Assembly: GCA_001917855.1 (NCBI GenBank)
Contig: MNEU01000086.1
Location: 1-60,920, forward strand
Direction of reading: 5' to 3'
Length of the DNA stretch: 60,920 nucleotides
Origin: Armatimonadetes bacterium 13_1_40CM_64_14
GTDB lineage: Bacteria > Sysuimicrobiota > Sysuimicrobiia > Sysuimicrobiales > Kaftiobacteriaceae
Shown here: piece after piece, positions 1 through 60,920 of the stretch
Layout of the letters: every line of letters starts with the position of its first letter
Numbering within the stretch: the stretch's first letter is position 1
The notes under the pieces: generated by a model
Told to the model about the DNA's origin: nothing
What the model saw: the letters and a program-made list of their open reading frames with translations, nothing else
Database searches by the model: none
Made by a program: the position numbers and the translations under genes

Positions 1-1166
1 CGTCCCTCCCACCGTTTATTCGTCGCGCTGGCAATAGCAAAGACGATCCGCTCGCAGCTCGCGGTGTTGGTGAAGCAGGTCATGGGTCGTGTCCGGCGCC
101 GAATTTCCCTGAAGACGCGCTCGATAGCATTGGTCGTGCGGACGCGGCGCCAGTCCCGTGCGGGGGCGTGGTAGAAGGCCAGGAGCGCTTCCCAGTCGCG
201 CAGCAGACAGGCGACGGCCTTGGGCGCGACCCGCCGCCACGCCCGCACCCACTGCTGTAGGGCCCGCTCCGCGGTCGCCCGGTCGCGCGCTTGATAGATG
301 CGTCGCGCGAGGTGCAGGCAGCGCTCCCGATCGCGGACGCGCAGTTGCTGGGCGACATTGCGGAGCACGTAGACCCAGCAGGCTTGACGCGGGACGTGGG
401 GGTAGACCAGGTCCAGCGCCGTGTGCAAGCCACGCTGGCCGTCGGTCGTGATCAGCTGGAGCCGACTGCCGATGAGGCCGCGGCAGGCCAGCGTCGTGAG
501 AAACGCTTCCCACGTCCCCTGACCTTCTTGGCGCACCAGACGATAGTCGAGGAGCTCGCGTTGCCCGGTCGTGGTAATCCCATAGGCGACGAGGACGAGC
601 CGGCGCCGCGTCCCATCAGGGGTTTTCACCCGCAGGCTCACCGCATCGAGGAAGAGATAGGTGGAGGTATCGAGGAGCGGGCGCCGGTGATAGGCGTCTA
701 CGGCCCGGTCGAGGGTCTTAGTCACGGTGGAGACGGTCGAGGCACTGATCGTGTCGTCGAGCAGGGGCGCCAGGATCGCGCCGACCTGGCGGGTGCTGAC
801 CCCGCCCAAGAAGACCGCGCGGATCAAGGTATCGACCTGGGCCGTGCGCTGCTGGTAGCGGTCGACCACCGAAGGGCGAAACCGACCGTCGCGGGAGCGC
901 GGGATCTCCAGGTCGGGGATCGTCCCGTAGGTGGTGGTGAGGCGGCGATAGTAGGAGCCGTTGCGGTGCCCGCGGCGGCTGCGCAGGCGGACATACCGAC
1001 CGGCCCGGAGGTAATCAGCGAGCTCATCGTGCATGCGATTTTCCAGCAGGTTTTTCACGGCCCGGGTCGTTTCGCGTGAGATGTCTCCCCACAGGGTCGC
1101 GGGGTCCTTGACCTCGCGCCACAGGTCGCGTAGGGTTAAATCGGTCAGTGCCTTTACACTGGCCAT
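1..1166 (-). CDS. IS256-family (mutator) transposase, 3' end cut by window
   Basis: This transposase would catalyse cut-and-paste or copy-out movement of its own insertion sequence. Translating from ATG at 1166 gives an uninterrupted frame of 388 codons to the window edge, close to the usual 390-420 of the family. The DDE catalytic residues are visible: Asp in FLDAVSLRVK, Asp in ITTDGQRG, and Glu in NAIERVFREIRRR, with the conserved C-terminal RTRPM after it. A strong Shine-Dalgarno, AAGGAGG, lies just upstream of the ATG. No stop or frameshift is seen, so the copy looks intact as far as it goes. The open frames on the opposite strand here are shadows of it. Confidence 0.93.
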   Translation of the reverse strand, partial: MASVKALTDLTLRDLWREVKDPATLWGDISRETTRAVKNLLENRMHDELADYLRAGRYVRLRSRRGHRNGSYYRRLTTTYGTIPDLEIPRSRDGRFRPSVVDRYQQRTAQVDTLIRAVFLGGVSTRQVGAILAPLLDDTISASTVSTVTKTLDRAVDAYHRRPLLDTSTYLFLDAVSLRVKTPDGTRRRLVLVAYGITTTGQRELLDYRLVRQEGQGTWEAFLTTLACRGLIGSRLQLITTDGQRGLHTALDLVYPHVPRQACWVYVLRNVAQQLRVRDRERCLHLARRIYQARDRATAERALQQWVRAWRRVAPKAVACLLRDWEALLAFYHAPARDWRRVRTTNAIERVFREIRRRTRPMTCFTNTASCERIVFAIASATNKRWEG

Positions 1167-1270
1167 GGGGTGTATCTCCCTCCTTAGGCTCGACGGCCTC
1201 AGTTTTGGAGTGGGATACGCCCTTCTCTTTGCGGGCCCTTTTTACACAATCCACCGTACACTACCCCTTT
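1167..1270 (-). mobile_element. Left-end flank of the IS256-like element with probable terminal repeat
   Basis: Between the transposase start and about 1268 lies a short leader ending, on the minus strand, in a G-rich end (GGGGTAGTGTACGG) followed by GTGTAAAAAGGG. Such GTGTAC-containing ends are typical of IS256-family terminal inverted repeats. The other terminus is outside the window, so the repeat cannot be confirmed here and the exact boundary is approximate. Confidence 0.5.
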
Positions 1271-1334
1271 TTGGTTCACACGCTTGCAATTAACCGCGGA
1301 GTGGAACTAAGATAGCGAGGGACAACTGCATAGC

Positions 1335-1450
1335 ACGGGGAGCTCGGAGGATTCCGGGCTGAGAGTGTGACCTGCCTGCCGTCTTTAGCGGTGGGCCCTG
1401 TCACAGACCCATGGGACCCGATCCAGGTAATGCTGGCGTGGGGAACGCGA
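1335..1450 (+). promoter_or_regulatory. TPP (thiamine pyrophosphate) riboswitch, THI element
   Basis: The conserved TPP aptamer blocks are present in order: CGGGGAGC at 1336-1343, CTGAGAG at 1359-1365, and the 3' core GACCCGATCCAGGTAATGC from 1415, followed by TGGCGTGGGGAACG. These match the pyrimidine- and pyrophosphate-sensing helices of the family. An intrinsic terminator follows at once and then thiT and thiN. TPP binding would favour termination, turning off thiamine uptake and TPP synthesis when the cofactor is plentiful. Confidence 0.92.
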
Positions 1451-1462
1451 TCGGATGGAATG

Positions 1463-1492
1463 ACCGCCAGGCTGGAACGGCTGGCGGTTTTT
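1463..1492 (+). terminator. Riboswitch-controlled intrinsic terminator
   Basis: An 8-bp perfect stem, ACCGCCAG (1463-1470) with CTGGCGGT (1481-1488), is followed by a T tract. It sits between the TPP aptamer and the thiT ribosome binding site, as expected for an expression platform acting on transcription. Confidence 0.88.
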
Positions 1493-1530
1493 GTGTTTCG
1501 GATCGAGAGATCACCACGAGGAGGAAAGAC

Positions 1531-2073
1531 ATGGAGGGAACAGACAACAAGCTCACACCACGGCTCATCGCGGAGATGGGGATCGCCATCGCGCTGGCGG
1601 CCGTGCTGCACTTGATCAAACTGTGGGAGATGCCTCAGGGCGGATCCGTCACGCTGGGGACGATGGTGCCGCTGTTTATTGTGGCGTTTCGGCGGGGTCC
1701 GGGCGTGGGTTTTGTGACCGGCGCGCTCTATGGAATCTTCGAAGGCTGGATCCTCAGTGGCGGCCGGTTCTTCGTCCATCCGGTGCAGGTCATCCTGGAC
1801 TACCCGCTGGCATTCGGCCTGCTGGGACTCGCGGGATTTTTCCCCAAGTTTCCGGCTTTTGGGGTCACGGTGGGCGCCCTGGCTCGATACGCCTCGCACG
1901 TCGTTTCGGGTGTGGTTTTCTTCTCTCAATACGCGCCCAAGGGCCAGCCCGTGTGGCAGTACTCGCTGGTGTATAACGCAACGTACCTGGGGCTGGATTT
2001 CGTCGTGGCGATCATGCTGACGCTGCTCGTCTGGGAACGCCTTTCAAAAGTCTCCGCTCCGGCGCCGGCATGA
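1531..2073 (+). CDS. thiT: Thiamine transporter ThiT (ECF S component)
   Basis: ThiT is the substrate-binding membrane subunit of an energy-coupling-factor transporter; it binds thiamine and docks to a shared EcfAAT module, which is not in this window. The 180-residue length and about six hydrophobic segments fit. Family motifs are visible: GFVTGALYGIFEGW near residue 60 and FFVHPVQVILDYPLAFGLLG near 80. The start at 1531 is chosen because GAGGAGGAAAGAC precedes it; the frame is open further upstream only through the riboswitch. The gene is under the TPP riboswitch and is followed after 14 bp by thiN. Confidence 0.94.
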   Translation: MEGTDNKLTPRLIAEMGIAIALAAVLHLIKLWEMPQGGSVTLGTMVPLFIVAFRRGPGVGFVTGALYGIFEGWILSGGRFFVHPVQVILDYPLAFGLLGLAGFFPKFPAFGVTVGALARYASHVVSGVVFFSQYAPKGQPVWQYSLVYNATYLGLDFVVAIMLTLLVWERLSKVSAPAPA

Positions 2074-2087
2074 CGACTGTGTCGTAG

Positions 2088-2726
2088 ATGCGCGCCGCGA
2101 TCGTCGGGAACGGCCGCCTGCCCCCGACCCGCGGCCTGCGACAGCTTCTCCGCCGCGCGGATTTGGTCGTGTGTGCCGACGGCGGCCTTCGCCCCATGCG
2201 GGCACTCGGCATCACCCCTCAGGTGGCCATCGGGGACTTTGACTCCGCCAGCCCGTCCTTGCTGGCGTGGGCGCGCCGACGCGGGACGAGCCTCCTGGCG
2301 CACCCACGCCAAAAGGACCAGACCGATACCGAGCTCGCTATTCAGTATGCGCTGCGCGCTGGGGCCACCTCGGTCGATCTCATCGGCGTCCTCGGCGGCC
2401 GCCTCGACCACACGCTCGCCAACATTGGATTATTGGTTGCCCTGGCGAGACAGCGCCGCCGTGCGCGCATCGTCCACGGTAGTAGCGAACTGTTCTTGGC
2501 GACCCCGCACGTTTCAATTCCGGGTCGGGTCGGGGATCGCGTCTCGTTGATTCCGCTGTCGGCCCGCGTGACCGGGGTGTCCACCCACGGCCTCAAGTAC
2601 CCGCTCGCCGACAGCACCCTGCGTATGGACGCGACGCGAGGCATTAGCAACGAGATCACGGCCTCCCCAGCGCATGTACGCACACGGCGCGGGTGGTTGC
2701 TCGTGGTCATAGAACACCGATCCTGA
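2088..2726 (+). CDS. thiN: Thiamine pyrophosphokinase
   Basis: The enzyme transfers pyrophosphate from ATP to thiamine, giving TPP. The 212-residue protein has the family signatures CADGG, GDFDS, DQTDTE and GGRLDH in order within the first 115 residues, followed by the beta-rich substrate-binding domain (VSLIPLS, THGLKYPL, GISNE). It lies directly behind thiT in the same riboswitch-controlled unit, so uptake and activation of thiamine are co-regulated by their product. In Bacillota thiN is typically near rpmB, as it is here. Confidence 0.95.
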   Translation: MRAAIVGNGRLPPTRGLRQLLRRADLVVCADGGLRPMRALGITPQVAIGDFDSASPSLLAWARRRGTSLLAHPRQKDQTDTELAIQYALRAGATSVDLIGVLGGRLDHTLANIGLLVALARQRRRARIVHGSSELFLATPHVSIPGRVGDRVSLIPLSARVTGVSTHGLKYPLADSTLRMDATRGISNEITASPAHVRTRRGWLLVVIEHRS

Positions 2727-2798
2727 ACGTCCCACCGACAGATTCCACCTAAGAAGGTACGATCATCCGAACGGAATCGGCTCGTTTGCCTCGCCGTG

Positions 2799-2804
2799 TA
2801 TAAT
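2799..2804 (+). promoter_or_regulatory. Probable -10 box for hslO
   Basis: TATAAT stands at 2799-2804 in otherwise GC-rich sequence. No convincing -35 box is seen at 17 bp. It lies inside the longest possible reading frame of hslO, which argues that the real start codon is downstream (2835). Confidence 0.45.
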
Positions 2805-2834
2805 GGCCTTTGTGATGGGTGGATGAGAAGCGTG

Positions 2835-3767
2835 ATGGAAGATTACTGGATTCGCTCCGTGACAGATGACAGCACCGTACGGGCCATGGCCGCGGTGACG
2901 ACCTCGGCCGTCGAGCTCGCGCGCCGCCGGCATGGGACGGCGCCCACCGCCACGGCTGCCTTAGGACGGGTGCTCACGGGCGCGGGGCTGCTGGGCGTAG
3001 CTCTGAAGCGAGGCCAGACCGTGATGGTGCGGATCCAGGGGGACGGACCGTTGGGTGGCGCCTTGGCCATGAGCGACGCCGTGGGCTCCGTGCGGGGCTA
3101 CGTCGCCAATCCTCTTGTGCACCTTCCCCTCACGGCCAGAGGCAAGCTCGATGTAGGCGGCGCCGTCGGTCGGGGGACGCTTCAGGTCACCCTCGACTTG
3201 GGCCTCCGCGTTCCTTACCACGGCAGTGTTCCCCTCGTCTCTGGAGAAATCGCGGAGGACCTTGCGTCCTACCTGATCGTCTCGCATCAAATTCCCTCGG
3301 TCGTGGCCCTGGGGGTGCTCGTCGCACCTTCCGAGCGGGTCATGGCGGCCGGCGGGCTGATCGTGCAGGTGATGCCCGGTGCCGACGAGCGGGTCGTCGC
3401 GTACTTGGAGGAACGGGCGCAGGTTCTGCCGGCCGTGACCTCCATGATCTCGAGAGGCCAGACACCGGAAGAGATGGTGGATGCAGTCCTTGGCACGATC
3501 GTGAGCCGCGTAGTGGAGAGGGGCCCCGTGCGGTTCCGCTGCCGCTGCTCGCGGCGGAAGGTCCAGCAGGTCCTAATCAGTCTGGGGGACGCCGAACTTC
3601 GCGAGATACTTGCCGAACAGGGACAGGTGGAAGTAACCTGCAACTTCTGTAGCGCTCGCTACGTCTTCGGTGGCGCGGACGTCGAGGGACTCATCCTTCA
3701 GATGCACAACGGCCACGGGATCGAGAGCGAATCGGAGACCGCCGAACAGGTCCCTCCCCAGGCCTAG
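2835..3767 (+). CDS. hslO: Hsp33 redox-regulated holdase chaperone
   Basis: Hsp33 binds unfolding proteins in the cytoplasm under oxidative plus heat stress after losing its zinc. The 310-residue length fits. The zinc-binding switch is intact near the C terminus: CRC in RFRCRCSRRK and CNFC in CNFCSARY, the CXC...CXXC arrangement. The N-terminal domain has DDSTVRAMAA, and GDGPLGG, as in the family. I start at ATG 2835 (MEDYWIRS) because a TATAAT at 2799 would lie inside a longer form. It is monocistronic and convergent with rpmB. Confidence 0.95.
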   Translation: MEDYWIRSVTDDSTVRAMAAVTTSAVELARRRHGTAPTATAALGRVLTGAGLLGVALKRGQTVMVRIQGDGPLGGALAMSDAVGSVRGYVANPLVHLPLTARGKLDVGGAVGRGTLQVTLDLGLRVPYHGSVPLVSGEIAEDLASYLIVSHQIPSVVALGVLVAPSERVMAAGGLIVQVMPGADERVVAYLEERAQVLPAVTSMISRGQTPEEMVDAVLGTIVSRVVERGPVRFRCRCSRRKVQQVLISLGDAELREILAEQGQVEVTCNFCSARYVFGGADVEGLILQMHNGHGIESESETAEQVPPQA

Positions 3768-3982
3768 ACGGCGACTGGGGCTTTGCGACGCACCAGCGGC
3801 CGCTGAACGCGTCCTGCCTGCAGGCACTCGGTGCACACGGTAAGGCGTTGGGGCGCGCCCGCCACAACGACGCGGATCCGCTGCAGATTCGGCAAAAATC
3901 TCCGAGGCGACTTGACCGCCGAGTGGCTGATCGAATGCCCCATCGCGGGCTTCTTGCCGCAGATTGCGCAGTGTCGACCCAT
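3764..3982 (-). CDS. rpmB: 50S ribosomal protein L28
   Basis: This is a large-subunit ribosomal protein of 72 residues. It begins MGRHCAICGKKPAMGHSISH and carries CTECLQAG, giving the CXXC...CXXC zinc-ribbon form of L28. The start at 3982 is preceded by GGAGGAC at good spacing. The gene ends 4 bp inside the hslO end and points away from recG, with about 100 bp between the two starts. This divergent rpmB/recG arrangement resembles that of Bacillota. Confidence 0.96.
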   Translation of the reverse strand: MGRHCAICGKKPAMGHSISHSAVKSPRRFLPNLQRIRVVVAGAPQRLTVCTECLQAGRVQRPLVRRKAPVAV

Positions 3983-4083
3983 GATACGTCCTCCAAACTT
4001 CAACGCGATCGCAAATACCAGTGCATTCTAGCACGCGGAGGCAGGGCAAGGAAAGGTTAACAGCACGTAGAACAGGGAGGCGA

Positions 4084-6201
4084 ATGCCTACGTCACGCCC
4101 CACCGCCGTCGCCACGGGCCAGGCGCGATCGGCGTCGCGGTCCCTGCACGACATCCCCGCCCAGTACGTGAAAGGTGTCGGTCCCACGCGCGCCGAGCAG
4201 CTCGCACGCCTGGGGCTCCGCACAGTCGAAGACCTCTTCTATCACCAGCCCCACCGGTACGAAGACCGGAGCCACCTCGCGACCATCGCGTCACTGCGGC
4301 CCGGCCTCAAACAGACCACGCAAGGCGTGGTGCTCGCCCTGAGCGAGAAGCGCTACGGGAAACACCAGTTCGTCGCCGCCCTCTCAGATGACACCGGTGT
4401 GTTGCAGGCCATCTGGTTCGGCCAGCGGTTTTTGCGCCGCGTCATCCACCGCGGCACGCGATTGATCGTCCACGGCAGGGTCGAACGGGCAGGCGTCGTG
4501 CAGATGGTAGTGGACGAACATGAAGTCCTCACGGGAGATGAGGACGACACGCTGCACACAGGGCGCATCGTCCCCATGCATCCGGCCACCGAGGGGCTCA
4601 GCCCTCGGGTCCTACGCACCATCATCGCCCGCGCGCTGGACGAGTACCTGGACGCGCTCCCAGAACTTCTTCCCGATCACATCCGGAAGCAGCAGGGGTT
4701 GGCGAGGCACCAGGAGGCCGTGCGCAATTTGCACTTTCCGTCATCGATGGAAGATGCAGAAGCCGCCCATCGCCGACTGGCGTTTGATGAACTGCTCGTG
4801 TTGCAGCTCGGCGTGCTTATGCGCAAGCAAGCGGTCCGCGTCGTGGAGAAGGGGATCCGCTACAAGCGCCGTGGCGGACTTCTGGCACAGTTTGTGGCCA
4901 CGTTGCCGTACTCGCTGACCGCCGCGCAGCATCGGGTCCTGGGCGACGTGACGGGGGACCTCTACAGCCCCCGGCCGATGAACCGGCTTCTGCAGGGAGA
5001 TGTCGGGTCAGGCAAGACCGTCGTAGCCGCTGCCGCGCTCTGGCTATGCGTGGGCGGCGGGTGTCAGGGGGCACTGATGGCCCCTACCGAAATTCTGGCT
5101 GAACAACACTACCTGACGTTTCGCCGCCTCCTCGCTCCCCTCGGGGTCCGCCTCGCACTGGTCACGGGGAGCCGAAGGCGACCGGACCGCGACCGCATCC
5201 GCGAAGCGCTGGCCGCAGGTGAGATCGACGTGGCTGTGGGTACGCACGCGTTGCTGGAGGAGGGGGTGGAGTTCGCCCGGTTGGGGTTAGTGGTCGTCGA
5301 TGAACAGCACAAATTCGGTGTGCTGCAGCGCGCTGAACTACGCCAGAAGGGCGAACACCCAGATGTCTTGGTGATGACCGCCACGCCTATTCCGCGAACG
5401 TTATCCATGACGCTGTACGGCGATCTGGACGCCTCCGTATTGGATGAAATGCCCCCCGGGCGCGGCGTGATCAAGACCTACGTCCGAGGACCGGAGAAAC
5501 GGCCGGAGGTATACCAGTGGGTCCGCCAGCAGGTCGACGGGGGGCACCGCGTCTACGTGGTATGCCCGCTCATCGAAGAGTCCGACAAGCTTCAGGCGGA
5601 AGCCGCGATCCATCTGGCCGAACGGTTGCGGGCGGGGGTGCTCGACGGAGTGACGGTAGGCTTGCTCCACGGTCGCATGCGACCAGACGACAAAGATGCG
5701 GTGATGGAGCAGTTCCGCACAGGGGCGATCCGGGTGCTGGTCGCCACGCCAGTGATTGAAGTCGGCATCGATGTCCCCGAAGCCACAATCATGATCGTCG
5801 AGGACGCCGACCGGTTTGGCCTCGCGCAACTCCACCAGTTGCGCGGCCGGGTTGGCCGGGGACCGCAAACATCGTTTTGCGTCCTGCTGTCGTCGGCGAT
5901 GTCGGACCCCGCACGGGAACGGCTAGACACGATGGCCCAAACGTCCGACGGGTTCGTCATCGCCCAAAGAGATCTGGAGTTGCGGGGGCCGGGGGAACTG
6001 ATGGGCACACGCCAGCACGGCCTGCCGGACTTGCGCATCGCCGATCTCCTGGGAGATGCGCCCATCCTGCAAGACGCCCATCGTGAGGCCGGCCATCTGC
6101 TGGCAGACGATCCCGACCTCTCCCAGCGTGACCACGCCGAGCTCCGGGACCTTGTTCGCCGACGGTTCGTGGAACGGCCGGGCGTGGCCGCCGTGGGGTA
6201 G
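4084..6201 (+). CDS. recG: ATP-dependent DNA helicase RecG
   Basis: RecG regresses stalled replication forks and processes Holliday junctions. The 705-residue protein has the N-terminal wedge/OB domain (ERYGKHQFVAALSDDTGVLQA-like stretch near residue 90), Walker A GDVGSGKT near 306, the DEQH box (VVDEQHKFGV) near 405, TATPIPRT, and helicase motif VI HQLRGRVGRG, plus the C-terminal RecG tail. I chose ATG 4084, preceded by AGGGAGGCG; an upstream in-frame start at 4021 lacks a comparable site. It heads the recG-rsmD-coaD run. Confidence 0.96.
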   Translation: MPTSRPTAVATGQARSASRSLHDIPAQYVKGVGPTRAEQLARLGLRTVEDLFYHQPHRYEDRSHLATIASLRPGLKQTTQGVVLALSEKRYGKHQFVAALSDDTGVLQAIWFGQRFLRRVIHRGTRLIVHGRVERAGVVQMVVDEHEVLTGDEDDTLHTGRIVPMHPATEGLSPRVLRTIIARALDEYLDALPELLPDHIRKQQGLARHQEAVRNLHFPSSMEDAEAAHRRLAFDELLVLQLGVLMRKQAVRVVEKGIRYKRRGGLLAQFVATLPYSLTAAQHRVLGDVTGDLYSPRPMNRLLQGDVGSGKTVVAAAALWLCVGGGCQGALMAPTEILAEQHYLTFRRLLAPLGVRLALVTGSRRRPDRDRIREALAAGEIDVAVGTHALLEEGVEFARLGLVVVDEQHKFGVLQRAELRQKGEHPDVLVMTATPIPRTLSMTLYGDLDASVLDEMPPGRGVIKTYVRGPEKRPEVYQWVRQQVDGGHRVYVVCPLIEESDKLQAEAAIHLAERLRAGVLDGVTVGLLHGRMRPDDKDAVMEQFRTGAIRVLVATPVIEVGIDVPEATIMIVEDADRFGLAQLHQLRGRVGRGPQTSFCVLLSSAMSDPARERLDTMAQTSDGFVIAQRDLELRGPGELMGTRQHGLPDLRIADLLGDAPILQDAHREAGHLLADDPDLSQRDHAELRDLVRRRFVERPGVAAVG

Positions 6202-6209
6202 CTCTGTCG

Positions 6210-6755
6210 ATGAGGACGGCGGGACGACCGAAGACGCGTCGCCGAGCGGGGGTTCGCCCGACACAGGCTCGCGTCCGGGATGCGTTGCTCAACAGCTTGG
6301 GACCGCGGATGGCCGGAGCACGGGTGCTGGACCTCTACGCCGGCACGGGCGCGCTAGGGATGGGAGCGCTGCACCACGGAGCCGCGTACACTCTGTTTGT
6401 GGAACGCCATGCCTCGCTCGCGGCCGACCTGCGCCGCCGTCTGACCGCCGCAGGCGTGAGCGACCGCGCAGAGGTGTGGGCCAAAGATGCGCTGGCTGCG
6501 GTCCGGGAACTGGGCGCGGGGCAAGGGAGGTTTGACATCATCCTGCTGGATCCCCCGTACGGCCAGGAGTTGATCGCAGCGACCCTGGACGCGATCAGAC
6601 GCGCGAGCATCCTCGCCGCGGACGGAGTGGTGGCCGCCGAGGGCCACTGGCGGGACCACCCCGGTGAGATCACAGGACTCATCTGCCGCCGCGAAGCCCG
6701 GTACGGAGAAACCAGGTTGTGGTACTTCCAACACTCAGGAGGTGAGGGCCCGTGA
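6210..6755 (+). CDS. rsmD: 16S rRNA (guanine(966)-N(2))-methyltransferase RsmD
   Basis: The enzyme methylates G966 of 16S rRNA in the assembled small subunit using SAM. The 181-residue protein has RPTQARVRDALLNSL at the N terminus, the SAM-binding LDLYAGTGALG, and the catalytic DPPY in ILLDPPYGQE. It begins 8 bp after recG and its stop overlaps the GTG start of coaD, a rsmD-coaD pairing found in many bacteria. Confidence 0.95.
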   Translation: MRTAGRPKTRRRAGVRPTQARVRDALLNSLGPRMAGARVLDLYAGTGALGMGALHHGAAYTLFVERHASLAADLRRRLTAAGVSDRAEVWAKDALAAVRELGAGQGRFDIILLDPPYGQELIAATLDAIRRASILAADGVVAAEGHWRDHPGEITGLICRREARYGETRLWYFQHSGGEGP

Positions 6756-7234
6756 CGAGTGCCATCTACCCTGGCAGCTTCGACCCTGTCCACAACGGAC
6801 ACCTCGATGTCATCACCCGGGCGGCTCGGGTCTTTGACACCGTCATTGTCGCCGTGGCGAGAAATTCGGACAAGGACGGCCTGTTCTCTGTCTCCGAGCG
6901 CGTGGACATGTTGCGGACGGCGGCGGCGGCGGTGCGCAACGTGCGGGTCGACGCGTATGAGGGCCTGACGGTGGCCTTTGCGCAAGCCCGGGGTGCCTCA
7001 GTCCTAGTGAAGGGGCTGCGGGCCGTGGTCGATTTCGAGTACGAGCTCAAACAGGCTTCGATGAATCAGCGCCTGGCACCAAACCTGGACACGGTCTTCT
7101 TCATGACGGCCCCCCCGTACTACTTCCTGAGCTCGACTCTGATTCGCGAGGTGTCTCAGCTCGGGGGATCGGTCGCGGGGCTAGTCCCTGCGGGCGTGGA
7201 AGAGCGGTTGCGGGCGAAGCTTCACCCCCGATGA
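6752..7234 (+). CDS. coaD: Phosphopantetheine adenylyltransferase
   Basis: CoaD joins ATP and 4'-phosphopantetheine to dephospho-CoA, the penultimate step of CoA synthesis. The 160-residue protein shows the nucleotidyltransferase signature GSFDPVHNGHLD (residues 8-19), VKGLRAVVDFEYE near 90, and the SSTLIRE signature near 127. GTG at 6752 overlaps the rsmD stop by 4 bp, suggesting translational coupling. The CoA product feeds the acyl-carrier and fatty acid genes downstream. Confidence 0.97.
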   Translation: MTSAIYPGSFDPVHNGHLDVITRAARVFDTVIVAVARNSDKDGLFSVSERVDMLRTAAAAVRNVRVDAYEGLTVAFAQARGASVLVKGLRAVVDFEYELKQASMNQRLAPNLDTVFFMTAPPYYFLSSTLIREVSQLGGSVAGLVPAGVEERLRAKLHPR

Positions 7235-7683
7235 TTGTGCCGCCCACGTCGGTGATGGACCTGCTGACGCGCTTGGAGAGGCTACTCCGCGGGGCGGAGG
7301 TGACAGCAGGGTCCCGATCGCCGAAGGCCGAGGAAGCCCTCGGGCTGGTGCGGATGATCCGGGGGGCGCTCCCCGTTGAGCTCGGGGAAGTCAACCGCCT
7401 CCGCGCCGAGGCCGAACGGATCCACCGTCACGCCCAAGACGAGGCGAGGCGGATTGTGCTGGAGGCCCAGGTGACAGCGCGCCGGCGCGAGGACGTCGTC
7501 GCGCCCCAAACAGTCGTCAGCGTAGAGGATCCTCTGGCGGACGCGCAGCGGAAGGCGAAAGAGATCCGGGAGGGTGCCGATGCCTATGCAACGCAGGTGC
7601 TCGGCGAGTTAGAAGAGAGCATTCTCCGCGTCCTGGAGGCCATCCGCAAGGGTAAGCAGTTATTGAAAGACGCTTCGCGCTAA
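7231..7683 (+). CDS. Coiled-coil protein of unknown function (DivIVA/ATP synthase B-like)
   Basis: I recognise no enzyme. The 150-residue protein is highly charged and predicted helical, with heptad-like stretches at residues 50-85 (VNRLRAEAERIHRHAQDEAR) and 100-148 (DAQRKAKEIREGADAYATQVL), a composition like DivIVA or ATP synthase b subunits. A similar coiled-coil gene between coaD and yceD occurs in several Bacillota. It overlaps coaD by 4 bp. A structural or division-related role is only a guess. Confidence 0.7.
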   Translation: MIVPPTSVMDLLTRLERLLRGAEVTAGSRSPKAEEALGLVRMIRGALPVELGEVNRLRAEAERIHRHAQDEARRIVLEAQVTARRREDVVAPQTVVSVEDPLADAQRKAKEIREGADAYATQVLGELEESILRVLEAIRKGKQLLKDASR

Positions 7684-7720
7684 GCCTATACTAAATTGTT
7701 TGACGTCGGGGAGTTCGGAC

Positions 7721-8242
7721 GTGCGCATCGACGTGGCAGCATTGGAAATCGGGCAGGTGCGGCGCGCTGCGTTCGACGAGGTCGTCGATAGTAAGACCGA
7801 GGACCTCGCTTTCGACACCCCCGTGAGGGGGAACGTCGAGGTCGATCGCACCGCGCAGACGCTCCGCCTGAAGGGTCACCTCGCGACCACAGCCCCCTTA
7901 ATGTGCGGGCGGTGCCTGACGCAGTTCCGCCAGGACCTGGCCATCGCAGTCGAGGAGGAGTTCCTGGTCGGAGGGAGCACTGCGCCCCGCGAGGGGGCTC
8001 TGCGACCCGAGGACTTTGTCTTCCCTCTGGGGCCTGACTTGGTGCTCGACGTCACGGAAGCCGTGCGCCAGCACCTGCTGTTGGCCGTGCCGATGGTCCC
8101 GGTGTGCCGACCCGACTGCCGGGGACTGTGTCCCCGGTGTGGGAAAAATCTCAATGCGCAGGATTGTGGTTGCGAGCCCGTGGAGACGATTGATCCGCGC
8201 CTCGCGCCGCTGCGGGACCTCAAGGACACGCGGAGGGAATAG
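7721..8242 (+). CDS. yceD: YceD family protein (DUF177)
   Basis: DUF177 proteins are encoded next to rpmF across bacteria and have been linked to 23S rRNA metabolism and ribosome assembly. The protein has the family's CGRCLTQF near residue 63 and a C-terminal cysteine cluster, CRPDCRGLCPRCGKNL...DCGC, that probably binds zinc. I chose GTG 7721 (VRIDVAAL), about 8 bp behind GGGGAG; a TTG at 7700 would add seven residues. It sits 31 bp upstream of rpmF, in the usual order. Confidence 0.9.
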   Translation: MRIDVAALEIGQVRRAAFDEVVDSKTEDLAFDTPVRGNVEVDRTAQTLRLKGHLATTAPLMCGRCLTQFRQDLAIAVEEEFLVGGSTAPREGALRPEDFVFPLGPDLVLDVTEAVRQHLLLAVPMVPVCRPDCRGLCPRCGKNLNAQDCGCEPVETIDPRLAPLRDLKDTRRE

Positions 8243-8273
8243 CCCGATCCTGACGATGAGCAGGAGGTAAGGT

Positions 8274-8465
8274 ATGGGTATTCAAAAACGACGGCGATCC
8301 AAGATGAAGGGCGCCATGCGCCGCGGGCATTGGAAGCTGCGCAGTATCACGTTGGTGGCCTGCCCGAACTGCCACGCCCAGATGCGTCCCCATCGCGCCT
8401 GCCCGACCTGCGGCCAGTACGCGGGGCGCGAGGTCATCAAAGTCGAGAAACCGGAGAGTAAGTAA
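8274..8465 (+). CDS. rpmF: 50S ribosomal protein L32
   Basis: The 63-residue protein starts MGIQKRRRSKMKGAMRRGHW, the L32 signature, and has a zinc ribbon CPNCHAQMRPHRACPTCGQY. AGGAGGTAAGGT precedes the ATG. The order yceD-rpmF-plsX ties ribosome synthesis to membrane lipid synthesis, as in many bacteria. Confidence 0.97.
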   Translation: MGIQKRRRSKMKGAMRRGHWKLRSITLVACPNCHAQMRPHRACPTCGQYAGREVIKVEKPESK

Positions 8466-8479
8466 CCCGCGGTGAACCG

Positions 8480-9556
8480 GTGAGCGCAACGGCTCCTGGG
8501 GGCGATGCGGCGTTGACGATTGCTGTCGACGCGATGGGGGGAGACCATGCCCCCCAGGCGGTCGTGGCGGGCGCTTTGGCCGCCGCCCGCGACTTCGGGG
8601 TCAACATCCTGCTCGTGGGTCCCCACATCCTCGTCGAGCGGGAGCTGTCACGTCACCGCCACGTCCCCTCCACTATCCGCATTGTGGATGCCCCAGAAGT
8701 TGTTGAGATGCACGAAGCGCCCGCAATGGCCGTGCGCCGGAAGAAACGATCCTCGATCGTGGTGGCGATGGAGCAGGTGCGCGATCGGCAGGCACACGCC
8801 GCGGTGAGCGCCGGCCACACGGGGGCGGCCATGGGCGCAGCCCTCCTTCGATTAGGACGCCTCCCCGGAGTCGATCGGCCGGCCATTGCGGTCATCCTGC
8901 CGACGATCGCAGACCAGCCGATGGTGCTGCTGGACGTAGGAGCGAACGTGGACAGTCGGCCTCACCATTTACTGCAGTTCGCCCTGATGGGATCGGTCTA
9001 CGCGCGGCGGGTGTTGGGTGTGGCGTCTCCGCGCGTGGGGATCCTCAGCAACGGAGCGGAAGAGGGCAAGGGATCCGATCTCACGTTGCGGACCACCCCG
9101 CTGCTGCGGACCGCCGGGTTAAATTTCATCGGGAACGTCGAAGCTCGGGACGTCTTCACCGGCACCGCGGACGTCGTGGTGTGCGACGGATTTGTGGGCA
9201 ATGTCGTCTTGAAGTTCGGCGAGGGGTTAGCTCTGGCGATCCGCGATCTCGTGAAGGCGGAATTCCAGGGGTGGCGCGGTCGACTCTACCTGCTCTTCTT
9301 AGCCCCGCTGGCTCAGAAGCTCCGACGGATGTACCGCCGCATCGATTACCGAGAATACGGCGGGGCACCGCTTCTGGGCATCGACGGGGTGTGCATCATC
9401 GCGCACGGGAGCAGCAATGCCCGGGCCGTCCGCAACGCCATCCGCGTCGCGGTGGAGGCTGTGCGGAACCCGTTCGTCGAGGACCTGCGGGCCCAGATGC
9501 CTCAGTGGAGCGAAACGGTGCCCAGCGGCGCGGAATCCTTGGAGACCCAGCCGTGA
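8480..9556 (+). CDS. plsX: Phosphate acyltransferase PlsX
   Basis: PlsX converts acyl-ACP to acyl-phosphate for glycerol-3-phosphate acylation by PlsY. The 358-residue protein starts with a GTG and has VDAMGGDHAPQAVV, SAGHTGAAMGAA, LLDVGANVD, ILSNGAEEGKGSD and VCDGFVGNVVLKF, all family-specific. Its stop overlaps the GTG start of fabH. There is no fapR upstream, unlike Bacillus and its relatives, so fatty acid control must differ. Confidence 0.97.
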   Translation: MSATAPGGDAALTIAVDAMGGDHAPQAVVAGALAAARDFGVNILLVGPHILVERELSRHRHVPSTIRIVDAPEVVEMHEAPAMAVRRKKRSSIVVAMEQVRDRQAHAAVSAGHTGAAMGAALLRLGRLPGVDRPAIAVILPTIADQPMVLLDVGANVDSRPHHLLQFALMGSVYARRVLGVASPRVGILSNGAEEGKGSDLTLRTTPLLRTAGLNFIGNVEARDVFTGTADVVVCDGFVGNVVLKFGEGLALAIRDLVKAEFQGWRGRLYLLFLAPLAQKLRRMYRRIDYREYGGAPLLGIDGVCIIAHGSSNARAVRNAIRVAVEAVRNPFVEDLRAQMPQWSETVPSGAESLETQP

Positions 9557-10575
9557 CGGAGTCCGCGGGCACCGGGATGGGCCTCCGCGGTTCGACGATC
9601 ACCGGCATCGGCCGCTATTTGCCTCGGCGGATCATGACCAACCACGAAATTGAGAAGATGGTGGACACGTCGGATGAGTGGATTGTCACGAGGACCGGGA
9701 TTAGAGAGCGGCGGATTGCGGCCCCCGAGGAGGCCAGCTCGGATCTTGCGTACGCGGCATCGCAAGAGGCGCTCGCCGGTGCGGGGATCACCCCCGCGCA
9801 GCTTGACCTCATCATCGTCGGGACCGCAACTCCGGACATGTTGTTCCCGGCCACCGCCTGTATCCTCCAGGACCGGTTGGGGGCCAAGCAGGCCGGGGCC
9901 TTCGACCTTTCCGCCGCCTGCAGCAGTTGGGTGTACGCGGTGGCCGTCGCGCACGGGTACATCGCCGCAGGGCTCGCGAAAACGGTGCTCGTGGCGGGCG
10001 CGGAAACGCTGTCGAAGTTCACGAACTGGAAAGACCGCGACACCTGCGTACTGTTCGGGGACTCCGCCGGGGCCGTAGTCATGCAAGCCTGCGAGCCGGG
10101 AAGCGGATTCTTGTCATTCTATCTCGGGGCGGATGGAGCGGGGGGGTCGCTGATCGCCATTCCCGCCGGCGGCTCGCGGATCCCTGCCAGCTTTGAGTCG
10201 ATCGAGCGCAATCAGCACTTCATGCAGATGAACGGTCGCGAGGTCTACAAGTTTGCGGTCCGCTGCATCCCCAAAGCCATCGAGGAAGCCGTACAGCGCG
10301 CGCACCTGACCATCGATGACGTCGACGTGTTCATCCCCCATCAGGCCAACATCCGCATCATCGACGCCGCCGCCGGGCGGTTAGGCCAGCCCCGCGAGAA
10401 GTTCTTCATCAACGTCGAACGGTATGGCAACACGTCGTCCGCCTCCGTGCCGGTCGCGCTGTACGAGGCTGTGGAAGGCGGCCGCGTGAAACCCGGCGAT
10501 GTGGTCGTGCTGGTGGCCTTCGGCGGCGGCTTGACGTGGGGCTCCTGCGCCCTGCGCTGGACGAAACCGTCCTGA
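9553..10575 (+). CDS. fabH: Beta-ketoacyl-ACP synthase III
   Basis: FabH condenses acetyl-CoA (or branched primers) with malonyl-ACP to begin fatty acid synthesis. The 340-residue protein carries the catalytic triad: Cys near 123 (DLSAACSSWVY), His near 262 (IPHQANIRI) and Asn near 292 (YGNTSSAS). DTSDEWIVTRTGIRERR near residue 38 is also diagnostic. GTG 9553 overlaps the plsX stop; ATG 9577 is an alternative. The frame is open farther upstream only inside plsX. Confidence 0.96.
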   Translation: MTESAGTGMGLRGSTITGIGRYLPRRIMTNHEIEKMVDTSDEWIVTRTGIRERRIAAPEEASSDLAYAASQEALAGAGITPAQLDLIIVGTATPDMLFPATACILQDRLGAKQAGAFDLSAACSSWVYAVAVAHGYIAAGLAKTVLVAGAETLSKFTNWKDRDTCVLFGDSAGAVVMQACEPGSGFLSFYLGADGAGGSLIAIPAGGSRIPASFESIERNQHFMQMNGREVYKFAVRCIPKAIEEAVQRAHLTIDDVDVFIPHQANIRIIDAAAGRLGQPREKFFINVERYGNTSSASVPVALYEAVEGGRVKPGDVVVLVAFGGGLTWGSCALRWTKPS

Positions 10576-10585
10576 CCATCCCCCC

Positions 10586-11542
10586 ATGACCATCGCGTTC
10601 GTGTTCCCAGGCCAGGGCGCGCAACACGCCGGGATGGGCAAAGCCCTCGCCGCCGCCTCCGCCCCCGCCCGTCAGATCTTTGCGCGTGCGGATGCGTCCC
10701 TGGGATTCGCGCTGTCGGCCCTCTGTTGGGAAGGACCAGAGGAGACCCTGCGCCAGACGGAAAATACGCAGCCCGCGATCTTGGCGACCAGTATCGCCTG
10801 CCTGGCTGCGCTCCAGGCGCACGGCGTAGCACCCTCCCTGGTCGCGGGCCTCAGTGTGGGGGAGTACGCGGCGCTGGTCTGCGTCCAGGCCATGCGCCTG
10901 GAGGACGCCCTCGCCGTCGTCCGGCGCAGAGGTCTCCTCATGCAAGGAGCCGCCGCCGGGCGGCAGACGGCCATGGCTGCTATCCTAGGCCTGGACGCGC
11001 CCGCTGCTCTGCAGGTGTGCCGTGAGGCAGCCTCCCGGGGAGTCGTAGAACCATCCAACTTCAACAGTCCGGACCAGATCGTGATTGCCGGCGACGCAGA
11101 CGCGGTGCATGAAGCTATCCGGCTGGCCAAGACCGCAGGAGCCAAACGCGCCGTGCTGCTGCCCGTGAGTGCACCGTTTCACACCAGTTTGATGCGATCT
11201 GCATCTGTGCAGCTGGCGGAGGTCCTGGCCAGCGTTACGATCTCCGCGCCTGTCGTCCCTGTCGTGAGTAACGTGACCGCCCAGCCCATCCGCCGGCCCG
11301 TCGAAATCCGTCGGCTGCTGGTCGAGCAAGTTGCGAGCCCTGTGCGGTGGGATGCATCGGTGTCCGCCATGACCGCGGCCGGGGTGGACACTTTCGTCGA
11401 GATCGGTCCGGGCACGACCCTGTCGGGCCTGATCCGCAAGACCGCGCCGTCTGCCCGAGTGGCGAACGTCAACGATCCGGCCTCCCTTCAGGCGGCCGTC
11501 CGGCTCCTGCAGCCCGTCGTCCAGGGTACGGGCAATGGGTAA
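10586..11542 (+). CDS. fabD: Malonyl-CoA:ACP transacylase
   Basis: FabD loads malonyl groups on ACP. The 318-residue protein has FVFPGQGAQHAGMG at the N terminus, the nucleophile elbow GLSVGEYAA with Ser near 90 (most homologues have GHS), and the catalytic His near 198 in APFHTSLM. It overlaps the fabG start by 8 bp and follows fabH after 10 bp, so the fab genes are one transcription unit. Confidence 0.96.
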   Translation: MTIAFVFPGQGAQHAGMGKALAAASAPARQIFARADASLGFALSALCWEGPEETLRQTENTQPAILATSIACLAALQAHGVAPSLVAGLSVGEYAALVCVQAMRLEDALAVVRRRGLLMQGAAAGRQTAMAAILGLDAPAALQVCREAASRGVVEPSNFNSPDQIVIAGDADAVHEAIRLAKTAGAKRAVLLPVSAPFHTSLMRSASVQLAEVLASVTISAPVVPVVSNVTAQPIRRPVEIRRLLVEQVASPVRWDASVSAMTAAGVDTFVEIGPGTTLSGLIRKTAPSARVANVNDPASLQAAVRLLQPVVQGTGNG

Positions 11543-12284
11543 ACTCGACACGCAGGTGGCGATCGTGACGGGCGGCTCGGGGGCGCTGGGCCGCGCTATC
11601 TCCACCGCCCTGGCGGCGGAGGGCGCCGCGGTCGTTGTCCACTACGCCTCGCACCGCAACGCCGCAGAAGCGGTCGTCGGAGCCATCAGCGAGCTGGGTG
11701 GACGCGCGGCGAGCGTCCAAGCCGATCTGTCCTCACCCGAGGGGGCGCGCCAACTGGTCGCATTCGCTCTGGAGTCGTTCGGAAAAATCGACATCCTCGT
11801 CAACAACGCCGGCATGATCCGCGACACGCTCATCCTGCGCATGAAGGACGAGGACTGGTCGACGGTCCTGCACACGAATCTCAGCAGCGCATTCTACTGC
11901 ACAAAGGCCGTGCTGCGCGAATTCGTCCGTCAGCACGGGGGCCGGATCATCAACATCGCCTCCATCGTCGCCGAAGTCGGCAATCCTGGGCAGGCGAACT
12001 ATGTCGCGGCGAAGGCGGGGCTCATCGGATTGACCAAAGCTGTCGCACGGGAGGTAGCCACGCGCGGCATTACCGTCAATGCGGTAGCTCCCGGGTTCAT
12101 CGAAGCCGGGATGACATCCCGGCTATCCCCCGAGCAGACGAGGACCCACATAGAGCAGGTCCCGTTGGGACGAGCGGGGAAACCTGAGGAGGTCGCCGCC
12201 GCTGTGGTCTTCTTCGCCTCTGACGACGCCGCGTACATCACCGGTCAGGTGTTGAATGTGGACGGCGGCCTGGTCATGAGGTAG
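11535..12284 (+). CDS. fabG: 3-oxoacyl-ACP reductase
   Basis: FabG reduces beta-ketoacyl-ACP with NADPH. The 249-residue short-chain dehydrogenase has the cofactor motif TGGSGALGRAI, NNAG near residue 94, and the catalytic Ser-Tyr-Lys set (NIASIV; YVAAK with Tyr near 156 and Lys near 160). The C terminus ITGQVLNVDGGLVM is typical. A 131-bp gap follows before acpP, the largest in the fab run. Confidence 0.96.
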   Translation: MGKLDTQVAIVTGGSGALGRAISTALAAEGAAVVVHYASHRNAAEAVVGAISELGGRAASVQADLSSPEGARQLVAFALESFGKIDILVNNAGMIRDTLILRMKDEDWSTVLHTNLSSAFYCTKAVLREFVRQHGGRIINIASIVAEVGNPGQANYVAAKAGLIGLTKAVAREVATRGITVNAVAPGFIEAGMTSRLSPEQTRTHIEQVPLGRAGKPEEVAAAVVFFASDDAAYITGQVLNVDGGLVMR

Positions 12285-12415
12285 ACCAGAGCCCCCGCCG
12301 GCACAGTACCGAACAGCCGAAGGGGATCACCTTTTCAGGGCTAGATACCGGCCGCCGGTCTGCTAGAGTAGGAAGGCGGTAAAGCGGTTAGACTTATCCG
12401 GGGGTGGCAGGTCCG
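12285..12415 (+). promoter_or_regulatory. Leader between fabG and acpP with small inverted repeats
   Basis: The gap contains CTAG-flanked ACCGG-CCG-CCGGT around 12341-12366, a short hairpin without a T tract. It may hold an extra promoter for acpP, whose product is needed in large amounts, but I see no clear -35/-10 pair. Confidence 0.3.
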
Positions 12416-12667
12416 ATGGCATCAACCTTTGATCGTGTGAAGCACATCGTCGTCGAGCAGCTCGGGGTGGCCGCCGATGAGGTGGCGCCCGCGTCGTCGT
12501 TCGTGGACGACCTCGGCGCCGACTCGTTGGACGTCGTCGAGTTGGTGATGGCGCTGGAGGAAGAGTTCGGGGTCGAAATCCCCGACGAAGACGCCGAGAA
12601 AATCGCTACGGTGGGCGAGGCCGTCAAATATATCGAAACCCACATGAGCGAGCCCGCCACAGAATAG
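12416..12667 (+). CDS. acpP: Acyl carrier protein
   Basis: ACP carries the growing acyl chain on a phosphopantetheine arm. The 83-residue acidic protein has the attachment motif GADSLDVVE with the modified Ser at residue 37, and [16 protein letters not shown], which is near-invariant. I start at ATG 12416 (MASTFDRVK); a GTG at 12404 would add four residues. It lies between fabG and fabF, as in most bacteria. Confidence 0.97.
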
Positions 12668-12701
12668 CTCCCGTGATCTGCACAGAGCAGGGGAAGAGCC
12701 G

Positions 12702-13952
12702 ATGACACCGGGACGCCGGGTTGTCGTCACCGGCATTGGGGTCGTCAGCCCAATCGGCACCGGCAAAGACGCGTTCTGGGCGGGCCTGATGGCTGGGCAG
12801 AGCGGGGTTGGGCGCATTACACGGTTTGATCCCTCCGGGTTTGACACCACGATCGCCGCTGAAGTCCGCGACTTTGACCCTACCGCCTATATGGACAAGA
12901 AGGAGGTTCGGCGGAACGACCGTTTCGTCCACTTCGCCTACGCGGCCGCCCGCATGGCCCTCGACGATGCGCATTTCAGCATTACGCCTCAAAACGCCGA
13001 GCAAGTCGGCGTCGTGATTGGGTCGGGCATTGGGGGAGCGGAAACGTGGGAACGCCAGCATGAGATCCTGCTCGAACGCGGCCCCAGCCGCGTCAGCCCA
13101 TTCTTCGTCCCGATGATCATCGTGAATATGGCCGCCGGCGTCATCAGCATTCTCACCGGGGCGAAAGGACCTAGCAGCTCGGTGGTCACCGCCTGCGCCA
13201 CCAGCGGGAACGCCATCGGGGATGCCATGCGCCTGATTCATCGCGGGGAGGCCAACGCGATCATGGCCGGGGGGACAGAAGCTGCGATCACGAAGCTGAG
13301 CATTGCCGGGTTCTGTGCGATGAAAGCGATGTCCACGCGCAACGACGAGCCGACCAAGGCGGTGCGGCCCTTCGACGCCAAGCGCGATGGGTTTGTGATG
13401 GGGGAGGGATCCGGCATCGTCTTGCTCGAGGAGTTGGAGCAGGCCGTGAAGCGCGAGGCCCGGATCTACTGCGAACTCGTGGGCTACGGGAGTAGCGAGG
13501 ACGCGTATCACATCACGCAGCCGGATCCCGAGGGAGACGGCGCAGCCCGCAGCATGGCGAATGCGTTGCACGACGCCAAAATGGAGCCTAGTGAGATCCA
13601 GTACATTAACGCCCACGGCACGAGTACCCCGTACAATGACCGCACCGAGACGATTGCCATCAAGCGGGTCTTTGGAGGGGACGCCAAAAAGGTGCCGGTG
13701 AGCTCCACCAAGTCTATGACCGCGCACATGCTCGGGGCGGCCGGCGGAGTGGAGCTCATCGCGTCTGCGCTGGTTCTGCAGAATCAGGTGCTGCCGCCAA
13801 CGATCAACTACGAGTTCCCAGATCCCGAGTGCGACCTGGACTACGTCCCCAATACGCCGCGCAAGGCCGCGGTCCGGGCAGCAATGTCGAATGCTTTCGG
13901 GTTCGGCGGGCACAATGCCACCCTGATTGTCCGCACGTATGACGGCCGCTAA
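12702..13952 (+). CDS. fabF: Beta-ketoacyl-ACP synthase II
   Basis: FabF elongates acyl-ACP by condensation with malonyl-ACP. The 416-residue protein has RRVVVTGIGVVSPIG at its start, catalytic Cys near 165 in VVTACATSGN, and the two histidines in NAHGTSTPYND and KSMTAHMLGAAGG. Its last 14 bp overlap the start of rnc. A 443-codon open frame on the opposite strand across this gene is a high-GC shadow. Confidence 0.97.
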   Translation: MTPGRRVVVTGIGVVSPIGTGKDAFWAGLMAGQSGVGRITRFDPSGFDTTIAAEVRDFDPTAYMDKKEVRRNDRFVHFAYAAARMALDDAHFSITPQNAEQVGVVIGSGIGGAETWERQHEILLERGPSRVSPFFVPMIIVNMAAGVISILTGAKGPSSSVVTACATSGNAIGDAMRLIHRGEANAIMAGGTEAAITKLSIAGFCAMKAMSTRNDEPTKAVRPFDAKRDGFVMGEGSGIVLLEELEQAVKREARIYCELVGYGSSEDAYHITQPDPEGDGAARSMANALHDAKMEPSEIQYINAHGTSTPYNDRTETIAIKRVFGGDAKKVPVSSTKSMTAHMLGAAGGVELIASALVLQNQVLPPTINYEFPDPECDLDYVPNTPRKAAVRAAMSNAFGFGGHNATLIVRTYDGR

Positions 13953-14826
13953 CACCCCGCCCTCGGCTCCGGCGACGATCGACGCCGCTCGAGACGCTCA
14001 GCTCACCGACCTGGAAGGGAAGCTCGGCTCGCGCTTCCGCGACCGCCTGCTCCTCAGTCTCGCCCTCCAGCACGGATCGTATGCGCAGGGGGGCGGTCAT
14101 CAGGAGAATTACGAGCGGCTGGAGTTGCTGGGGGATGCCGTCTTGAGCCTGGTCGTCTGCGATCACCTGTATCACCAATACCCCGACGCTCCGGAGGGCG
14201 ACTTGGCGAAACTGCGGGCGCGGATCGTCAGCGAACCCTGGCTGGCGCGGATTGCGACCACACTCGATCTGGGACGGTACATTCTGCTGGGCAAAGGCGA
14301 GGAGAAAGCCGGAGGCCGGAACCGACCCGCCCTGCTCGCTGATGTGCTCGAGGCAGTACTGGGTGCCGTTTACATCGACTCAGGATTCGGCGTCGCGCAC
14401 GCGGTCGCGAGCCAACTGCTCCAGGACGCGTTCGACGAACTCGCCCTGCCGAGTGAGGACTACAAGAGCACCCTGCAGGAGCTTTTGCAAGAGCGCGAGC
14501 GCCGGATTCCCCGCTACCGGATCAGCAGTCAGGAGGGCCCCGACCACGCGAAGGTGTTCGTGGCCACGGTGGAAGCCGGAGGGCGAGTCCTGGGGGAGGG
14601 TAGGGGGCCCAGCAAGAAGCAGGCAGAACAAGCGGCAGCCCAGGAAGCGTTGCAACGTTTGGCTCGACGCACCCGAAACGCCGTTCCACCGCAAGCCTCC
14701 CGCTCCGGGGCGATTGGTTCAGAACCACAGCCTGCCGTCTCACGCCAGGGAGGGGGGCCCAACGCCCCCCGGGGAGCCGGTCGGGGGGCGCCACACAGTA
14801 AGGAGACAGGGCCGCGCGGCCGATGA
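13939..14826 (+). CDS. rnc: Ribonuclease III
   Basis: RNase III cleaves double-stranded RNA, including rRNA precursors. The signature NYERLELLGDAVLSLVV holds the first acidic ligands, and DVLEAVLGAVYID near residue 135 holds the second pair. A double-stranded-RNA-binding domain follows (STLQELLQER to EALQRLARR). After it comes an unusual tail of some 50 residues rich in Pro, Gly, Arg and Ser, absent from most homologues and probably disordered. ATG 13939 lies inside the fabF end; its stop overlaps the HIT gene start by 4 bp. Confidence 0.94.
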   Translation: MTAANTPPSAPATIDAARDAQLTDLEGKLGSRFRDRLLLSLALQHGSYAQGGGHQENYERLELLGDAVLSLVVCDHLYHQYPDAPEGDLAKLRARIVSEPWLARIATTLDLGRYILLGKGEEKAGGRNRPALLADVLEAVLGAVYIDSGFGVAHAVASQLLQDAFDELALPSEDYKSTLQELLQERERRIPRYRISSQEGPDHAKVFVATVEAGGRVLGEGRGPSKKQAEQAAAQEALQRLARRTRNAVPPQASRSGAIGSEPQPAVSRQGGGPNAPRGAGRGAPHSKETGPRGR

Positions 14827-15335
14827 AGCAACTGTGGGCGCCGTGGCGCGGCGAATACCTCCAGCAAGATCCCAAGACGGACCGCTGCATCTTTTGCGAG
14901 GCGGCGGGCGGGACGGATGATCGCGCCGCTCTGGTCGTGGCGCGGGGACAGCACTGCTTTGTGCTCATGAACCGGTTCCCCTATAATTCGGGTCACGTGA
15001 TGGTGGTCCCGACCCGCCACAGCGGAAATCTGCACGACCTCGACGACGGTGAGCTCGCAGAGATGTTTCGCTACATCGACTACTCTGCGCGCGTAGCGAA
15101 GCGGGCGTTGCGCGCCGAGGGATTCAATCTGGGGATGAACCTCGGCCGCGCGGCGGGGGCCGGGATCGTCGACCATCTCCACGTGCACGTGGTCCCCCGG
15201 TGGGTGGGAGATACAAACTTCATGCCGGTCTTGAGTGAGGTCAAGGTGATCTCTGAGCACCTCCAGACGACCTACCAGAAGCTGGCCGACGGGTTTGCGA
15301 TCATGCTCGCGGAGGTCCAGCCCCGTGGTGCATAA
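14823..15335 (+). CDS. HIT-family protein (Ap4A phosphorylase/hydrolase-like)
   Basis: The 170-residue protein has the histidine-triad motif HLHVHVVPRW near residue 120, and the N-terminal LWAPWRGEYLQ and CIFCEA typical of the bacterial HIT group related to ATP adenylyltransferase. Such enzymes split dinucleoside polyphosphates or AMP esters in the cytoplasm; the exact substrate cannot be read from the sequence. It is translationally coupled to rnc. Confidence 0.9.
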   Translation: MKQLWAPWRGEYLQQDPKTDRCIFCEAAGGTDDRAALVVARGQHCFVLMNRFPYNSGHVMVVPTRHSGNLHDLDDGELAEMFRYIDYSARVAKRALRAEGFNLGMNLGRAAGAGIVDHLHVHVVPRWVGDTNFMPVLSEVKVISEHLQTTYQKLADGFAIMLAEVQPRGA

Positions 15336-15386
15336 GTCGGGTCAGCAACTGGGTATACCTCCTGCGATGGCATTGGGAGAGAGATT

Positions 15387-16670
15387 GTGTTGAGGACCGT
15401 TGCCGAGTTCATGGCGAAGGCCGTCGTCACCGCCGGCCCGCACGAGACGGTCGCGGCGGTAGCGCGCCGGATCACCAGTGCCGGGGTGGGGGGGGCGCCG
15501 ATCGTCGACGGGGACCGTGTCGTGGGACTGGTCACCCTGGAAGATCTCGTCGGCCAGCCTCCATACCGGTCCGTTCGTGAGGTGATGACTGTCGATATCG
15601 TGACCGCCCCGCCCACCGCGCGGATCACCGATGCCTCCGCGTTGATGGATCAACATCACATCGGGCGCCTGCCCATCGTGCAAGACGGCGCTCTGGTGGG
15701 CATTGTGACGCGGGCCGATTTGCTCAAAGAGCTCGGCCGGCTCACCGACCCGCTCACCGATCTGCCCTGGTCGGGGACGTTGCGCCAGCAGGCGGCCGAT
15801 CTCCTGAAAGCGGGTCGAGAAATCTCGGTGGTGTTTATGGACCTGGACGACTTCGGCCTCGCGAACAAGCTCTACGGCCATGTCGTCGGCGATCGGGTCA
15901 TCCAGGCCGTCGGCACACTCCTGCGGGAGAAGACGGATCCCGATACGGATGTCATCTGCCGGTATGCTGGCGATGAGTTCGCGATCGTAACCACGCGCAG
16001 TATCGAGAATAGCCTGGAGCTCGCCCACGACTTGCGCAAAGCCGTCCTGGCCCTCGATGTCGCCGGCGCACCCCCCGGATCGATTAACGCCTCCTTCGGA
16101 GTAGCGGGCGGAAAGCGCGCCACGGAGCGACAGGACATCCACTACGATGCGACAGTTGATGATCTCCTGACGATGGCGAGCCGGGCGTCGACCGTGGCCA
16201 AGCGGACGAACGCGCGTGTTCTGCACAGCTCGCAGGTGAAAGCGGTCATTCAGCCCACCGCCGTCGAAGGAGATCGCCGGATCGTCATCCGGCGCATCGA
16301 TCTCGGTGTGGAAGATGGTCGGGGGACCGCGATCGTCGAATTAGAATACGAAGGCCGCCGGGTTACGGGCCGCGCCGAAGGATCCGTGTTGGGCAGTGGC
16401 GGTCTGCGGCTGTTAGTGGACGCTACCGTGACCGCGGTGCGGCAGTGGCTGCCCCCGCAGTGGCAGGTCGTGGTCGAGGAGATCGCCCGCACGCCCCTGG
16501 CCCAAGGCGAAGCCGTGCACATTTTGTTCGTCACCGGCGCCCCGCATACCGAGGAGCGCCTCGTCGTCGGCTCAGCCCTGTATACGGCGGATCCCCACGA
16601 AGCGGTCGTCAAGGCGACGATGAAGGCTATGAATCGCGTCCTGGCGCACGCGCCCGAGGTGTCCGCCTAA
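15387..16670 (+). CDS. CBS-pair / GGDEF protein with a C-terminal domain of unknown function
   Basis: Two CBS domains (about residues 5-60 and 67-118) form an adenine-nucleotide-sensing pair. A GGDEF domain follows (about 135-280); its active-site loop reads RYAGDEF (near 191-197), a variant, and no RXXD inhibitory site precedes it. SVVFMDLDDFG supplies metal and substrate residues. Residues about 297-427 form a separate alpha/beta module that I do not recognise by name but that resembles the free-standing protein at 34610-35032. The GTG start follows GGGAGAGAG. Likely role: energy-sensing c-di-GMP synthesis or binding. Confidence 0.85.
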   Translation: MLRTVAEFMAKAVVTAGPHETVAAVARRITSAGVGGAPIVDGDRVVGLVTLEDLVGQPPYRSVREVMTVDIVTAPPTARITDASALMDQHHIGRLPIVQDGALVGIVTRADLLKELGRLTDPLTDLPWSGTLRQQAADLLKAGREISVVFMDLDDFGLANKLYGHVVGDRVIQAVGTLLREKTDPDTDVICRYAGDEFAIVTTRSIENSLELAHDLRKAVLALDVAGAPPGSINASFGVAGGKRATERQDIHYDATVDDLLTMASRASTVAKRTNARVLHSSQVKAVIQPTAVEGDRRIVIRRIDLGVEDGRGTAIVELEYEGRRVTGRAEGSVLGSGGLRLLVDATVTAVRQWLPPQWQVVVEEIARTPLAQGEAVHILFVTGAPHTEERLVVGSALYTADPHEAVVKATMKAMNRVLAHAPEVSA

Positions 16671-16720
16671 CCCCCCCCAGAACTTCCCGCAGTCCTCGCG
16701 CGTCTGCTGACCACGAGGGA

Positions 16721-18043
16721 TTAGGATGCCTCTGGCTTCCGGCGGATGTCGACGCGGCCGATGCGCCGACCGACGATGGTTTCCACTGTGAACTCCAGCC
16801 CTCCCATTGAGAACTTCGTACCTGGTTCAGGAATCGTCCCCAGGTGGTAGAAGATGAATCCGCCCAGCGTGTTGGCTTGGTCGCTGGAAAGCGCCAACCC
16901 GAACAGGTCGTTAAGGGTGGTCAAGTCGATCGAGGCCTCCACCACGATGCGGTCGGGCTCCTTCAGGTGCACGAGGGGCGGCCGGGACTGATACTCCCCC
17001 GGAATTTCCCCGACAATCTCCTCGAGGAGATCTTCAATAGTCACGATCCCGGCCGTGCTGCCGTATTCCTCCAAGACGACGGCGAGTTGGGAGCGGCCGT
17101 GCCGCATCTCCTCGAGCAGGTCCACCACTGATTTGGTTTCCGGCACGTAGAGAACCGGCCGTGCGACCTCCGCGACAGGGCGATCGGCGCGACCGTCGGC
17201 GAGGGCGATCAGCAGATCCTTCGCGTGGACCGCCCCGATGATCTGATCGAGGTCGTCGCCGATCATCGGGAGGAGGGTGAACCCGCGTTGCCGGACGAGG
17301 TCGACCGCATCCCGCACCGTCTGGGTTTTCCGCACGGCAGCGATCGCCGTACGTGGGGTCATGACCTCACCTGCGGTCCGGTCGGTGAGGCGGAAGACAC
17401 GGCGCACCAGGGAGGCCTCCTCACGCTCGAGCACACCAGCTCGGCGCGACTCGCCCACGAGCATAACGAGTTCCTCCCGCTGGTATGCCACGTGCCGCCC
17501 TGCGGGGGCGCGGAGGCCAAACAAGCGCAGGGACCCGTTGGCTACGGTGTTCAGCGTCCAGATGACCGGCCGGAAGAGGCGCGAGAGTGCCACGGTGGGC
17601 GGCAAGACCAACATGGCGGTGGACTCCGCATTCCACAAGGCCATACTCTTGGGCGCCAGCTCTCCGAAGGTAATGTGCAAGACCGTAATGAGAGCGTACG
17701 CGAGGGTAGCCGACACGGTGTGGAGGGCCACCGATCGCCAGCCGGTGGGGAGATCGGAGACCAGCGGCTCGATCACCGCGGTCAGCGTCGGCGTGCCAAT
17801 CCATCCCAGCGCGAGGCTGGCCATCGTAATCCCCAGCTGCGTGGCCGCCACATAGGGCTCCGGGTGATCGATGACACGCTGCACCAATCCCGCACGGCGG
17901 TGGCCCTGACGGACAAGTTGCGCAATGCGGGTTCGGCGTGTCGTGACGATCGCAAACTCCGCCGCGACGAACAGGGCGTTGGCCGCCACGAGGCCAACCA
18001 CGCCCAGCAGGCGCAGCGCGATCAATCCCGGAGAGAACTCCAT
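16721..18043 (-). CDS. CorC/HlyC-family transporter-associated membrane protein (CNNM-like)
   Basis: The 440-residue protein has the family architecture: an N-terminal DUF21 membrane domain with three to four segments (residues 5-160, including ITFGELAPKSMAL), a pair of CBS domains (about 205-330; GEVMTPRTAI) and the C-terminal CorC_HlyC domain (about 345-435). Members are thought to act in divalent cation (Mg2+/Co2+) export. The ATG at 18043 follows GAGGTGATC. It converges on the CBS-GGDEF gene and diverges from paaA. Confidence 0.92.
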   Translation of the reverse strand: MEFSPGLIALRLLGVVGLVAANALFVAAEFAIVTTRRTRIAQLVRQGHRRAGLVQRVIDHPEPYVAATQLGITMASLALGWIGTPTLTAVIEPLVSDLPTGWRSVALHTVSATLAYALITVLHITFGELAPKSMALWNAESTAMLVLPPTVALSRLFRPVIWTLNTVANGSLRLFGLRAPAGRHVAYQREELVMLVGESRRAGVLEREEASLVRRVFRLTDRTAGEVMTPRTAIAAVRKTQTVRDAVDLVRQRGFTLLPMIGDDLDQIIGAVHAKDLLIALADGRADRPVAEVARPVLYVPETKSVVDLLEEMRHGRSQLAVVLEEYGSTAGIVTIEDLLEEIVGEIPGEYQSRPPLVHLKEPDRIVVEASIDLTTLNDLFGLALSSDQANTLGGFIFYHLGTIPEPGTKFSMGGLEFTVETIVGRRIGRVDIRRKPEAS

Positions 18044-18156
18044 GCTAGATCACCTCGGTCGTTGGACTTCCGCGTAATCGCCGCAGCTTCCCTGCCAATC
18101 CGCCTCATTGTGCGTCCTTGACGCTACGTAAAGGGCGACGATACAATCAAGATGGC

Positions 18157-19101
18157 ATGACCGACCCGCACGCCCTGCCTCCCGACGATCCCGACCAGCT
18201 CGCCACGTTTGAAGCCCACCTTGCTGCCGGAGACCGCATTGAGGCGGGGGAGTGGATGCCGCAGCAGTATCGTGCCGAGTGCCTCCGGCTCATCCAGATG
18301 CACGCCAATTCGGAGCTGATGGGGGCGTTGCCCGAACGCGAGTGGATCCCGCGCGCACCCACCCTGGCACGGAAGATTGCCTTAGTCGCGAAAGTGCAGG
18401 ACGAAGTGGGGCATGCCCAGCTCCTGTACCGGGTGGCCGAGGATCTCGGCAAGCCCCGCCGCCAAATGATCGAAGATCTCCTCGCGGGCCGTAGCAAGTT
18501 CCACAACGTATTCCACTATCCGGCGGACACCTGGGCGGATGTGGCGGTAATTCAGGTGTTTGTCGATGGCGCGGCGATGCAGACTCAAGGCTCGTTGCGC
18601 GCGTGCAGCTATGCGCCCTACGCGCGGGTCTTAAAGCGCGTCTGCTACGAAGAAGACTTCCACATCCGGTTGGGAATCGATGCTCATCGCGCTCTAGCCG
18701 AAGGGACGCCGCGCCAGCGCGCCATGCTCCAAGACGCGATCGACCGCTGGTGGCAACCGATCATGCACTTTTTCGGCCCGCGCGATCAGGCCTCGCCACA
18801 CCTGGAAACGATGATGCGCTGGCGGATCAAGGTCAAGACTAACGATGAGCTCCGCCAACAGTTCCTGCGCCAGTTTGTCCCGCTGATCACTGACTACGGT
18901 CTTCGGGTCCCCGATGCCCAGTTGCGGTGGAACGAGACCGACCAGCGTTACGATTATAGCGAGCCCGACTGGGACGAATTCCGGCGGGTGATTCGCGGGG
19001 AAGGACCGAAGAGCGCCGCGCGCTTACAGCTGCGCAACGAGTACTGGCGCAAGCACCAATGGGTGCGCGAGGCCATGGACTCCTGGAGGTTAGCCGCATG
19101 A
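18157..19101 (+). CDS. paaA: 1,2-phenylacetyl-CoA epoxidase, catalytic subunit PaaA
   Basis: PaaA holds the di-iron site that, with PaaB-D and an electron donor, turns phenylacetyl-CoA into its ring 1,2-epoxide. The 314-residue protein keeps the iron-ligand motifs: DEVGHAQLLYR near residue 83 and YEEDFHIRLG near 165, with HANSELMGALPEREW, also conserved. ATG 18157 is chosen; an upstream in-frame start lies in the divergent promoter region. Its stop overlaps the next gene (ATGA), and the operon continues to paaD. Confidence 0.95.
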   Translation: MTDPHALPPDDPDQLATFEAHLAAGDRIEAGEWMPQQYRAECLRLIQMHANSELMGALPEREWIPRAPTLARKIALVAKVQDEVGHAQLLYRVAEDLGKPRRQMIEDLLAGRSKFHNVFHYPADTWADVAVIQVFVDGAAMQTQGSLRACSYAPYARVLKRVCYEEDFHIRLGIDAHRALAEGTPRQRAMLQDAIDRWWQPIMHFFGPRDQASPHLETMMRWRIKVKTNDELRQQFLRQFVPLITDYGLRVPDAQLRWNETDQRYDYSEPDWDEFRRVIRGEGPKSAARLQLRNEYWRKHQWVREAMDSWRLAA

Positions 19102-19628
19102 CGAGCGAGATGGCCGGGTTCACCCCGGCATACTTCTACGACTATTTGGTCAAGTCACGCGCGAAGCTACTGGACTGGGTCCGGCCGCTAACACTTGACC
19201 AATACACGAAGGAATTCCCGTTTGGGCGGAAGTCGCTCCGCGCTACCTTGGTGGAAATTCCGATGTCGGAGTGGTCGTACATTCGACGCATGCGCGAGGA
19301 ACCCACAGGTCTGAAGTCGCAGGAAGACCACCCCTTCTGGCAATACTACAAGACGGACTTTGCCCCCCTGGAAGCTGCATGGCGGGAGCTGGCAGAGGAT
19401 ACTCGACGCACACTGCGGCGGATCAGCGACTGGTCCAAGCCGGTAGAATATTTACCGAACCCGAAGGTACGCGTCCGGACAATCACCGGTGGGATCGCCG
19501 GCCAGCTGCTGTTCCATGAAATCCACCATCGCGCTCAGGCCATGGCGATGCTGCGCTTGCTGGGGGTCCCGGCAGAAAATCTTGACTACTCGATCCTCAT
19601 GGTCGAGCGGATCCAGCTACCGGTCTGA
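19098..19628 (+). CDS. DinB-family putative metal-dependent protein inside the paa operon
   Basis: DinB/YfiT proteins are four-helix bundles that bind a metal through three histidines and often act as bacillithiol- or mycothiol-dependent transferases. Here residues about 145-160 read LLFHEIHHRAQAMAML, the C-terminal metal motif. The 176-residue frame begins at ATG 19098, overlapping the paaA stop, behind GGAGG. Its place between paaA and paaB is unusual and suggests a linked role, for instance dealing with reactive epoxide or quinone products; that is inference. Confidence 0.85.
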   Translation: MTSEMAGFTPAYFYDYLVKSRAKLLDWVRPLTLDQYTKEFPFGRKSLRATLVEIPMSEWSYIRRMREEPTGLKSQEDHPFWQYYKTDFAPLEAAWRELAEDTRRTLRRISDWSKPVEYLPNPKVRVRTITGGIAGQLLFHEIHHRAQAMAMLRLLGVPAENLDYSILMVERIQLPV

Positions 19629-19645
19629 CCGGGAGGGGAGGGGGC

Positions 19646-19975
19646 ATGCCCCGACTCGTTGAGTTACTGGGGAAGGCTGACGCCGACGCTACCCACCTCT
19701 TTGCAGTTCTTCGGCAGGACTCGAAAAGTGAGTCCCACGTCCACGTAGGAGATGTGCATGCTCCGGACGCCGAGATGGCGCTGATCCTGGCGAAAGAACA
19801 GTTTACCCGCCGTGAGCCGTGTGTGAGCCTGTGGGTCGTCCCCTACAATGCGATCGCCGCCACATCGTACGATGACGTCGATCTGTTCACGCACGTGACC
19901 GATAAGAGCTACCGGTTCGGGGGCTCGTACCGAGAACAGCAGCGTCCGGCAGGCCCCCGCCGAAAGGACCGATGA
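19646..19975 (+). CDS. paaB: Phenylacetyl-CoA epoxidase subunit PaaB
   Basis: PaaB is the small bridging subunit that joins PaaAC heterodimers. The 109-residue protein has HVHVGDVHAPDAEMALILAK and TRREPCVSLWVV, both characteristic. It is preceded by GGGAGGGGAGGGGGC and its stop overlaps the paaC start. Confidence 0.94.
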   Translation: MPRLVELLGKADADATHLFAVLRQDSKSESHVHVGDVHAPDAEMALILAKEQFTRREPCVSLWVVPYNAIAATSYDDVDLFTHVTDKSYRFGGSYREQQRPAGPRRKDR

Positions 19976-20766
19976 GCGGAGTGGCCCAAACCGCCGACCT
20001 GGCGCGTCGCGACGTGCGCGACGCGCTCGCCGCCTACCTGGTCGCTCTCGCCGATGATGAGCTCATCATTGGCCATCGCCATTCTGAGTGGACTGGGTTT
20101 GCCCCCGACATCGAGTCTGATATTGCGCTCTCCTCGATCGCCCAAGATGAACTCGGCCACGCTCGCCTCCTGTATGATCACGCAGGCACCCTCTTGAGCC
20201 AAAGCCCTGATGAATTGGCGTTTGGTCGGCAGCCTGCAGCGTTCCGCAACGCCATTCTGGTCGAACGACCCAATAGCGACTGGGGCTATACCATCGTGCG
20301 GCTGTTCCTCTACGACCTCGCAGACCAGGTGCGTTTAGAGGCACTCGCCTCCGGATCTCACCGGCCGCTTGCGGAGTTGGCCGCCGCCGTTCGACGAGAG
20401 GAGAAGTACCATGTGAGTTACGGGGAGCAATGGCTGCGGCGGCTGGCCGGAGGATCAGAGGTCAGTCACACGAGGGTGCAGGAGGCGCTCAACAGGGCAT
20501 GGCCGGAGGCCACAGGGCTGTTTGAGCCGGTGGCGGGACAGCAGACCCTGCTAGAGGCCGGTATCGTCTCGGGATCGGCCTCCGAACAGATGGGGCGGTG
20601 GCATCAGTCGGTGCGGGGTGTCGCTGCCGACATAGGATTACAGGCAGGGAGCGTAGCGCCGCAGGAGGGAGGAGGGGGGAGGACTGGTCGTCACAGTGAA
20701 GACCTCCAAATCCTTCTAGACGAGATGACCTCGGTATGGCGGTCAGACCCCAAGGCAAAGTGGTAA
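19972..20766 (+). CDS. paaC: Phenylacetyl-CoA epoxidase subunit PaaC
   Basis: PaaC is the second ferritin-like subunit, usually thought structural. This 264-residue protein has GHRHSEWTGFAPDIESDIAL and then QDELGHARLLYDHAG (residues about 60-75) and RREEKYHVSYGEQWL (about 140-155). The EXXH motifs are complete here, whereas in the E. coli subunit the matching positions read DLLGQAR. A glycine-rich insert near residue 225 (QEGGGGRTG) is odd. It overlaps paaB by 4 bp. Confidence 0.93.
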   Translation: MSGVAQTADLARRDVRDALAAYLVALADDELIIGHRHSEWTGFAPDIESDIALSSIAQDELGHARLLYDHAGTLLSQSPDELAFGRQPAAFRNAILVERPNSDWGYTIVRLFLYDLADQVRLEALASGSHRPLAELAAAVRREEKYHVSYGEQWLRRLAGGSEVSHTRVQEALNRAWPEATGLFEPVAGQQTLLEAGIVSGSASEQMGRWHQSVRGVAADIGLQAGSVAPQEGGGGRTGRHSEDLQILLDEMTSVWRSDPKAKW

Positions 20767-20807
20767 AGCAGACGCTAGCAAGCGTAAGGCCCGGCACGGG
20801 TGAGGCG

Positions 20808-21284
20808 ATGCCAACGAATCAGACGCTGAACGATCAGATCTGGGAGGCTCTTGGAACCGTCCAGGATCCTGAGCTACCGGTGACGGTGACCGATCTCGGT
20901 CTTATCGATGCGGTCACGGTGGATGGCGGACGGGTCCACGTGACGATGATCCCCACGTTCAGCGCCTGCCCCGCAATCGACGTGATGCGCCAAGATATCC
21001 AGAAAACACTGCTCAACGTTCCGGGAGTGCACACCGTCGAAGTCGCGCTCTCATTTGCGGAGCCGTGGACAATAGCACGGATGACCGAACGGGGCCGGCA
21101 GCGCTTGCTTCACCACGGGCTCAGCGTCCCGCTCCGCCACGCGGCAGCGCCCGTTGCGTGCCCGTTCTGCGGGTCAACGAACACCGTGTTGGAGAGTCCG
21201 TTTGGCACCACGCTCTGCCGGTCAATCTATTACTGCCGGGACTGCCGGAACCCGATTGAGCGGTTCAAACCACCGCCAACATAG
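20808..21284 (+). CDS. paaD: Phenylacetyl-CoA epoxidase assembly factor PaaD (MIP18/SufT-like)
   Basis: PaaD is a DUF59-type protein thought to help insert Fe-S or iron into the complex. The 158-residue protein has VQDPELPVTVTDLGLID, PTFSACPAIDVM, and the PaaD-specific C-terminal zinc ribbon CPFCGSTNT...CRDC. ATG 20808 follows GGTGAGGCG; an earlier ATG at 20736 lies inside paaC. No paaE reductase gene follows. Confidence 0.94.
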   Translation: MPTNQTLNDQIWEALGTVQDPELPVTVTDLGLIDAVTVDGGRVHVTMIPTFSACPAIDVMRQDIQKTLLNVPGVHTVEVALSFAEPWTIARMTERGRQRLLHHGLSVPLRHAAAPVACPFCGSTNTVLESPFGTTLCRSIYYCRDCRNPIERFKPPPT

Positions 21285-21311
21285 GCAACTGAGGCAGACA
21301 GGAGCTTTCAT

Positions 21312-21515
21312 ATGATGGCCGTTCGTGAGAAATCCACCGACCGCCAGGGTCGCCCGTTGACGCCCGGAGCCCGAGTGCGAGTTCTCGCGGAGCAGGGGAA
21401 CCCCGAGGCGTCCGTCGTGCGGGTTCTTGACGATTACGAGGTGGTGACAGTGCAATTCGAGAAACCCACGAAAGTCGAACGGATGTACAAGACATCGGAA
21501 GTCGAAGTGGTCTGA
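21312..21515 (+). CDS. Small conserved-looking protein of unknown function
   Basis: The 67-residue frame follows paaD after 27 bp with an AGGAG site. The sequence is beta-rich and charged (PLTPGARVRVLAEQGN; DDYEVVTVQFEKPTKVERMYK), like a small SH3/KOW-type barrel. I do not recognise it. It is likely the last gene of the paa unit. Confidence 0.65.
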   Translation: MMAVREKSTDRQGRPLTPGARVRVLAEQGNPEASVVRVLDDYEVVTVQFEKPTKVERMYKTSEVEVV

Positions 21516-22206
21516 ACGGGCGATCCCTGAGTTTACGCTCCAATAGAACCCGCTGGCGCATGGATGTCCAATTGAAAGAAATCCGAACTCGGTAGTGCAA
21601 CCGCCCAGACGGATACCGTCTTTAATCCAATGTCAACTTTCCATTAGTCGGCGGCATCTCATTGAGGCGTCATCGATCAAGGTAGTCAAACACCAACTCT
21701 GTCTCCGCAGGTAGACGCGTCGCTGGCCCCTGATCCGTCCCGAGAATTCGCCGCCATTGGCTCGGGCTCCGTGGTGGGGGGTTGATGGGTCTACCCTGGG
21801 GGTGGGGACCTTTACGAATTTGGGCCGTGCATACCGACCGGGAATTTGAGGCCGCTGTCGCCGTGCCTTCCCGATTGCGAAGTTTACATAACCACCATTA
21901 TCGGAAGTTAGCCAAAGTCAATTACTTCGCCCTTTAGATCGACTCAGGCTGTTGACAGTGGCGGGTAGCCCGCAATTGCACAACTACCAGGACCGGACGA
22001 TCCAGAGGGTCTACGTCTTGACGTCATCCAGCGATTGCCCAGCAACAATAAGCCTGGAATTATGGTCTGGATTCACAGACCCAGAATGAACTTGGAAGAA
22101 ACCGAAGCACTGGCGGCCAAAATAACGGGGTTGCGACCATGAGAAGATTGGTTTACGCATCTGGGGACGCGATTCAGAAGACGACCTCGAACGCGTACTA
22201 ACGCGT
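21516..22206. other. Gene-poor stretch of about 690 bp
   Basis: No credible coding sequence is seen on either strand. A 95-codon frame on the minus strand (22011-22298) is Ser/Arg-rich and lacks a ribosome binding site. Base composition is lower in GC than the flanks, with short A/T-rich patches near 21880-21930. I find no tRNA, CRISPR or clear riboswitch here. It may be the remains of decayed genes. Confidence 0.55.
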
Positions 22207-23133
22207 TTACGGGACAGAGGGCTCGGTGGGGTCGGACTGACCTGCCTGGTTGCCTTCGCCGCTCTCGCGGGCTCGGTTCTCGCTTTCCGCGCGGTCAACG
22301 TCCTGCCACCGAGGCGTCAAGTCAACTTTATAATCGGCAAAACCGAGCTTCAGTTGCCCTTCGAGACGACCTAGTCCTTTAGCGTTGCTATTGGCGAATG
22401 TCGAGAGAAGTTCTTTCCATGCCGGTTTATCACCAACCGTGAGATAAGAGAACTTCATCCCCACCTGGGTCCGCTCGTAGAACACTTGCAACTCATGAAC
22501 TAAGCCGGATTCATCTGTCACCACCTTGAGTGCATAGGGTTGACCGGGTCGTTTGATCCAGCTTTGCATCGAGGGAGCAGTGAACAGCCACCGGGCGATC
22601 GCCCGTCGGGAAGACACATCCTGCTTGTCTACCGATCGGCCGAACCGCGTGATCGCCTCATCGACTAGGTCGCGCCGGAGACCGACGAGAACGTACTGGC
22701 CTCCCGCCAGTTCTTCGGAGATAAACACATCGTAGTTCTGGAAGCTCTCGAAGGCTTCGGATTGTGCCTCAACCCTTTGTTCGATCGAAGCGCGTGCGGC
22801 TCCTGAGAACGGTCGCAGCAGCCATGGCAGCTCAAGCTCTTGAACCGTGACTCTCCACCGCCTTGACCCCGGCGTGCGCCATTCACGGAAGATGCCAGCC
22901 GCCGTTCCGGCGATGAAGCCCCCACCGGTTGTTAGCGAGAACATTCCCCGAGCATGGGCCTGAAGTTCATAGGCGGCCGCGTCCTTCGTGCCGAAGATTT
23001 GAGCGATGAGCGTCTCCACGGGCTCCTGCGCACGCGCCGGCACCCCGACTTGAGCCGCCAGCATCATGAGGACTGCAGCAATGAAGTATATAACCGTCGC
23101 TAGATTCGGTAGCCAATGCAGCCCGCGCTTCAC
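22207..23133 (-). CDS. Secreted protein of unknown function
   Basis: With GTG 23133 as start the protein has 308 residues and a classic signal peptide: KRGLHWLPN, a hydrophobic core ATVIYFIAAVLMMLAAQ and a VPARA/QE cleavage site. The frame continues upstream to an ATG at 23283, but that would bury the signal peptide. The mature part is mixed alpha/beta with a hydrophobic glycine patch (TTGGGFIAGTAAGIF) and an acidic, low-complexity tail (ESENRARESGEGNQAGQ). I recognise no family. It stands alone, divergent from lexA. Confidence 0.7.
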   Translation of the reverse strand: MKRGLHWLPNLATVIYFIAAVLMMLAAQVGVPARAQEPVETLIAQIFGTKDAAAYELQAHARGMFSLTTGGGFIAGTAAGIFREWRTPGSRRWRVTVQELELPWLLRPFSGAARASIEQRVEAQSEAFESFQNYDVFISEELAGGQYVLVGLRRDLVDEAITRFGRSVDKQDVSSRRAIARWLFTAPSMQSWIKRPGQPYALKVVTDESGLVHELQVFYERTQVGMKFSYLTVGDKPAWKELLSTFANSNAKGLGRLEGQLKLGFADYKVDLTPRWQDVDRAESENRARESGEGNQAGQSDPTEPSVP

Positions 23134-23289
23134 AAGACGCCCGTCCGTCTTAGCTAGAGTTCCGCAGTGGCTGGTTATGAGCAAGATCATTGCCGCCACC
23201 AAATCTTCCTCAGCAATCATTTGTCTGTTTCCCCAGGTAAACCTACTTGATTGAGAGACGAAGTGGCGCTGGTGGGAACGCACTTTCTA

Positions 23290-23303
23290 CGAACAGGTGT
23301 TTG
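23290..23303 (+). promoter_or_regulatory. LexA operator (SOS box) of Gram-positive type
   Basis: CGAAC-AGGT-GTTTG at 23290-23303 matches the Bacillus-type SOS box CGAAC-N4-GTTCG with one change. It overlaps the -35 box of the lexA promoter, so LexA would repress its own gene. Confidence 0.82.
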
Positions 23304-23329
23304 CCAATGGCGGGCGCTTATGCTATACT
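23301..23329 (+). promoter_or_regulatory. lexA promoter, sigma-70 type with extended -10
   Basis: TTGCCA (23301-23306), a 17-bp spacer and TATACT (23324-23329), preceded by TGC, form a strong extended -10 promoter about 65 bp before the lexA start. Confidence 0.82.
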
Positions 23330-23392
23330 CCCAGGTGCAGCATTTCCAGTTTCATACAAGGGAGTTTCGGCCAAGCGCGGAGGGAACCAGGC

Positions 23393-24007
23393 ATGGGCAA
23401 AGGCCTCACGCGGCGCCAGCGCGAGATCCTCACATTCGTGCAACGGTATGCGGACGCCCACGGATATCCGCCCTCCGTGCGCGAAATCGGGCAAGCTTTG
23501 GGGCTGACCAGCAGTTCAACCGTGCACAGTCACTTAGCGGCTCTCGAACGCAAAGGGTACCTGCGACGAGACCCAAGCAAACCACGCGCTCTGGAAGTCC
23601 TCCGAGATGAGCATGAAGTTCCCACCAAGAAGGTTATTCCTGTTCCGATCATCGGCCGGGTCGCTGCCGGCCAACCCATTCTTGCCCAGCAAAACATCGA
23701 AGATTACTTCCCCCTTCCCGTCGATTTCGTCCATACGGACGAGTGCTTCATCTTGCGGGTCAGCGGGGATAGCATGATCAACGCAGGGATCTACGACGGA
23801 GACTTGCTCGTGGTCCGACGGCAGCAGACAGCAGACAATGGCGACATCGTCGTGGCGCGCCTCGAGGATGAGGCCACAGTGAAGCGATTCTTTAAGGAAG
23901 ACGATCGGGTACGTCTCCAGCCCGAGAACCCCACGATGGAACCGATCTACACCCGCGATATGACGATCGAGGGCGTCGCCCTCGCAGTCATCCGCAAGCT
24001 CCACTGA
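23393..24007 (+). CDS. lexA: SOS repressor LexA
   Basis: LexA represses DNA-repair genes and cleaves itself when RecA is activated. The 204-residue protein has the winged helix ([50 protein letters not shown]), the Ala-Gly cleavage site near residue 93 (RVAAGQP), and the Ser-Lys dyad: Ser near 127 in [10 protein letters not shown] and Lys near 164 in ATVKRFF. ATG 23393 fits the N terminus of homologues. It is self-regulated by the box at 23290. Confidence 0.97.
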
Positions 24008-24018
24008 CCCAGCGAGTC

Positions 24019-24408
24019 TTAAGAGGACGGGGCTGGGGTCTCGACTTCCAAGATGCCCGCGGGGCCCCGGAGCGTTGCGACCCACTGGTTCAGCAAATCA
24101 CGCCCCACCAGCGCTTCCCCGCCTAGGGCGAGCACTTGAATAGGCCACTGGGATCCGCCCACTTCCACGACCGCCGCATGGACCATCGCCCGCTGGCTGA
24201 GCCCACCTGTCCCTGCTACGGCCACTTCGGCCAAGACTGGCAGGTCGAGACGCATGGCGAGAGCCGGGGGGATCACGGTCGCGTCGGCCCCTGTGTCTAC
24301 TAGGGCGGCGAGGAGGACGTTCGGATCCGTGCCTGGCCGACCCAGCCGGATCGGAAGAATTGGCGCGGGCGGGGTACGCTGCGGATCGTAGGCGACGTGG
24401 ACCCTCAC
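24019..24408 (-). CDS. Retropepsin-like aspartic protease
   Basis: The 129-residue protein has a single aspartic-protease motif, ALVDTGADATVIP, near residue 37 and the flap/second-half signature ALVGRDLLNQW near 100, so it would act as a homodimer, as retroviral proteases do. It has no signal peptide. GTG 24408 overlaps the stop of the upstream RHH gene by 4 bp, so the two are translated together. Its substrate is unknown. Confidence 0.85.
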   Translation of the reverse strand: MRVHVAYDPQRTPPAPILPIRLGRPGTDPNVLLAALVDTGADATVIPPALAMRLDLPVLAEVAVAGTGGLSQRAMVHAAVVEVGGSQWPIQVLALGGEALVGRDLLNQWVATLRGPAGILEVETPAPSS

Positions 24409-24818
24409 GGTGCGATTCTCGGTGAGCGGAGGTGCACGACTCGTTCCTGTGCCGTGACTTGGGGCATGGCGATCGACCGCACGCCGTACTTGGCAAAGAC
24501 GCGCTGCGCGAGGCCTGCAAACTCGCGATCGTGGTCTACGACCTTCCGGTTCAGGATGGCCACGAATTCGTTGGGGTAGCGCCGCAGCAGGCGGTGACGG
24601 TTCGCCTCAAACCACTCCAGATCGGGCCGGATCGCCTCGATGCCATCCGAGTGGTCCGTACGTGCGGCTCTCTGGCGCAGGGCCGTAGCCAACGCTTCCT
24701 TCGTGAACGCGGTTAAGCTCATCCCCCGCCGGGCGGCCTCTGCTTTGGCTTCTCGCGTCAGCTGACGCGGGATCCCCCGCAGGTACAGGGTTCCGGTTGG
24801 GTCCTGGGAGTTCGCCAT
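24405..24818 (-). CDS. Ribbon-helix-helix protein with DUF5678-like C-terminal half
   Basis: Residues 9-51 (GTLYLRGIPRQLTREAKAEA, RRGMSLTAFTKEALATAL) look like a ribbon-helix-helix DNA-binding domain of the antitoxin kind. Residues about 68-112 (WFEANRHRLLRRYPNEFVAI, NRKVVDHDREF) match the pattern of DUF5678. GAGGTGA precedes ATG 24818. An 8-bp palindrome covers its promoter, so the protein probably represses itself. It is coupled to the protease gene. Confidence 0.8.
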   Translation of the reverse strand: MANSQDPTGTLYLRGIPRQLTREAKAEAARRGMSLTAFTKEALATALRQRAARTDHSDGIEAIRPDLEWFEANRHRLLRRYPNEFVAILNRKVVDHDREFAGLAQRVFAKYGVRSIAMPQVTAQERVVHLRSPRIAP

Positions 24819-24832
24819 CAGCTGCTCACCTC

Positions 24833-24857
24833 TGTTAGCATTATAACGTTGCTAACA
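24833..24857 (-). promoter_or_regulatory. Palindromic operator of the RHH-protease operon
   Basis: TGTTAGCA (24833-24840) and TGCTAACA (24850-24857) are perfect 8-bp inverted repeats separated by 9 bp. The promoter -10 lies in the spacer. This is what one expects of an autorepressing RHH dimer pair. Confidence 0.8.
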
Positions 24858-24868
24858 AGCCCAGGCAA
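24840..24868 (-). promoter_or_regulatory. Promoter of the RHH-protease operon
   Basis: On the minus strand, TTGCCT (24863-24868), a 17-bp spacer and TATAAT (24840-24845) make a near-consensus sigma-70 promoter, 22 bp before the start codon. Confidence 0.82.
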
Positions 24869-24883
24869 CGGGGGAGTCCCCCG
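24869..24883 (-). terminator. Possible weak hairpin terminator after hflX
   Basis: CGGGGG (24869-24874) and CCCCCG (24878-24883) form a 6-bp GC stem with a 3-base loop some 30 bp after the hflX stop. There is no T tract, so it may be a pause or protective hairpin only. Confidence 0.4.
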
Positions 24884-24914
24884 CCCGTCCAACTGGCGAA
24901 GCAATCGGAGATGG

Positions 24915-26126
24915 CTATTCGGTGCCGTTGAAGAGGTTGCGCAAGCGCTGGGCCTGCGGCCGTGGGAGCTCCGCTTCGACGGCAATCCCCTGCTCGAGAT
25001 ATTCCTGCGTGAGGATCCGCCCCTGGGCGCTGATGTCCGCGAGTGTCTTCGCCTGCGGATACGGCACGAGGATCCGCACGCGCTCCAGTGGATCAAGGTG
25101 CTGTGCGATGTCTCGCAGCAGGTTGATGAGCCCGACCTTATGAACGGCAGAGATGGCCACCCCCTGCCCTATCTCTCCTAGGATCTCGCGTGCGCGCGTG
25201 TTGGACAGACGGTCCGCCTTATTGAACGCGTAGACGAGGGGTTTGTCGGCCGCATGTAGTTCCTTCAGGACGACATTCACCGCAGTAATCTGCTCACGCC
25301 AGCGCGGATGGCTAGCATCGACCACATGGACCAGGAGATCGGCCGCAGTCACTTCCTCCAAGGTGGCCCGAAACGCCGCGACCAACTGGTGCGGCAGGTG
25401 CGAGATGAACCCCACGGTATCCACCACAAGCACCGGGCGGTGGTTAGGGAGCGTGACCTTGCGCACGGTGGGGTCGAGCGTGGCAAACAACTTATCTTCC
25501 ACGAACACGCCGGCATCGGTCAGCGCGTTAAGCAGCGAGGATTTCCCAGCATTCGTGTACCCGACTAGCGCCACCACCGGAAACTGGTCCCGGGCCCTAC
25601 GTTGCAGCGCTCGATGTCGACTGATATCGCCGATTTCACGTTTCAGGTCAGTGATGCGTTTGCGGATTCGCCGGCGGTCCACCTCCAGTTTGGTTTCTCC
25701 GGGACCCCGGGTCCCAATCCCACCCCCTAATCGAGACAACCACACGCCCCGACCGGTCAGACGAGGGAGCAGGTATGTCATTTGCGCCAAATCGACCTGC
25801 AGGCGGCCCTCTTTCGTCTTTGCGCGGCGGGCAAAGATGTCCAAGACGAGAGCCGTGCGATCGATCACCTTGGTCTCCAGCCGACGCTCCAGATTGCGTT
25901 GCTGCGCCGGGGTGAGGTCCCCGTCGACGATGATGAGATCCGCGTCGTGCTCGTAGATGTCATCTTTGACCTCGTCGACTTTGCCCGTCCCAATGTAGGT
26001 GGCGGGATCGGGGGCCGTACGCGTCTGCATCACTTGGGCGACCACTACGGCGGATGCGGAGTCTGCCAGGCGTGCGAGTTCGTGCAGATCAGGCTCCTGA
26101 CCGTCCTGAGAGCGCGAGAGACCCAC
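24915..26126 (-). CDS. hflX: GTPase HflX (ribosome-splitting/rescue factor)
   Basis: HflX is a GTPase that splits stalled or stressed ribosomes. The protein has the N-terminal HflX domain (ATYIGTGKVDEV, DLTPAQQRNLE), a coiled linker with GPGETKLEVDRRRIR, then the G domain: G1 GYTNAGKSSLLNAL near residue 188, G3 DTVGFISHLPHQL and G4 NKAD. The start is unclear: the conserved ERAILVGL begins before the only usable codon here, GTG 26126 (CTG 26129 is adjacent). The frame is open far upstream inside dapL. It ends the mutS-to-hflX run. Confidence 0.9.
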   Translation of the reverse strand: MGLSRSQDGQEPDLHELARLADSASAVVVAQVMQTRTAPDPATYIGTGKVDEVKDDIYEHDADLIIVDGDLTPAQQRNLERRLETKVIDRTALVLDIFARRAKTKEGRLQVDLAQMTYLLPRLTGRGVWLSRLGGGIGTRGPGETKLEVDRRRIRKRITDLKREIGDISRHRALQRRARDQFPVVALVGYTNAGKSSLLNALTDAGVFVEDKLFATLDPTVRKVTLPNHRPVLVVDTVGFISHLPHQLVAAFRATLEEVTAADLLVHVVDASHPRWREQITAVNVVLKELHAADKPLVYAFNKADRLSNTRAREILGEIGQGVAISAVHKVGLINLLRDIAQHLDPLERVRILVPYPQAKTLADISAQGRILTQEYLEQGIAVEAELPRPQAQRLRNLFNGTE

Positions 26127-26200
26127 CAGGATAGCCCGTTCGGCCCCTGGGAGGCCCTCAGCCCGTGACCTCGGGCTCGGGCGGCGTGCAGGCCCCTGCC

Positions 26201-27415
26201 CTATCGCGCGGGCCTCGCGGATGGCGATCCCTCGGCAGCCCCCCGCTGTGGCACTCGCCCAAAGGCTTTGGTCAGGCGGCGGAGGGCTTCGTCCAATCGG
26301 TCGTCTGGTGTGGTTAACGAGATACGCACGTACCCCTCCCCCCGTGCCCCATAGCCGATCCCGGGAGTAATCACGACCCCGGTCTTCTCCAGGACCGTGG
26401 CCGCGAACTGGGCTGACGACATCCCTCCTGGTACGGGGAGCCATACATAAAATGTCGCCTTTAGGTCGGCGGCTTGCCAACCCAAGGACCGAAGCGTGCG
26501 GATGACGCGGTCCCGGCGCGCTTGGTAGATCCGCAGACGTTGAGGCAGGTGGTCCTGCGGCCCCTCCAGGGCGGCTACGCCAGCGTGCTGGACTGCTTGG
26601 AACACGCCCGAGTCTACGTTGGTCTTGATCTTTGCCAGGGCACCCACGGCGGCGGCATTGCCGCAGACAAACCCCACGCGCCAACCTGTCATGCCGTAGG
26701 TCTTGGAAAGCGAGTGGAACTCGATGGCCACATCCGCAGCCCCCGGGACCTGCAAAACGCTGGGGGGGCGGTAGCCGTCGTAGGCGATCTCCGAGTAGGA
26801 GTTGTCGTGGGCCAGGATCAGATCGTACTTGCGGGCAAACTGGACCGCCTCATCAAAGAATTCGCGTGGGGCGGTCGCCCCCGTGGGGTTGTTCGGGTAG
26901 TTGAGGAAAAGAATCTTGGCGCTGCGCGCGACGGCCGCGGGCACCGCCCCCAATTCGGGCAGGAAGCCGCGCTCGGGAAGCAGCGGCACCGGGTGCGGCA
27001 CGCCGTCAGCGAGGATCGTCGCGGAGCGGTAAACCGGGTACCCTGGGTCGGGCACGAGCGATCCGTCGCCGGGATTCAGAATCGCCCAAGGCAAGTGCGC
27101 CAGACCCTCCTTGGATCCAATCAGGGCGAGCACTTCTCGATCCGGGTCTACGGTAACCCCAAAGCGCCGGCCATACCATCGCGCCACGGCGGTTTTGAAC
27201 GCCTGCGTGCCGCTATACGGTGGGTAGCGATGCGTGCGCGGGTCGCTCGCGCCCTCCATGAGCGCGTCGACAATGTGCGCCGGGGTAGGGAGATCGGGGT
27301 CGCCGATCCCGAGGTTAATGACGTCCACGCCCTTGGCCTGGAGTTCTTCCTGCTTGCGGTCCAGGTCCGCAAAGAGGTACGCCCCGATTTGCTCCAGCCG
27401 CCGTGCAACCTGCAT
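26201..27415 (-). CDS. dapL: LL-diaminopimelate aminotransferase
   Basis: DapL makes LL-diaminopimelate directly from tetrahydrodipicolinate and glutamate for lysine and peptidoglycan. The 404-residue class I/II aminotransferase has INLGIGDPDLPTP, SKEGLAHLPWAILNPGD, NYPNNPTGATAP and the PLP lysine in HSLSKTYGMTGWR near 238, which is DapL-like. GGAGGGTGAGGC precedes the ATG. Related aminotransferases of other specificity cannot be fully excluded. It follows miaA after about 40 bp. Confidence 0.85.
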   Translation of the reverse strand: MQVARRLEQIGAYLFADLDRKQEELQAKGVDVINLGIGDPDLPTPAHIVDALMEGASDPRTHRYPPYSGTQAFKTAVARWYGRRFGVTVDPDREVLALIGSKEGLAHLPWAILNPGDGSLVPDPGYPVYRSATILADGVPHPVPLLPERGFLPELGAVPAAVARSAKILFLNYPNNPTGATAPREFFDEAVQFARKYDLILAHDNSYSEIAYDGYRPPSVLQVPGAADVAIEFHSLSKTYGMTGWRVGFVCGNAAAVGALAKIKTNVDSGVFQAVQHAGVAALEGPQDHLPQRLRIYQARRDRVIRTLRSLGWQAADLKATFYVWLPVPGGMSSAQFAATVLEKTGVVITPGIGYGARGEGYVRISLTTPDDRLDEALRRLTKAFGRVPQRGAAEGSPSARPAR

Positions 27416-27457
27416 GCCTCACCCTCCTGGTGCGCGTGGTCCGTCTGTCGCTTTCTG

Positions 27458-28375
27458 TCACTGTATCATGCGATCGATCTCCTCTGCCACCTGGTCGGAT
27501 GTTAGCCTCGTGACATCCAGCCACCGGATGCGACTATCCCGGCGGAACCAAGTGAACTGGCGCTTGGCCAAGTGACGGGTGTTGCGCTTAAGACGGCGCC
27601 CGGCCTCTTCAAGTCCCACTCGCCCCTGCAGATACTCGACGATTTCTTTGTAGCCGAGGCCGCGCATCGCGGGCAACGTCGGGGCGTATCCCCGCGCCAG
27701 CAGCTGCTCGACCTCGGCAACGAGACCCGCCGCCAGTTGCTCATCCACGCGGGCATCGATCCGCGAATATAGAGCCTCTCGGTCCATCGTCAGCCCGACC
27801 TGCACGGCCGCCCCGATAGGATCCGTGCGCTGCAGGAAGGAAATGGGCTGGCCGGTCCTTTCGTAGACTTCCAGGGCCCGCACCAGGCGACGGATGTTGC
27901 GGGGATGGATGCGCGCGGCGGCCTGCGGGTCGACCTGTTGCAGCTTGGCGTGGAGCTGCCCCGGACGCGCGCGCTCGTCCGCTTCCATCTGCGCACGCAA
28001 AGCTGCGTCTGGAGGAACCTCCGGGATTGTAAACCCGTCCACAACTGCGCGGATATACAATCCACTACCTCCTATTAGGAGGGGCACACGACGACGGGTG
28101 CGGAGGTCGGTGATGACCTGGACAGCGTGGTCGCGATAGGTGGCCAGCGTCACGACCTGGTCGGGCTCGGCAATATCCAGCAAGTGGTGGGGAACGCGCG
28201 CCCGCTGGGCCGGCGTGGGCTTGGCGGTGCCAATATCCATCCCGCGGTACACGGTGCGCGAGTCGGCGCACACGATCTCTGCGTCGAGGCGCGGGGCGAG
28301 GGTAATTGCTGCATCCGTTTTTCCGACCGCAGTCGGCCCGCAGACGACAACTAGCGGCGGCCCCACCTCTAGCAC
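27458..28375 (-). CDS. miaA: tRNA dimethylallyltransferase
   Basis: MiaA adds an isopentenyl group to A37 of tRNAs that read UNN codons. From GTG 28375 the protein has 305 residues with Walker A GPTAVGKT (13-20), ADSRTVYRGMDIGTAKPT, HHLLDI, GGSGLYIRA and GLGYKEIVEYL. A longer frame runs into mutL, but GTG 28375 lies 5 bp after the mutL stop, so I prefer it. It is part of the mutS-mutL-miaA group common to many bacteria. Confidence 0.94.
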   Translation of the reverse strand: MLEVGPPLVVVCGPTAVGKTDAAITLAPRLDAEIVCADSRTVYRGMDIGTAKPTPAQRARVPHHLLDIAEPDQVVTLATYRDHAVQVITDLRTRRRVPLLIGGSGLYIRAVVDGFTIPEVPPDAALRAQMEADERARPGQLHAKLQQVDPQAAARIHPRNIRRLVRALEVYERTGQPISFLQRTDPIGAAVQVGLTMDREALYSRIDARVDEQLAAGLVAEVEQLLARGYAPTLPAMRGLGYKEIVEYLQGRVGLEEAGRRLKRNTRHLAKRQFTWFRRDSRIRWLDVTRLTSDQVAEEIDRMIQ

Positions 28376-28380
28376 GGACC

Positions 28381-30177
28381 CTACCGGCGCAGGAACCAGC
28401 GTTCCACCTGTGCGACCGGAACGGTCACCAGTGTGGGCCGTCCGTGGAAACACGTAAACGGATCCTCGGTCTGGGCGAGATCATGGACGAGTGCTGCCAT
28501 CTCTTCTCGCGCCAACGGATCCCCCGCCTTGATCGCGCTGTGACAGGCGGTCGTGATCGTCAAGCGTTCGAGCACCGCCTGTGGCGTGGAGACCCGATCT
28601 CCCTCGGCCAGCTCGGCCAGCAGATCGGCCAGCAGCTGCTGGGGAGCGCCCTGCGATGCCACGTGGGGCACGGCCCGGACGAGAACGGTCCGGTCACCAA
28701 ACGGCTCTAGATCGAATCCCAGTTGCGCCAGTACGCCTTGGTGCGCGGTGAGCACCGCAAACCCGTCGGCGGGCAAGCTGACCGGGATCGGCGTTACCTG
28801 GAGCTGGGTGGACGGTGCCCCACGGGCACGAGATCGCAGAAGACGCTCATAGAGGACACGCTCGTGGGCCGCGTGCTGATCAATCACGATTAACCCGTCT
28901 GCGCCTTCGGCCAGCAGGTAGCTTCCATGCAGCTGTCCCAGCAGCCGCATGGCCGGCAACCGTCCGGCTGCGGGAAGGGTCACGGGAGTCACAGCATCCA
29001 GGGGGCCAGCTATTGCCTCGATGGCCAGCGTTCCTGCGGCCACGGCGGTCGGCGCCGAGGTCGGCAACGCGGCCTCGACGGGCCGGACCAGCTGGGCGCC
29101 GCGCAGCACGCTGCGGATCGTCCGCTCGACGATGGCGAATACGTCGTGTTCATCGTCAAAGCGCACCTCGAGTTTGCGCGGATGCACGTTGACGTCCACG
29201 CGATGCGGGGATACATCTAAGAAGACAATAAAGGACGGGAATTTCCCGACCGGCACCAGCTGGTGGTACGCTTGCTCGACGGCACCGGTGAGCACGCGGC
29301 TTGATATCGGCCTGTGGTTCACGTAAAGATATTGTTGGCGACGGTTCGCGCGGACCGCCTCAGGCCGTCCTAACCACCCCCGAATCTGAATCTCACCCGT
29401 GTCTACCGAGAATGGTAAGGCCCGGCCAAACGCCGTCTCCCCCCACACCGAAGCGACGCGATCACCATCCACACCCGCCGGGTACCGCGCGACCTCTGCC
29501 CCTTCGTGAATCAAGCGAAACGTTACCGACGGGTGGGCGACAGCCAGCCGGTTGACCGTCTCGACGATGAGAGCGAATTCCCTCGATGCGGACTTGAGGA
29601 ACTTCCGTCTGGCGGGGGTGTTGAAAAACAGCTGCCGGACGGTCACCACGGTGCCGACTGCGACCCCGGCAGGCTCGTCGACCGCGACCGCGCCCCCTTC
29701 CAGCCGCACCCGCCGACCTACCGTCTCCTGGGCCACGGCACTGGCAATCTCCATCAAGGAAACCGCCGCGATGCTCGGCAAAGCTTCGCCACGGAAACCA
29801 AAGCTCCGAATCGCCTCCAGGTCGTCGGCGGTTGACACCTTGCTGGTGGCAAAACGCTGGAGAGCGAGGGGCAGGTCCTCGGGATGAATCCCCATGCCGT
29901 TGTCGCTGATCCGAATCAAATCGACACCCGCGCCATCGACCTCGATCACGATCTGGGTGGCGGCGGCATCGAGGCTGTTCTCGACCAGTTCCTTGACGAC
30001 CGACGCGGGACGCTCGACGACTTCTCCCGCGGCGATCCGATCGGCCACGGACGACTCCAGAATTCTGATCCGGCCCACGGTGGGCACCCGAGTTCTAGCT
30101 CCGGAGTCGGGGGTCATGGTCACAGGTGGCTGGGCAGGCTGCGTCATCGCGTCTGCGCCACTGGCCCTCGCATTCAC
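28381..30177 (-). CDS. mutL: DNA mismatch repair protein MutL
   Basis: MutL links MutS mismatch recognition to strand removal. The 598-residue protein has the GHKL ATPase motifs (VVKELVENSLDAAAT, ISDNGMGI, FGFRGEALPSI, VNHRPIS) and in the C-terminal half DQHAAHERVLYE, the DQHA-X2-E-X4-E endonuclease motif, as in organisms without MutH. GTG 30177 overlaps the mutS stop; ATG 30147 is an alternative. Confidence 0.95.
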   Translation of the reverse strand: MNARASGADAMTQPAQPPVTMTPDSGARTRVPTVGRIRILESSVADRIAAGEVVERPASVVKELVENSLDAAATQIVIEVDGAGVDLIRISDNGMGIHPEDLPLALQRFATSKVSTADDLEAIRSFGFRGEALPSIAAVSLMEIASAVAQETVGRRVRLEGGAVAVDEPAGVAVGTVVTVRQLFFNTPARRKFLKSASREFALIVETVNRLAVAHPSVTFRLIHEGAEVARYPAGVDGDRVASVWGETAFGRALPFSVDTGEIQIRGWLGRPEAVRANRRQQYLYVNHRPISSRVLTGAVEQAYHQLVPVGKFPSFIVFLDVSPHRVDVNVHPRKLEVRFDDEHDVFAIVERTIRSVLRGAQLVRPVEAALPTSAPTAVAAGTLAIEAIAGPLDAVTPVTLPAAGRLPAMRLLGQLHGSYLLAEGADGLIVIDQHAAHERVLYERLLRSRARGAPSTQLQVTPIPVSLPADGFAVLTAHQGVLAQLGFDLEPFGDRTVLVRAVPHVASQGAPQQLLADLLAELAEGDRVSTPQAVLERLTITTACHSAIKAGDPLAREEMAALVHDLAQTEDPFTCFHGRPTLVTVPVAQVERWFLRR

Positions 30178-32861
30178 GACCCCGCGCGATCAGGACCCTT
30201 GCGCCGTTTGAAGCGCACGACCTTCCCGGGCGGGACCGCCTCCTCCGGGGAGGGCCGCTGACGCAGTTGCTCCCGTAGGTCGTGCAGCGCCGCCATCGCA
30301 TCCATCGGGGTCATCGTCTCCAGGGGAAGCGCGAGGAGGGCGTCTTCAACTGCTGACCGCGACGCCAGGGGAAGCGGAAGCTGTGCCGCGCCCGACGCCC
30401 GCGCGGGGATGGGCGGCAAGAATGTCCCGTCGGCCGGAGGGAGGCCCGCCGTGGTCTCCAAACGATTCAAGATGCGCTGGGCTTGCTCGATCACGTCGCG
30501 CGGGAGCCCCGCGAGCTGAGCGACGTGGATGCCATAGCTGCGGTCCGCGCGGCCGTCGGCGACCGTCCGCAGAAACACGATGCGCTGGCCCTCCTCTTTC
30601 ACGAGCACGTTGACGTTGTGGACGCGTGACAGCAGATCCGCCAGCTCGGTGAGCTCGTGGTAGTGGGTGGCAAACAAAGTGCGGGCCCCGACGTGGTCAT
30701 GCAGATACTCGACGACCGCCCACGCGAGACTCATGCCGTCATACGTACTGGTCCCCCGCCCTACTTCGTCGAGGACAATCAGGCTCTGCCGGCTCGCATG
30801 GTGCAGGATGTTGGCAACTTCCTGCATCTCCACCAAAAATGTACTGCGACCGGTCGCGATGTCATCGGTGGCACCCACCCGGGTGAAGATACGGTCGACG
30901 AGGCCAACGCGTGCCGCCTCGGCGGGCACAAACGACCCGATTTGCGCCATCAACGTAATCAGCGCGACTTGGCGCAGGTACGTGGATTTGCCTGCCATGT
31001 TAGGCCCGGTGACGATGAGGATGGCGCGGTCGGTCGTCGAAGCGCTGACGTCATTGGGGACAAAGCGTTCGCCGGCGAGCAGGCGTTCAACGACCGGGTG
31101 CCGGCCGCCGCGGATCTCCAGCACCGGCTCGTCGGTAAGCGCAGGCCGCACGTACCCGTTCGCGGCGGCGACCTCCGCCAACGCACCGAGCACGTCGAGA
31201 TCGGCCACGGCATCGGCGGTGCGCAGGAGCGCCTCGGCATGGACAGCCACGCGGTCCCGCACGTCAGTGAGGAGTGCATACTCCAGCTCGGCGATGCGTT
31301 CGGCAGCCCCCAGGATCGCCGCCTCATGCACTTTCATTGCTTCAGTGATAAAGCGCTCGGCCCCCACCAGTGTTTGTTTGCGGACATAGTTTGAGGGCAC
31401 CTGGGATAGATTGGGCTTGCTGATCTCGATGTAGTACCCGAAGACCTTATTGAACCCGACTTTGAGTGATTTGATGCCGGTGCGGGTGCGTTCCTGAGTC
31501 TCGAGAGTGGCGATCCACTCCTTCCCCTCGCGCTCCACGCGGCGCAGCTCGTCCAGTTCTGCGCTGTACCCATCGCGTATCAGCCCGCCCTCCAGAACGG
31601 TCGCCGGGGGATGGTCGACAATGGCCGCATGAATCAATGTCGCTACCTCATCGTGCGGGCGGATCTCCTCCCGCAGGTGGGCCAGCGCACCTGGGACTTC
31701 GGCGAGGATCTGTCCAATCTCAGGTAACCTACCCAGCGAGCCCGACAGGGCCACCAAATCCCGCGCGCTGGCTGACCCGTGCCCGATCCGGCCGACGAGA
31801 CGCTGGAGGTCGGCGACCGAACGCAGCAAAGCCCGCAGCGTGCCTCGACCGCGTCCTGAGGATACGAAGTGTTCGACGGCACCCAGGCGTCGTTCCAGTG
31901 GAGCGCGGTCGACCAGAGGCTGTAGCAACCACTGCCGGATCCGGCGGGCACCCATGGCTGTACAGGTGTCATCCAATACCTCTGCGAGCGTTCCTGACGT
32001 CGTGCCATCGCGGAGGTTGCGCAGAATCTCGAGGTTACGGCGAGTGCCTGCATCCACCACCAACGAGCCGTCAGAGGCGTACGTGACAATCCTCCGAAGG
32101 TGCGCGAGGGGACTGCGCTGGGTTTCCTGCAAGTAGTGGAGCAATGCGCCCGCCGCACCGACGGCGGCTGGCAGATGTTCGCATCCGAACCCATCGAGTG
32201 TCGAGACTTTGAAGTGTGTCAGGAGGAGCTGGTGGGCGGTGGGGGCGTCGAACCGCCAGTCCTCCAAGGTGGTCAACCGGATACCGGAGGCTGCGGCCTC
32301 GGCGAGACGGGCAGCGGAGGATTCAGGCACTAAGATCTCTCGCGGCGCGAAGCGGGCGACTTCTTCCATCAACCGGGCGTCCCGGCCATCTGTGGTGAAC
32401 TCGGTAACCTGGAATTCGCCGGTCGAGAGGTCCGCCGCTGCAAGTCCCCACCCCCGATTAGATGGTGTGACAGCAACGAGGTAGTTGTTGGCATCCGGCG
32501 GCAGGAGGGCACTGTCGATAACGGTCCCGGGGGTTACCACTCGAACCACATCCCGGCGGACCAATCCCCGGGCTTTTTGGGGATCCTCGAGCTGATCACA
32601 GAGGGCAATCCGGTGGCCCCGTTCGACGAGTCGCGCCAGGTAGGTGTCGACCGCGTGGTACGGAACACCACACATTGGGATGCGCCCGCCTCGACCGACT
32701 TCCCGCGACGTCAGAGTGATGTCCAGGTCCCGGGATGCGACAAGGGCATCGTCATAGAACAACTCGTAGAAGTCGCCCAGGCGAAACATCAGTAGCATTC
32801 CCGGATAGCGCGCCTTCAATTGATGGTATTGCTGCAGCATGGGGGTCAGGTCGGTCTGCAC
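30174..32861 (-). CDS. mutS: DNA mismatch repair protein MutS
   Basis: MutS recognises base mismatches. The 895-residue protein begins with the mismatch-binding domain (FRLGDFYELFYDDA with the Phe-X-Glu wedge), and ends with the ABC ATPase: Walker A GPNMAGKST near 618, LIVLDEVGRGTSTYDG and ATHYHELTEL. The GTG start at 32861 is only 1 bp behind GAGGAGG; the ATG at 32840 is an alternative. It leads the minus-strand repair operon and diverges from the diguanylate cyclase. Confidence 0.96.
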   Translation of the reverse strand: MQTDLTPMLQQYHQLKARYPGMLLMFRLGDFYELFYDDALVASRDLDITLTSREVGRGGRIPMCGVPYHAVDTYLARLVERGHRIALCDQLEDPQKARGLVRRDVVRVVTPGTVIDSALLPPDANNYLVAVTPSNRGWGLAAADLSTGEFQVTEFTTDGRDARLMEEVARFAPREILVPESSAARLAEAAASGIRLTTLEDWRFDAPTAHQLLLTHFKVSTLDGFGCEHLPAAVGAAGALLHYLQETQRSPLAHLRRIVTYASDGSLVVDAGTRRNLEILRNLRDGTTSGTLAEVLDDTCTAMGARRIRQWLLQPLVDRAPLERRLGAVEHFVSSGRGRGTLRALLRSVADLQRLVGRIGHGSASARDLVALSGSLGRLPEIGQILAEVPGALAHLREEIRPHDEVATLIHAAIVDHPPATVLEGGLIRDGYSAELDELRRVEREGKEWIATLETQERTRTGIKSLKVGFNKVFGYYIEISKPNLSQVPSNYVRKQTLVGAERFITEAMKVHEAAILGAAERIAELEYALLTDVRDRVAVHAEALLRTADAVADLDVLGALAEVAAANGYVRPALTDEPVLEIRGGRHPVVERLLAGERFVPNDVSASTTDRAILIVTGPNMAGKSTYLRQVALITLMAQIGSFVPAEAARVGLVDRIFTRVGATDDIATGRSTFLVEMQEVANILHHASRQSLIVLDEVGRGTSTYDGMSLAWAVVEYLHDHVGARTLFATHYHELTELADLLSRVHNVNVLVKEEGQRIVFLRTVADGRADRSYGIHVAQLAGLPRDVIEQAQRILNRLETTAGLPPADGTFLPPIPARASGAAQLPLPLASRSAVEDALLALPLETMTPMDAMAALHDLREQLRQRPSPEEAVPPGKVVRFKRRKGPDRAGS

Positions 32862-33051
32862 ACCTCCTCAGTTCGGGGGACACCGGGCCACTCCTCGACG
32901 AACTCGGGAACACCGCGGGTGAAGCCGCGTCCAAGAAAAGTAAAGTGCGACGCGACAGGAATCCCAACCCGATGGCAGGGGCGCTGGAGGCATACGGTCA
33001 AAATGGTCTTGGAACATATCTTGCTTCTCCCCCCCATTTGAGGACCACCAA

Positions 33052-34125
33052 ATGGGCATCGTCGACCGGCAGCGCATCAGACAACGCGGCATCCTGACCT
33101 CTGCCGCCGGACTCTTGCTGGCGCTCGTGGTCACCGGCCTGCTCAACTATTTGGAATTCCGCACCATCACGTGGACGAACTTCCTCATCGGGCTGGCTGC
33201 AACCATCCTGGTGGAGAGCGCGTTGTGGGCGGCCGTCCGCGTGGGATGGGACACCCGAGTCAAGTGGGACGAACACTTTGTGTACACCCCCACGGTCGCT
33301 GGGACGCTGCTGCTCGCGTTGTACGTCTACCTCGCCCCATCGATGCACATGGTGCTCCTGATGGTGTGGCTCGCCGCACCGATTTTCATGGCGGGTCTAG
33401 TGGGCTTTGTGGGCGCGTTCTCGATGAGTGCCCTCATGGCCCTCTCCTACTTGGGCGTGCTCGCGGTGCTGGCTCACCAAGGCTACCCATTGTCCATGCC
33501 ATTCGAATCTGTCGTCACGCTCATCTTTGTGTCCATCAACGTCTTCACCGGAATGGTCTTGGAGAGGTTGCGGGCCGAACGGGCGGAGCGTCGCGTGCTG
33601 CGCGCCAGGCTGGCCGAACTCGCCATTACCGATCCTCTGACCAGTCTGTATAACCGGCGCCATTTTGAAGACATTCTGCGGGCGGAGATTGACCGGATTC
33701 GCCGCTATGGGGGCCACTGTGCGCTCGCCATGATCGACCTGGACTTCTTCAAGAACTACAACGACACACTGGGCCACCTCGCCGGCGACGCCCTTCTGCG
33801 GGAACTTGGGGCGCTATTGCGGGGTCAAATGCGCACCACCGACGTCCTGGCCCGATACGGTGGTGAGGAGTTCGCCCTCGTCATGGTCAACACGGCCAAA
33901 GATGAGGCCCAGACGGTGATGGAGCGCCTGCGCACATTGGTTGAGGAGTACCCCTTCCGCGGCGGAAGTATCCAGCCCTTTGGGCGCCTGACGGTCAGCG
34001 TCGGCATCGCCTCCTGCCCTCAGGACGGTGTGGGGTACGAGGAACTGATTCACAAGGCCGACGGGGCTCTGTATGCTGCGAAGCGCATGGGACGCAATCA
34101 GATCCAAGTTGCACTCCTGGCCTAG
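33052..34125 (+). CDS. Membrane-bound diguanylate cyclase
   Basis: The 357-residue protein has about six membrane segments in residues 12-165 (for example LLLALVVTGLLNYL and MVLLMVWLAAPIFMAGLVGF), a short coiled linker (ERLRAERAERRVLRARL) and a full GGDEF domain with ARYGGEEF near 278. RXXD (RTTD) lies five residues before it, so product inhibition is likely. It would make c-di-GMP in response to an unknown membrane or small-molecule signal. It has no partner in the same transcript except perhaps the small gene after it. Confidence 0.93.
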   Translation: MGIVDRQRIRQRGILTSAAGLLLALVVTGLLNYLEFRTITWTNFLIGLAATILVESALWAAVRVGWDTRVKWDEHFVYTPTVAGTLLLALYVYLAPSMHMVLLMVWLAAPIFMAGLVGFVGAFSMSALMALSYLGVLAVLAHQGYPLSMPFESVVTLIFVSINVFTGMVLERLRAERAERRVLRARLAELAITDPLTSLYNRRHFEDILRAEIDRIRRYGGHCALAMIDLDFFKNYNDTLGHLAGDALLRELGALLRGQMRTTDVLARYGGEEFALVMVNTAKDEAQTVMERLRTLVEEYPFRGGSIQPFGRLTVSVGIASCPQDGVGYEELIHKADGALYAAKRMGRNQIQVALLA

Positions 34126-34233
34126 GATTTCCCCCAAAACTTCCACAAAAGTGACGCCCCCCTGATCACTGTTTGACAACTGCCGGATAACTTTTCTCGC
34201 TCCTGGCATCCGAGTTGCTCCCTAGTTCCTGTG

Positions 34234-34250
34234 TGGCGCCCAAGGCGCCA
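34234..34250 (+). repeat. 7-bp perfect inverted repeat (hairpin) after the cyclase gene
   Basis: TGGCGCC (34234-34240) and GGCGCCA (34244-34250) flank CAA. No T tract follows. It lies between the cyclase and the small membrane-protein gene and may end or slow the transcript. Confidence 0.45.
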
Positions 34251-34294
34251 ATTAGGCCTCTGCCACCGGCAAGGGGCATGAAGGGAGCAAGGCA

Positions 34295-34453
34295 ATGCGG
34301 CACGAGGAGTTTGAGGCGATTCAGTTCAGGTTCAACGAGCTCGATCGCAAACTGCAGCTCATCCTGCTCGGCTGGGTCGTGAGCATCGCAGCCTTCATGG
34401 CCGGGGTGCACATGCTCACGGCAAACGCTGCCCTCCTGTCGGTGATCCGGTAA
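34295..34453 (+). CDS. Small single-pass membrane protein, 52 residues
   Basis: Reading from ATG 34295 (after AAGGGAGCAAGGCA) gives an amphipathic N-terminal helix (MRHEEFEAIQFRFNELDRKL) and then one hydrophobic segment (QLILLGWVVSIAAFMAGVHM) to TAA at 34451. The good ribosome binding site and the sensible composition argue for a real gene. Such small proteins often modulate membrane partners; the neighbouring cyclase is a candidate. Function unknown. Confidence 0.6.
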   Translation: MRHEEFEAIQFRFNELDRKLQLILLGWVVSIAAFMAGVHMLTANAALLSVIR

Positions 34454-34609
34454 CTGTGGTTTCGGGCAGCTCTCCGTCGATCAAAGGACCGTCTGCGGGC
34501 AGCTAGTCACCTCAGGTCAACTCGTCCACGACGCTGAAGTATCTCCGCACTGGCATGAAAATTGCTCTAAACTTGCTCAAACGCATCGTGTCCCGTGGGG
34601 AGCGCTGCC

Positions 34610-35032
34610 ATGGCACACCGGCTGAAACTTGAAGATGTCGCCTGCGAGGTCGCCCTTTCCCGTAGCCGGGCTAGGGTCCAACTGCGGGATTCAGGTCTGA
34701 CCCACGTGGGGCTTGCAAGCAGCCGTACGGAAGGCGAGGACTGGCATGCGGTGGTCGCCCAGGCGACAGTGAATGCGATCCGCATGTATGTCGGGTTCAC
34801 AGGCGTCCAGATGCACTTCTCGCTCGGGGCCGTAAAGATCATCCCTGAGCCTCGTCCTGTAGTGATTGTATCAATCACCGCAGAATCCCAAGGCCGGGAA
34901 CTCTCTCTGGTCGGCTCTGCCCCCATGCGGGACGAGCCGCAGCGGGCTGTAGCACGCGCGGTCTTGCAGGCGCTGAATCGGCAGATTGAGGGGATCGCGG
35001 CTGCCGAACCGCATCTCCCGGCACCTGGCTAG
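34610..35032 (+). CDS. Free-standing copy of the CBS-GGDEF C-terminal domain
   Basis: The 140-residue protein starts at ATG 34610 behind GGGGAGCG. Its pattern (RARVQLRDSG..VVAQATVNAIRMY..PVVIVSI..ELSLVGSAPM..AVARAVLQALNRQI) parallels residues about 300-420 of the protein at 15387-16670 (VDATVTAVRQWL..VGSALYTADPHEAVVKATMK, AMNRVL). It is probably an alpha/beta sensor or binding fold. It lies two genes behind the membrane diguanylate cyclase. I know no established function. Confidence 0.7.
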   Translation: MAHRLKLEDVACEVALSRSRARVQLRDSGLTHVGLASSRTEGEDWHAVVAQATVNAIRMYVGFTGVQMHFSLGAVKIIPEPRPVVIVSITAESQGRELSLVGSAPMRDEPQRAVARAVLQALNRQIEGIAAAEPHLPAPG

Positions 35033-35077
35033 ACTGACCCCAATCCAATTGAACAAGCTGGTCTACGATGTCTTGGC

Positions 35078-35662
35078 CTATAGTGACCGAAAGACAATGC
35101 GTCCATCCCATGCAGACGGCAGCTTCGGCAGTCTCCGGAATGCTCCTACTGGACCAAAGATAACGAGCTGATCAGCACGTGGCCCGAACGGGTTCACGAA
35201 CGCGCACAGGCGACGCGCCAAGGCGAGCACCTGCTCCCGTGATGCATCCGGATCGCTCACCGCAACGGCGACTCGACGCCCATCCCGCCAGACCCACAAC
35301 ACCGTGACGCGGCCCACCTGATCTTGGCCGTTCAACAAGTATCCCTCGGCTTGCATTTTCCGACGTGCACGCGCATAGAGGAGGCAGCGCGCTACGACGG
35401 AGTATGAGATTCGGACTTCTTCAGCTGGCAGCCCGAGAATCGCCACCCCCCGCCGGCCCAACGAGTATCCGCGCTGACTGCCCAAGTGGTGGATTGTGAG
35501 CAGCCGAGCGCGCCTCAATAGCCATAGGCGTTGCCAGAGTGCATGCGCTGAGGGGAAGAGATCCACCAAACACGCACTGTCACATGCGCGCGCTGCATGC
35601 ACCCGGGCGAGGATCTCCAGATCCCGGGAAGTCACCTGAACCCGTCCTCGCTGCACCGCCAT
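35078..35662 (-). CDS. Winged-helix protein, replication-relaxation-like (shorter copy)
   Basis: The 194-residue protein starts with a winged-helix pattern (TSRDLEILARVHAARACDS, LWQRLWLLRRARLLTIHHLG, YSLGRRGVAILGL) like the N terminus of the replication-relaxation family of conjugative elements. The C-terminal half (VTVLWVWRDGRRVAVAVSD) resembles the family's nuclease-like fold without clear active residues. ATG 35662 has GGAGGA at good spacing. It overlaps the 3' end of the next minus-strand gene and marks the left edge of the accessory block. Confidence 0.65.
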   Translation of the reverse strand: MAVQRGRVQVTSRDLEILARVHAARACDSACLVDLFPSAHALWQRLWLLRRARLLTIHHLGSQRGYSLGRRGVAILGLPAEEVRISYSVVARCLLYARARRKMQAEGYLLNGQDQVGRVTVLWVWRDGRRVAVAVSDPDASREQVLALARRLCAFVNPFGPRADQLVIFGPVGAFRRLPKLPSAWDGRIVFRSL

Positions 35663-36299
35663 CAACTGATTTCCTCCAGACACCCAAGGGAAGTGGGACT
35701 ACAAGCGTACGCTCGCATCCGAGATCCTGAAGCCACCGGACGCGATCCTCCGTCGGCCCCGCCCAGATCGTTTCCCTGGCCAGATGCTTGAACTCTCGCA
35801 ACTTGTGCCGCATCTGCACTGCCGTGTAACGACCGTGGTCGTATTCGAGTGCCAGGCGTACCCCGCGGATGTCGGCGAGACCGTCAGGGAGAGCGCGCAC
35901 GGCCGGACCTACTGTCCCCGCCATCCGTGGGGCCTCCACATCCCTTGCGGATGTCCATGCGTCAAGCGATATGTGCAGTCGGGTTCGCAGCACCGCAACG
36001 CCAAGTTGATGCTCCACTTCGTGGCCGACCGTAGCCACAACCGCTGGACGGCCTAGACATCGTTGGGCCACCAATCGCCCAATGGGACTCAGGACCACAA
36101 TGTCCGTCGGGATCACCCGTCGGCTATAGCCCGTCGGCTTCAGCGCCGGTCGGGTGACCCTGACTAAGCGTTGCCTCACGAGGGTCCGCAGGAAGCCCAT
36201 CAAGTGTGGTTCCTCCTGCGAGAGGCCAATTAGAGACCACACACCGTCGATCGCGAGGATCCGGAGCAGATGGGATCGGCCTTCCATTATCGGATTCAT
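35580..36299 (-). CDS. Winged-helix protein, replication-relaxation-like (longer copy)
   Basis: The 239-residue protein has a winged-helix N terminus and then VGHEVEHQLGVAVLRTRLHI and VRLALEYDHGRYTAVQMRHK, which parallel HLEHRLQVNDTVLRL and LVIEYDRG in the protein at 50029. The family is found in conjugative elements and Actinobacterial plasmids, where it is linked to DNA relaxation. It is divergent from the secretion operon and may regulate it. The start lacks a strong ribosome site. Confidence 0.65.
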   Translation of the reverse strand: MNPIMEGRSHLLRILAIDGVWSLIGLSQEEPHLMGFLRTLVRQRLVRVTRPALKPTGYSRRVIPTDIVVLSPIGRLVAQRCLGRPAVVATVGHEVEHQLGVAVLRTRLHISLDAWTSARDVEAPRMAGTVGPAVRALPDGLADIRGVRLALEYDHGRYTAVQMRHKLREFKHLARETIWAGPTEDRVRWLQDLGCERTLVVPLPLGVWRKSVDGGAARTGSGDFPGSGDPRPGACSARM

Positions 36300-36307
36300 C
36301 TAAATAC

Positions 36308-36336
36308 TTGCAATTTACTATCAGCAAGAGTATTAT
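36308..36336 (+). promoter_or_regulatory. Promoter of the type IV secretion operon
   Basis: TTGCAA (36308-36313), a 17-bp spacer and TATTAT (36331-36336) stand in an A/T-rich 70-bp gap between the divergent winged-helix gene and the VirB10-like gene. Confidence 0.7.
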
Positions 36337-36369
36337 TGGGCCGCACAGATTTTGCGTCAAGGAGCACCT

Positions 36370-37707
36370 GTGGACGAATCGTGGAGTACCCTCTCACAGC
36401 GGGTGAAGGCGAAACTGGGTCAGCCGCTTCCCGATCTCCCGCCCGGTGATCCCGCCACCCCCGAGTTCTTGGAGTTGCTGACGCGGTTACGCAAGACCGA
36501 CCCTGATCTAGCCGAGGCTGTGATCAACGCTTACACGGGGACGGTTGAACCGTTACCCTCAGAACTCGAGGCGGCAGCCGAACGACGGCGCCAGCGCTTG
36601 TACCAACGCCTCCTCGCGCGCTTCGTCCGTCCTGATGGGTTGCGGACAGGTCGTGTACGGCTGAACCTGAGAAAGACGATCAACTACGGCATCGCCGCCG
36701 CAGCAATTCTCCTCATCATCTGGTCGCTCGTTCCAAAATCGCCACAGCGGTACAGGACGACGCGACGCGGGGACGCGGCCGCCTCACAAAGCCGGCGGCA
36801 GGAGATCTTGCCGTCGTTGACGCTATCCCCTTCCCCATCGCGTGAGCCGCGCCCGAGACCGTCTCTCTTAACGGGCGCACCAGATGCCGCTGCGTTGACG
36901 ATCAGCCGACCTGGGATTGCGGCGTCCCACCTGATTCCAAACGCCACGCGGGCCTCCAATTCGCCCGTGCCAGTGCGCGGTTCGGCGCCGACGGTCACTC
37001 CATCCGTCGTTGTCTTTGAGACCAACCACCAGCAGAGCCAATCAGCTCCGCCTGCTGGAGGGCGGTCCGAAAATGACTCGCCACAACAACAGCCCGTGCC
37101 GGTGATTGTCTACGACTCAGGCGGCACCCTCGCGGCAGGCAGTCAACTTCCGCGCGTCCCGTCGGCACCCAGCGCCACGCACCCGGCCGTCCTGGCCATT
37201 TCCCGTGGGCAGTTGTTGGAAGGGAAACTCGTAACGCCTGCCGTCGTGAGTTCCTCACGCGGGAGCACGCCAACGCTCGTCGAGATCACCCAGGGAGCCT
37301 TGCAAGGCGCCGTGCTTTTAGGACAGGCGACTAGAGCGCCAGACGGACTTGTGTTAATTCAGTTCAACGGGTTGATCGCTAAGGACGGAAGAGAGCACTC
37401 GTTCAGAGGCACAGCCTACGACCCGGGGCTGGGCAGCGTAGGGATACGGGGCCAGACGACGACGATGATGCCCGACGCTTCTTCCGCGCTTCTCGGCGCA
37501 ACCATGCAGTCGGTTGGCGATTACTTCACAGCTCGTGCACGCCAGACGCAAGTTACCACCCCAGGGGGACAGCAGGGTCCCACCTTATGGGACGGACTTG
37601 CTTCCACCGTAGCACGCGCGTTTGCACCTAGTTCGGAGGTTCCGCCCGGACCAACTGTGGTGACGCGACTGGATCGCGGACAGATCGTAACGATCCTAGT
37701 CTTATAG
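36370..37707 (+). CDS. VirB10/TrbI/DotG-like type IV secretion core protein
   Basis: VirB10-type proteins span the envelope and carry energy signals to the outer-membrane pore. The 445-residue protein has a cytoplasmic N terminus, one membrane segment near residues 105-122 (YGIAAAAILLIIWSLV), a long Pro/Ser-rich periplasm-type linker, and a C-terminal beta domain (ISRGQLLEGKLVTPAVV, VEITQGALQGAVLLGQA, IQFNGLIAKDGREHSF, VVTRLDRGQIVTILVL) that follows the TrbI/DotG pattern. GTG 36370 has AAGGAG 5 bp before it; TTG 36352 is weaker. First gene of the operon. Confidence 0.78.
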   Translation: MDESWSTLSQRVKAKLGQPLPDLPPGDPATPEFLELLTRLRKTDPDLAEAVINAYTGTVEPLPSELEAAAERRRQRLYQRLLARFVRPDGLRTGRVRLNLRKTINYGIAAAAILLIIWSLVPKSPQRYRTTRRGDAAASQSRRQEILPSLTLSPSPSREPRPRPSLLTGAPDAAALTISRPGIAASHLIPNATRASNSPVPVRGSAPTVTPSVVVFETNHQQSQSAPPAGGRSENDSPQQQPVPVIVYDSGGTLAAGSQLPRVPSAPSATHPAVLAISRGQLLEGKLVTPAVVSSSRGSTPTLVEITQGALQGAVLLGQATRAPDGLVLIQFNGLIAKDGREHSFRGTAYDPGLGSVGIRGQTTTMMPDASSALLGATMQSVGDYFTARARQTQVTTPGGQQGPTLWDGLASTVARAFAPSSEVPPGPTVVTRLDRGQIVTILVL

Positions 37708-37731
37708 GGAACGCGCCCAAGGAGGACGCGC

Positions 37732-38052
37732 ATGCGCACACATCAGGTCGCATGGCTTGTGTTGATCTCCCTAGCGATTGTGAACATTTTCGCGACGCCG
37801 GTGGTTGCGCAGATCAGCACCGAGCAGGCATTGGGGCCTTTTCAGCAGTTCCTGCGCGGGCTGGTGATGTGGATGTTGGGCCCCGGGCGCCTTATTATCG
37901 CCGCGGCGTGGATTCTTTCCGGGTTTCGGGTTGTGCTAGGTATGGATCGGGGCGCGGGTCCCTTCGTTCTCGTCGCGCTGGTCGGCTTCGCCATCGTTTT
38001 CGCACCCCAGATCCTCGGTGCACTGGGCATCGATGTGAGCCCATACATCTAG
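37732..38052 (+). CDS. VirB2/TrbC-like pilin or channel subunit
   Basis: The 106-residue protein has a signal segment (VAWLVLISLAIVNIFATPVVAQ, cut likely after VAQ) and two further hydrophobic helices (LIIAAAWILSGFRVV; PFVLVALVGFAIVFAPQIL), the layout of VirB2/TrbC prepilins. Its place before the VirB3- and VirB4-like genes supports this. AAGGAGGACGCGC precedes the ATG. Confidence 0.8.
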   Translation: MRTHQVAWLVLISLAIVNIFATPVVAQISTEQALGPFQQFLRGLVMWMLGPGRLIIAAAWILSGFRVVLGMDRGAGPFVLVALVGFAIVFAPQILGALGIDVSPYI

Positions 38053-38058
38053 GCGCCC

Positions 38059-38379
38059 GTGTTGCGCTCTCCCATCTACCGCGAAATCGACCAATCAGTG
38101 ACCCTCTGGGGCCTGGAGCCCGATGATGTGGTCGTGCTGGCCACTGTTGGCTACTTCGTGGGGGCGTTAACATCTCAACTGCACCTCCGTGTAGGACCGA
38201 TCGACGCTACGCTGCTAGCGTCCTGCATGGGGATCGCTGCAATGTTCTCATCCTGGCTGTACTTCCGGCGGGGAAAGCCCCGGTACTACGCGCACGACCT
38301 CTTGCACGCGGCTTCAGAACCGGATGTCTGGATTGTTACCGCAGATCTCCAAGCGCGCCCCGTTACGCGAGGGGCATAA
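38059..38379 (+). CDS. VirB3/TrbD-like inner-membrane protein
   Basis: The 106-residue protein has SPIYREIDQSVTLWGLEPDD and two membrane segments, then YFRRGKPRYYAHDLLH, matching the VirB3/TrbD (also PrgI) plan. It starts with GTG 6 bp after the pilin gene and touches the VirB4 gene. Confidence 0.78.
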   Translation: MLRSPIYREIDQSVTLWGLEPDDVVVLATVGYFVGALTSQLHLRVGPIDATLLASCMGIAAMFSSWLYFRRGKPRYYAHDLLHAASEPDVWIVTADLQARPVTRGA

Positions 38380-41145
38380 ATGGATCCGGCCAAGGTACTC
38401 GCTGATTCTGGGGTTACGGCCTCGTCGCTAACCCACGCCCTCCCCTACTGGGCAGTCGTCCATGGCGCAATGCTGCTGCGCGACGGCAGCTATGAGCTGG
38501 GGTTCGAACTCCAGCCCCTCCACCTCGATACGCTCAGCGAGGAAGAGTTGGACGGCGTAGCGCGCAGGTTGAAGCGGCTCATCGAAACACTCCCTGTGCG
38601 GGAGCGCGCCCGCTTTGTCCACAGCAAGGACGCCGACGTTGAACCGGTGATCGCGCAACAAGAAATGCTGATCTCGGAACAGTCAGGCGCGGGGGCCTAT
38701 TTAGCCCGGCGGCGAATCGCTGCTCTTCGCGACGCCGTGAAGCGTGGACAGTACGTTAACCGGCGGCTGCTTCTGTCGCTAACCTACCATCCGCGCCGCA
38801 TCCGTCCTCCACGACGATGGACTGCGGTTACGGTGGTTGTTGGGGTGACTGCCCTCGCCTTTGGAGTTCTTTCGGGGTGGACGGTCGGGCTGATGGCCGG
38901 AGCTGGATTAGCAAGTCTGAGCCTGTGGCTCGGACCCGTGCGCCGCCGTAGACCATTCGTCCCTTTGACCCGTCCGGAGCTTGAGGAAGACGGCGCTGCG
39001 CTTCAGACACTACGGAAGATTATCCTTAGTGCCTTGGATGCGGCTGGGGTTTCCGCCCGCCCCCTGAGGGACAACGAGTATCTCGACTGGGCATGGCGGT
39101 ACTTCAATCCTGGCCGCGCGGCGGCGGGCCTGCGATCGCCGTTGTTGCACGATGAGACACGCACCGAATTGCCCTCGTGGTTTACGAGACCCGATCGCCG
39201 CGACTGGTTGGGGGGTGGCGAATGGATGGCCGATGTGAGCTTGCGCCAAATGATTGCGCGCAGTGGCATCGTCCGTGATCCGTCCACCCTCCTAGTCGAT
39301 GATCGCCACATCAAGATCGTTGCAATGGATGCCTTGCCGGTGGGGGAATCACGCATGAACGAGCTCGTCAAACTCCTGGCGAGCCGGACGAAGGGTAGGG
39401 TCGTCGTGGACATCTCGCGCGAGCCGCGGGCCGCCGCCCTCGCTCGGCTCGCGCTGCGGAGCCGTCTGTTGCACAGCATTATAGAGACCCACGGAGTGCC
39501 CGATACCGTCGCCGCGGAACGCGGGCTGCGGTCGACCCACGAGGTTCATTACCAAGCCGTTGGTGGAGAGATCGAAATCGTGCGCTTTGGGGTGGCGGCC
39601 ATCCTCGTGGGCGAGACCGCAGAGGAGGCCGCGGACGCCGAGCGCGAGGTGCTGGAATTCTTCAACGGCGAGTTACAGGACGCCCAAATCATCCGTGAAG
39701 ACGGCGCGCTGGCGAGGCAGTTCTTCAACCTTGCCCCCTTCTCCGGCCAAATTAACGGTCGGACGCGCGCGGCCCTCTCGATTACTGCGGTCCACTTTCT
39801 GCCGGTTGCCGGCCCGCCCCCCGGCTCGTCACGACCTGTCTTGCTCGCAAGCAACCGCTACCACGGCCTCACCGCAATCGATCCCTTCGACCCGCGCCAG
39901 CACGCCTGGAATGCCGTTGCAGCAGGTTCAACAGGGAGTGGGAAGACATTTTTCTCGGCCATCTTGGCGATGGCCACACATGCGGCGGGCGCACGTGTCG
40001 TCATCGTAGACCGAGGCAGTAATAGTCCCCCGGGCCCGTGGTTGTCAGTAACGCGGTTGCTGGGAGGACAACACATCTCGATGGATCCTGTAACGGGCTC
40101 AGCAGTCAATCCCTGCGACCTGGACTGGGGTCACGTAGAGCCGGATGCCAACAAGGTGACGTTCCTGGTGACCCTCATCAGCCGGATGGTCAGCACTGCT
40201 GGTGCCCCGCTTGACGGATACGAGCGGGGGATCGCCGAAGCCGCCGTGCGCACTGCATATGCTCGGTGCGAGCGTGCCGCCATGTCTGAGGGGATGCGAG
40301 ACGCGGTGGGTGTCTTGCAGATGCGCGACATCGTGCAGAGCTTCCGTATGCTAGGTGCGGTGGCCGGCACGCATCAGATCAGCGACGACGACCGTCGCGC
40401 GGCCCAGCGCATCGCCTCCCGACTGTACCAATGGGTCGACCGCGGCCGGTTTGCGAGTCTCGTTGACCGTGCCACCACGGTGAATCTAACGCAGGACTGG
40501 ATCTACATTGACGTAGCAGCCCTGGAAAGCAATCCCGAACTCATGCCGGTGATGATCCTTATCCTCACCGACCTAATCTGGCGACACGTTAACCGCAATC
40601 TGGGTACCGTGCGTACCCTCGTGGTCCTTGACGAGGTCTGGGCTCTCATCGCCGATCCCGTTGCAGGGGCATTCGTTGAGGACCTGTACCGGCGTTTCCG
40701 AACAACCGGCTCGGGGGTGTTGTCAATATCCCAGGACATCAGAGACTTCCGGAACAATGAACATGCGCTCGCCGTCCTCGCCAATTCTAACGCGTACTTC
40801 CTCTTTCGCACGGAGAATCCCGCCGCATACGGGGAGGTGCTCCGCTTGAATCCCCGGGAGGTCGAAGCAAATCTCGCGCGCATGTCAACGGCCACCGGGG
40901 AATACGCCGAGCTCATGCGTGTGCAACGTCTTCAAGACCGTAGCGCTAGTGGTTTGCTGGCCCTTTTTCCCTCTCCCAGCGACTACTGGCTAGTTGCCAG
41001 CCATGCGCAAGAACGGGTGCTCCGCGACCAATACTTTTGTGCGCACGCCGACCCACTACAGGCCTTGGAAGCACTGGTCCGCGATCACCCCACCCCCGCT
41101 AGCCTCCCCCTCACCCACGTACGCAAGGAGGATAACCGAGCATGA
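38380..41145 (+). CDS. VirB4-type secretion ATPase with an internal membrane hairpin
   Basis: VirB4 powers pilus assembly and substrate passage. The 921-residue protein has Walker A AGSTGSGKTFFSA near 517, a Walker B region (TLVVLDEVWALIADP near 745), and SISQDIRDF, with the C-terminal RecA-like fold. Unlike most VirB4 proteins it has two hydrophobic stretches at residues about 147-187 (TVVVGVTALAFGVLSG; GLMAGAGLASLSLWLG), which may anchor it. Its stop overlaps the next start by 4 bp. Confidence 0.93.
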   Translation: MDPAKVLADSGVTASSLTHALPYWAVVHGAMLLRDGSYELGFELQPLHLDTLSEEELDGVARRLKRLIETLPVRERARFVHSKDADVEPVIAQQEMLISEQSGAGAYLARRRIAALRDAVKRGQYVNRRLLLSLTYHPRRIRPPRRWTAVTVVVGVTALAFGVLSGWTVGLMAGAGLASLSLWLGPVRRRRPFVPLTRPELEEDGAALQTLRKIILSALDAAGVSARPLRDNEYLDWAWRYFNPGRAAAGLRSPLLHDETRTELPSWFTRPDRRDWLGGGEWMADVSLRQMIARSGIVRDPSTLLVDDRHIKIVAMDALPVGESRMNELVKLLASRTKGRVVVDISREPRAAALARLALRSRLLHSIIETHGVPDTVAAERGLRSTHEVHYQAVGGEIEIVRFGVAAILVGETAEEAADAEREVLEFFNGELQDAQIIREDGALARQFFNLAPFSGQINGRTRAALSITAVHFLPVAGPPPGSSRPVLLASNRYHGLTAIDPFDPRQHAWNAVAAGSTGSGKTFFSAILAMATHAAGARVVIVDRGSNSPPGPWLSVTRLLGGQHISMDPVTGSAVNPCDLDWGHVEPDANKVTFLVTLISRMVSTAGAPLDGYERGIAEAAVRTAYARCERAAMSEGMRDAVGVLQMRDIVQSFRMLGAVAGTHQISDDDRRAAQRIASRLYQWVDRGRFASLVDRATTVNLTQDWIYIDVAALESNPELMPVMILILTDLIWRHVNRNLGTVRTLVVLDEVWALIADPVAGAFVEDLYRRFRTTGSGVLSISQDIRDFRNNEHALAVLANSNAYFLFRTENPAAYGEVLRLNPREVEANLARMSTATGEYAELMRVQRLQDRSASGLLALFPSPSDYWLVASHAQERVLRDQYFCAHADPLQALEALVRDHPTPASLPLTHVRKEDNRA

Positions 41146-42104
41146 GAGGTGCGATCGTAGCGTTCGCTCTCGTCCTGACCGTCCTGGGAGCTGTCCCCGT
41201 AGAAGCTTCCTTGCCCGGAGGCGATTGGAACACAGAGGACGGTTTGCTCATATTCCTCAGTCAACTCCATCGGCAAATTGACGGGATTTTAGCCTGGATC
41301 GCAGGAGTCGCCGACTACTCGGAGGCGGCATTCCAGTCCCTCGCCCCCATTTTCGACCGTGCGTATAGCGCCCAAGTGCTCGCTCGGCGCATTGATGGCC
41401 TGGCCACGGGGGGACCGCGGCGGTTTCAGGAGGTCCTGCGCGGTTTTGCAGGCCGCCTGCGCACGATCCCCCTCCCGCGTCCTGGTACCCCCCGATGGGT
41501 CATTGAGCAAGTAATCCACGCATCCCCGCACGGAGAGACCGCCCAGCAAGCCCAGGCCCTCGATCAGGTCACTGAGGAAAATGTGGCTGCCCTTGCCACC
41601 GCGCTCAGCGCAACCGAGGCCGCGCGGATTGCGGCCTCTCAGATTGTCGATGATCTCAGCCCTCAAGCGCAGGCACAGGTGGCCATGTCCGCCGCGCGGG
41701 ACTTGGCAATCCGAGCTCAGTACACGCCCAGCACGCGCGCGGCCGTACAACTCCTGGTCGAAGCCATGGCCGCCCAGATCGACCTTCAGAGCCACACCGC
41801 CGAATCGGTCATCGGGCGGCAGACTGCGGCGATCCAACAGCAGACGCTCTTGAGCCTGCAGCTTGCGGCCGTGGTGGATCGGCTGGCAACTCTCAACGAC
41901 CAGGAAAACGCACACCAGAAGGACCGGTTAGCCCAGCACACCGCAGCAGGGGTCGGTCTTTTCGAGTCCCAACGCCAAACGTTCGCGGAGATCGCACAGA
42001 GCCTCCTGACGCTGAACTCGCTGCAACAACAGCAGGAGATGGATCGGTTCTTCGCCGTGTTGACCAAGGGGGTCGTGGGGCGTGCCGACGCTCTTCAGCC
42101 CTGA
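41142..42104 (+). CDS. VirB5/TrbJ-like secreted helical protein
   Basis: A signal peptide (IVAFALVLTVLGAVPVEA) leads a 320-residue, Gln/Ala-rich helical protein with TrbJ-like C-terminal repeats (AAIQQQTLLSLQLAAVVDRL; LLTLNSLQQQQEMD). Position between VirB4- and VirB6-like genes fits TrbJ/VirB5, which sits at pilus tips or in the periplasm. The name rests on layout as much as on sequence. Confidence 0.7.
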   Translation: MRGAIVAFALVLTVLGAVPVEASLPGGDWNTEDGLLIFLSQLHRQIDGILAWIAGVADYSEAAFQSLAPIFDRAYSAQVLARRIDGLATGGPRRFQEVLRGFAGRLRTIPLPRPGTPRWVIEQVIHASPHGETAQQAQALDQVTEENVAALATALSATEAARIAASQIVDDLSPQAQAQVAMSAARDLAIRAQYTPSTRAAVQLLVEAMAAQIDLQSHTAESVIGRQTAAIQQQTLLSLQLAAVVDRLATLNDQENAHQKDRLAQHTAAGVGLFESQRQTFAEIAQSLLTLNSLQQQQEMDRFFAVLTKGVVGRADALQP

Positions 42105-43155
42105 GGCGGCCGCTACGCGGCTTCAGGAGATCATAGTTGCCTCCGGAGCACAGGGCCATCTGCGAACTGTGGGCATCGGGATCTTGCTCTTCTTCTGTCT
42201 ACTCAACCTGTTTCGTGCGTTGTTGGCGGGCAGCGGTCCACTCGTCGTCGACGCATTCCTGCGCGCAGGGATCGCCGGATTGCTTGTACAGAATTCCGAT
42301 TGGATCGCCGTCGCCGCAGTCTCGTTTTTCCGCTTCATGCAGGCCATTGGAAGCCAGGTGAACGCTCAGTTTGGGGACTGGCAGACCGTAGCCGCCATCG
42401 ACCAGATCCTCCGTGATCTGTGGGGCGCGTTGTGGGCATCGTGGGACAGTGGACTCTTCAGCGCCCTCGGCAACCTCGGCGAGCACGTCGTATTCGGTCT
42501 CACCGCCGCGCTAACGACCATTTTGTTCGTGGTTTTTTACGTGGCGGCAATCGCCATCTACGACTTCCTCGTCTTCATGGCGCTGGTGACGCTCGTCCTT
42601 GCCACGCTCATTGCGCCCCTTTCCTTTGCATTTCTCGGTCATCGCTCGACGCAGTCGTTCGCCTTCGAATGGCTACAAGCGATACTCCACGCCTCGCTCG
42701 TTATTTTGCTGGCGCAGGCAATCGTGGGGATCGTGGTGAGCCTGGCGGTGGTGCAGCCGTTACGGGATTTTGTCGAAGTCGCACGGTCGGGTGGGACAAC
42801 GCTCGGTGTGATCAGGATCCCAGTCGAGGCGCTGATCGGGTTGGGGGTGGGGATCTTTGCTCTGCTAAATGTGCAAGGCCTCGCTAGCTCGTTTGTGGGT
42901 CGCGCTGAGTCGGTCGCGGGGGCGACTGTCGCCGCGTTCGTAGGAGCGCGTCTCGTGGGATCACTGCCGGGTGTCGTCTCAGGCTGGACCGCGAGCCGTG
43001 CCGCCACGCTGGCCGGGAGTAGGGACGGCGGCTACGGCGGACCTGGCCCCACGCCCCCCGCGGGGGGAGGAAGCAGCCCTCTCGGCGTCCCTCTCCCCGA
43101 TTCACCCTCCTCTGCCGCTACAGGGACTAGGGCCCCGCCCACGGGCCACACGTAG
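42082..43155 (+). CDS. VirB6/TrbL-like polytopic membrane protein
   Basis: The 357-residue protein has about six membrane segments (GIGILLFFCLLNLFRALLA; LTTILFVVFYVAAIAIYDFL; FMALVTLVLATLIAPLSFAF; VILLAQAIVGIVVSLAVV) and a Gly/Pro-rich tail, as in VirB6/TrbL, the channel-forming inner-membrane part. GTG 42082 lies 22 bp inside the preceding gene. Confidence 0.82.
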   Translation: MPTLFSPEAAATRLQEIIVASGAQGHLRTVGIGILLFFCLLNLFRALLAGSGPLVVDAFLRAGIAGLLVQNSDWIAVAAVSFFRFMQAIGSQVNAQFGDWQTVAAIDQILRDLWGALWASWDSGLFSALGNLGEHVVFGLTAALTTILFVVFYVAAIAIYDFLVFMALVTLVLATLIAPLSFAFLGHRSTQSFAFEWLQAILHASLVILLAQAIVGIVVSLAVVQPLRDFVEVARSGGTTLGVIRIPVEALIGLGVGIFALLNVQGLASSFVGRAESVAGATVAAFVGARLVGSLPGVVSGWTASRAATLAGSRDGGYGGPGPTPPAGGGSSPLGVPLPDSPSSAATGTRAPPTGHT

Positions 43156-43164
43156 CGTGCTGCG

Positions 43165-46100
43165 ATGCGTGATCCTACCTTCCCGTCCCGCCTCCCTGGA
43201 TGGAGCTTGATGATCAGTGCTCTGGTGGCCGGGCTCCTCGGCACGCACGTGTCAATGGTCGCATTCGCCCACTATGCCCTGGGAAATACTGAGAGCTGGA
43301 TCTGGGACCTCGCCAGCGGGGAGGGATGGCAGGTGGGAGCCGTCCTCGCGCGCTGTACGTCCACCACGCTATTCGCCAACTCGTCCCTGCCTAGCACCGC
43401 CGATTACCTGTGGTGCCGTCAGTGGTGGCTGATGTTTCACAGATGGACCGGCGGACCCGGCGGCTGGTTCTTCGGGGCGACAATGCTTCTCATCGTTGTG
43501 GGCGGAGCATCGGCCTACTTGTTCGCACTCACACGCCTCGTGCCCGAGGGACCCGCGCGCAGAAGAACGACCACCTATGCCACGCGCGACGAACTGCGCT
43601 CCTTCCTCCGTCCACGCGGCACCCCTCCCGAGGCGATGGCCGATGCGGGTGCCCTTCCCTTGGGCCACACGGTTCCTGACAAGGGCCGTCCCCATAGAGT
43701 CGACGTGTGGCTTCCGCTGCCCTATCGCTGCCAGCACATCTGGATCCTTGGGGTGACTGGCGTTGGCAAAACTAGCGGACTCATTAAACGGTGGCTCGCC
43801 ACGGACGCGCGCCTCGACGGCCGGCATGTCCCAGCCATGATGTCGACGGTCGCCGTCGATGTGAAGGACCCCGACCTGTGGGAGTTTGCGGCACCGATCG
43901 CCATGCAGTATGACCGTCGGGTAATCCGATGGTCCCCGATGAGTTCCGATAGCGCGGGGCACAATTTTCTCGACTATGTGCACACGGTGGGAGATGCATT
44001 GGACACGGCGGAAACAATTCTGAGCAACGACACGGAATACAACCGAAAAGACCCGTACTGGCGTCAAACCGAACTCACCATGCTCGCCACAACAATTCAA
44101 TTGGTCTGCGAGGAGAGTCCCGACCGCCTCCTGGGCACTTTCCTGCAGGACAAGATGCGTAACATTCTAGGAGTCGTCCCCCCACCCAGGTCGCTGGCGT
44201 TCATCCTTGGCCTGTCTCACCTCCACCCGTCGGAGTTCATGGCGTACATCGAGCACGTCGATGGCGGCCGGGCTGTCTGGCGCGATCGCTATTCCAAGGT
44301 GTTCCAAGCGCGCGACGACAAAACAGTCGGAGCATGGCAGGGTCTCCAAAACGTGCTGATCATCTTCCGCGACCCTGATGTCATCGCGGCGACAAGCCGG
44401 TCGGATTTCCACTTGTCGGTCGTCGCCCGCCAGCCCACGACCTTGATCATCGGTCTACCGCGTAAACCTGGTTCCCGTCGCCGGGTCCTCACGGCATTGT
44501 TCCTCCGGCAATTACTTCAAGAGCTTGATGACCTCGTCCGCGCGCGGGAATCCCAAAAGCTCCCGGTGCCGATAACCTTCCTTCTCGATGAGCTGGGAGT
44601 ACTTGGTCTAATCCCCACCTTTCAGGATTTCGTTGCGACATATCGGGACATGGGCGTGTCGTTCGTCATCGCGACGCAGGACCGCAAACAGCTAATCGAC
44701 GTGTACGGGGAAACAAAGGCGGATACCCTCATTGCCAATTTGCATACGCGGATCATCTTCGGGCGGGACCTGCGTCCGGAGCAGGCTGACGAAATCTGCC
44801 AGGCCCTCGGAGAAACAATCGTGCCCGAACCGGGCGTCCAATATGAGCACAAGAGTCCGCTGTCTATTGCACGCCGCGGGACGCGTATCGTGTATCAGGT
44901 CCGACGCCTGTTGGAGCCTAATGAGCTTCGGGCCATGCCCGAGTTCCGCGCCGTTGTCGTCTTGCCTGGCGACATCAAGGCGACCGTGGGCCTGTCGCCT
45001 GTACACACCGATCCTCTCTACCGCGGGATGACCCGCCGGATTAGTTCGATCGAAGCTCTCCGCCACGACATCCGTATGGACCGCGTGCTCGGTCGCCTGA
45101 CTGCGACACCTCGCATCAGATGCCCCTTAACGACTCTACCGCATCCAGGTGCCCTGGTGACTGCTGAGACACCCATCGAGCCCCCTCGTGGGCCCGCGAT
45201 CGGGACGGCTGATGACCTCGTTGACGAACTTCTCAAACTCCAGGACCCCGCTCCGCTCCCCAGGGATCAGTCCCTGCTTGAGAGCGGCGGAAGGACAGCG
45301 GCACCACCGAGCAAGCCGCGACAACTCCCCCCTACCGATCTACCCCCGCCAGCGCCAGTCGAAGAACCCGCTCCGCCCATCCTGGATTCGCCCGCCCCAC
45401 CATCGGGACCGTCTGCGACATTAGCCCCCGTAGTTGTGCGCCACCTCCGTCCCCCCGAGTCACCAATGGAAGCATTCGTGGAAACAGTCCTAAGCGGAAC
45501 GCTCCGGGATGAACGGCTCACCCCTGGAAGCCCACACGGATGGGTGTGCGCGGAGAGACGCAGCGAGTTTCTCGTGCCTTGGGGATTCTTGCGGGATTGG
45601 GGATTCAAAACGAAGCAACGGTTTACTGAACTAGAGGCCACATGGACGCGCGATGGACTGGTACGCGGGCGAGGGTCTGTCGTGGTGAACGGGCGATGGG
45701 TTACCTGTTTGCTATTCACCGAAACAGCAGCGTTACAACTACCTGAAGACCTCCGGGGCCTCCTTGCGCAATCGTTCGCGCCTGTTCCTGCGAACGAAGT
45801 GCGCCCTTCGAAAACGCGCGTGTTGATGCACGGGAATCCCGATCCCAGCGGGAGAGGCGGGAGTTCGCGCAGTACGCAGAGCTCCCCTCCTCTCCCCGAG
45901 CTTCGCGAGTTTCTGCGGGCACTTGACCAGGCCGGTCGTCACTTCATCGGGCACCCGGCTCGCGACGAGCAGTTACCAGTCCATGGCAGATGGCAGGCCC
46001 GCTCCAAAGACGGAAGCGTCGTATTGCTGGCGGAGCGTCACGTCGCAGAGGCAATGTTTAAGTCCATAGGAGTAATGGAAATCCGTAGAGTGCTCACGCA

Positions 46101-46248
46101 GTGGAGACAGGCAGGGATCCTGTTTCTCGGCGGACAGGTCCGAGGGGGGTTTTTCACCCGTAGGACTCACCGGGAGGGCAACGAGTTCTTGGCGCTACGA
46201 TGGGACCAGATCCGCTCGTTTCTCCCCCCGCAGGTCCCAAAGCTCTAA
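43165..46248 (+). CDS. VirD4/TraG-type coupling protein with a long C-terminal extension
   Basis: Coupling proteins bring the DNA-protein substrate to the secretion channel. Two membrane segments (about 12-38 and 99-122) precede the ATPase core: Walker A GVTGVGKTSGL near 196, Walker B FLLDELGVLGLIP near 473, and FVIATQDRKQLIDVYG. After about residue 640 comes an extra part: a Pro-rich linker (about 690-750) and two modules (VETVLSGTLRDERLTPG onward; LREFLRALDQAGRHFIG onward). At 1027 residues it is far longer than the usual 600-700. Confidence 0.9.
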   Translation: MRDPTFPSRLPGWSLMISALVAGLLGTHVSMVAFAHYALGNTESWIWDLASGEGWQVGAVLARCTSTTLFANSSLPSTADYLWCRQWWLMFHRWTGGPGGWFFGATMLLIVVGGASAYLFALTRLVPEGPARRRTTTYATRDELRSFLRPRGTPPEAMADAGALPLGHTVPDKGRPHRVDVWLPLPYRCQHIWILGVTGVGKTSGLIKRWLATDARLDGRHVPAMMSTVAVDVKDPDLWEFAAPIAMQYDRRVIRWSPMSSDSAGHNFLDYVHTVGDALDTAETILSNDTEYNRKDPYWRQTELTMLATTIQLVCEESPDRLLGTFLQDKMRNILGVVPPPRSLAFILGLSHLHPSEFMAYIEHVDGGRAVWRDRYSKVFQARDDKTVGAWQGLQNVLIIFRDPDVIAATSRSDFHLSVVARQPTTLIIGLPRKPGSRRRVLTALFLRQLLQELDDLVRARESQKLPVPITFLLDELGVLGLIPTFQDFVATYRDMGVSFVIATQDRKQLIDVYGETKADTLIANLHTRIIFGRDLRPEQADEICQALGETIVPEPGVQYEHKSPLSIARRGTRIVYQVRRLLEPNELRAMPEFRAVVVLPGDIKATVGLSPVHTDPLYRGMTRRISSIEALRHDIRMDRVLGRLTATPRIRCPLTTLPHPGALVTAETPIEPPRGPAIGTADDLVDELLKLQDPAPLPRDQSLLESGGRTAAPPSKPRQLPPTDLPPPAPVEEPAPPILDSPAPPSGPSATLAPVVVRHLRPPESPMEAFVETVLSGTLRDERLTPGSPHGWVCAERRSEFLVPWGFLRDWGFKTKQRFTELEATWTRDGLVRGRGSVVVNGRWVTCLLFTETAALQLPEDLRGLLAQSFAPVPANEVRPSKTRVLMHGNPDPSGRGGSSRSTQSSPPLPELREFLRALDQAGRHFIGHPARDEQLPVHGRWQARSKDGSVVLLAERHVAEAMFKSIGVMEIRRVLTQWRQAGILFLGGQVRGGFFTRRTHREGNEFLALRWDQIRSFLPPQVPKL

Positions 46249-46614
46249 GGGGATCCCTTGCGGTATTGGTACGGTCTGCGCCGTGTGTATCTCGACGGCC
46301 CGTACCACCCCTGAAGCGTGGCCCCTGCGCCCTTCAGGACTGGTCGGAGCGGTTCGCCTAATCAGTTGCGGGACTAGGCTCGTACCACCGCGCCCTACTA
46401 GAGCCTTGGGCTTCGTGGTGCGGAACTGGAGGATTGGTGGGACCTGCGGGGCATTTTGTGCGCCTGACGGCGTAGTTTTAGCGGTGCAAATGTGATTACC
46501 CAAACGAAATGGTGCAGGGTCTTGTTACTGGGGTCACAAGGGATCGAGACTTTGATTTTCACGTCATAGTACGGCTGGTTAGTGTTCTTCATTCCACGCT
46601 GAGGAGGTCCAGTC
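46249..46614 (+). other. Non-coding gap with nested inverted and direct repeats, candidate oriT or RNA
   Basis: No credible gene is present. TGGTACGG (46267-46274) and CCGTACCA (46300-46307) are an 8-bp inverted repeat; CCTGAAG (46310-46316) and CTTCAGG (46332-46338) form a second one directly after it; AGGCTC (46376-46381) and GAGCCT (46401-46406) a third. CGTACCACC occurs twice, at 46301 and 46381. Such clusters are usual at transfer origins, and the place next to the coupling-protein gene fits. A structured leader for ssb is the alternative. Confidence 0.5.
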
Positions 46615-47010
46615 ATGAATACTGTGGTGCTCATTGGTCGGTTGACCAGAGATCCGGAGCTGCGGCACGTGCCCAGTGGTCAGCCGGTAGCAAGCTTTAC
46701 ACTAGCTGTGGACCGGGCATTTACAACCGAGAGGGGAAGGGGCACGGCCGACTTTATCCCTGTTGTTGCTTGGCGCAAGTCCGCGGAGCTGGTGTCCATG
46801 TATTTGTCGAAGGGTCGCCTAGTGGCCGTGGAAGGCCGCCTGCACATTCGGTTCTACAAAGCACAGGACGGGCGGAGGCAGAAGGCCGCTGAGGTAGTGG
46901 CCAACCGTATCCAGTTTCTGGATCGTAAGAAGGGGAAGGATGTGCTAACTGTAGAGCAGCCAACGATTGACGCTGAGACGGATACGGGTGCCGAGGACGC
47001 TCCTGCATAG
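46615..47010 (+). CDS. ssb: Single-stranded DNA-binding protein (element copy)
   Basis: The 131-residue protein begins MNTVVLIGRLTRDPELRHVP and has VVAWRKSAELVSMYLSKGRL and VEGRLHIRFY, the SSB OB-fold signatures. The C terminus is acidic but ends AEDAPA, not the usual DDDIPF, so partner binding may differ. GAGGAGGTCC precedes the ATG. Being among transfer genes it probably coats element DNA during transfer or replication. Confidence 0.93.
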   Translation: MNTVVLIGRLTRDPELRHVPSGQPVASFTLAVDRAFTTERGRGTADFIPVVAWRKSAELVSMYLSKGRLVAVEGRLHIRFYKAQDGRRQKAAEVVANRIQFLDRKKGKDVLTVEQPTIDAETDTGAEDAPA

Positions 47011-47091
47011 CAGGCGGGGTTTCTTGTAGGGAGCAGAACGACAGACGATGTAGCATGGCTATCCGGGGAAGTACCAGCGCATACGAGCTGC

Positions 47092-47802
47092 ATGCTCAAC
47101 ATGTTTAGGAAAAGCACCCGCATGCGAGATCTCACTCTGGTCTCTGATGAGAGCCCACGAAACCGCCTTGCGGTCGCGGGACCTGCGGCTCTTGCGGTGC
47201 GGGAGTTGCTCGAGTTGATCCTTGGCAGAGGGAAGCTGAGGAAACAAGGTCGATGTCCTGCCGACGAACTCGCCGCTGCGTTTCCGTCTCTTTCCGCGTT
47301 AGACGCCGCAACTCTTGAGGATTTTGCCGCTATTGTCGGGCAGCACAATGCGGGAAGACTCGCCGCTGCCCTAGAGTTAGGACGGCGCATCCGGATTAGT
47401 GCTGTGGGTACCCGACCGGTCATCCAGACGGCAGTGGACGTATACCAGTTGCTGGGTTCTGAAATGGGAAGGCTCGATCGTGAACACTTCCGAACCATCT
47501 TGTTGAATACAAAAAATCGGGTAATCCGTGTGTGTACTGTCTCAATTGGTGGGCTGAGCCAAGCGCCCGTGCATCCGCGAGAGGTGTTTAAAGACGCCAT
47601 TAAGCATGGGGCATGTGCGATGATTGTGGTTCACAATCATCCATCGGGCGATGCTACGCCGAGTGCTGAGGACAATATGATCACGGACCAGCTCGCCGCG
47701 GCTGGTAAGCTGGTAGGTATCCCCCTACTTGACCATATCATCATCGGCGATGGACAGTATGTGAGTCTCCGCGAAAAGGGCCTCCTCTCCTCGCCCCCCT
47801 AG
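47092..47802 (+). CDS. radC: RadC-like JAB-domain protein
   Basis: RadC family proteins carry a JAB1/MPN metalloprotease-like fold. The 236-residue protein has a helix-hairpin-helix-like N half and the family motif HNHPSGDATPSAED near residue 180, holding the zinc ligands, with the upstream Glu in the APVHPREVFKDAIKHGA region. Element-borne copies are common in integrative elements and phages; role unproven. ATG 47104 or 47122 could also be the start. Confidence 0.92.
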   Translation: MLNMFRKSTRMRDLTLVSDESPRNRLAVAGPAALAVRELLELILGRGKLRKQGRCPADELAAAFPSLSALDAATLEDFAAIVGQHNAGRLAAALELGRRIRISAVGTRPVIQTAVDVYQLLGSEMGRLDREHFRTILLNTKNRVIRVCTVSIGGLSQAPVHPREVFKDAIKHGACAMIVVHNHPSGDATPSAEDNMITDQLAAAGKLVGIPLLDHIIIGDGQYVSLREKGLLSSPP

Positions 47803-48010
47803 CTGTGCGCGGTGTGGCGCAGGCGGTTCGTTAGGACATCCTCGGCTCATGATCTAGACCACTGAAGCCAGATCAACCTCCGATAGGATTCCGTGCTTTC
47901 CGCCGGTCGACGCTTAGTTGCCGTCTTGGACATATGTTGGGCGCTTCGGTGGCCAATGTTACTCTAAGCATTCTCGAGGAACTTTCAGTGGTCCACAGGG
48001 AGGGTTCAAA
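47803..48010 (+). promoter_or_regulatory. Leader with a 10-bp long-range inverted repeat before the second ATPase gene
   Basis: GACCACTGAA (47857-47866) and TTCAGTGGTC (47984-47993) are perfect complements separated by 117 bp. The right arm ends 4 bp before the GGGAGGG ribosome site at 47998-48004, so folding could close off a whole domain and influence translation of the gene at 48011. Confidence 0.5.
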
Positions 48011-50032
48011 GTGTGGGATCAGATTGTCATGTTGTGGCTGACCGCCATCTTTCTTAGTGTTATCGCGTGGTCCCGTGCTCGGGGCGCCAACAGGCGCCAA
48101 GCGATGAAGAGTGTTGTGCGACTCATTGGATACGGGGTGCCTATCGTGTTGGCGTGGGAATGGTTCGATGCATTGCCGCTTGGCGGGATCCTGGCCAAGA
48201 CGGCCCTCGTCGCCGGATTGCTATGGTGTCTAGCTTACCGCCTGTGGACCAGGGCGTTTCTCGCGTGGCGCATTCGGGGTCAGCAAGGCCAACGGCTCCG
48301 CGCTCTGGCTTCTGGGGAGCAAGATCCTCGGGATCTTGGCCGCCTCAAGTGGTCACAGGTCATCTATGACCGTGAACAAGCACTTGCTCCTTACCTGCGC
48401 GAAGAAGCAGGCGCTTACTGGCTGGCGCGTTCCGATCCGCTCCCGGGCAGGCGCTGGTTGGGACTGACGTTGTCTCGGGCGTACGATGTGGCAGTCCCAA
48501 AAGATCTCATGCTGCGCCATGTACTCATTCTTGGCTCGACCGGCGCGGGGAAAACACGCACGGCTCTGCAGGGGATCGTCGAGCAGCAGATCGCACGGGG
48601 ATTGGGCGCGCTTGTCCTGCAATTCAAGCACGACGAGCTATTTTACCGAAGCGTTCTAGATGCTGTTGCGCGCGCTGGCCGGGAAGCGGAGTGCATCTAC
48701 TTCAGCCTCCGAAGCGATGACGAGAGCCGAACGGCGGCCTGGAATCCCCTTGACTGGCCAAATTCAGCCGAGGTTGCTGAAGCTGTGGTGCACGCGACCC
48801 TCGATGATCTCGCCGCCCTACGCTATTTTGCCGCGCAAAATCTTGATGCGCTCGGGGTTGTCCTCGACGGCGCCAGGCGTCGGGGGGAAACGCTCAGCTT
48901 TGGGCGGCTGGCGGACCTGCTCGCACAAACCGGCCGATCGGGTGCCGGGCAGCCGCTCCTGGCGTACCTGCGGTCGTTTCCTGACCTACGAGCTCGGGCC
49001 CAGAGGGTGCGGTGGGATCACGCCAGTGAGCTCAAGATGCTGGCGGCGCAGTTGGGACGGTTTGCGGCCTTGACGCCGGCTCCGGGCCGCGTCGCGTTTG
49101 ACCTTCGGACCGCGGTGCAACAAGGGCAGGTCGTGTTGGTGAACCTGGATGCCACGACTTTCCCGAAGGCTGCGCGATGCGTGGGGCGGCTTTTCATCGC
49201 AGCGTTATCTGCCGCATATTCGGGCCTTCGGCGCACCGAGGACGACCGCGTCTATCTCGTTGCCCTCGATGAGTTTGGCCCTGTCGCCGGGCCGCATCTT
49301 TCAAGCATGCTGGGCACCGCGCGGGGGTTCGGGGTGAGTCTCGTGCTGGCAACGCAGAGTTTGGCGGACTTACGGATCGCGGGGCAACGAGAAGCTGCCG
49401 GGGCGCTTGCCGCTCAGGTCGTAGAAAACATTGGCACGCAGATCGTTTTTGGCCTCCGCAATCCCCAGGACGCAAAGTGGTGGTCGGAAGCCAGCGGCAG
49501 CGTCCTGCGTGACGAGATGACGGACGTACTCGTGGAGGGTCGTGCTGATCGGAACTACGTCAATCGACGACAGGCGTCGCAACGGGAATCGGCCGCCGTT
49601 TCGATCAACCAATTGCTCTTTACACCGCGGTCGAAGGCTTTCATTTGGATTCCATCACGGCGGTGCCTTCGTGCGCCGGGCAATCGATCAGCCTATCTGA
49701 ATCCAGAACCAGACCGTCGCAGCGTCATTCTGGGAAATTTCGTGCTTCCGTCCGATCCGAGTCCGTGGCCTCAGATCCGGGGCGGATGCATTGGAGGCAT
49801 GGGGCGGGCGCTTGCGGGGACCCAACCGATTCATCCGGTCATGCCCCACCAGCAAAGCACGTCGACATCGACGGAACCGGGGCATGCCGACCCGCCCCGC
49901 CTTTTTGGAGGGGGCGTGATTGGACGAACGTTGTTAGGGTCTATGACCTGCTCCATCGCTACCAGGGAAGGTACACGGTCACAACTTAGGGAGTGCAATG
50001 AATCCGACTCGGGAGGAGGGGTGAAGCAGTGA
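48011..50032 (+). CDS. Second TraG/TraD-like DNA-transfer ATPase
   Basis: The 673-residue protein has two N-terminal hydrophobic stretches (IVMLWLTAIFLSVIAW; a second near 45-75), Walker A LGSTGAGKTRTA near 174, Walker B YLVALDEFGPVAG near 416, and LVLATQSLADLR, a coupling-protein/TraM-recognition-type core. GTG 48011 follows GGGAGGG; the frame is open to 47918 but that part lies in the structured leader. A last 60 residues are Ser/Thr/Gly-rich. It overlaps the next gene by 4 bp. Confidence 0.85.
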   Translation: MWDQIVMLWLTAIFLSVIAWSRARGANRRQAMKSVVRLIGYGVPIVLAWEWFDALPLGGILAKTALVAGLLWCLAYRLWTRAFLAWRIRGQQGQRLRALASGEQDPRDLGRLKWSQVIYDREQALAPYLREEAGAYWLARSDPLPGRRWLGLTLSRAYDVAVPKDLMLRHVLILGSTGAGKTRTALQGIVEQQIARGLGALVLQFKHDELFYRSVLDAVARAGREAECIYFSLRSDDESRTAAWNPLDWPNSAEVAEAVVHATLDDLAALRYFAAQNLDALGVVLDGARRRGETLSFGRLADLLAQTGRSGAGQPLLAYLRSFPDLRARAQRVRWDHASELKMLAAQLGRFAALTPAPGRVAFDLRTAVQQGQVVLVNLDATTFPKAARCVGRLFIAALSAAYSGLRRTEDDRVYLVALDEFGPVAGPHLSSMLGTARGFGVSLVLATQSLADLRIAGQREAAGALAAQVVENIGTQIVFGLRNPQDAKWWSEASGSVLRDEMTDVLVEGRADRNYVNRRQASQRESAAVSINQLLFTPRSKAFIWIPSRRCLRAPGNRSAYLNPEPDRRSVILGNFVLPSDPSPWPQIRGGCIGGMGRALAGTQPIHPVMPHQQSTSTSTEPGHADPPRLFGGGVIGRTLLGSMTCSIATREGTRSQLRECNESDSGGGVKQ

Positions 50033-50856
50033 CTGACCTGACAGTTAAGCAAGCTGTTCAGGCAGACCGTGATCCGGATGTGCTCGTCTGGCTTGCGCGT
50101 CTGCAACTAGCGACTTCTGGACAGATTTCGGCGTTGGGATGGCCCGGGGATGGTGATGAGTGCAAGAAGAGACGGCTGCGCGAGGTACGAGAAGCCGGGC
50201 TGCTCGAATTTGTTCGCACTCGTCGTCGCACAGGACACCGTCTAGCCTTGTACCGCCTCACCCCAGTGGGCGCTGTCGCGGCAGCAAGGCTCATCGGCGA
50301 TGACCAGGTCATCCGTGGAGTCCGCCTTGCGGCCACAGAGGGAATTCATCTGGAACATCGGCTCCAGGTGAATGATACCGTTCTCCGGCTAGCCGATTGC
50401 TTCGGACGAGATGCGGTGGAAGTACTGCTTCCGCACCAAAGGCGCTTACGATGGCTAATATCGGGTGGAGCGTGGCACGAGGTCACCCCCGACGTTGTGT
50501 TGGTGTGTCGCAAGGCGGACGCGGCGCTCGTAATCGAGTACGACCGCGGGCTACGGAGTGTCGACAGCGTTTCTCTGCAGCTGCGACGCTATCGGGAAGC
50601 GGCCGAGCAACCAGATCTTCCCATGTGGGCGGGGCGATCGTCTATCGCATACGCGCTCCACCCTCCCTCGCCCGCGCGGGCAAGTGCGATTCTGCAAGCG
50701 GCAGCGGCCGCTGGGCTGGAGTCGCGTGTAGTCGTCGTCGCTGTCCAGGATCTGGCCTTGGTCGTCGCGGATGCTTTCGCGAAAACGCACGCGGCGTCTC
50801 CCGGACCGGCTCCGGATCCGGGATTAGAATCTCCGCCGATCGGTGCGCATTTTTGA
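50029..50856 (+). CDS. Winged-helix protein of the replication-relaxation type
   Basis: The 275-residue protein has a winged helix in residues about 18-90 (WLARLQLATSGQISALGWP, REVREAGLLEFVRTRRRTGH, YRLTPVGAVAAARL) and a C-terminal fold with HLEHRLQVNDTVLRLAD, EVTPDVVLV and LVIEYDRG, the Asp-X-Val/Glu-Tyr-Asp pattern of a nuclease-like domain in the family. It is translationally coupled to the second ATPase, which suggests that the two act together on element DNA. Confidence 0.75.
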   Translation: MTDLTVKQAVQADRDPDVLVWLARLQLATSGQISALGWPGDGDECKKRRLREVREAGLLEFVRTRRRTGHRLALYRLTPVGAVAAARLIGDDQVIRGVRLAATEGIHLEHRLQVNDTVLRLADCFGRDAVEVLLPHQRRLRWLISGGAWHEVTPDVVLVCRKADAALVIEYDRGLRSVDSVSLQLRRYREAAEQPDLPMWAGRSSIAYALHPPSPARASAILQAAAAAGLESRVVVVAVQDLALVVADAFAKTHAASPGPAPDPGLESPPIGAHF

Positions 50857-50866
50857 CCATAGCCGC

Positions 50867-50893
50867 GTTCTGGGCAGTTGTTGTTGCCCGAAC
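50867..50893 (+). repeat. Hairpin in the leader of the Clp-like gene
   Basis: GTTC (50867-50870) plus GGGCA (50872-50876) pair with TGCCC (50885-50889) plus GAAC (50890-50893), a 9-bp stem with one bulged T and a GTTGTTGT loop. No T tract follows. It may separate expression of the two neighbouring genes. Confidence 0.4.
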
Positions 50894-50983
50894 GTCGACG
50901 CGTTCTGTTCGACTGGCGCGCGTGCGAGCATCGTGGCGTGGGTGTGACGGCAGAGTTGCGTTACCAAGGAGGTGAATCGAGTC

Positions 50984-52390
50984 ATGGCTCTCGTGCACGC
51001 AGTTGGAGCGCTCCTGACGCATAGTGCAGCGGTGACCGAACGGCATCCGTTCGATGCAGCTGTGGTGATCGTCGGTTGTCTGCTCCCGCGAATTTTCCCG
51101 TTGACTGTTGGGAGGGATCTCTACTGGACGGCATGGTGGATTCTTTTGGTTTGCTGGGCCGTGGGCGGCGCTGAGGGTACCGTTTTGTGGGACAAGGTGC
51201 GCAGGACGCCTTCGCCGCAGGAACCCGGGTGGTGGTCTAGGCTGTGCGTGCGCACCGGTGAATGCGCCCGGCGGATTGCAGGTAGAGTCGGCGCGAGAAC
51301 TCTAGGTGCGGGCGCCCCTATCCCTGCCAATATTCTCACGGCCCCGAGGTTGTCCGAGGCAATCCAATCAGAAGTGTGCGCCGTTAGTCCAGAGGTGAGG
51401 GTTGAGTGGGTTGGACAACCCCAGACTGGAGCGGATAGGCATGTGTCTGACCTGAGGCGCCTCCTCACGGTCGAGGCGACGTTGAAGGCGCGGATCGTGG
51501 GGCAGGATCACGTCGCGGCCGCTATCACTAAAGCCCTTTTGCGGCGCGCAGTAGACAGCGATTCACGCCGGCCGGTGCTGTCGGTCCTCGCGGCAGGACC
51601 GACAGGTGTAGGCAAGTCGGAAACGGCAAAGGCGCTAGCCGAAATCCTGGATCGACCGCTGCTCGCCTACGACATGGCAAGCTTTGGGGAGCAGCACACC
51701 GTAGCGGCGTTGATCGGCGCCCCGCCAGGGTATGCGGGTGCCGAACGGTGTGGGCGGCTCGTAGCGGATGTGCAGCGTCACCCCAACGCTGTAGTCCTGT
51801 TAGATGAGATCGATAAAGCGCACCCCACATTGCTTGATCCATTCATGCGAGTCTTCGAAGATGGGCAGTTTACCGAACTTTCCCGGGGAGAGAGTGCAAA
51901 CTTCGGCGACACGGTCGTCATCGCAACCACCAACCTGCTCCAGCGTGAAGCGACTATCTCATGGAGCGACGACCCTGCCCAGGTGCGGCGGATGCTGCTC
52001 CAGGCACGTGCCGGCTACCCAGAGGGTCCGAGCCGTAGCTTTAGCCTGCGGCCTGAGTTGATTGCTCGTCTTGACATCACAATTCTATACAGGCCGTTAT
52101 CCGCCGCAGTTGTGGAGCGTATTGCGCACGAATACGTTCCTGCCTTCGTCCACCGTATCACGACACAGATGGGAATCCACCCGGAGGTTACAGTGGATGC
52201 TCGGTTGGTGGATGAGATCATCGGCCGTTTGGATCTCCAGTTCGGCGTTCGTGAACTCAAACGCGTGGTGGGGGAAAGACTGGGCGACGCGCTGGTGGAG
52301 GGCTATCTCCCATGGATGATGCGCGGTGAGATCCCGGTCGCGGTTGAGGTCAGAGCGACCAGCGGTCAGATTACGGCTGTATTCCGGTGA
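50984..52390 (+). CDS. Membrane-anchored single-ring Clp-type AAA+ unfoldase
   Basis: The core matches the second ATPase domain of ClpA/ClpB: Walker A GPTGVGKSETAKAL near 205, pore loop GYAG near 249, Walker B VVLLDEIDKAHP near 271, sensor 1 VVIATTNL, the arginine-finger region FSLRPELIARLD, and sensor 2 GVRELKRVVGERL. In front are hydrophobic stretches at about 26-63 (AAVVIVGCLLPRIF; WWILLVCWAVGG) and a linker, with no first ATPase ring and no ClpN domain. ATG 50984 follows AAGGAGG. The role is likely unfolding of a transfer substrate or machine part. Confidence 0.85.
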   Translation: MALVHAVGALLTHSAAVTERHPFDAAVVIVGCLLPRIFPLTVGRDLYWTAWWILLVCWAVGGAEGTVLWDKVRRTPSPQEPGWWSRLCVRTGECARRIAGRVGARTLGAGAPIPANILTAPRLSEAIQSEVCAVSPEVRVEWVGQPQTGADRHVSDLRRLLTVEATLKARIVGQDHVAAAITKALLRRAVDSDSRRPVLSVLAAGPTGVGKSETAKALAEILDRPLLAYDMASFGEQHTVAALIGAPPGYAGAERCGRLVADVQRHPNAVVLLDEIDKAHPTLLDPFMRVFEDGQFTELSRGESANFGDTVVIATTNLLQREATISWSDDPAQVRRMLLQARAGYPEGPSRSFSLRPELIARLDITILYRPLSAAVVERIAHEYVPAFVHRITTQMGIHPEVTVDARLVDEIIGRLDLQFGVRELKRVVGERLGDALVEGYLPWMMRGEIPVAVEVRATSGQITAVFR

Positions 52391-52399
52391 GGTGATGAT

Positions 52400-53011
52400 A
52401 TGCAAATCTTGGCACGAGTGAGTACATTTGCGATTGTCGGTCTCTTCTTGCTCAATGTCGCGTTGGGAGTCATTGAAGAGGTTGTTACGCATCGTGTCCA
52501 CCGGGGGGAGGCCCAGGGCGCGGGACTGCCCCGATCGGCAGGGCGAGGGTCACGCCCAGTGACGGACCTCGGGGAGGCGCTTACCGCAGATGTGCACTTC
52601 TTTGCGAACCGCGTCGTGATCGATGTGGAGGCCAAGAGGGTTCTCCGCACGCAGAGGGACTTGCGATTTGATCTGCTAGTTACTCCCCGTGCGGTTGACG
52701 GGTTCGTCATTCTCCCGATGGATCGGTTAGCGGTGGATGGGGCGAAGACTGCAATTGTCACAGAGGACGGATCTTGGCTCCACGTGAAGGCTGTATACGG
52801 CGTGGGATTGGTCTTCGATAGCGAAGTCCGTCGCAGTTCTCCAGTCTACGCGATTGGTGTGCCACGACAGGTGGAGTTGGTGTTCCCCGCCCCCTCATCG
52901 AGCAGGCGTGCAACACTACTTGTGAGGTGGGCTCCGGGAAAGGCAGTCGTGTACGCACAGGGCTGGCGAGTGGACAGGATTTTGGAAGTTTCCCTCCCCC
53001 CTCAGCCATAA
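52400..53011 (+). CDS. Membrane-anchored protein of unknown function next to the Clp-like gene
   Basis: The 203-residue protein has one N-terminal hydrophobic segment (VSTFAIVGLFLLNVALGVI) and then a beta-rich part (LTADVHFFANRVVIDVEAKR, LRFDLLVTPRAVDGFVILPM, RRATLLVRWAPGKAVVY) that would lie outside the cytoplasmic membrane. I recognise no family. It starts 9 bp after the AAA+ gene, behind GAGGTGAT, so the two are probably co-translated partners. Confidence 0.65.
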   Translation: MQILARVSTFAIVGLFLLNVALGVIEEVVTHRVHRGEAQGAGLPRSAGRGSRPVTDLGEALTADVHFFANRVVIDVEAKRVLRTQRDLRFDLLVTPRAVDGFVILPMDRLAVDGAKTAIVTEDGSWLHVKAVYGVGLVFDSEVRRSSPVYAIGVPRQVELVFPAPSSSRRATLLVRWAPGKAVVYAQGWRVDRILEVSLPPQP

Positions 53012-53284
53012 ACGCGGGGACTGAGGACATCATGTTCTGTGAATCTAGTCATCCCCTCCGGCAAAATTGGGAGCGAGATTCCCGTCGCAAGCGCTATGAC
53101 ACGACGTGATGGCGGGAGGGAGTTAAATACTGTTATATTGTTATTATACTTGCACATATGCACTCCCTGTGGTAGATTGAGGACGGTGGTCACGGGTTCC
53201 GGCCACCGGCCATCGACTCGGAGCAAGCTGCGGGTTGCCCCGGGTCCACGGGCCGCGGCTTGCTCCTCCGCGGAGGAGCAGCGC
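53012..53284 (+). promoter_or_regulatory. Structured leader with A/T-rich promoter and mutually exclusive hairpins
   Basis: AGGGAGT (53117-53123) and ACTCCCT (53162-53168) enclose an A/T-rich stretch with a possible -10, TATACT at 53145-53150. Downstream, CGGTGGTC pairs with GGCCACCG (53184-53191/53201-53208); 53220-53233 pairs with 53253-53266 over 14 bp with one G-U; and 53261-53280 is a perfect palindrome whose right half is the ribosome site GGAGGAG. The last two share 53261-53266 and exclude each other. Confidence 0.65.
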
Positions 53285-53932
53285 ATGAGCACCTTGACAA
53301 AGGAAAGCAGCAGTCCCGTAAAGGTCGCGCAAGTCTTTGCCGACTTCAGGCTCGGTCTGCCTCGTATGGGTACCGTCTTCGTGAGTGCGCGCCGACACAG
53401 GGTCCAGGTGTCCTGGACCGCCAAGGGGCTAAGGGGAATGTGTAAAAAGTGCACACGCCAAGATGGGTGTGCTGCGGTCTTCGATGCCATTCGCGCGGTG
53501 GAGATCTTGGCTGAGGCGTGGGAGCGTCCTCCGATCAGTCGCATCCAGGCCCGCGTTGAGGCAGATATTCAGTCGGACCCGTTGACCGAACCGGAGCAGC
53601 CCAGAATCCGTCCGTACGATGGACTAGCCAGGGATATTTGCCAGGCGGACCTAGTGCCAATCCACATACCGCCTTGGGCGTACGACGAGCAGGGCACCCG
53701 ACGTCCGGTCGTCGACGCCGAGATCGCTGAAGACGTTTGGTACGAGCTGCAGCACAGGCTAAATCGCCTACTCGGCTATCGGATCCATGCGGAGACGAGC
53801 TACCGTCCTCCTGTCCACAAGTACTACCAGGCAAGCTGGGAGCTGGATCGGGGGATGACGCACGCTGCATTCAAGCTTGATCTCCTGACAGACCTCGATG
53901 AGGATGGGCAGCTCGATGCGTTTGCGCCGTGA
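53285..53932 (+). CDS. Protein of unknown function upstream of the primase
   Basis: ATG 53285 follows GGAGGAG and gives 215 residues. The first 75 hold a small cysteine group (GMCKKCTRQDGCAAVFDAI) near residue 57, possibly metal-binding; the rest is charged, with many Pro and Tyr (IPPWAYDEQGTRRPVVD; YRPPVHKYYQASWELD). I know no family. The frame is open to 53039, but that part is A/T-rich and lacks coding character. Its stop overlaps the primase start by 4 bp, so it may be a replication partner. Confidence 0.68.
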   Translation: MSTLTKESSSPVKVAQVFADFRLGLPRMGTVFVSARRHRVQVSWTAKGLRGMCKKCTRQDGCAAVFDAIRAVEILAEAWERPPISRIQARVEADIQSDPLTEPEQPRIRPYDGLARDICQADLVPIHIPPWAYDEQGTRRPVVDAEIAEDVWYELQHRLNRLLGYRIHAETSYRPPVHKYYQASWELDRGMTHAAFKLDLLTDLDEDGQLDAFAP

Positions 53933-55413
53933 ACGGAGACTGCGGGCGATCCACGTCTACGGCGGCCCCTCATGGCGTGCCGGAACCCGGCCGCCGTCCG
54001 ATGCCCCGGGAGCCCGACCCGCCGGAGCCTTCGGCGGCGAGGCAGTGGGATTACCCACACGAAGCACTCTGGGAACCCAAGGTTTTGATGCCGACAGCAG
54101 TTGAATCAGTTCTGGGCGAAATTCGCGAACGTCTGCCGCTCACCAAGTACCTCGTGAGCAAGGGCTTCAAGCTGCGGCAGACGGGACGGAATCGCATGGT
54201 CGCGCTCTGTCCATTCCATGCCGACAAGCGGCGGCCAAACATGGTCATTTACACGGATGAACACCGTTTTCACTGCTACTGCTGCGGGGCTAGGGGTGAC
54301 GTCGTCGATATGGCGCGCTGTCTGGACGGCTACCTCAATTTCACAACAGCGCTGCGGGCGCTAGCAGCTAGCGTTGGGCTGTCCTTGCCCCATGGTCGTC
54401 CACAGATTAGTGAGGATAGGGGTGGGATCCTCACGCTGGCTGCGAAGTTGTACGCAGAGCATTTGGGTTCTGACGTGCTTGCATACCTCGGACGCCGGGG
54501 TTTTCCCGAGGCATTCGTGCGAAAGTGGCGCATCGGCTACGCCCCCCAGAAATCACCCCAGCTCCTGCGAGACTTCCTCAGGCAGCACACCGTTGCACCG
54601 GAGGCAGCACTGGCTTCTGGCGTACTGATCGAGGCAGGCGCCCGGGACGGGCGCCTGCTGCGCGACTTCTTCGGGAACGGCGGCGGCGGGTATATCGTCT
54701 TCCCCAACCCGGCACGCGACGGAGGTATCATCGACCTGCAAGGCCGCGCTTTTCCCAACGGTAGCAACAAGCCGAAGTACCTTAACTTGCCCAAGGGCCG
54801 ACGTTACCTCTTCAACGAGAGCATCGTGCCGCGGTCGTCCGTCATTCTCACTGAGGGAATCCCCGACGCTTTGAGTTGTCTCCTGGTCGACCAACCTGCC
54901 GTTGCAGTCTATGGAACGAGCGGTTTCTCAGACCGGTCCGTGAATCAGTTCGTTCTGTGCCGCCGCATTTACGTCGCTTTCGACCTGGACGCTCACCGTC
55001 ATAGCGTCGAGATTGCCATGCAGTTTGGATTGCGCGGCCGCGTGGTCATGTTACCGGAGTCGCTCGGCCGCAACGGCGACCTGAACGACTTTCTCATGCA
55101 GCGTGGTGCCGCGTCGTTCAGTAACGACCTGACGCAGCTGCTTCAAACTGCCGACACCGGTTACGGAGCGGCTATCAACGAGCTGCCTACGGATCTCCAG
55201 CCCTACGACCTATTCGAGAGCGCCACGTCGCTGTTGGCTGCATTGGGAGCGGTAGATCCGATAAGCCGAGACGTGTATCTTCAGAGGTTACACGTCAAAT
55301 ACGGCATCGCGATGGACACTCTCCGCGACGCGGCAAGGGAGGCGCTGTTCATGACGCCCAGCACGACATTTTCCGGGACGTCGCTCGGGGTGGCCGATCC
55401 TACGGGCCATTAG
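53929..55413 (+). CDS. DnaG-like primase (element copy)
   Basis: The primase lays RNA primers for DNA synthesis, here probably for the strand made after transfer. The 494-residue protein has a CHC2 zinc finger (CPFH near 94, HCYCC near 115), the catalytic-domain start (YLGRRGFPEAFVRKWRIGYA), and Toprim acidic motifs (VILTEGIPDALS near 308; VAFDLDAH near 351). The C-terminal 90 residues are short, without the usual DnaB-binding region. About 50 extra residues precede the finger; the internal ATG at 54001 or 54088 could be the true start. Confidence 0.9.
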   Translation: MNGDCGRSTSTAAPHGVPEPGRRPMPREPDPPEPSAARQWDYPHEALWEPKVLMPTAVESVLGEIRERLPLTKYLVSKGFKLRQTGRNRMVALCPFHADKRRPNMVIYTDEHRFHCYCCGARGDVVDMARCLDGYLNFTTALRALAASVGLSLPHGRPQISEDRGGILTLAAKLYAEHLGSDVLAYLGRRGFPEAFVRKWRIGYAPQKSPQLLRDFLRQHTVAPEAALASGVLIEAGARDGRLLRDFFGNGGGGYIVFPNPARDGGIIDLQGRAFPNGSNKPKYLNLPKGRRYLFNESIVPRSSVILTEGIPDALSCLLVDQPAVAVYGTSGFSDRSVNQFVLCRRIYVAFDLDAHRHSVEIAMQFGLRGRVVMLPESLGRNGDLNDFLMQRGAASFSNDLTQLLQTADTGYGAAINELPTDLQPYDLFESATSLLAALGAVDPISRDVYLQRLHVKYGIAMDTLRDAAREALFMTPSTTFSGTSLGVADPTGH

Positions 55414-55507
55414 CCCTGGAAAACACCGGTCGTTCCCCCACATGCCTTGCAAGGCGCCGTGGGACCGGGCGCTGGAAGCAAAGAGGGACCCGAAACCTCC
55501 CCCCCCC

Positions 55508-55546
55508 TTGTATCTGTAGTCACAATGGATTATCATGTGGTCACAA
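55508..55546 (+). promoter_or_regulatory. Promoter and direct-repeat operator of the toxin-antitoxin operon
   Basis: TTGTAT (55508-55513), 17 bp and TATCAT (55531-55536) form a promoter. GTCACAA occurs at 55519-55525 and 55540-55546, 21 bp apart (two helix turns), on either side of the -10, as expected for autorepression by a Phd-type antitoxin. Confidence 0.68.
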
Positions 55547-55560
55547 GAGGGGTTAGGCTT

Positions 55561-55833
55561 ATGGCGACTGTCGGTGTGCGAGAACTCAAAGCCCGTCTGA
55601 GTCAGTACCTCAAGCGTGTAGGGCGTGGCGAGCGCATTGTCGTCACGGAGCGCGGACGCCCCGTCGCTGTGATCGGCCCTGCTGCAGCATCCGTGCGCAC
55701 CGAACGACTTGAGGCAATGCTCCGAAGCGGGATGGCAAGGTGGGCAGGTGGAAAGCCGCGCGGGTCTGCGCGGCCAGCTCGACTGACACATGGCCCGTCG
55801 GTTTCTGAGGCCATAATTGAGGACCGCCGGTGA
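55561..55833 (+). CDS. Phd/YefM-type antitoxin
   Basis: The 90-residue protein begins with VGVRELKARLSQYLKRVGRGERIVV-like Phd/YefM structure and VTERGRPVAVIGP, then a flexible Gly/Arg-rich tail that would cover the toxin. ATG 55561 fits the family; the frame is open upstream through the promoter. Its stop overlaps the toxin start by 4 bp. It should bind and hold back the PIN toxin and repress its own promoter. Confidence 0.9.
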   Translation: MATVGVRELKARLSQYLKRVGRGERIVVTERGRPVAVIGPAAASVRTERLEAMLRSGMARWAGGKPRGSARPARLTHGPSVSEAIIEDRR

Positions 55834-56261
55834 TCTTGTATCTCGATGCCAGCGCGCTGGTCAAACTGTACGTTGATGAGGACGGGGCGCGACAGGCTCG
55901 GCAGGGTGTGCAGGGTGCCGAGGTGGTCGCAACATGCGAGATCGCGTACGTCGAGGTCCGAGCCGCGCTGGCGCGCCGACGCCGGGAAGGCTCATTGAAA
56001 CCTGCAGATTACCGGCGGGCGGTGCGCGATCTCCATAGCGACTGGCCGGAGTTCTTCTTGATCACCGTAGGTAGTCCCCTTGTTCGAGAAGCCGGGACAA
56101 TCACGGAACGTTACCGCCTACGAGCCTATGACGCCGTCCACTTAGCTGCAAGTTTGGCAGTCCAGGCGCGGACAGAAGAGACCGTGACCTTCGCCTGCTG
56201 GGATCGGGCCCTAGCGGACGTAGCCGTCAAGGCTGGCCTCCAGCTGTTTCCGATCGTCTAG
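55830..56261 (+). CDS. vapC: VapC-type PIN-domain ribonuclease toxin
   Basis: The 143-residue PIN protein has the first acidic residues in YLDASALVKLYVDEDG, Glu in CEIAYVEVRAAL, and Asp in RAYDAVHLAASL and CWDRALADVA, giving the complete metal-binding set. VapC toxins cut tRNA or rRNA. Start is GTG, coupled to the antitoxin. The pair sits at the right edge of the accessory block, where it could stabilise it. Confidence 0.92.
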   Translation: MILYLDASALVKLYVDEDGARQARQGVQGAEVVATCEIAYVEVRAALARRRREGSLKPADYRRAVRDLHSDWPEFFLITVGSPLVREAGTITERYRLRAYDAVHLAASLAVQARTEETVTFACWDRALADVAVKAGLQLFPIV

Positions 56262-56433
56262 AAGCGGCGGCTCTGAAGGGACCAAGCGTTATTCCTGTGC
56301 TGCCGGGGGATGAGGAGGCTGCGAGGACCCCGTAAGAGCGGCTCTTCGGTGGTCTTGCGGTCCGGTAGCAGACGTTAGCAGATTTGGCTCAGAATCCCAC
56401 TCTCCGATCTCCTATCCGAAGAAAATTCAAACA

Positions 56434-56461
56434 GCTGGACGTGAGAAACCCTGCGTCCAGC
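56434..56461 (-). terminator. Probable terminator of selC
   Basis: CGTCCAGC (56454-56461) and GCTGGACG (56434-56441) form a perfect 8-bp stem. Read on the minus strand, it is followed by TGTTTGAATTTTC, a broken T tract, about 20 bp after the tRNA 3' end. Confidence 0.65.
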
Positions 56462-56478
56462 CTGCCTCTAGTGAGTTT

Positions 56479-56572
56479 TGGCGGAGGGCCGTGCGAATCG
56501 AACGCACCGGAGACCGACTGGTCTCCCGCCGGTTTTGAAGACCGGAAGGGGCACCAGCCCCCACTGCCCTCC
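56479..56572 (-). tRNA. selC: tRNA-Sec (anticodon TCA)
   Basis: The 94-base gene folds as a selenocysteine tRNA: acceptor GGAGGGC with GCCCTCC, a 6-bp D stem (GGGGGC/GCCCCT) with a 4-base loop, anticodon stem CCGGT/ACCGG around loop CTTCAAA, a long variable arm (GGAGACC/GGTCTCC), T arm GTGCG-TTCGATT-CGCAC, discriminator G and encoded CCA. The long variable arm and UCA anticodon distinguish it from Ser and stop suppressors. Its 3' end faces the accessory block, a usual orientation for an integration target, but no repeat copy was found. Confidence 0.95.
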
Positions 56573-56843
56573 ATCCTACGGAATTTGCAGCGTTTCTTCA
56601 GTTTCCTACCTCGCCGCATGTCTCCGTTTCTAACCATTTACTACCCTGCGGACGGATTTCCGAAGAACCGGGCCGCTAGGGTCTTGGCCGACTGCCCGTG
56701 AAGACCGGCCGCGAGGCGCCCATAGACCTGCAAGGTGAACCCCCGCGCTGGCATGCCCCCGCAACTAGAGAGAGATGGCACGCGGGCTACACGGAAGAGG
56801 ACCTTGCGGCATTTGTGGACCAGGTGGCCTCGTGGCGCTGCGT
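56573..56843. other. Gap between selC and the ABC operon end
   Basis: No supported gene is seen. Two short frames (56641-56847 minus, 56698-56901 plus) lack ribosome sites and overlap each other. The selC promoter should lie here, at about 56580-56620 on the minus strand, but its boxes are not clear. Confidence 0.5.
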
Positions 56844-57890
56844 TCACGGCGCGACCCGCTTACCAGCCTGGTCGAATAGATGCACGCGGTCTCGGCGGTA
56901 GCCGAGTCGCACCTCGGTTCCAAGCGTGGGACGCGCGGCTTGATCCGCGAGCACCTTGAAATCCATCTCGCCGAGCCGCAGCGTGACCAGCGTCTCTCGT
57001 CCGAGGGGTTCGATGACCACCACGCGTGCTGGGACCTCGCCGTCGAGTGTCGCATCCTCCGGGCGGATGCCAAGCGATCCCCCTCCCTTCAGATGCCCGC
57101 TCGGCACTGGAATGCTCAGCGTTCCCATAGTGAAGTGGCCATTCTCGAATCCGCCTTCGAGCAAATTCATCGGCGGGTGACCCACGAAGCGTGCCACGAA
57201 CACATTGGCCGGCCGCAGGTAAAGATCATCGGTCGTCGCCAGTTGCTGCAACTTGCCCATAGAAAAGACCGCGATTCGGTCGGCCATCGCCAGGGCTTCG
57301 GCTTGGTCGTGCGTCACCAGGATACTGGTCACACCGATCTGCTGTTGCAGGCGCCGGATCTCGCCCCGGGCTTGCAGCCGGATCTGCGCGTCAAGGTTCG
57401 AGAGCGGCTCATCTAACAGCAGCACCTGCGGTTCCTTGATCAGCGCGCGCGCTAGCGCCGCCCGCTGCTGCTGCCCGCCGGAGACCTGCGCCGGCCGCCG
57501 GTCGAGGACATGACCGATGCCCAGCAGGTCGGCAGCCTGCCGCACCTTCTGCTCGATCTCGGCCTGGGGCGTCCGCTTGAGCCGCAACGGGAAGGCAATG
57601 TTTTCGAAGAGGATGAGGTGCGGGTAGAGCGCGTACGATTGGAAGACCATCCCCACGTCGCGATCGCGAGGGTGCAGATGGTCGACGCGGCGTTCGTTAA
57701 AGTAGATCTGACCCGCAGTGGACTGATAGATGCCAGCGATCATCAGCAGCGTCGTAGTCTTCCCGCATCCGGAGGGACCGAGGAAGGCGACCATTTCGCC
57801 CGCGCGGATGTCCAGATCCAGTGCCTGGAGCGCCACGACCTTGCCGAAATGCTTCGTCAGTCCTTCCAGGCGGACGCTGATACCCTTCAT
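56844..57890 (-). CDS. Carbohydrate-type ABC transporter ATP-binding protein (MalK/UgpC-like)
   Basis: The 348-residue ATPase has Walker A FLGPSGCGKTTTL near residue 38, Q-loop VFQSYALYPHL, signature QVSGGQQQRAALARAL, Walker B VLLLDEPLSNLD and the switch His in VTHDQAEALA. The C-terminal OB-type domain (SLGIRPEDATLDG; VRLGYRRDRVHLFD) is of the MalK/UgpC kind that often serves several sugar importers. ATG 57890 overlaps the preceding permease. A longer frame upstream is inside that permease. Confidence 0.94.
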   Translation of the reverse strand: MKGISVRLEGLTKHFGKVVALQALDLDIRAGEMVAFLGPSGCGKTTTLLMIAGIYQSTAGQIYFNERRVDHLHPRDRDVGMVFQSYALYPHLILFENIAFPLRLKRTPQAEIEQKVRQAADLLGIGHVLDRRPAQVSGGQQQRAALARALIKEPQVLLLDEPLSNLDAQIRLQARGEIRRLQQQIGVTSILVTHDQAEALAMADRIAVFSMGKLQQLATTDDLYLRPANVFVARFVGHPPMNLLEGGFENGHFTMGTLSIPVPSGHLKGGGSLGIRPEDATLDGEVPARVVVIEPLGRETLVTLRLGEMDFKVLADQAARPTLGTEVRLGYRRDRVHLFDQAGKRVAP

Positions 57891-58711
57891 CCTTTGACGC
57901 CCCCGGAATAGACGTTCAGTAGGTATCGCTGCCCCAGCAAGAACAGTACGATCACTGGCAGCGCGTAGAACAGACCGACCGCTGCCGCCACCCGATAGTC
58001 GGTGAATACTTCGCCGATGAAACTCTGCAGGTAAAGCGCCATCGTCCAGCTCCGCGTCGAGACGATGAGCGTGAACGGCAGGATGAACTCCCCCCACGCC
58101 GAGAGTAGCGAAAAGGTTCCCAATGCCAGGACCCCTGGACGCACCAGCGGCAGTGCGATCTTCCAGAACAAGGTCCAGCGGGACATACCGTCAACTAGCG
58201 CGGCCATCTCCATCTCCCACGAGAGGGAGTCGAAGAACCCTTTCATCAGCCAGATACCTAACGGCAGGTCCAGCGACGCTTTGACGAGGATCACGCCAGT
58301 CAAGGTGTCAAACAGCCCCAGCAGCCGTAGGATGTAGAAAATAGCGATGATGAGGCTGACGGCCGGAAACGCATGGAGCATGAGCACCAGTCCCAGATAC
58401 ATGGATCGGCCGGGGAAGGAGAGTCGCGAGATGGCATAAGCTGCCATGGAGGCGACCGTCACGACGACGACTGACACCACGACCGAGAACACCATTGAGT
58501 TGAGCAGGGGAACATGGATCGGTGGCCGATTGCCGATCGATTCCCAGAGGAAGCGCCATCTCTTCAGGGCGAGCGGTCCCGTCGGCACCAGGCCGTGGAC
58601 CTCGTCAAATGAACCAGTCAGGAAGAGCCAGACGATGCCGGCGATGACCGGCAGGCTGAGCGCGGCTACCACAAGGAAGAGGAGCCGCCAGCGGGGTGGG
58701 AGCAGGGGCAT
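57887..58711 (-). CDS. ABC transporter permease, MalG-like
   Basis: The 274-residue protein has six membrane segments and the cytoplasmic EAA loop (MEMAALVDGMSRWTLFWKIA, LPLVRP) that docks to the ATPase. The first segment and a short periplasmic loop match MalG-type sugar permeases. Start touches the stop of the other permease. Confidence 0.93.
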   Translation of the reverse strand: MPLLPPRWRLLFLVVAALSLPVIAGIVWLFLTGSFDEVHGLVPTGPLALKRWRFLWESIGNRPPIHVPLLNSMVFSVVVSVVVVTVASMAAYAISRLSFPGRSMYLGLVLMLHAFPAVSLIIAIFYILRLLGLFDTLTGVILVKASLDLPLGIWLMKGFFDSLSWEMEMAALVDGMSRWTLFWKIALPLVRPGVLALGTFSLLSAWGEFILPFTLIVSTRSWTMALYLQSFIGEVFTDYRVAAAVGLFYALPVIVLFLLGQRYLLNVYSGGVKG

Positions 58712-59604
58712 CAGTTGATCTCCACTTTGGGCTCGCCGACCAGCGCCCTGAAGTTGAAGATGCGCAGGTAGAACAACGACACCGCGATGCCGATGACGAC
58801 GAGCACGGCGGCCATCGCGGCTCCCAGGCCGAACTGCACGTTACCGAAGTAATTGGAAAGCGCCGATTGGTAGGCGTGGAGCGACCACACCGTGGTCGTG
58901 TAGAACCCCGGCCCCCCGTTCGTCAGTAGCAGGATGTACTCAAAGGATGTCAGCAGTGAGAGGGTTTGATAGGCGGTCACGAACAAGATGGGCCAGCGGA
59001 GCAGCGGCAACACGACGCGGCGCACGGTTTGGCCCGTGGTCGCGCCATCGACGGCTGCGGCGAAAAACAAGTCCTGAGGGATCGCGCGGATGGCCGAGGT
59101 GAAGAGCAGCATCCCAAAGGAGGCGCCGACCAAGCCGTTGGCCAGGACGATCACGTTCCAGGGCTGCGCGGTAATCCAGTTCCTGGATGTACCCAACAGG
59201 TCACTGATCAGCCCGTAAGGCGCCTCGCGGGAGAGCCCCTGCCAGATCAAGACATAGACAACCGGCGGCAGGATGCGGGGTAACAGCCACACGGCTCGGA
59301 TCTGATTCCCGTAGCGCTCGCGCACCGAGGAGGTCAGCAAGGCCAGCAGCAGGCCCATCCCGACGTTGAAGAGTAGGGTGAAACCCACATAGTGAGCCGT
59401 GTTGAGGAGGATCCTGCCGATGAACGGGTCTCGAAGGAGGGAGTAGTAATTCCCCAGTCCGATCCAGCTGGGATGCCGGAACGTGATCGTGGAGATATCG
59501 GTCAGAGAGAGGTACAGTGTCGTCACTGCCGGCGCCACGAAGAAGAGCACAATCAGCAAGGTGGCCGGTAGCAGAAAAACCAGCGGCGCCGAGTACCTCC
59601 TCAC
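58711..59604 (-). CDS. ABC transporter permease, MalF/UgpA-like
   Basis: The 297-residue protein has six membrane segments and an EAA-type loop (DLFFAAAVDGATTGQTVRRV, VLPLLRWP). The N terminus SAPLVFLLPATLLIVLFFVAP is usual for UgpA/MalF permeases. It pairs with the MalG-like permease as the membrane channel. Confidence 0.93.
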   Translation of the reverse strand: MRRYSAPLVFLLPATLLIVLFFVAPAVTTLYLSLTDISTITFRHPSWIGLGNYYSLLRDPFIGRILLNTAHYVGFTLLFNVGMGLLLALLTSSVRERYGNQIRAVWLLPRILPPVVYVLIWQGLSREAPYGLISDLLGTSRNWITAQPWNVIVLANGLVGASFGMLLFTSAIRAIPQDLFFAAAVDGATTGQTVRRVVLPLLRWPILFVTAYQTLSLLTSFEYILLLTNGGPGFYTTTVWSLHAYQSALSNYFGNVQFGLGAAMAAVLVVIGIAVSLFYLRIFNFRALVGEPKVEIN

Positions 59605-59650
59605 GCGACCTCTTTCCCCCGTTGCGGCTCGCTGCTCGACAATCGTGCCG

Positions 59651-60920
59651 CTATTCGATGATCACCTGATCACCCAATGCCCGCTGCATCTCTCCGGCGA
59701 CCACATCGACCGCCTGCTCAGGTGTCACGCTGCCCGACTCAACCGCGGACACGCCCCGGAAGAAGGCGTCCTGCCACTTGGGGAGGTCCGGGTGCGCCGG
59801 CTGGAAGGTCGTGTAGTTGAGGAGGTAGCTGACCTCCTTCAGGAAGCGGTTATTGACCAGCGCCGCGGTGCGCGTCAGGACCGGCAGATGGGCGCTGCCT
59901 ACTGCATGCTTGGCGTCCAGGTCAGGCGCCATGGTGTAGGCCAGCAGGCGCATGGCCAGTTCCTTGTTCTTTGAAGCCGCCGACACCATGTAGGCCTGCG
60001 GGTTCGACAGGGTGACCGGCTTGCCGCCTTTCACGTACGAGGGATGGGGCGCGTAGCCGAAATGGTCGAAGAGCCAGGCCTCACCACCCTTCGAGGCGAC
60101 CCACTGCAACTCCCACTCGGCCCAGTTCCATGTCCCGCCGGACCAGAACAAGACCTTCCCGTCGCCGTCGGTGATGGGCTGGTGGAAACGGTTCCAATCG
60201 CTGTTGATTCGGTCTTTCTCGATGTCCCCCGCGTCAACGCCGGCCCGCAGCCAGCGATAGTAGCGCAGCGCGGCGGCCTTGTTGAAGACCAGCTTGCCGG
60301 TCTGGGGATCGTAGTCGCGTCCGCCGAACGAACGGTACCACTGCATGAAGTCCGGACCATTGAACGGTCGGTGATAGTAACCTTTGCCGGGCTCGATGAC
60401 GTTCTTCTGCCTCGCGTCCTTGGCCACCGCCATTACGTCATCCCAGGTGAAGTCACCGCTCGTGATTCGCTTGGGGAGATCCACGATCTGTTGATCGGTC
60501 CATCCCAGCTTCTTGAGCAGGACCTTGTTGAAGTACAGCGGCCGGGCCTCTGTGTCTTGCGGGATGCCCCAGGTATTGCCTTTGTACTTCACGGAGGTCC
60601 ACAGCGCTGGCACAACGCCGCCGAACTGCTTGTACTGTGGGATGTACCCATCCAGCGGCGTGAGAAATCCCGCAGCCGACCAGGTGGTGCTCAGGGCGGC
60701 CGATGCCTGGACGATATCCGGAGCGTCGCCGCTCTGAAACGCCAGAAGCACGCGCCGCAGGAACTGATCCCAGTTTGTGGTGTCAAACGAGCCTTCCACC
60801 TTGATCTGGTAGTCGACGCCCTCACGCTTGAGGTCGGCATTGAACCGTTCCCCCGCCGCCTGCAGGTTGCTGAACCGCGTGACCGACGGGGCGTCCGGCC
60901 CGATCGTCCAGGCCTTGATC
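59651..60920 (-). CDS. Extracellular solute-binding protein, 5' end beyond the window
   Basis: The frame runs open to the right edge with at least 422 residues. Features of family 1 solute-binding proteins are seen: SGDAPDIVQASAALSTTWSA, LTPLDGYIPQY, YKGNTWGIPQDTEARPLYFN, FWSGGTWNWAEWE and KNKELAMRLLAYTMAP. The many Trp and Tyr residues suit sugar stacking. The signal peptide is outside the window; a GTG at 60799 is internal. The specific substrate cannot be told. Confidence 0.93.
   Translation of the reverse strand, partial: IKAWTIGPDAPSVTRFSNLQAAGERFNADLKREGVDYQIKVEGSFDTTNWDQFLRRVLLAFQSGDAPDIVQASAALSTTWSAAGFLTPLDGYIPQYKQFGGVVPALWTSVKYKGNTWGIPQDTEARPLYFNKVLLKKLGWTDQQIVDLPKRITSGDFTWDDVMAVAKDARQKNVIEPGKGYYHRPFNGPDFMQWYRSFGGRDYDPQTGKLVFNKAAALRYYRWLRAGVDAGDIEKDRINSDWNRFHQPITDGDGKVLFWSGGTWNWAEWELQWVASKGGEAWLFDHFGYAPHPSYVKGGKPVTLSNPQAYMVSAASKNKELAMRLLAYTMAPDLDAKHAVGSAHLPVLTRTAALVNNRFLKEVSYLLNYTTFQPAHPDLPKWQDAFFRGVSAVESGSVTPEQAVDVVAGEMQRALGDQVIIE

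What the first reader, a model, noticed from the sequence alone, without database searches (positions are those of the whole stretch)
50984..53011. Membrane-anchored Clp-type AAA+ unfoldase with a membrane partner inside a conjugation-type locus
The 50984 protein carries only the second-ring ClpB/ClpA ATPase, complete with pore loop, arginine-finger region and sensor 2, fused to N-terminal hydrophobic segments instead of the usual first ring. The next gene encodes a single-pass, beta-rich protein with no known family. ClpV-type motors belong to type VI secretion; a Clp-type motor tied to the membrane among type IV genes is not something I know as described. It may unfold proteins for export, or take apart the channel or relaxosome.
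Basis: partly seen in the sequence, partly recalled or inferred. Interest (0 to 1): 0.72.

Follow-up and report, generated by a model that had tools for sequence, protein, structure and literature searches.

The report
Membrane-tethered Clp motor beside a relaxase
A mobile element in an unnamed bacterium carries, behind its likely DNA-nicking relaxase gene, a protein-pulling ring motor that lacks half of the usual Clp architecture and has a predicted membrane anchor instead, which makes it a candidate for the enzyme that strips or unfolds the relaxase during DNA transfer.

Summary
ORF 50984-52390 is a 468-aa protein with one Clp/HSP100 second-ring (D2) AAA+ domain, motifs intact, and a predicted N-terminal membrane hairpin in place of ClpN, D1 and M domains. 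ORF 52400-53011 follows after 9 nt, has one predicted membrane segment and matches no family. The reading shifts in one respect: the pair goes with a CloDF13-like MobB coupling protein and a MOB_C-type (Replic_Relax) relaxase, not with the secretion channel. A second copy in the same genome (contig C31; 54-67% identical) keeps the order MobB-MobC-AAA-partner, hairpin included. Related channel operons in two other genomes lack it on the stretches read, and none of 14 other MOB_C loci in the phylum has an AAA_2 gene on its contig. No ortholog turned up in 385 other sampled genomes, or in plasmid, phage and GTDB-contig searches. Best explanation (0.40): a membrane-docked ring that pulls on the MobC relaxosome, stripping or unfolding the relaxase for hand-over. 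Nothing shows the substrate. A 2018 paper and a 2019 review call the relaxase unfoldase unknown, so a knock-out would be informative. New variant of a known kind; narrow base (two copies, one 77%-complete genome).

The parts
50984..52390 (+). Single-ring Clp-type (D2) AAA+ ATPase with predicted N-terminal membrane hairpin, 468 aa
50966..50973 (+). Likely ribosome-binding site AAGGAGGT of the AAA+ gene
   Evidence: read from sequence
51047..51175 (+). Predicted membrane hairpin, aa 22-64, conserved in the paralog
51596..51616 (+). Walker A GPTGVGK (aa 205-211)
51716..51739 (+). Pore loop GAPPGYAG (aa 245-252)
51797..51814 (+). Walker B LLDEID (aa 272-277)
52067..52069 (+). Putative arginine finger R362 (LIARLD)
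52244..52252 (+). Sensor 2 GVR (aa 421-423)
52400..53011 (+). Partner: 203-aa protein with one N-terminal membrane segment, no known family; 9 nt after the AAA+ stop (8 nt in C31)
50029..50856 (+). MOB_C-type relaxase candidate (Replic_Relax PF13814, 57 bits, cut-off 25.3) with a PD...ExD motif
47918..50032 (+). MobB-like coupling ATPase (TrwB_AAD_bind); overlaps the relaxase gene by 4 nt
53285..53932 (+). Unknown protein kept downstream in both copies (ORF listed from 53039; start 53285 inferred from C31)
53929..55413 (+). DnaG-like primase (CHC2 zinc finger, Toprim)
43165..46248 (+). VirD4-type coupling protein (second T4CP of the element)
42082..43155 (+). VirB6/TrbL-like channel protein
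38380..41145 (+). VirB4/TraC-like ATPase
37732..38052 (+). VirB2/TrbC-like pilin, below the Pfam cut-off (22.3 of 27.9 bits)
36352..37707 (+). VirB10/TrbI-like, weak (E 0.0056, 17 of 35 bits)
46615..47010 (+). Single-strand DNA-binding protein
47092..47802 (+). RadC-like protein

Best explanation
The 50984 protein is a membrane-docked, single-ring Clp-type protein translocase that belongs to the relaxase (mob) module of this element. Shown by sequence: one D2-type AAA+ domain with ATPase and pore-loop motifs, a hydrophobic N-terminal hairpin, and the same place behind MobB-like and MobC-like genes in both copies, with a partner gene 8-9 nt downstream. Inferred: it forms a hexamer at the inner face of the membrane near the MobB ring, its partner helps to place or regulate it, and it threads the MobC relaxase (or a relaxosome partner) through its pore. 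That pull would strip MobC from oriT and/or unfold it, so that relaxase and single strand can be handed to MobB and the type IV channel. The predicted topology (two membrane helices, then a cytoplasmic ring) resembles a coupling protein, but the motor is of the protein-pulling kind.
For: Motor motifs and fold. Hairpin conserved at 56% while the linker is only 21% identical. Two copies in one genome, both in the order MobB-MobC-AAA-partner and then, after a PIN-like gene (by eye) in C31, a u297 homologue; purifying selection. AAA and partner are 8-9 nt apart in both copies. MobB resembles the coupling protein of a Pantoea plasmid whose next gene is annotated MobC replication-relaxation (27% over 405 aa). 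The canonical ClpP-docking tripeptide is replaced by ISW/LAW (motif recalled), which points to remodelling rather than degradation. Relaxases must unfold for transfer, and the unfoldase was described as unknown in 2018 and 2019 (PMC5826034 passages; PMC6362355 passages).
Against: No substrate, oligomer or activity is shown. None of 14 other MOB_C loci in the phylum has an AAA_2 gene on its contig, so it is not a general need of MOB_C transfer. A 127-nt (window) or about 285-nt (C31) gap separates MobC from AAA, so co-transcription with the relaxase is not certain. Only two copies, one genome. No covalent intermediate has been seen for MOB_C relaxases (PMC12857230 passages), so it is open whether the relaxase is exported at all. 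VirB4, VirD4 and MobB are alternative motors in the same element.
Confidence: 0.4

Rival explanations
1. Membrane-protein quality control or assembly factor: the ring extracts or remodels membrane proteins of the element (T4SS subunits, MobB, or its own partner), in the manner of FtsH or Msp1 (recalled) but without a protease.
For: Predicted membrane hairpin and adjacent membrane partner; no canonical ClpP tripeptide.
Against: The fixed neighbours are MobB and MobC, not the channel genes; channel relatives in G010 and G028 have no such gene on the stretches read.
Confidence: 0.22
2. Element-encoded defence, immunity or exclusion device: ring plus membrane sensor guard the host or element against phage or a second element.
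For: Short ClpB-like profiles occur in candidate defence systems (PADLOC DolB 375 positions, 70.5 bits; PDC-M37B 390 and 518 positions, 87.1 and 80.5 bits), and the MobB-like neighbour matches mad8 (45.9 bits) and, weakly, HerA.
Against: The AAA matches cover the AAA part only and are far weaker than those to ClpA/ClpB D2 (about 180 bits); 52400, 53039 and 50029 match no PADLOC model (five proteins scanned); the mad8/HerA matches are what a coupling-type ATPase would give (inference).
Confidence: 0.15
3. Membrane-tethered adaptor for host ClpP: the ring feeds relaxase or regulators to the protease.
For: A hydrophobic tripeptide (ISW/LAW) stands where a Clp protein of the same genome carries IGF (L003).
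Against: The glycine of the [LIV]-G-[FL] motif (recalled) is missing in both copies.
Confidence: 0.1
4. Ordinary stress chaperone carried as cargo, placed beside mob genes by chance.
For: Plasmids often carry Clp genes (2241 of 72,556 plasmid records have a match; clpK and clpB among the 40 rows listed).
Against: Same order in two copies that differ at 45% of residues; no D1, ClpN or M domain; no close relative in the searches made.
Confidence: 0.08

Closest known systems
ClpB/ClpC/ClpA second ring (D2)
   Same: AAA_2 fold, Walker A/B, GAPPGY pore loop, arginine finger, sensor 2; 36-37% identity to the genome's own two Clp proteins, 25-45% in other comparisons
   Different: No first ring, no ClpN or M domain; predicted N-terminal membrane hairpin instead; scores 5- to 7-fold below the ClpA, ClpB and ClpV cut-offs
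CloDF13-type MobB/MobC (MOB_C) mobilisation module
   Same: Coupling ATPase followed by a Replic_Relax protein; described in PMC7431656 and PMC12857230 (passages)
   Different: Here an AAA+ motor and a membrane partner follow; the element also has its own VirD4 and channel genes
T6SS ClpV/TssH
   Different: Two rings and cytosolic in T6SS (recalled); no type VI gene was recognised among the 30 window ORFs given to Pfam; 161 bits against a cut-off of 885
Single-D2 Clp proteins: human CLPB/SKD3, torsins (recalled), DolB
   Same: One D2 ring with a different N-terminal part; CLPB/SKD3 chains match at 2.8e-29 to 3.6e-25
   Different: Ankyrin repeats (PMC9934407, abstract start in a listing) or a lumenal location (recalled) in the eukaryotic ones; none that I know of is tied to a relaxase operon
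VirD4-type coupling proteins (TrwB)
   Same: Two N-terminal membrane helices and a bulky cytosolic domain (PMC7431656 passage)
   Different: A DNA motor (recalled), not a Clp protein motor; no sequence relation claimed

Membership tests
ClpA/ClpB/ClpC (two-ring HSP100) | D2 AAA+ domain with complete motifs | tested here: met
ClpA/ClpB/ClpC (two-ring HSP100) | First AAA+ ring (D1), ClpN and M domain | tested here: not met
   One AAA stretch; 468 aa; no Pfam match before aa 192 at E 0.001
ClpA/ClpB/ClpC (two-ring HSP100) | NCBIfam equivalog cut-off | tested here: not met
   180.6 of 993 (ClpA), 178.8 of 1232 (ClpB) bits
ClpP partner unfoldase | [LIV]-G-[FL] loop | tested here: not met
   ISW and LAW at the aligned place; motif recalled
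ClpX | NCBIfam ClpX cut-off | tested here: not met
   28.2 of 359 bits
T6SS ClpV/TssH | Family cut-off | tested here: not met
   161.4 of 884.95 bits
Dodola DolB (defence) | DolB match plus its defence partner beside it | tested here: not met
   AAA-only match, 70.5 bits; no Dodola partner among 5 proteins scanned; 47918 matches mad8/HerA instead
MOB_C mobilisation module (for 47918 and 50029) | Replic_Relax family over the Pfam cut-off | tested here: met
   57 bits, cut-off 25.3; C31 copy 60.9 bits
MOB_C mobilisation module (for 47918 and 50029) | Coupling ATPase adjacent to the relaxase | tested here: met
   4-nt overlap; TrwB_AAD_bind; 27% to a Pantoea homologue
MOB_C mobilisation module (for 47918 and 50029) | PD-(D/E)XK-type active site | tested here: inconclusive
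   TPD...(I/L)EYD in both copies; IPD...LELD and VPD...LELD in two phylum relatives; the E and D of ExD align, the PD is shifted by one column in MAFFT and aligned with a gap in BLAST; third residue is D, not K; no reference MobC or TraX was aligned
MOB_C mobilisation module (for 47918 and 50029) | Nicks oriT | not testable with these tools
   needs biochemistry
Integrative and conjugative element | Integrase and att repeats | tested here: inconclusive
   No integrase recognised among 30 scanned ORFs, not every ORF was scanned; longest exact repeat pairing the tRNA-Sec region with 18-56 kb is 12 nt
Integral membrane AAA+ protein | N-terminal transmembrane helices | tested here: inconclusive
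   Hydropathy supports two helices; AlphaFold gives helices there with block-mean pLDDT 44-62; no experiment

The most novel reading that the evidence does not exclude
The 50984 ring is a dedicated conjugative relaxase unfoldase: a protein-pulling coupling motor that docks beside the DNA-pulling MobB ring and supplies the ATP-driven unfolding step whose enzyme was still called unknown in the 2018 paper and 2019 review whose passages I read.
Probability: 0.2. Interest if true: 0.87.

Novelty: new variant of a known kind. Interest (0 to 1): 0.6.

Why it matters
Relaxases must be unfolded to pass a conjugative channel, and the enzyme that does it was described as unknown (PMC5826034 of 2018, PMC6362355 of 2019; passages; later work may have answered it). 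A Clp-type motor encoded next to a relaxase is a concrete, deletable candidate in one lineage. It would also show a Clp ring re-used as a membrane-fixed part of a DNA-transfer machine. If it strips MobC from DNA instead, it would be a parallel to remodelling of transposase complexes by ClpX (recalled).

Tried and rejected
Rejected: (1) link to the channel genes as such. (2) TssH, ClpX or plasmid ClpK membership. The longest plasmid matches (six Azospirillum records, 82% of the query at 32%) were checked in two of the six: both lie in 880-aa frames with D1 and D2 motifs, so they are two-ring Clp genes; the other plasmid and phage rows were not opened. (3) Other single-ring Clp genes in the phylum: the seven AAA_2 frames under 660 aa among matches of 175 bits or more were re-read; five touch a contig end, one (G025) has a stop between D1 and D2 and one (G030) has D1 and D2 in different frames, so none is a demonstrated single-ring gene. 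The 90-129-bit classes are taken as ClpX and HslU by length and number per genome only (inferred). (4) Of 22 genome contigs relatives none matches the query before residue 130; 20 lie in frames of 650 aa or more (not each checked for a D1), one of which, L046, is a 63-residue match without Clp motifs. The two short ones look like broken two-ring genes: L035 has D1 just upstream behind a stop; L034 has unknown bases and, upstream in another frame, a stretch that reads like a Clp N-terminal part by eye, without the D1 motif string.

Led nowhere: AlphaFold of the partner; a guess that it is a DUF4352-like domain (recalled; at E up to 10 gave no match); its topology (flanking charges look ambiguous by eye, so whether its main domain faces the ring or the outside is open); viral-contig scans; partner in plasmids and phages; MobC in plasmids by tblastn (no match); the CloDF13 record shows no entry named mobB or mobC; RNA fold around the MobC-AAA gap (z 0.43); att repeats. 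Weak partner hits not followed: G040 (E 7.7e-4, 31% over 67 aa; not returned) and an ORF of G032 near a MOB_C locus (27% over 97 aa, blastp E 8e-4 in a tiny database; not returned by tblastn).
Full report
WHAT IS THERE. The window is contig C56 of an unnamed 2.08-Mb genome (95 contigs, 77% complete). Left of about 34 kb lie host-type genes (MutS, MutL, MiaA, HflX-like GTPase, LexA, PaaA/PaaC, DinB, GGDEF). Right of 56.8 kb the ORFs read as an ABC sugar transporter (by eye, not scanned), next to a tRNA-Sec gene (56483-56572, minus strand, Rfam 79 bits). Between them is a mobile region with somewhat lower third-position GC: weak VirB10/TrbI-like, VirB2-like, an unknown gene, VirB4, another unknown gene, VirB6/TrbL, VirD4, SSB, RadC, then MobB-like, MobC-like, the AAA+ gene, its partner, an unknown gene, a DnaG-like primase and an antitoxin/PIN pair.

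THE AAA+ PROTEIN. It starts at ATG 50984 behind AAGGAGGT and has 468 residues. Its AAA+ part (about aa 153-456) matches only the second ring of ClpA (180.6 bits), ClpB (178.8) and ClpV (161.4), all far below the family cut-offs. Solved relatives are ClpC and ClpB, aligned over D2 (Foldseek, isolated ClpB NBD2 chains with target-normalised TM 0.75-0.82). Walker A, pore loop, Walker B, sensor 1, the arginine in LIARLD/LIARID and sensor 2 are present in both copies. At the place of the ClpP-binding IGF tripeptide stand ISW and LAW (motif recalled). The best single window of this copy (aa 37-55, -8.65) straddles the two segments, and the scale also flags one core window weakly (-0.38), so two helices are a prediction. 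A third, more N-terminal stretch is hydrophobic by Kyte-Doolittle only. AlphaFold puts helices at aa 2-20, 22-37 and 46-63 with low confidence (block means 44-62) and models most of the AAA part well (blocks mostly 80-94, with dips to 55 near aa 321-360).

THE PARTNER. ORF 52400-53011 begins 9 nt after the AAA+ stop (8 nt in C31). It has one clear membrane segment (aa 7-25). It matches nothing in Pfam even at E 10, nor NCBIfam, PHROGs or PADLOC. The structure prediction failed (pLDDT 35), so 'beta-rich' stays a guess. The C31 partner has a second hydrophobic window near aa 160-178 (-6.34) that the window copy lacks (+0.37).

THE SECOND COPY. Contig C31 (10.7 kb) of the same genome carries MobB (cut by the contig start), MobC, AAA, partner, a PIN-like gene (by eye), and a homologue of 53039. 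Identities are MobB 67%, MobC 65-66%, AAA 54-55%, partner 58-59% and u297 58%. The composition of C31 resembles the host's (tetranucleotide correlation 0.89 with the left flank). Within the AAA protein the hairpin region is 56% identical (36 of 64), the linker 21% (18 of 86) and the AAA part 64% (203 of 316): anchor and motor are both under constraint, the tether is not. dN is 0.36 and dS 1.75.

IDENTITY OF THE NEIGHBOURS. 50029 is a Replic_Relax protein (57 bits, cut-off 25.3). In a Pantoea plasmid the same pair, coupling ATPase then 'MobC family replication-relaxation protein', is annotated, and the window's 47918 protein is 27% identical to that ATPase over 405 aa. 47918 also matches the PADLOC models mad8 (45.9 bits) and, weakly, HerA. 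A 2025 review assigns MobC of CloDF13 and TraX of pAD1 to MOB_C, related to PD-(D/E)XK nucleases, and notes that no covalent intermediate was seen (PMC12857230, passages); MobB is the CloDF13 coupling protein (PMC7431656, passages). The window protein has TPD...IEYD, comparable with PD...LELD of two phylum relatives. I did not align a reference MobC or TraX, and the general equation of PF13814 with MOB_C partly rests on recall.

DISTRIBUTION. AAA: 1 of 43 phylum genomes, this one, with 2 copies (E 1e-50 or better); 1 of 386 sampled relatives, again this one, the set including phylum members and at most 4 candidates being scored in each listed genome (E 1e-52); 0 of 185 in another phylum (E 1e-55); 0 of 1. 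Two genome-contig scans gave 32 pattern matches with 0 relatives and 70 pattern matches with 22 relatives, none reaching the N-terminal part. Plasmids: 2241 records match, 7 cover 80% or more, all below 60% identity; the 40 rows seen are 32-37% identical and, where a feature is named, clpK or clpB; two of the six best-covered were opened and are two-ring. Phages: 146 records, none covering 80%; not opened. These scans use thresholds or short patterns and could miss distant orthologs. Partner: this genome only in 386 at E 0.001. MobB: 1 of 43 at E 1e-20. MOB_C (PF13814): 14 of 43 genomes, 16 loci; comparing contig numbers (AAA_2 at E 1e-20), the 2 loci of this genome have an AAA_2 gene on the contig and 0 of the other 14 do, though at least three of the 14 (G005, G023 C15, G024) lie within 1 kb of a contig start. 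Of 3 such loci read in more detail, L101 and L102 show a Replic_Relax gene directly beside a coupling protein (27-28% to VirD4), L100 has a coupling protein and SSB at the locus, and none shows an AAA relative. VirD4: 9 of 43 at E 1e-20, the nearest 41% identical in G010. G010's 13-kb contig has VirB6, VirD4 and SSB relatives but no MobB, MobC or AAA. G028's contig C11 has VirB10, VirB4 (34% over 919 aa), VirB6, VirD4 and SSB relatives within 19 kb and no match to MobB, MobC, AAA or partner there. So the channel operon is shared across families of the phylum without the motor.

HOW IT PROBABLY WORKS. Shown: motor motifs, a hydrophobic N-terminal anchor region, gene order. Inferred: a hexameric ring at the inner membrane pulls on MobC or its complex. 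Two variants remain: stripping MobC off oriT, or unfolding it for export. Work on R388 shows that the relaxase must unfold for transfer and says it is unclear which unfoldase does it (PMC5826034, 2018, passages); a 2019 review lists the unfoldase as an open question and suggests VirB11 perhaps (PMC6362355, passages). No VirB11-like gene was recognised among the 30 window ORFs given to Pfam. Against the idea: MOB_C loci elsewhere in the phylum have no such gene nearby.

NOVELTY. Ten paper searches, seen as listings, with passages of four papers, and limited to open-licence papers, showed no description of a Clp-type motor in a relaxase operon; most listed papers were not opened. Single-ring D2 proteins are known (human CLPB; short DolB-type profiles in PADLOC). 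I therefore file it as a new variant of a known kind, not a new kind.

Noticed in passing
56483-56572 (-): tRNA-Sec gene whose 3' end faces the mobile region, as in tRNA-end integration (recalled), but no integrase was recognised and no matching repeat was found.
   Followed up: partly
35580-36299 (-): Second Replic_Relax-like protein below the Pfam cut-off (22 of 25.3 bits) at the left edge of the element, pointing the other way; 35078-35683 (-) beside it is unknown.
   Followed up: partly
43165-46248 and 47918-50032: The element has two coupling ATPases, a VirD4 type with the channel genes and a MobB type with the relaxase, as if a mob module had been added to a channel module that G010 and G028 carry without it.
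   Followed up: partly
53039-53932: The listed ORF start is probably 246 nt too early; the homologue in C31 begins at the residue encoded at 53285. The protein has a cysteine pattern that recalls SWIM fingers (recalled, not tested).
   Followed up: partly
L106 (G025:C115): A regular Clp gene interrupted by one in-frame stop between its two rings; error or real was not checked.
   Followed up: no
L022 (G021:C12, about 7783-8313): Fragments 48-69% identical to the C-terminal part of the window's VirD4 stand alone there, as if this domain also occurs separately or the gene is decayed.
   Followed up: no
L020 9698-10456 (C31): 252-aa protein with a cysteine-rich motif (by eye), not scanned.
   Followed up: no

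Follow-up and report, generated by a model that had tools for sequence, protein, structure and literature searches.

The stretch in front of ATG 53285 raises the question whether it acts as an RNA switch that controls translation of the gene behind it. All positions refer to the window, i.e. the whole stretch of 60,920 nucleotides that was analysed. In the original prediction two mutually exclusive hairpins, one of them hiding the ribosome site, were read as a translational on/off leader of an operon with a primase gene or, alternatively, as a DNA operator. The leader is probably a real, constrained, RNA-level control element with a credible on/off architecture. With moderate confidence, 53181-53284 is taken here as a transcribed and selectively maintained 5' leader, which would control translation of the gene for a 215-aa protein via a chain of competing helices.

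Anatomy of the leader

Both predicted helices, the palindrome, the upstream hairpin and the ribosome site were all present in the sequence (Table 1), and H2 and H3 share six bases. The palindrome is perfect over its full length, but as an RNA hairpin it gives only 8 bp closed by a CGCG loop, not 10 bp. An additional helix, P2a, had been overlooked; it excludes the 14-bp helix and is compatible with the palindrome hairpin.

Table 1. Features of the leader region and the genes behind it (second copy: the related leader on contig C31 of the same genome)
Feature	Position	Strand	Remarks
Candidate promoter 1	53123-53150	+	TTAAAT-16-TATACT (TATACT 53145-53150); start expected near 53157; from sequence comparison
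Candidate promoter 2	53150-53178	+	TTGCAC-17-TAGATT; start expected near 53184, at the edge of hairpin 1; weak consensus match
Hairpin 1 (P1)	53184-53208	+	8 bp, 53184-53191 with 53201-53208; loop ACGGGTTCC
P1 lower extension	53181-53184/53208-53211	+	Competes with P2
P2	53208-53254	+	GGCC 53208-53211 with GGCC 53251-53254; encloses P2a in the predicted site-hidden fold
P2a	53215-53246	+	GACTCGG 53215-53221 with CCGGGTC 53240-53246; rival of hairpin 2
Hairpin 2 (H2)	53220-53266	+	14 bp, one G-U; 53220-53233 GGAGCAAGCTGCGG with 53253-53266 CCGCGGCTTGCTCC; proposed anti-sequestering helix
Hairpin 3 (H3)	53261-53280	+	Perfect 20-base palindrome TGCTCCTCCGCGGAGGAGCA covering the ribosome site; 3' edge 4 bases short of ATG 53285
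Shine-Dalgarno GGAGGAG	53272-53278	+	6 bases 5' of ATG 53285; identical in second copy
215-aa protein, gene behind leader	53285-53932	+	Cys-rich motif near residues 53-62; C31 homologue 57% identical
DnaG-type primase	53929-55413	+	Frame begins at GTG 53929, overlapping the 215-aa gene at its stop

Within the 60.9 kb of the window, no perfect palindrome other than 53261-53280 exceeds 16 bases, and stems of at least 14 (G-U allowed, loop of 3-30) are found at three places, H2 among them. Taken alone, the 14-bp helix is unexceptional, and single stems of such size are only moderately unusual in the window. The folding energy of 53184-53287 lies in the lowest 0.15% of the 104-base windows, with a z-score of -3.8 (lowest 0.6%); folded from 53181, the same leader falls to a z-score of -2.3. 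The interval 53150-53300, which had been proposed for folding, gave a z-score of -3.7. The significance of the leader comes from its conservation in the second copy and from the switching test, and not from the size of its stems.

A second copy in the same genome

A search of the genome with the leader DNA revealed one further copy, on contig C31 at about 6206-6315, directly 5' of the gene for a 209-aa product that is the homologue of the 215-aa protein. C31 (1-10727) belongs to a further conjugative element of the same family, which has diverged to 55-67% protein identity. Both elements have the gene order coupling protein, PF13814 relaxase-like protein, AAA ATPase, 203-aa gene, leader and 215-aa gene in common, PF13814 being counted as a MobC relaxase family (PMC5357655). 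In the C31 element several toxin-antitoxin modules are situated around the leader gene, including toxin-antitoxin-like genes between the 203-aa gene and the leader, and the 209-aa gene is followed by an unrelated 126-aa frame. The leader appears to travel with the 215-aa gene and not with the primase, since the primase homologue of C31 starts only at 10445, adjoining the contig end, about 3.5 kb further downstream and behind toxin-antitoxin genes. The control of the primase by the leader, as originally claimed, thus relies on a linkage that is not conserved in the C31 element.

Some observations on the genes themselves can be added. The 215-aa protein matched no known family, and its AlphaFold model was unusable (mean pLDDT 37). 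By eye, its N-terminus (53285-53470; beta strands, CxxC...C or CxC...C, helix) bears a likeness to a SWIM-type zinc motif, without Pfam support. The GTG 53929 of the primase is probably too early and the ATG of MPTAVES, near 54088, is the likely start (region 53929-54090), because in the C31 homologue a stop immediately precedes the methionine that matches MPTAVES. A tRNA-Sec gene (selC) is located at 56479-56572 on the minus strand beside the end of the conjugative element, which may use it as attachment site; elsewhere in the window, no direct repeat of 14 bases from 56301-56600 was detected.

A structure-aware alignment of the two copies over 53181-53284, i.e. of two sequences from one genome, contains ten substitutions, three single-base deletions and one 2-base insertion, and the identity amounts to 90% over ungapped sites (91/101). 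In the five flanking genes that the elements share, by contrast, third codon positions agree in only 40-57%, which argues for selection on the leader. No 105-base coding window exceeds 86%, and the leader, although noncoding, would be as strongly constrained as the best of the coding sequence. Gene conversion between the elements over a short tract is another way in which identity could rise, without selection. Hairpin 1, loop included, is identical in all 28 bases of 53184-53211.

None of the 13 changes breaks pairing in the site-hidden fold (P1, outer P2a and H3), a result that random placements of the changes equalled in 1.3% of cases. Six pairs of P2a are unchanged in the second copy and one G-C pair has become G-U. 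H2 persists there as 12 bp with one bulge; this single break was equalled by 39% of randomisations, so that retention of H2 alone is not significant, since its arms also belong to P2a and H3. As to the covariation among homologues asked for in the original prediction, a MAFFT alignment of both copies shows one-sided changes compatible with the helices and no compensatory double change between these two sequences.

These results bear directly on the explanation that the structure arose by chance and that the similarity was caused by recent recombination between the two elements. The window is rich in G+C and does contain a few stems of such size, and both copies originate from one genome. The two leaders have nevertheless accumulated 13 changes while keeping the site-hidden fold intact, their similarity stops sharply at the leader and the early codons, and the switch-like folding of prefixes is rare in shuffled sequences, so that chance or recombination is considered very improbable.

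The second copy also allowed a comparison of RNA and DNA functions. Two changes in the left arm of the palindrome, C53266T and C53269T, keep G-U pairing in the mRNA and break the dyad symmetry of the DNA, contrary to what a DNA operator would need. Together with the G-U pair in outer P2a these C to T changes favour, in small numbers, a function of the plus-strand RNA over the operator that had been offered as an alternative. A wider DNA explanation would take the palindrome and hairpin 1 as double-stranded binding sites, i.e. an operator, a replication origin or a transfer origin. A conjugative element that carries a PF13814 (Replic_Relax, MobC-type relaxase) gene, coupling proteins and a primase would be a suitable setting for such sites, and the 28 identical bases of hairpin 1 are consistent with them. 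This explanation is still regarded as improbable, given that the two positions at which symmetry is lost are G-U compatible in the mRNA strand only, that conservation centres on the ribosome site and start codon, and that the relaxase gene is 2.3 kb distant.

Upstream of the leader the copies are alike only in a short promoter-like block: 53144-53154 (TTATACTTGCA) is identical at 11/11 positions and has an equal distance to hairpin 1. The counterpart of candidate promoter 2 in the second copy is TTGCAA-17-TAGGGT, with equal spacing. Both promoter-like sites are situated upstream of 53230 and would, on this weak evidence, put the transcription start upstream of that position as well. The open frame upstream of ATG 53285, translation of which would speak against a leader, has a net 1-base shift in the second copy; it is not kept there and therefore seems to be no conserved N-terminal extension of the protein. 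A leader peptide was also considered and rejected: the frame from GTG 53187 enters the gene in the window and meets a TGA after ten codons in the second copy, and is not conserved. Neither 52900-53500 nor the second copy contained an intrinsic terminator or attenuator, i.e. a G+C-rich hairpin with a T run behind it.

Competing folds and the proposed control of translation

For RNA beginning at the edge of hairpin 1, the same minimum free energy (MFE) fold was calculated in both copies, consisting of P1, P2 around P2a, and H3 burying the ribosome site, with P(H3) of at least 0.98 for an RNA start at 53184 (6210 in the second copy). The energy penalty for forcing H2 is about 2-3 kcal/mol in the window and 4-5 kcal/mol in the second copy. 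In growing 5' fragments of both copies the best fold passes from P2a to H2 and then to P2a together with H3. Among helices that are the optimum of some prefix and gone from the final MFE fold, the longest measures 14 bp in the window and 12 bp in the second copy, and such refolding was matched by 0/400 and 3/400 dinucleotide shuffles, respectively. The calculation thus places the Shine-Dalgarno sequence inside a helix in one conformer and provides in H2, which is 2-5 kcal/mol away and forms the MFE fold of a prefix, an anti-sequestor of comparable stability. Mutually exclusive helices, one of them with the ribosome site, are in this way upheld by the energy calculation and by conservation in both copies.

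The outcome depends on where the RNA begins. Calculated 5' ends at or after 53183 lead to the site-hidden fold and starts at 53170-53176 to H2, and with starts at 53150-53162 the ribosome site of the window copy also pairs with non-conserved upstream bases. The default state of the leader is predicted to flip with the position of the 5' end. The original reading as an on/off leader is supported by a structured, conserved leader with exclusive helices, but this sensitivity counts against it, and the comparison behind it is limited to two sequences from one genome. For an RNA thermometer the prediction was inconsistent between copies: from 37 C to 65 C the exposure of the site rose from 0.15 to 0.33 in the window and only to 0.18 in the second copy.

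In the proposed mechanism, fold A (short P1, P2/P2a and H3) would bury the GGAGGAG ribosome site, and fold B (extended P1 and H2) would block H3 and leave the site freer. H2 would be favoured during RNA synthesis, while the polymerase is between about 53262 and 53281, and the finished leader can then settle into the site-hidden fold; because of this refolding, translation could be confined to young transcripts that start from a promoter just upstream. Alternatively, translation may be set by a factor that binds or stabilises the invariant hairpin 1. As trigger, an element-encoded protein may be more likely than a metabolite, the simplest case being feedback by the 215-aa product.

A leader without switching would be a static translational operator, with P1, P2/P2a and H3 as its one functional fold, either bound by a repressor or melted by the ribosome, and with H2 as a by-product of the G+C-rich arms or a folding intermediate. 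Such an operator agrees with the comparative evidence, in which P1, outer P2a and H3, unlike H2, reach significance, and with hairpin 1, invariant with its loop. It is nonetheless considered unlikely, as both copies contain a helix, of 14 bp or 12 bp, that overlaps H3 by six bases, forms the best fold of the nascent RNA and is seldom matched by shuffles.

Relatives, known systems and significance

In agreement with the original prediction, which had matched the leader to no riboswitch class, an Rfam search near the leader in the window and in the second copy gave no family at the gathering or a relaxed threshold (best scores of 12-15 bits, E >2). Homologues of the leader or the element were searched in plasmids and phages by tblastn and blastn, and by profile in 43 genomes of the same phylum and about 730 others, 386 also with a covariance model. 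IMG/VR was scanned for the 215-aa, relaxase-like and coupling proteins, and GTDB genome contigs for the 215-aa and coupling proteins, both scans being based on short peptide patterns, for which empty results are soft. In all these collections only the two copies were found, both in the genome under study. The coupling protein showed a weak, 27% identical stretch in two Bdellovibrio plasmids. Weak matches in genomes G005, G022 and G041 and in a blackfly microvirus were dismissed as short and due to chance. The same-phylum genomes compared represent one order only, which agrees with the single order reported for Sysuimicrobiota (CSP1-3) (PMC11604079).

Sequestor and anti-sequestor helices are used by translational riboswitches and by protein-controlled leaders. 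The leader described here resembles these in its exclusive helices, one of them with the Shine-Dalgarno sequence, and in ending a few bases before the start codon; unlike the known ones it has no Rfam match and no recognisable aptamer. In the aapA3 toxin mRNA of Helicobacter pylori, metastable co-transcriptional hairpins govern access to the Shine-Dalgarno sequence (PMC6733600). There, as is predicted here, structures that are transient during transcription set this access. In aapA3, however, which is a type I toxin mRNA with an antisense RNA, transient hairpins keep the site hidden (PMC6733600), whereas in the present leader the transient helix would free it, and neither an antisense RNA nor a small toxin was seen.

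A more far-reaching interpretation is put forward only tentatively, as it is rather doubtful. The leader could represent a new class of regulatory RNA of conjugative elements, with the invariant 5' hairpin as sensor of a factor encoded by the element; a relay of three competing helices with transcription-timed refolding would then let a replication-associated protein be translated only from young transcripts or upon induction of the element. Independently of this interpretation, if the control of translation proposed above is real, the leader would add an undescribed member to the few translational control RNAs described from conjugative elements, and the literature searched contained no regulation of this type for its lineage. 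The two copies would also provide a two-sequence seed for building an RNA family as more such elements get sequenced.
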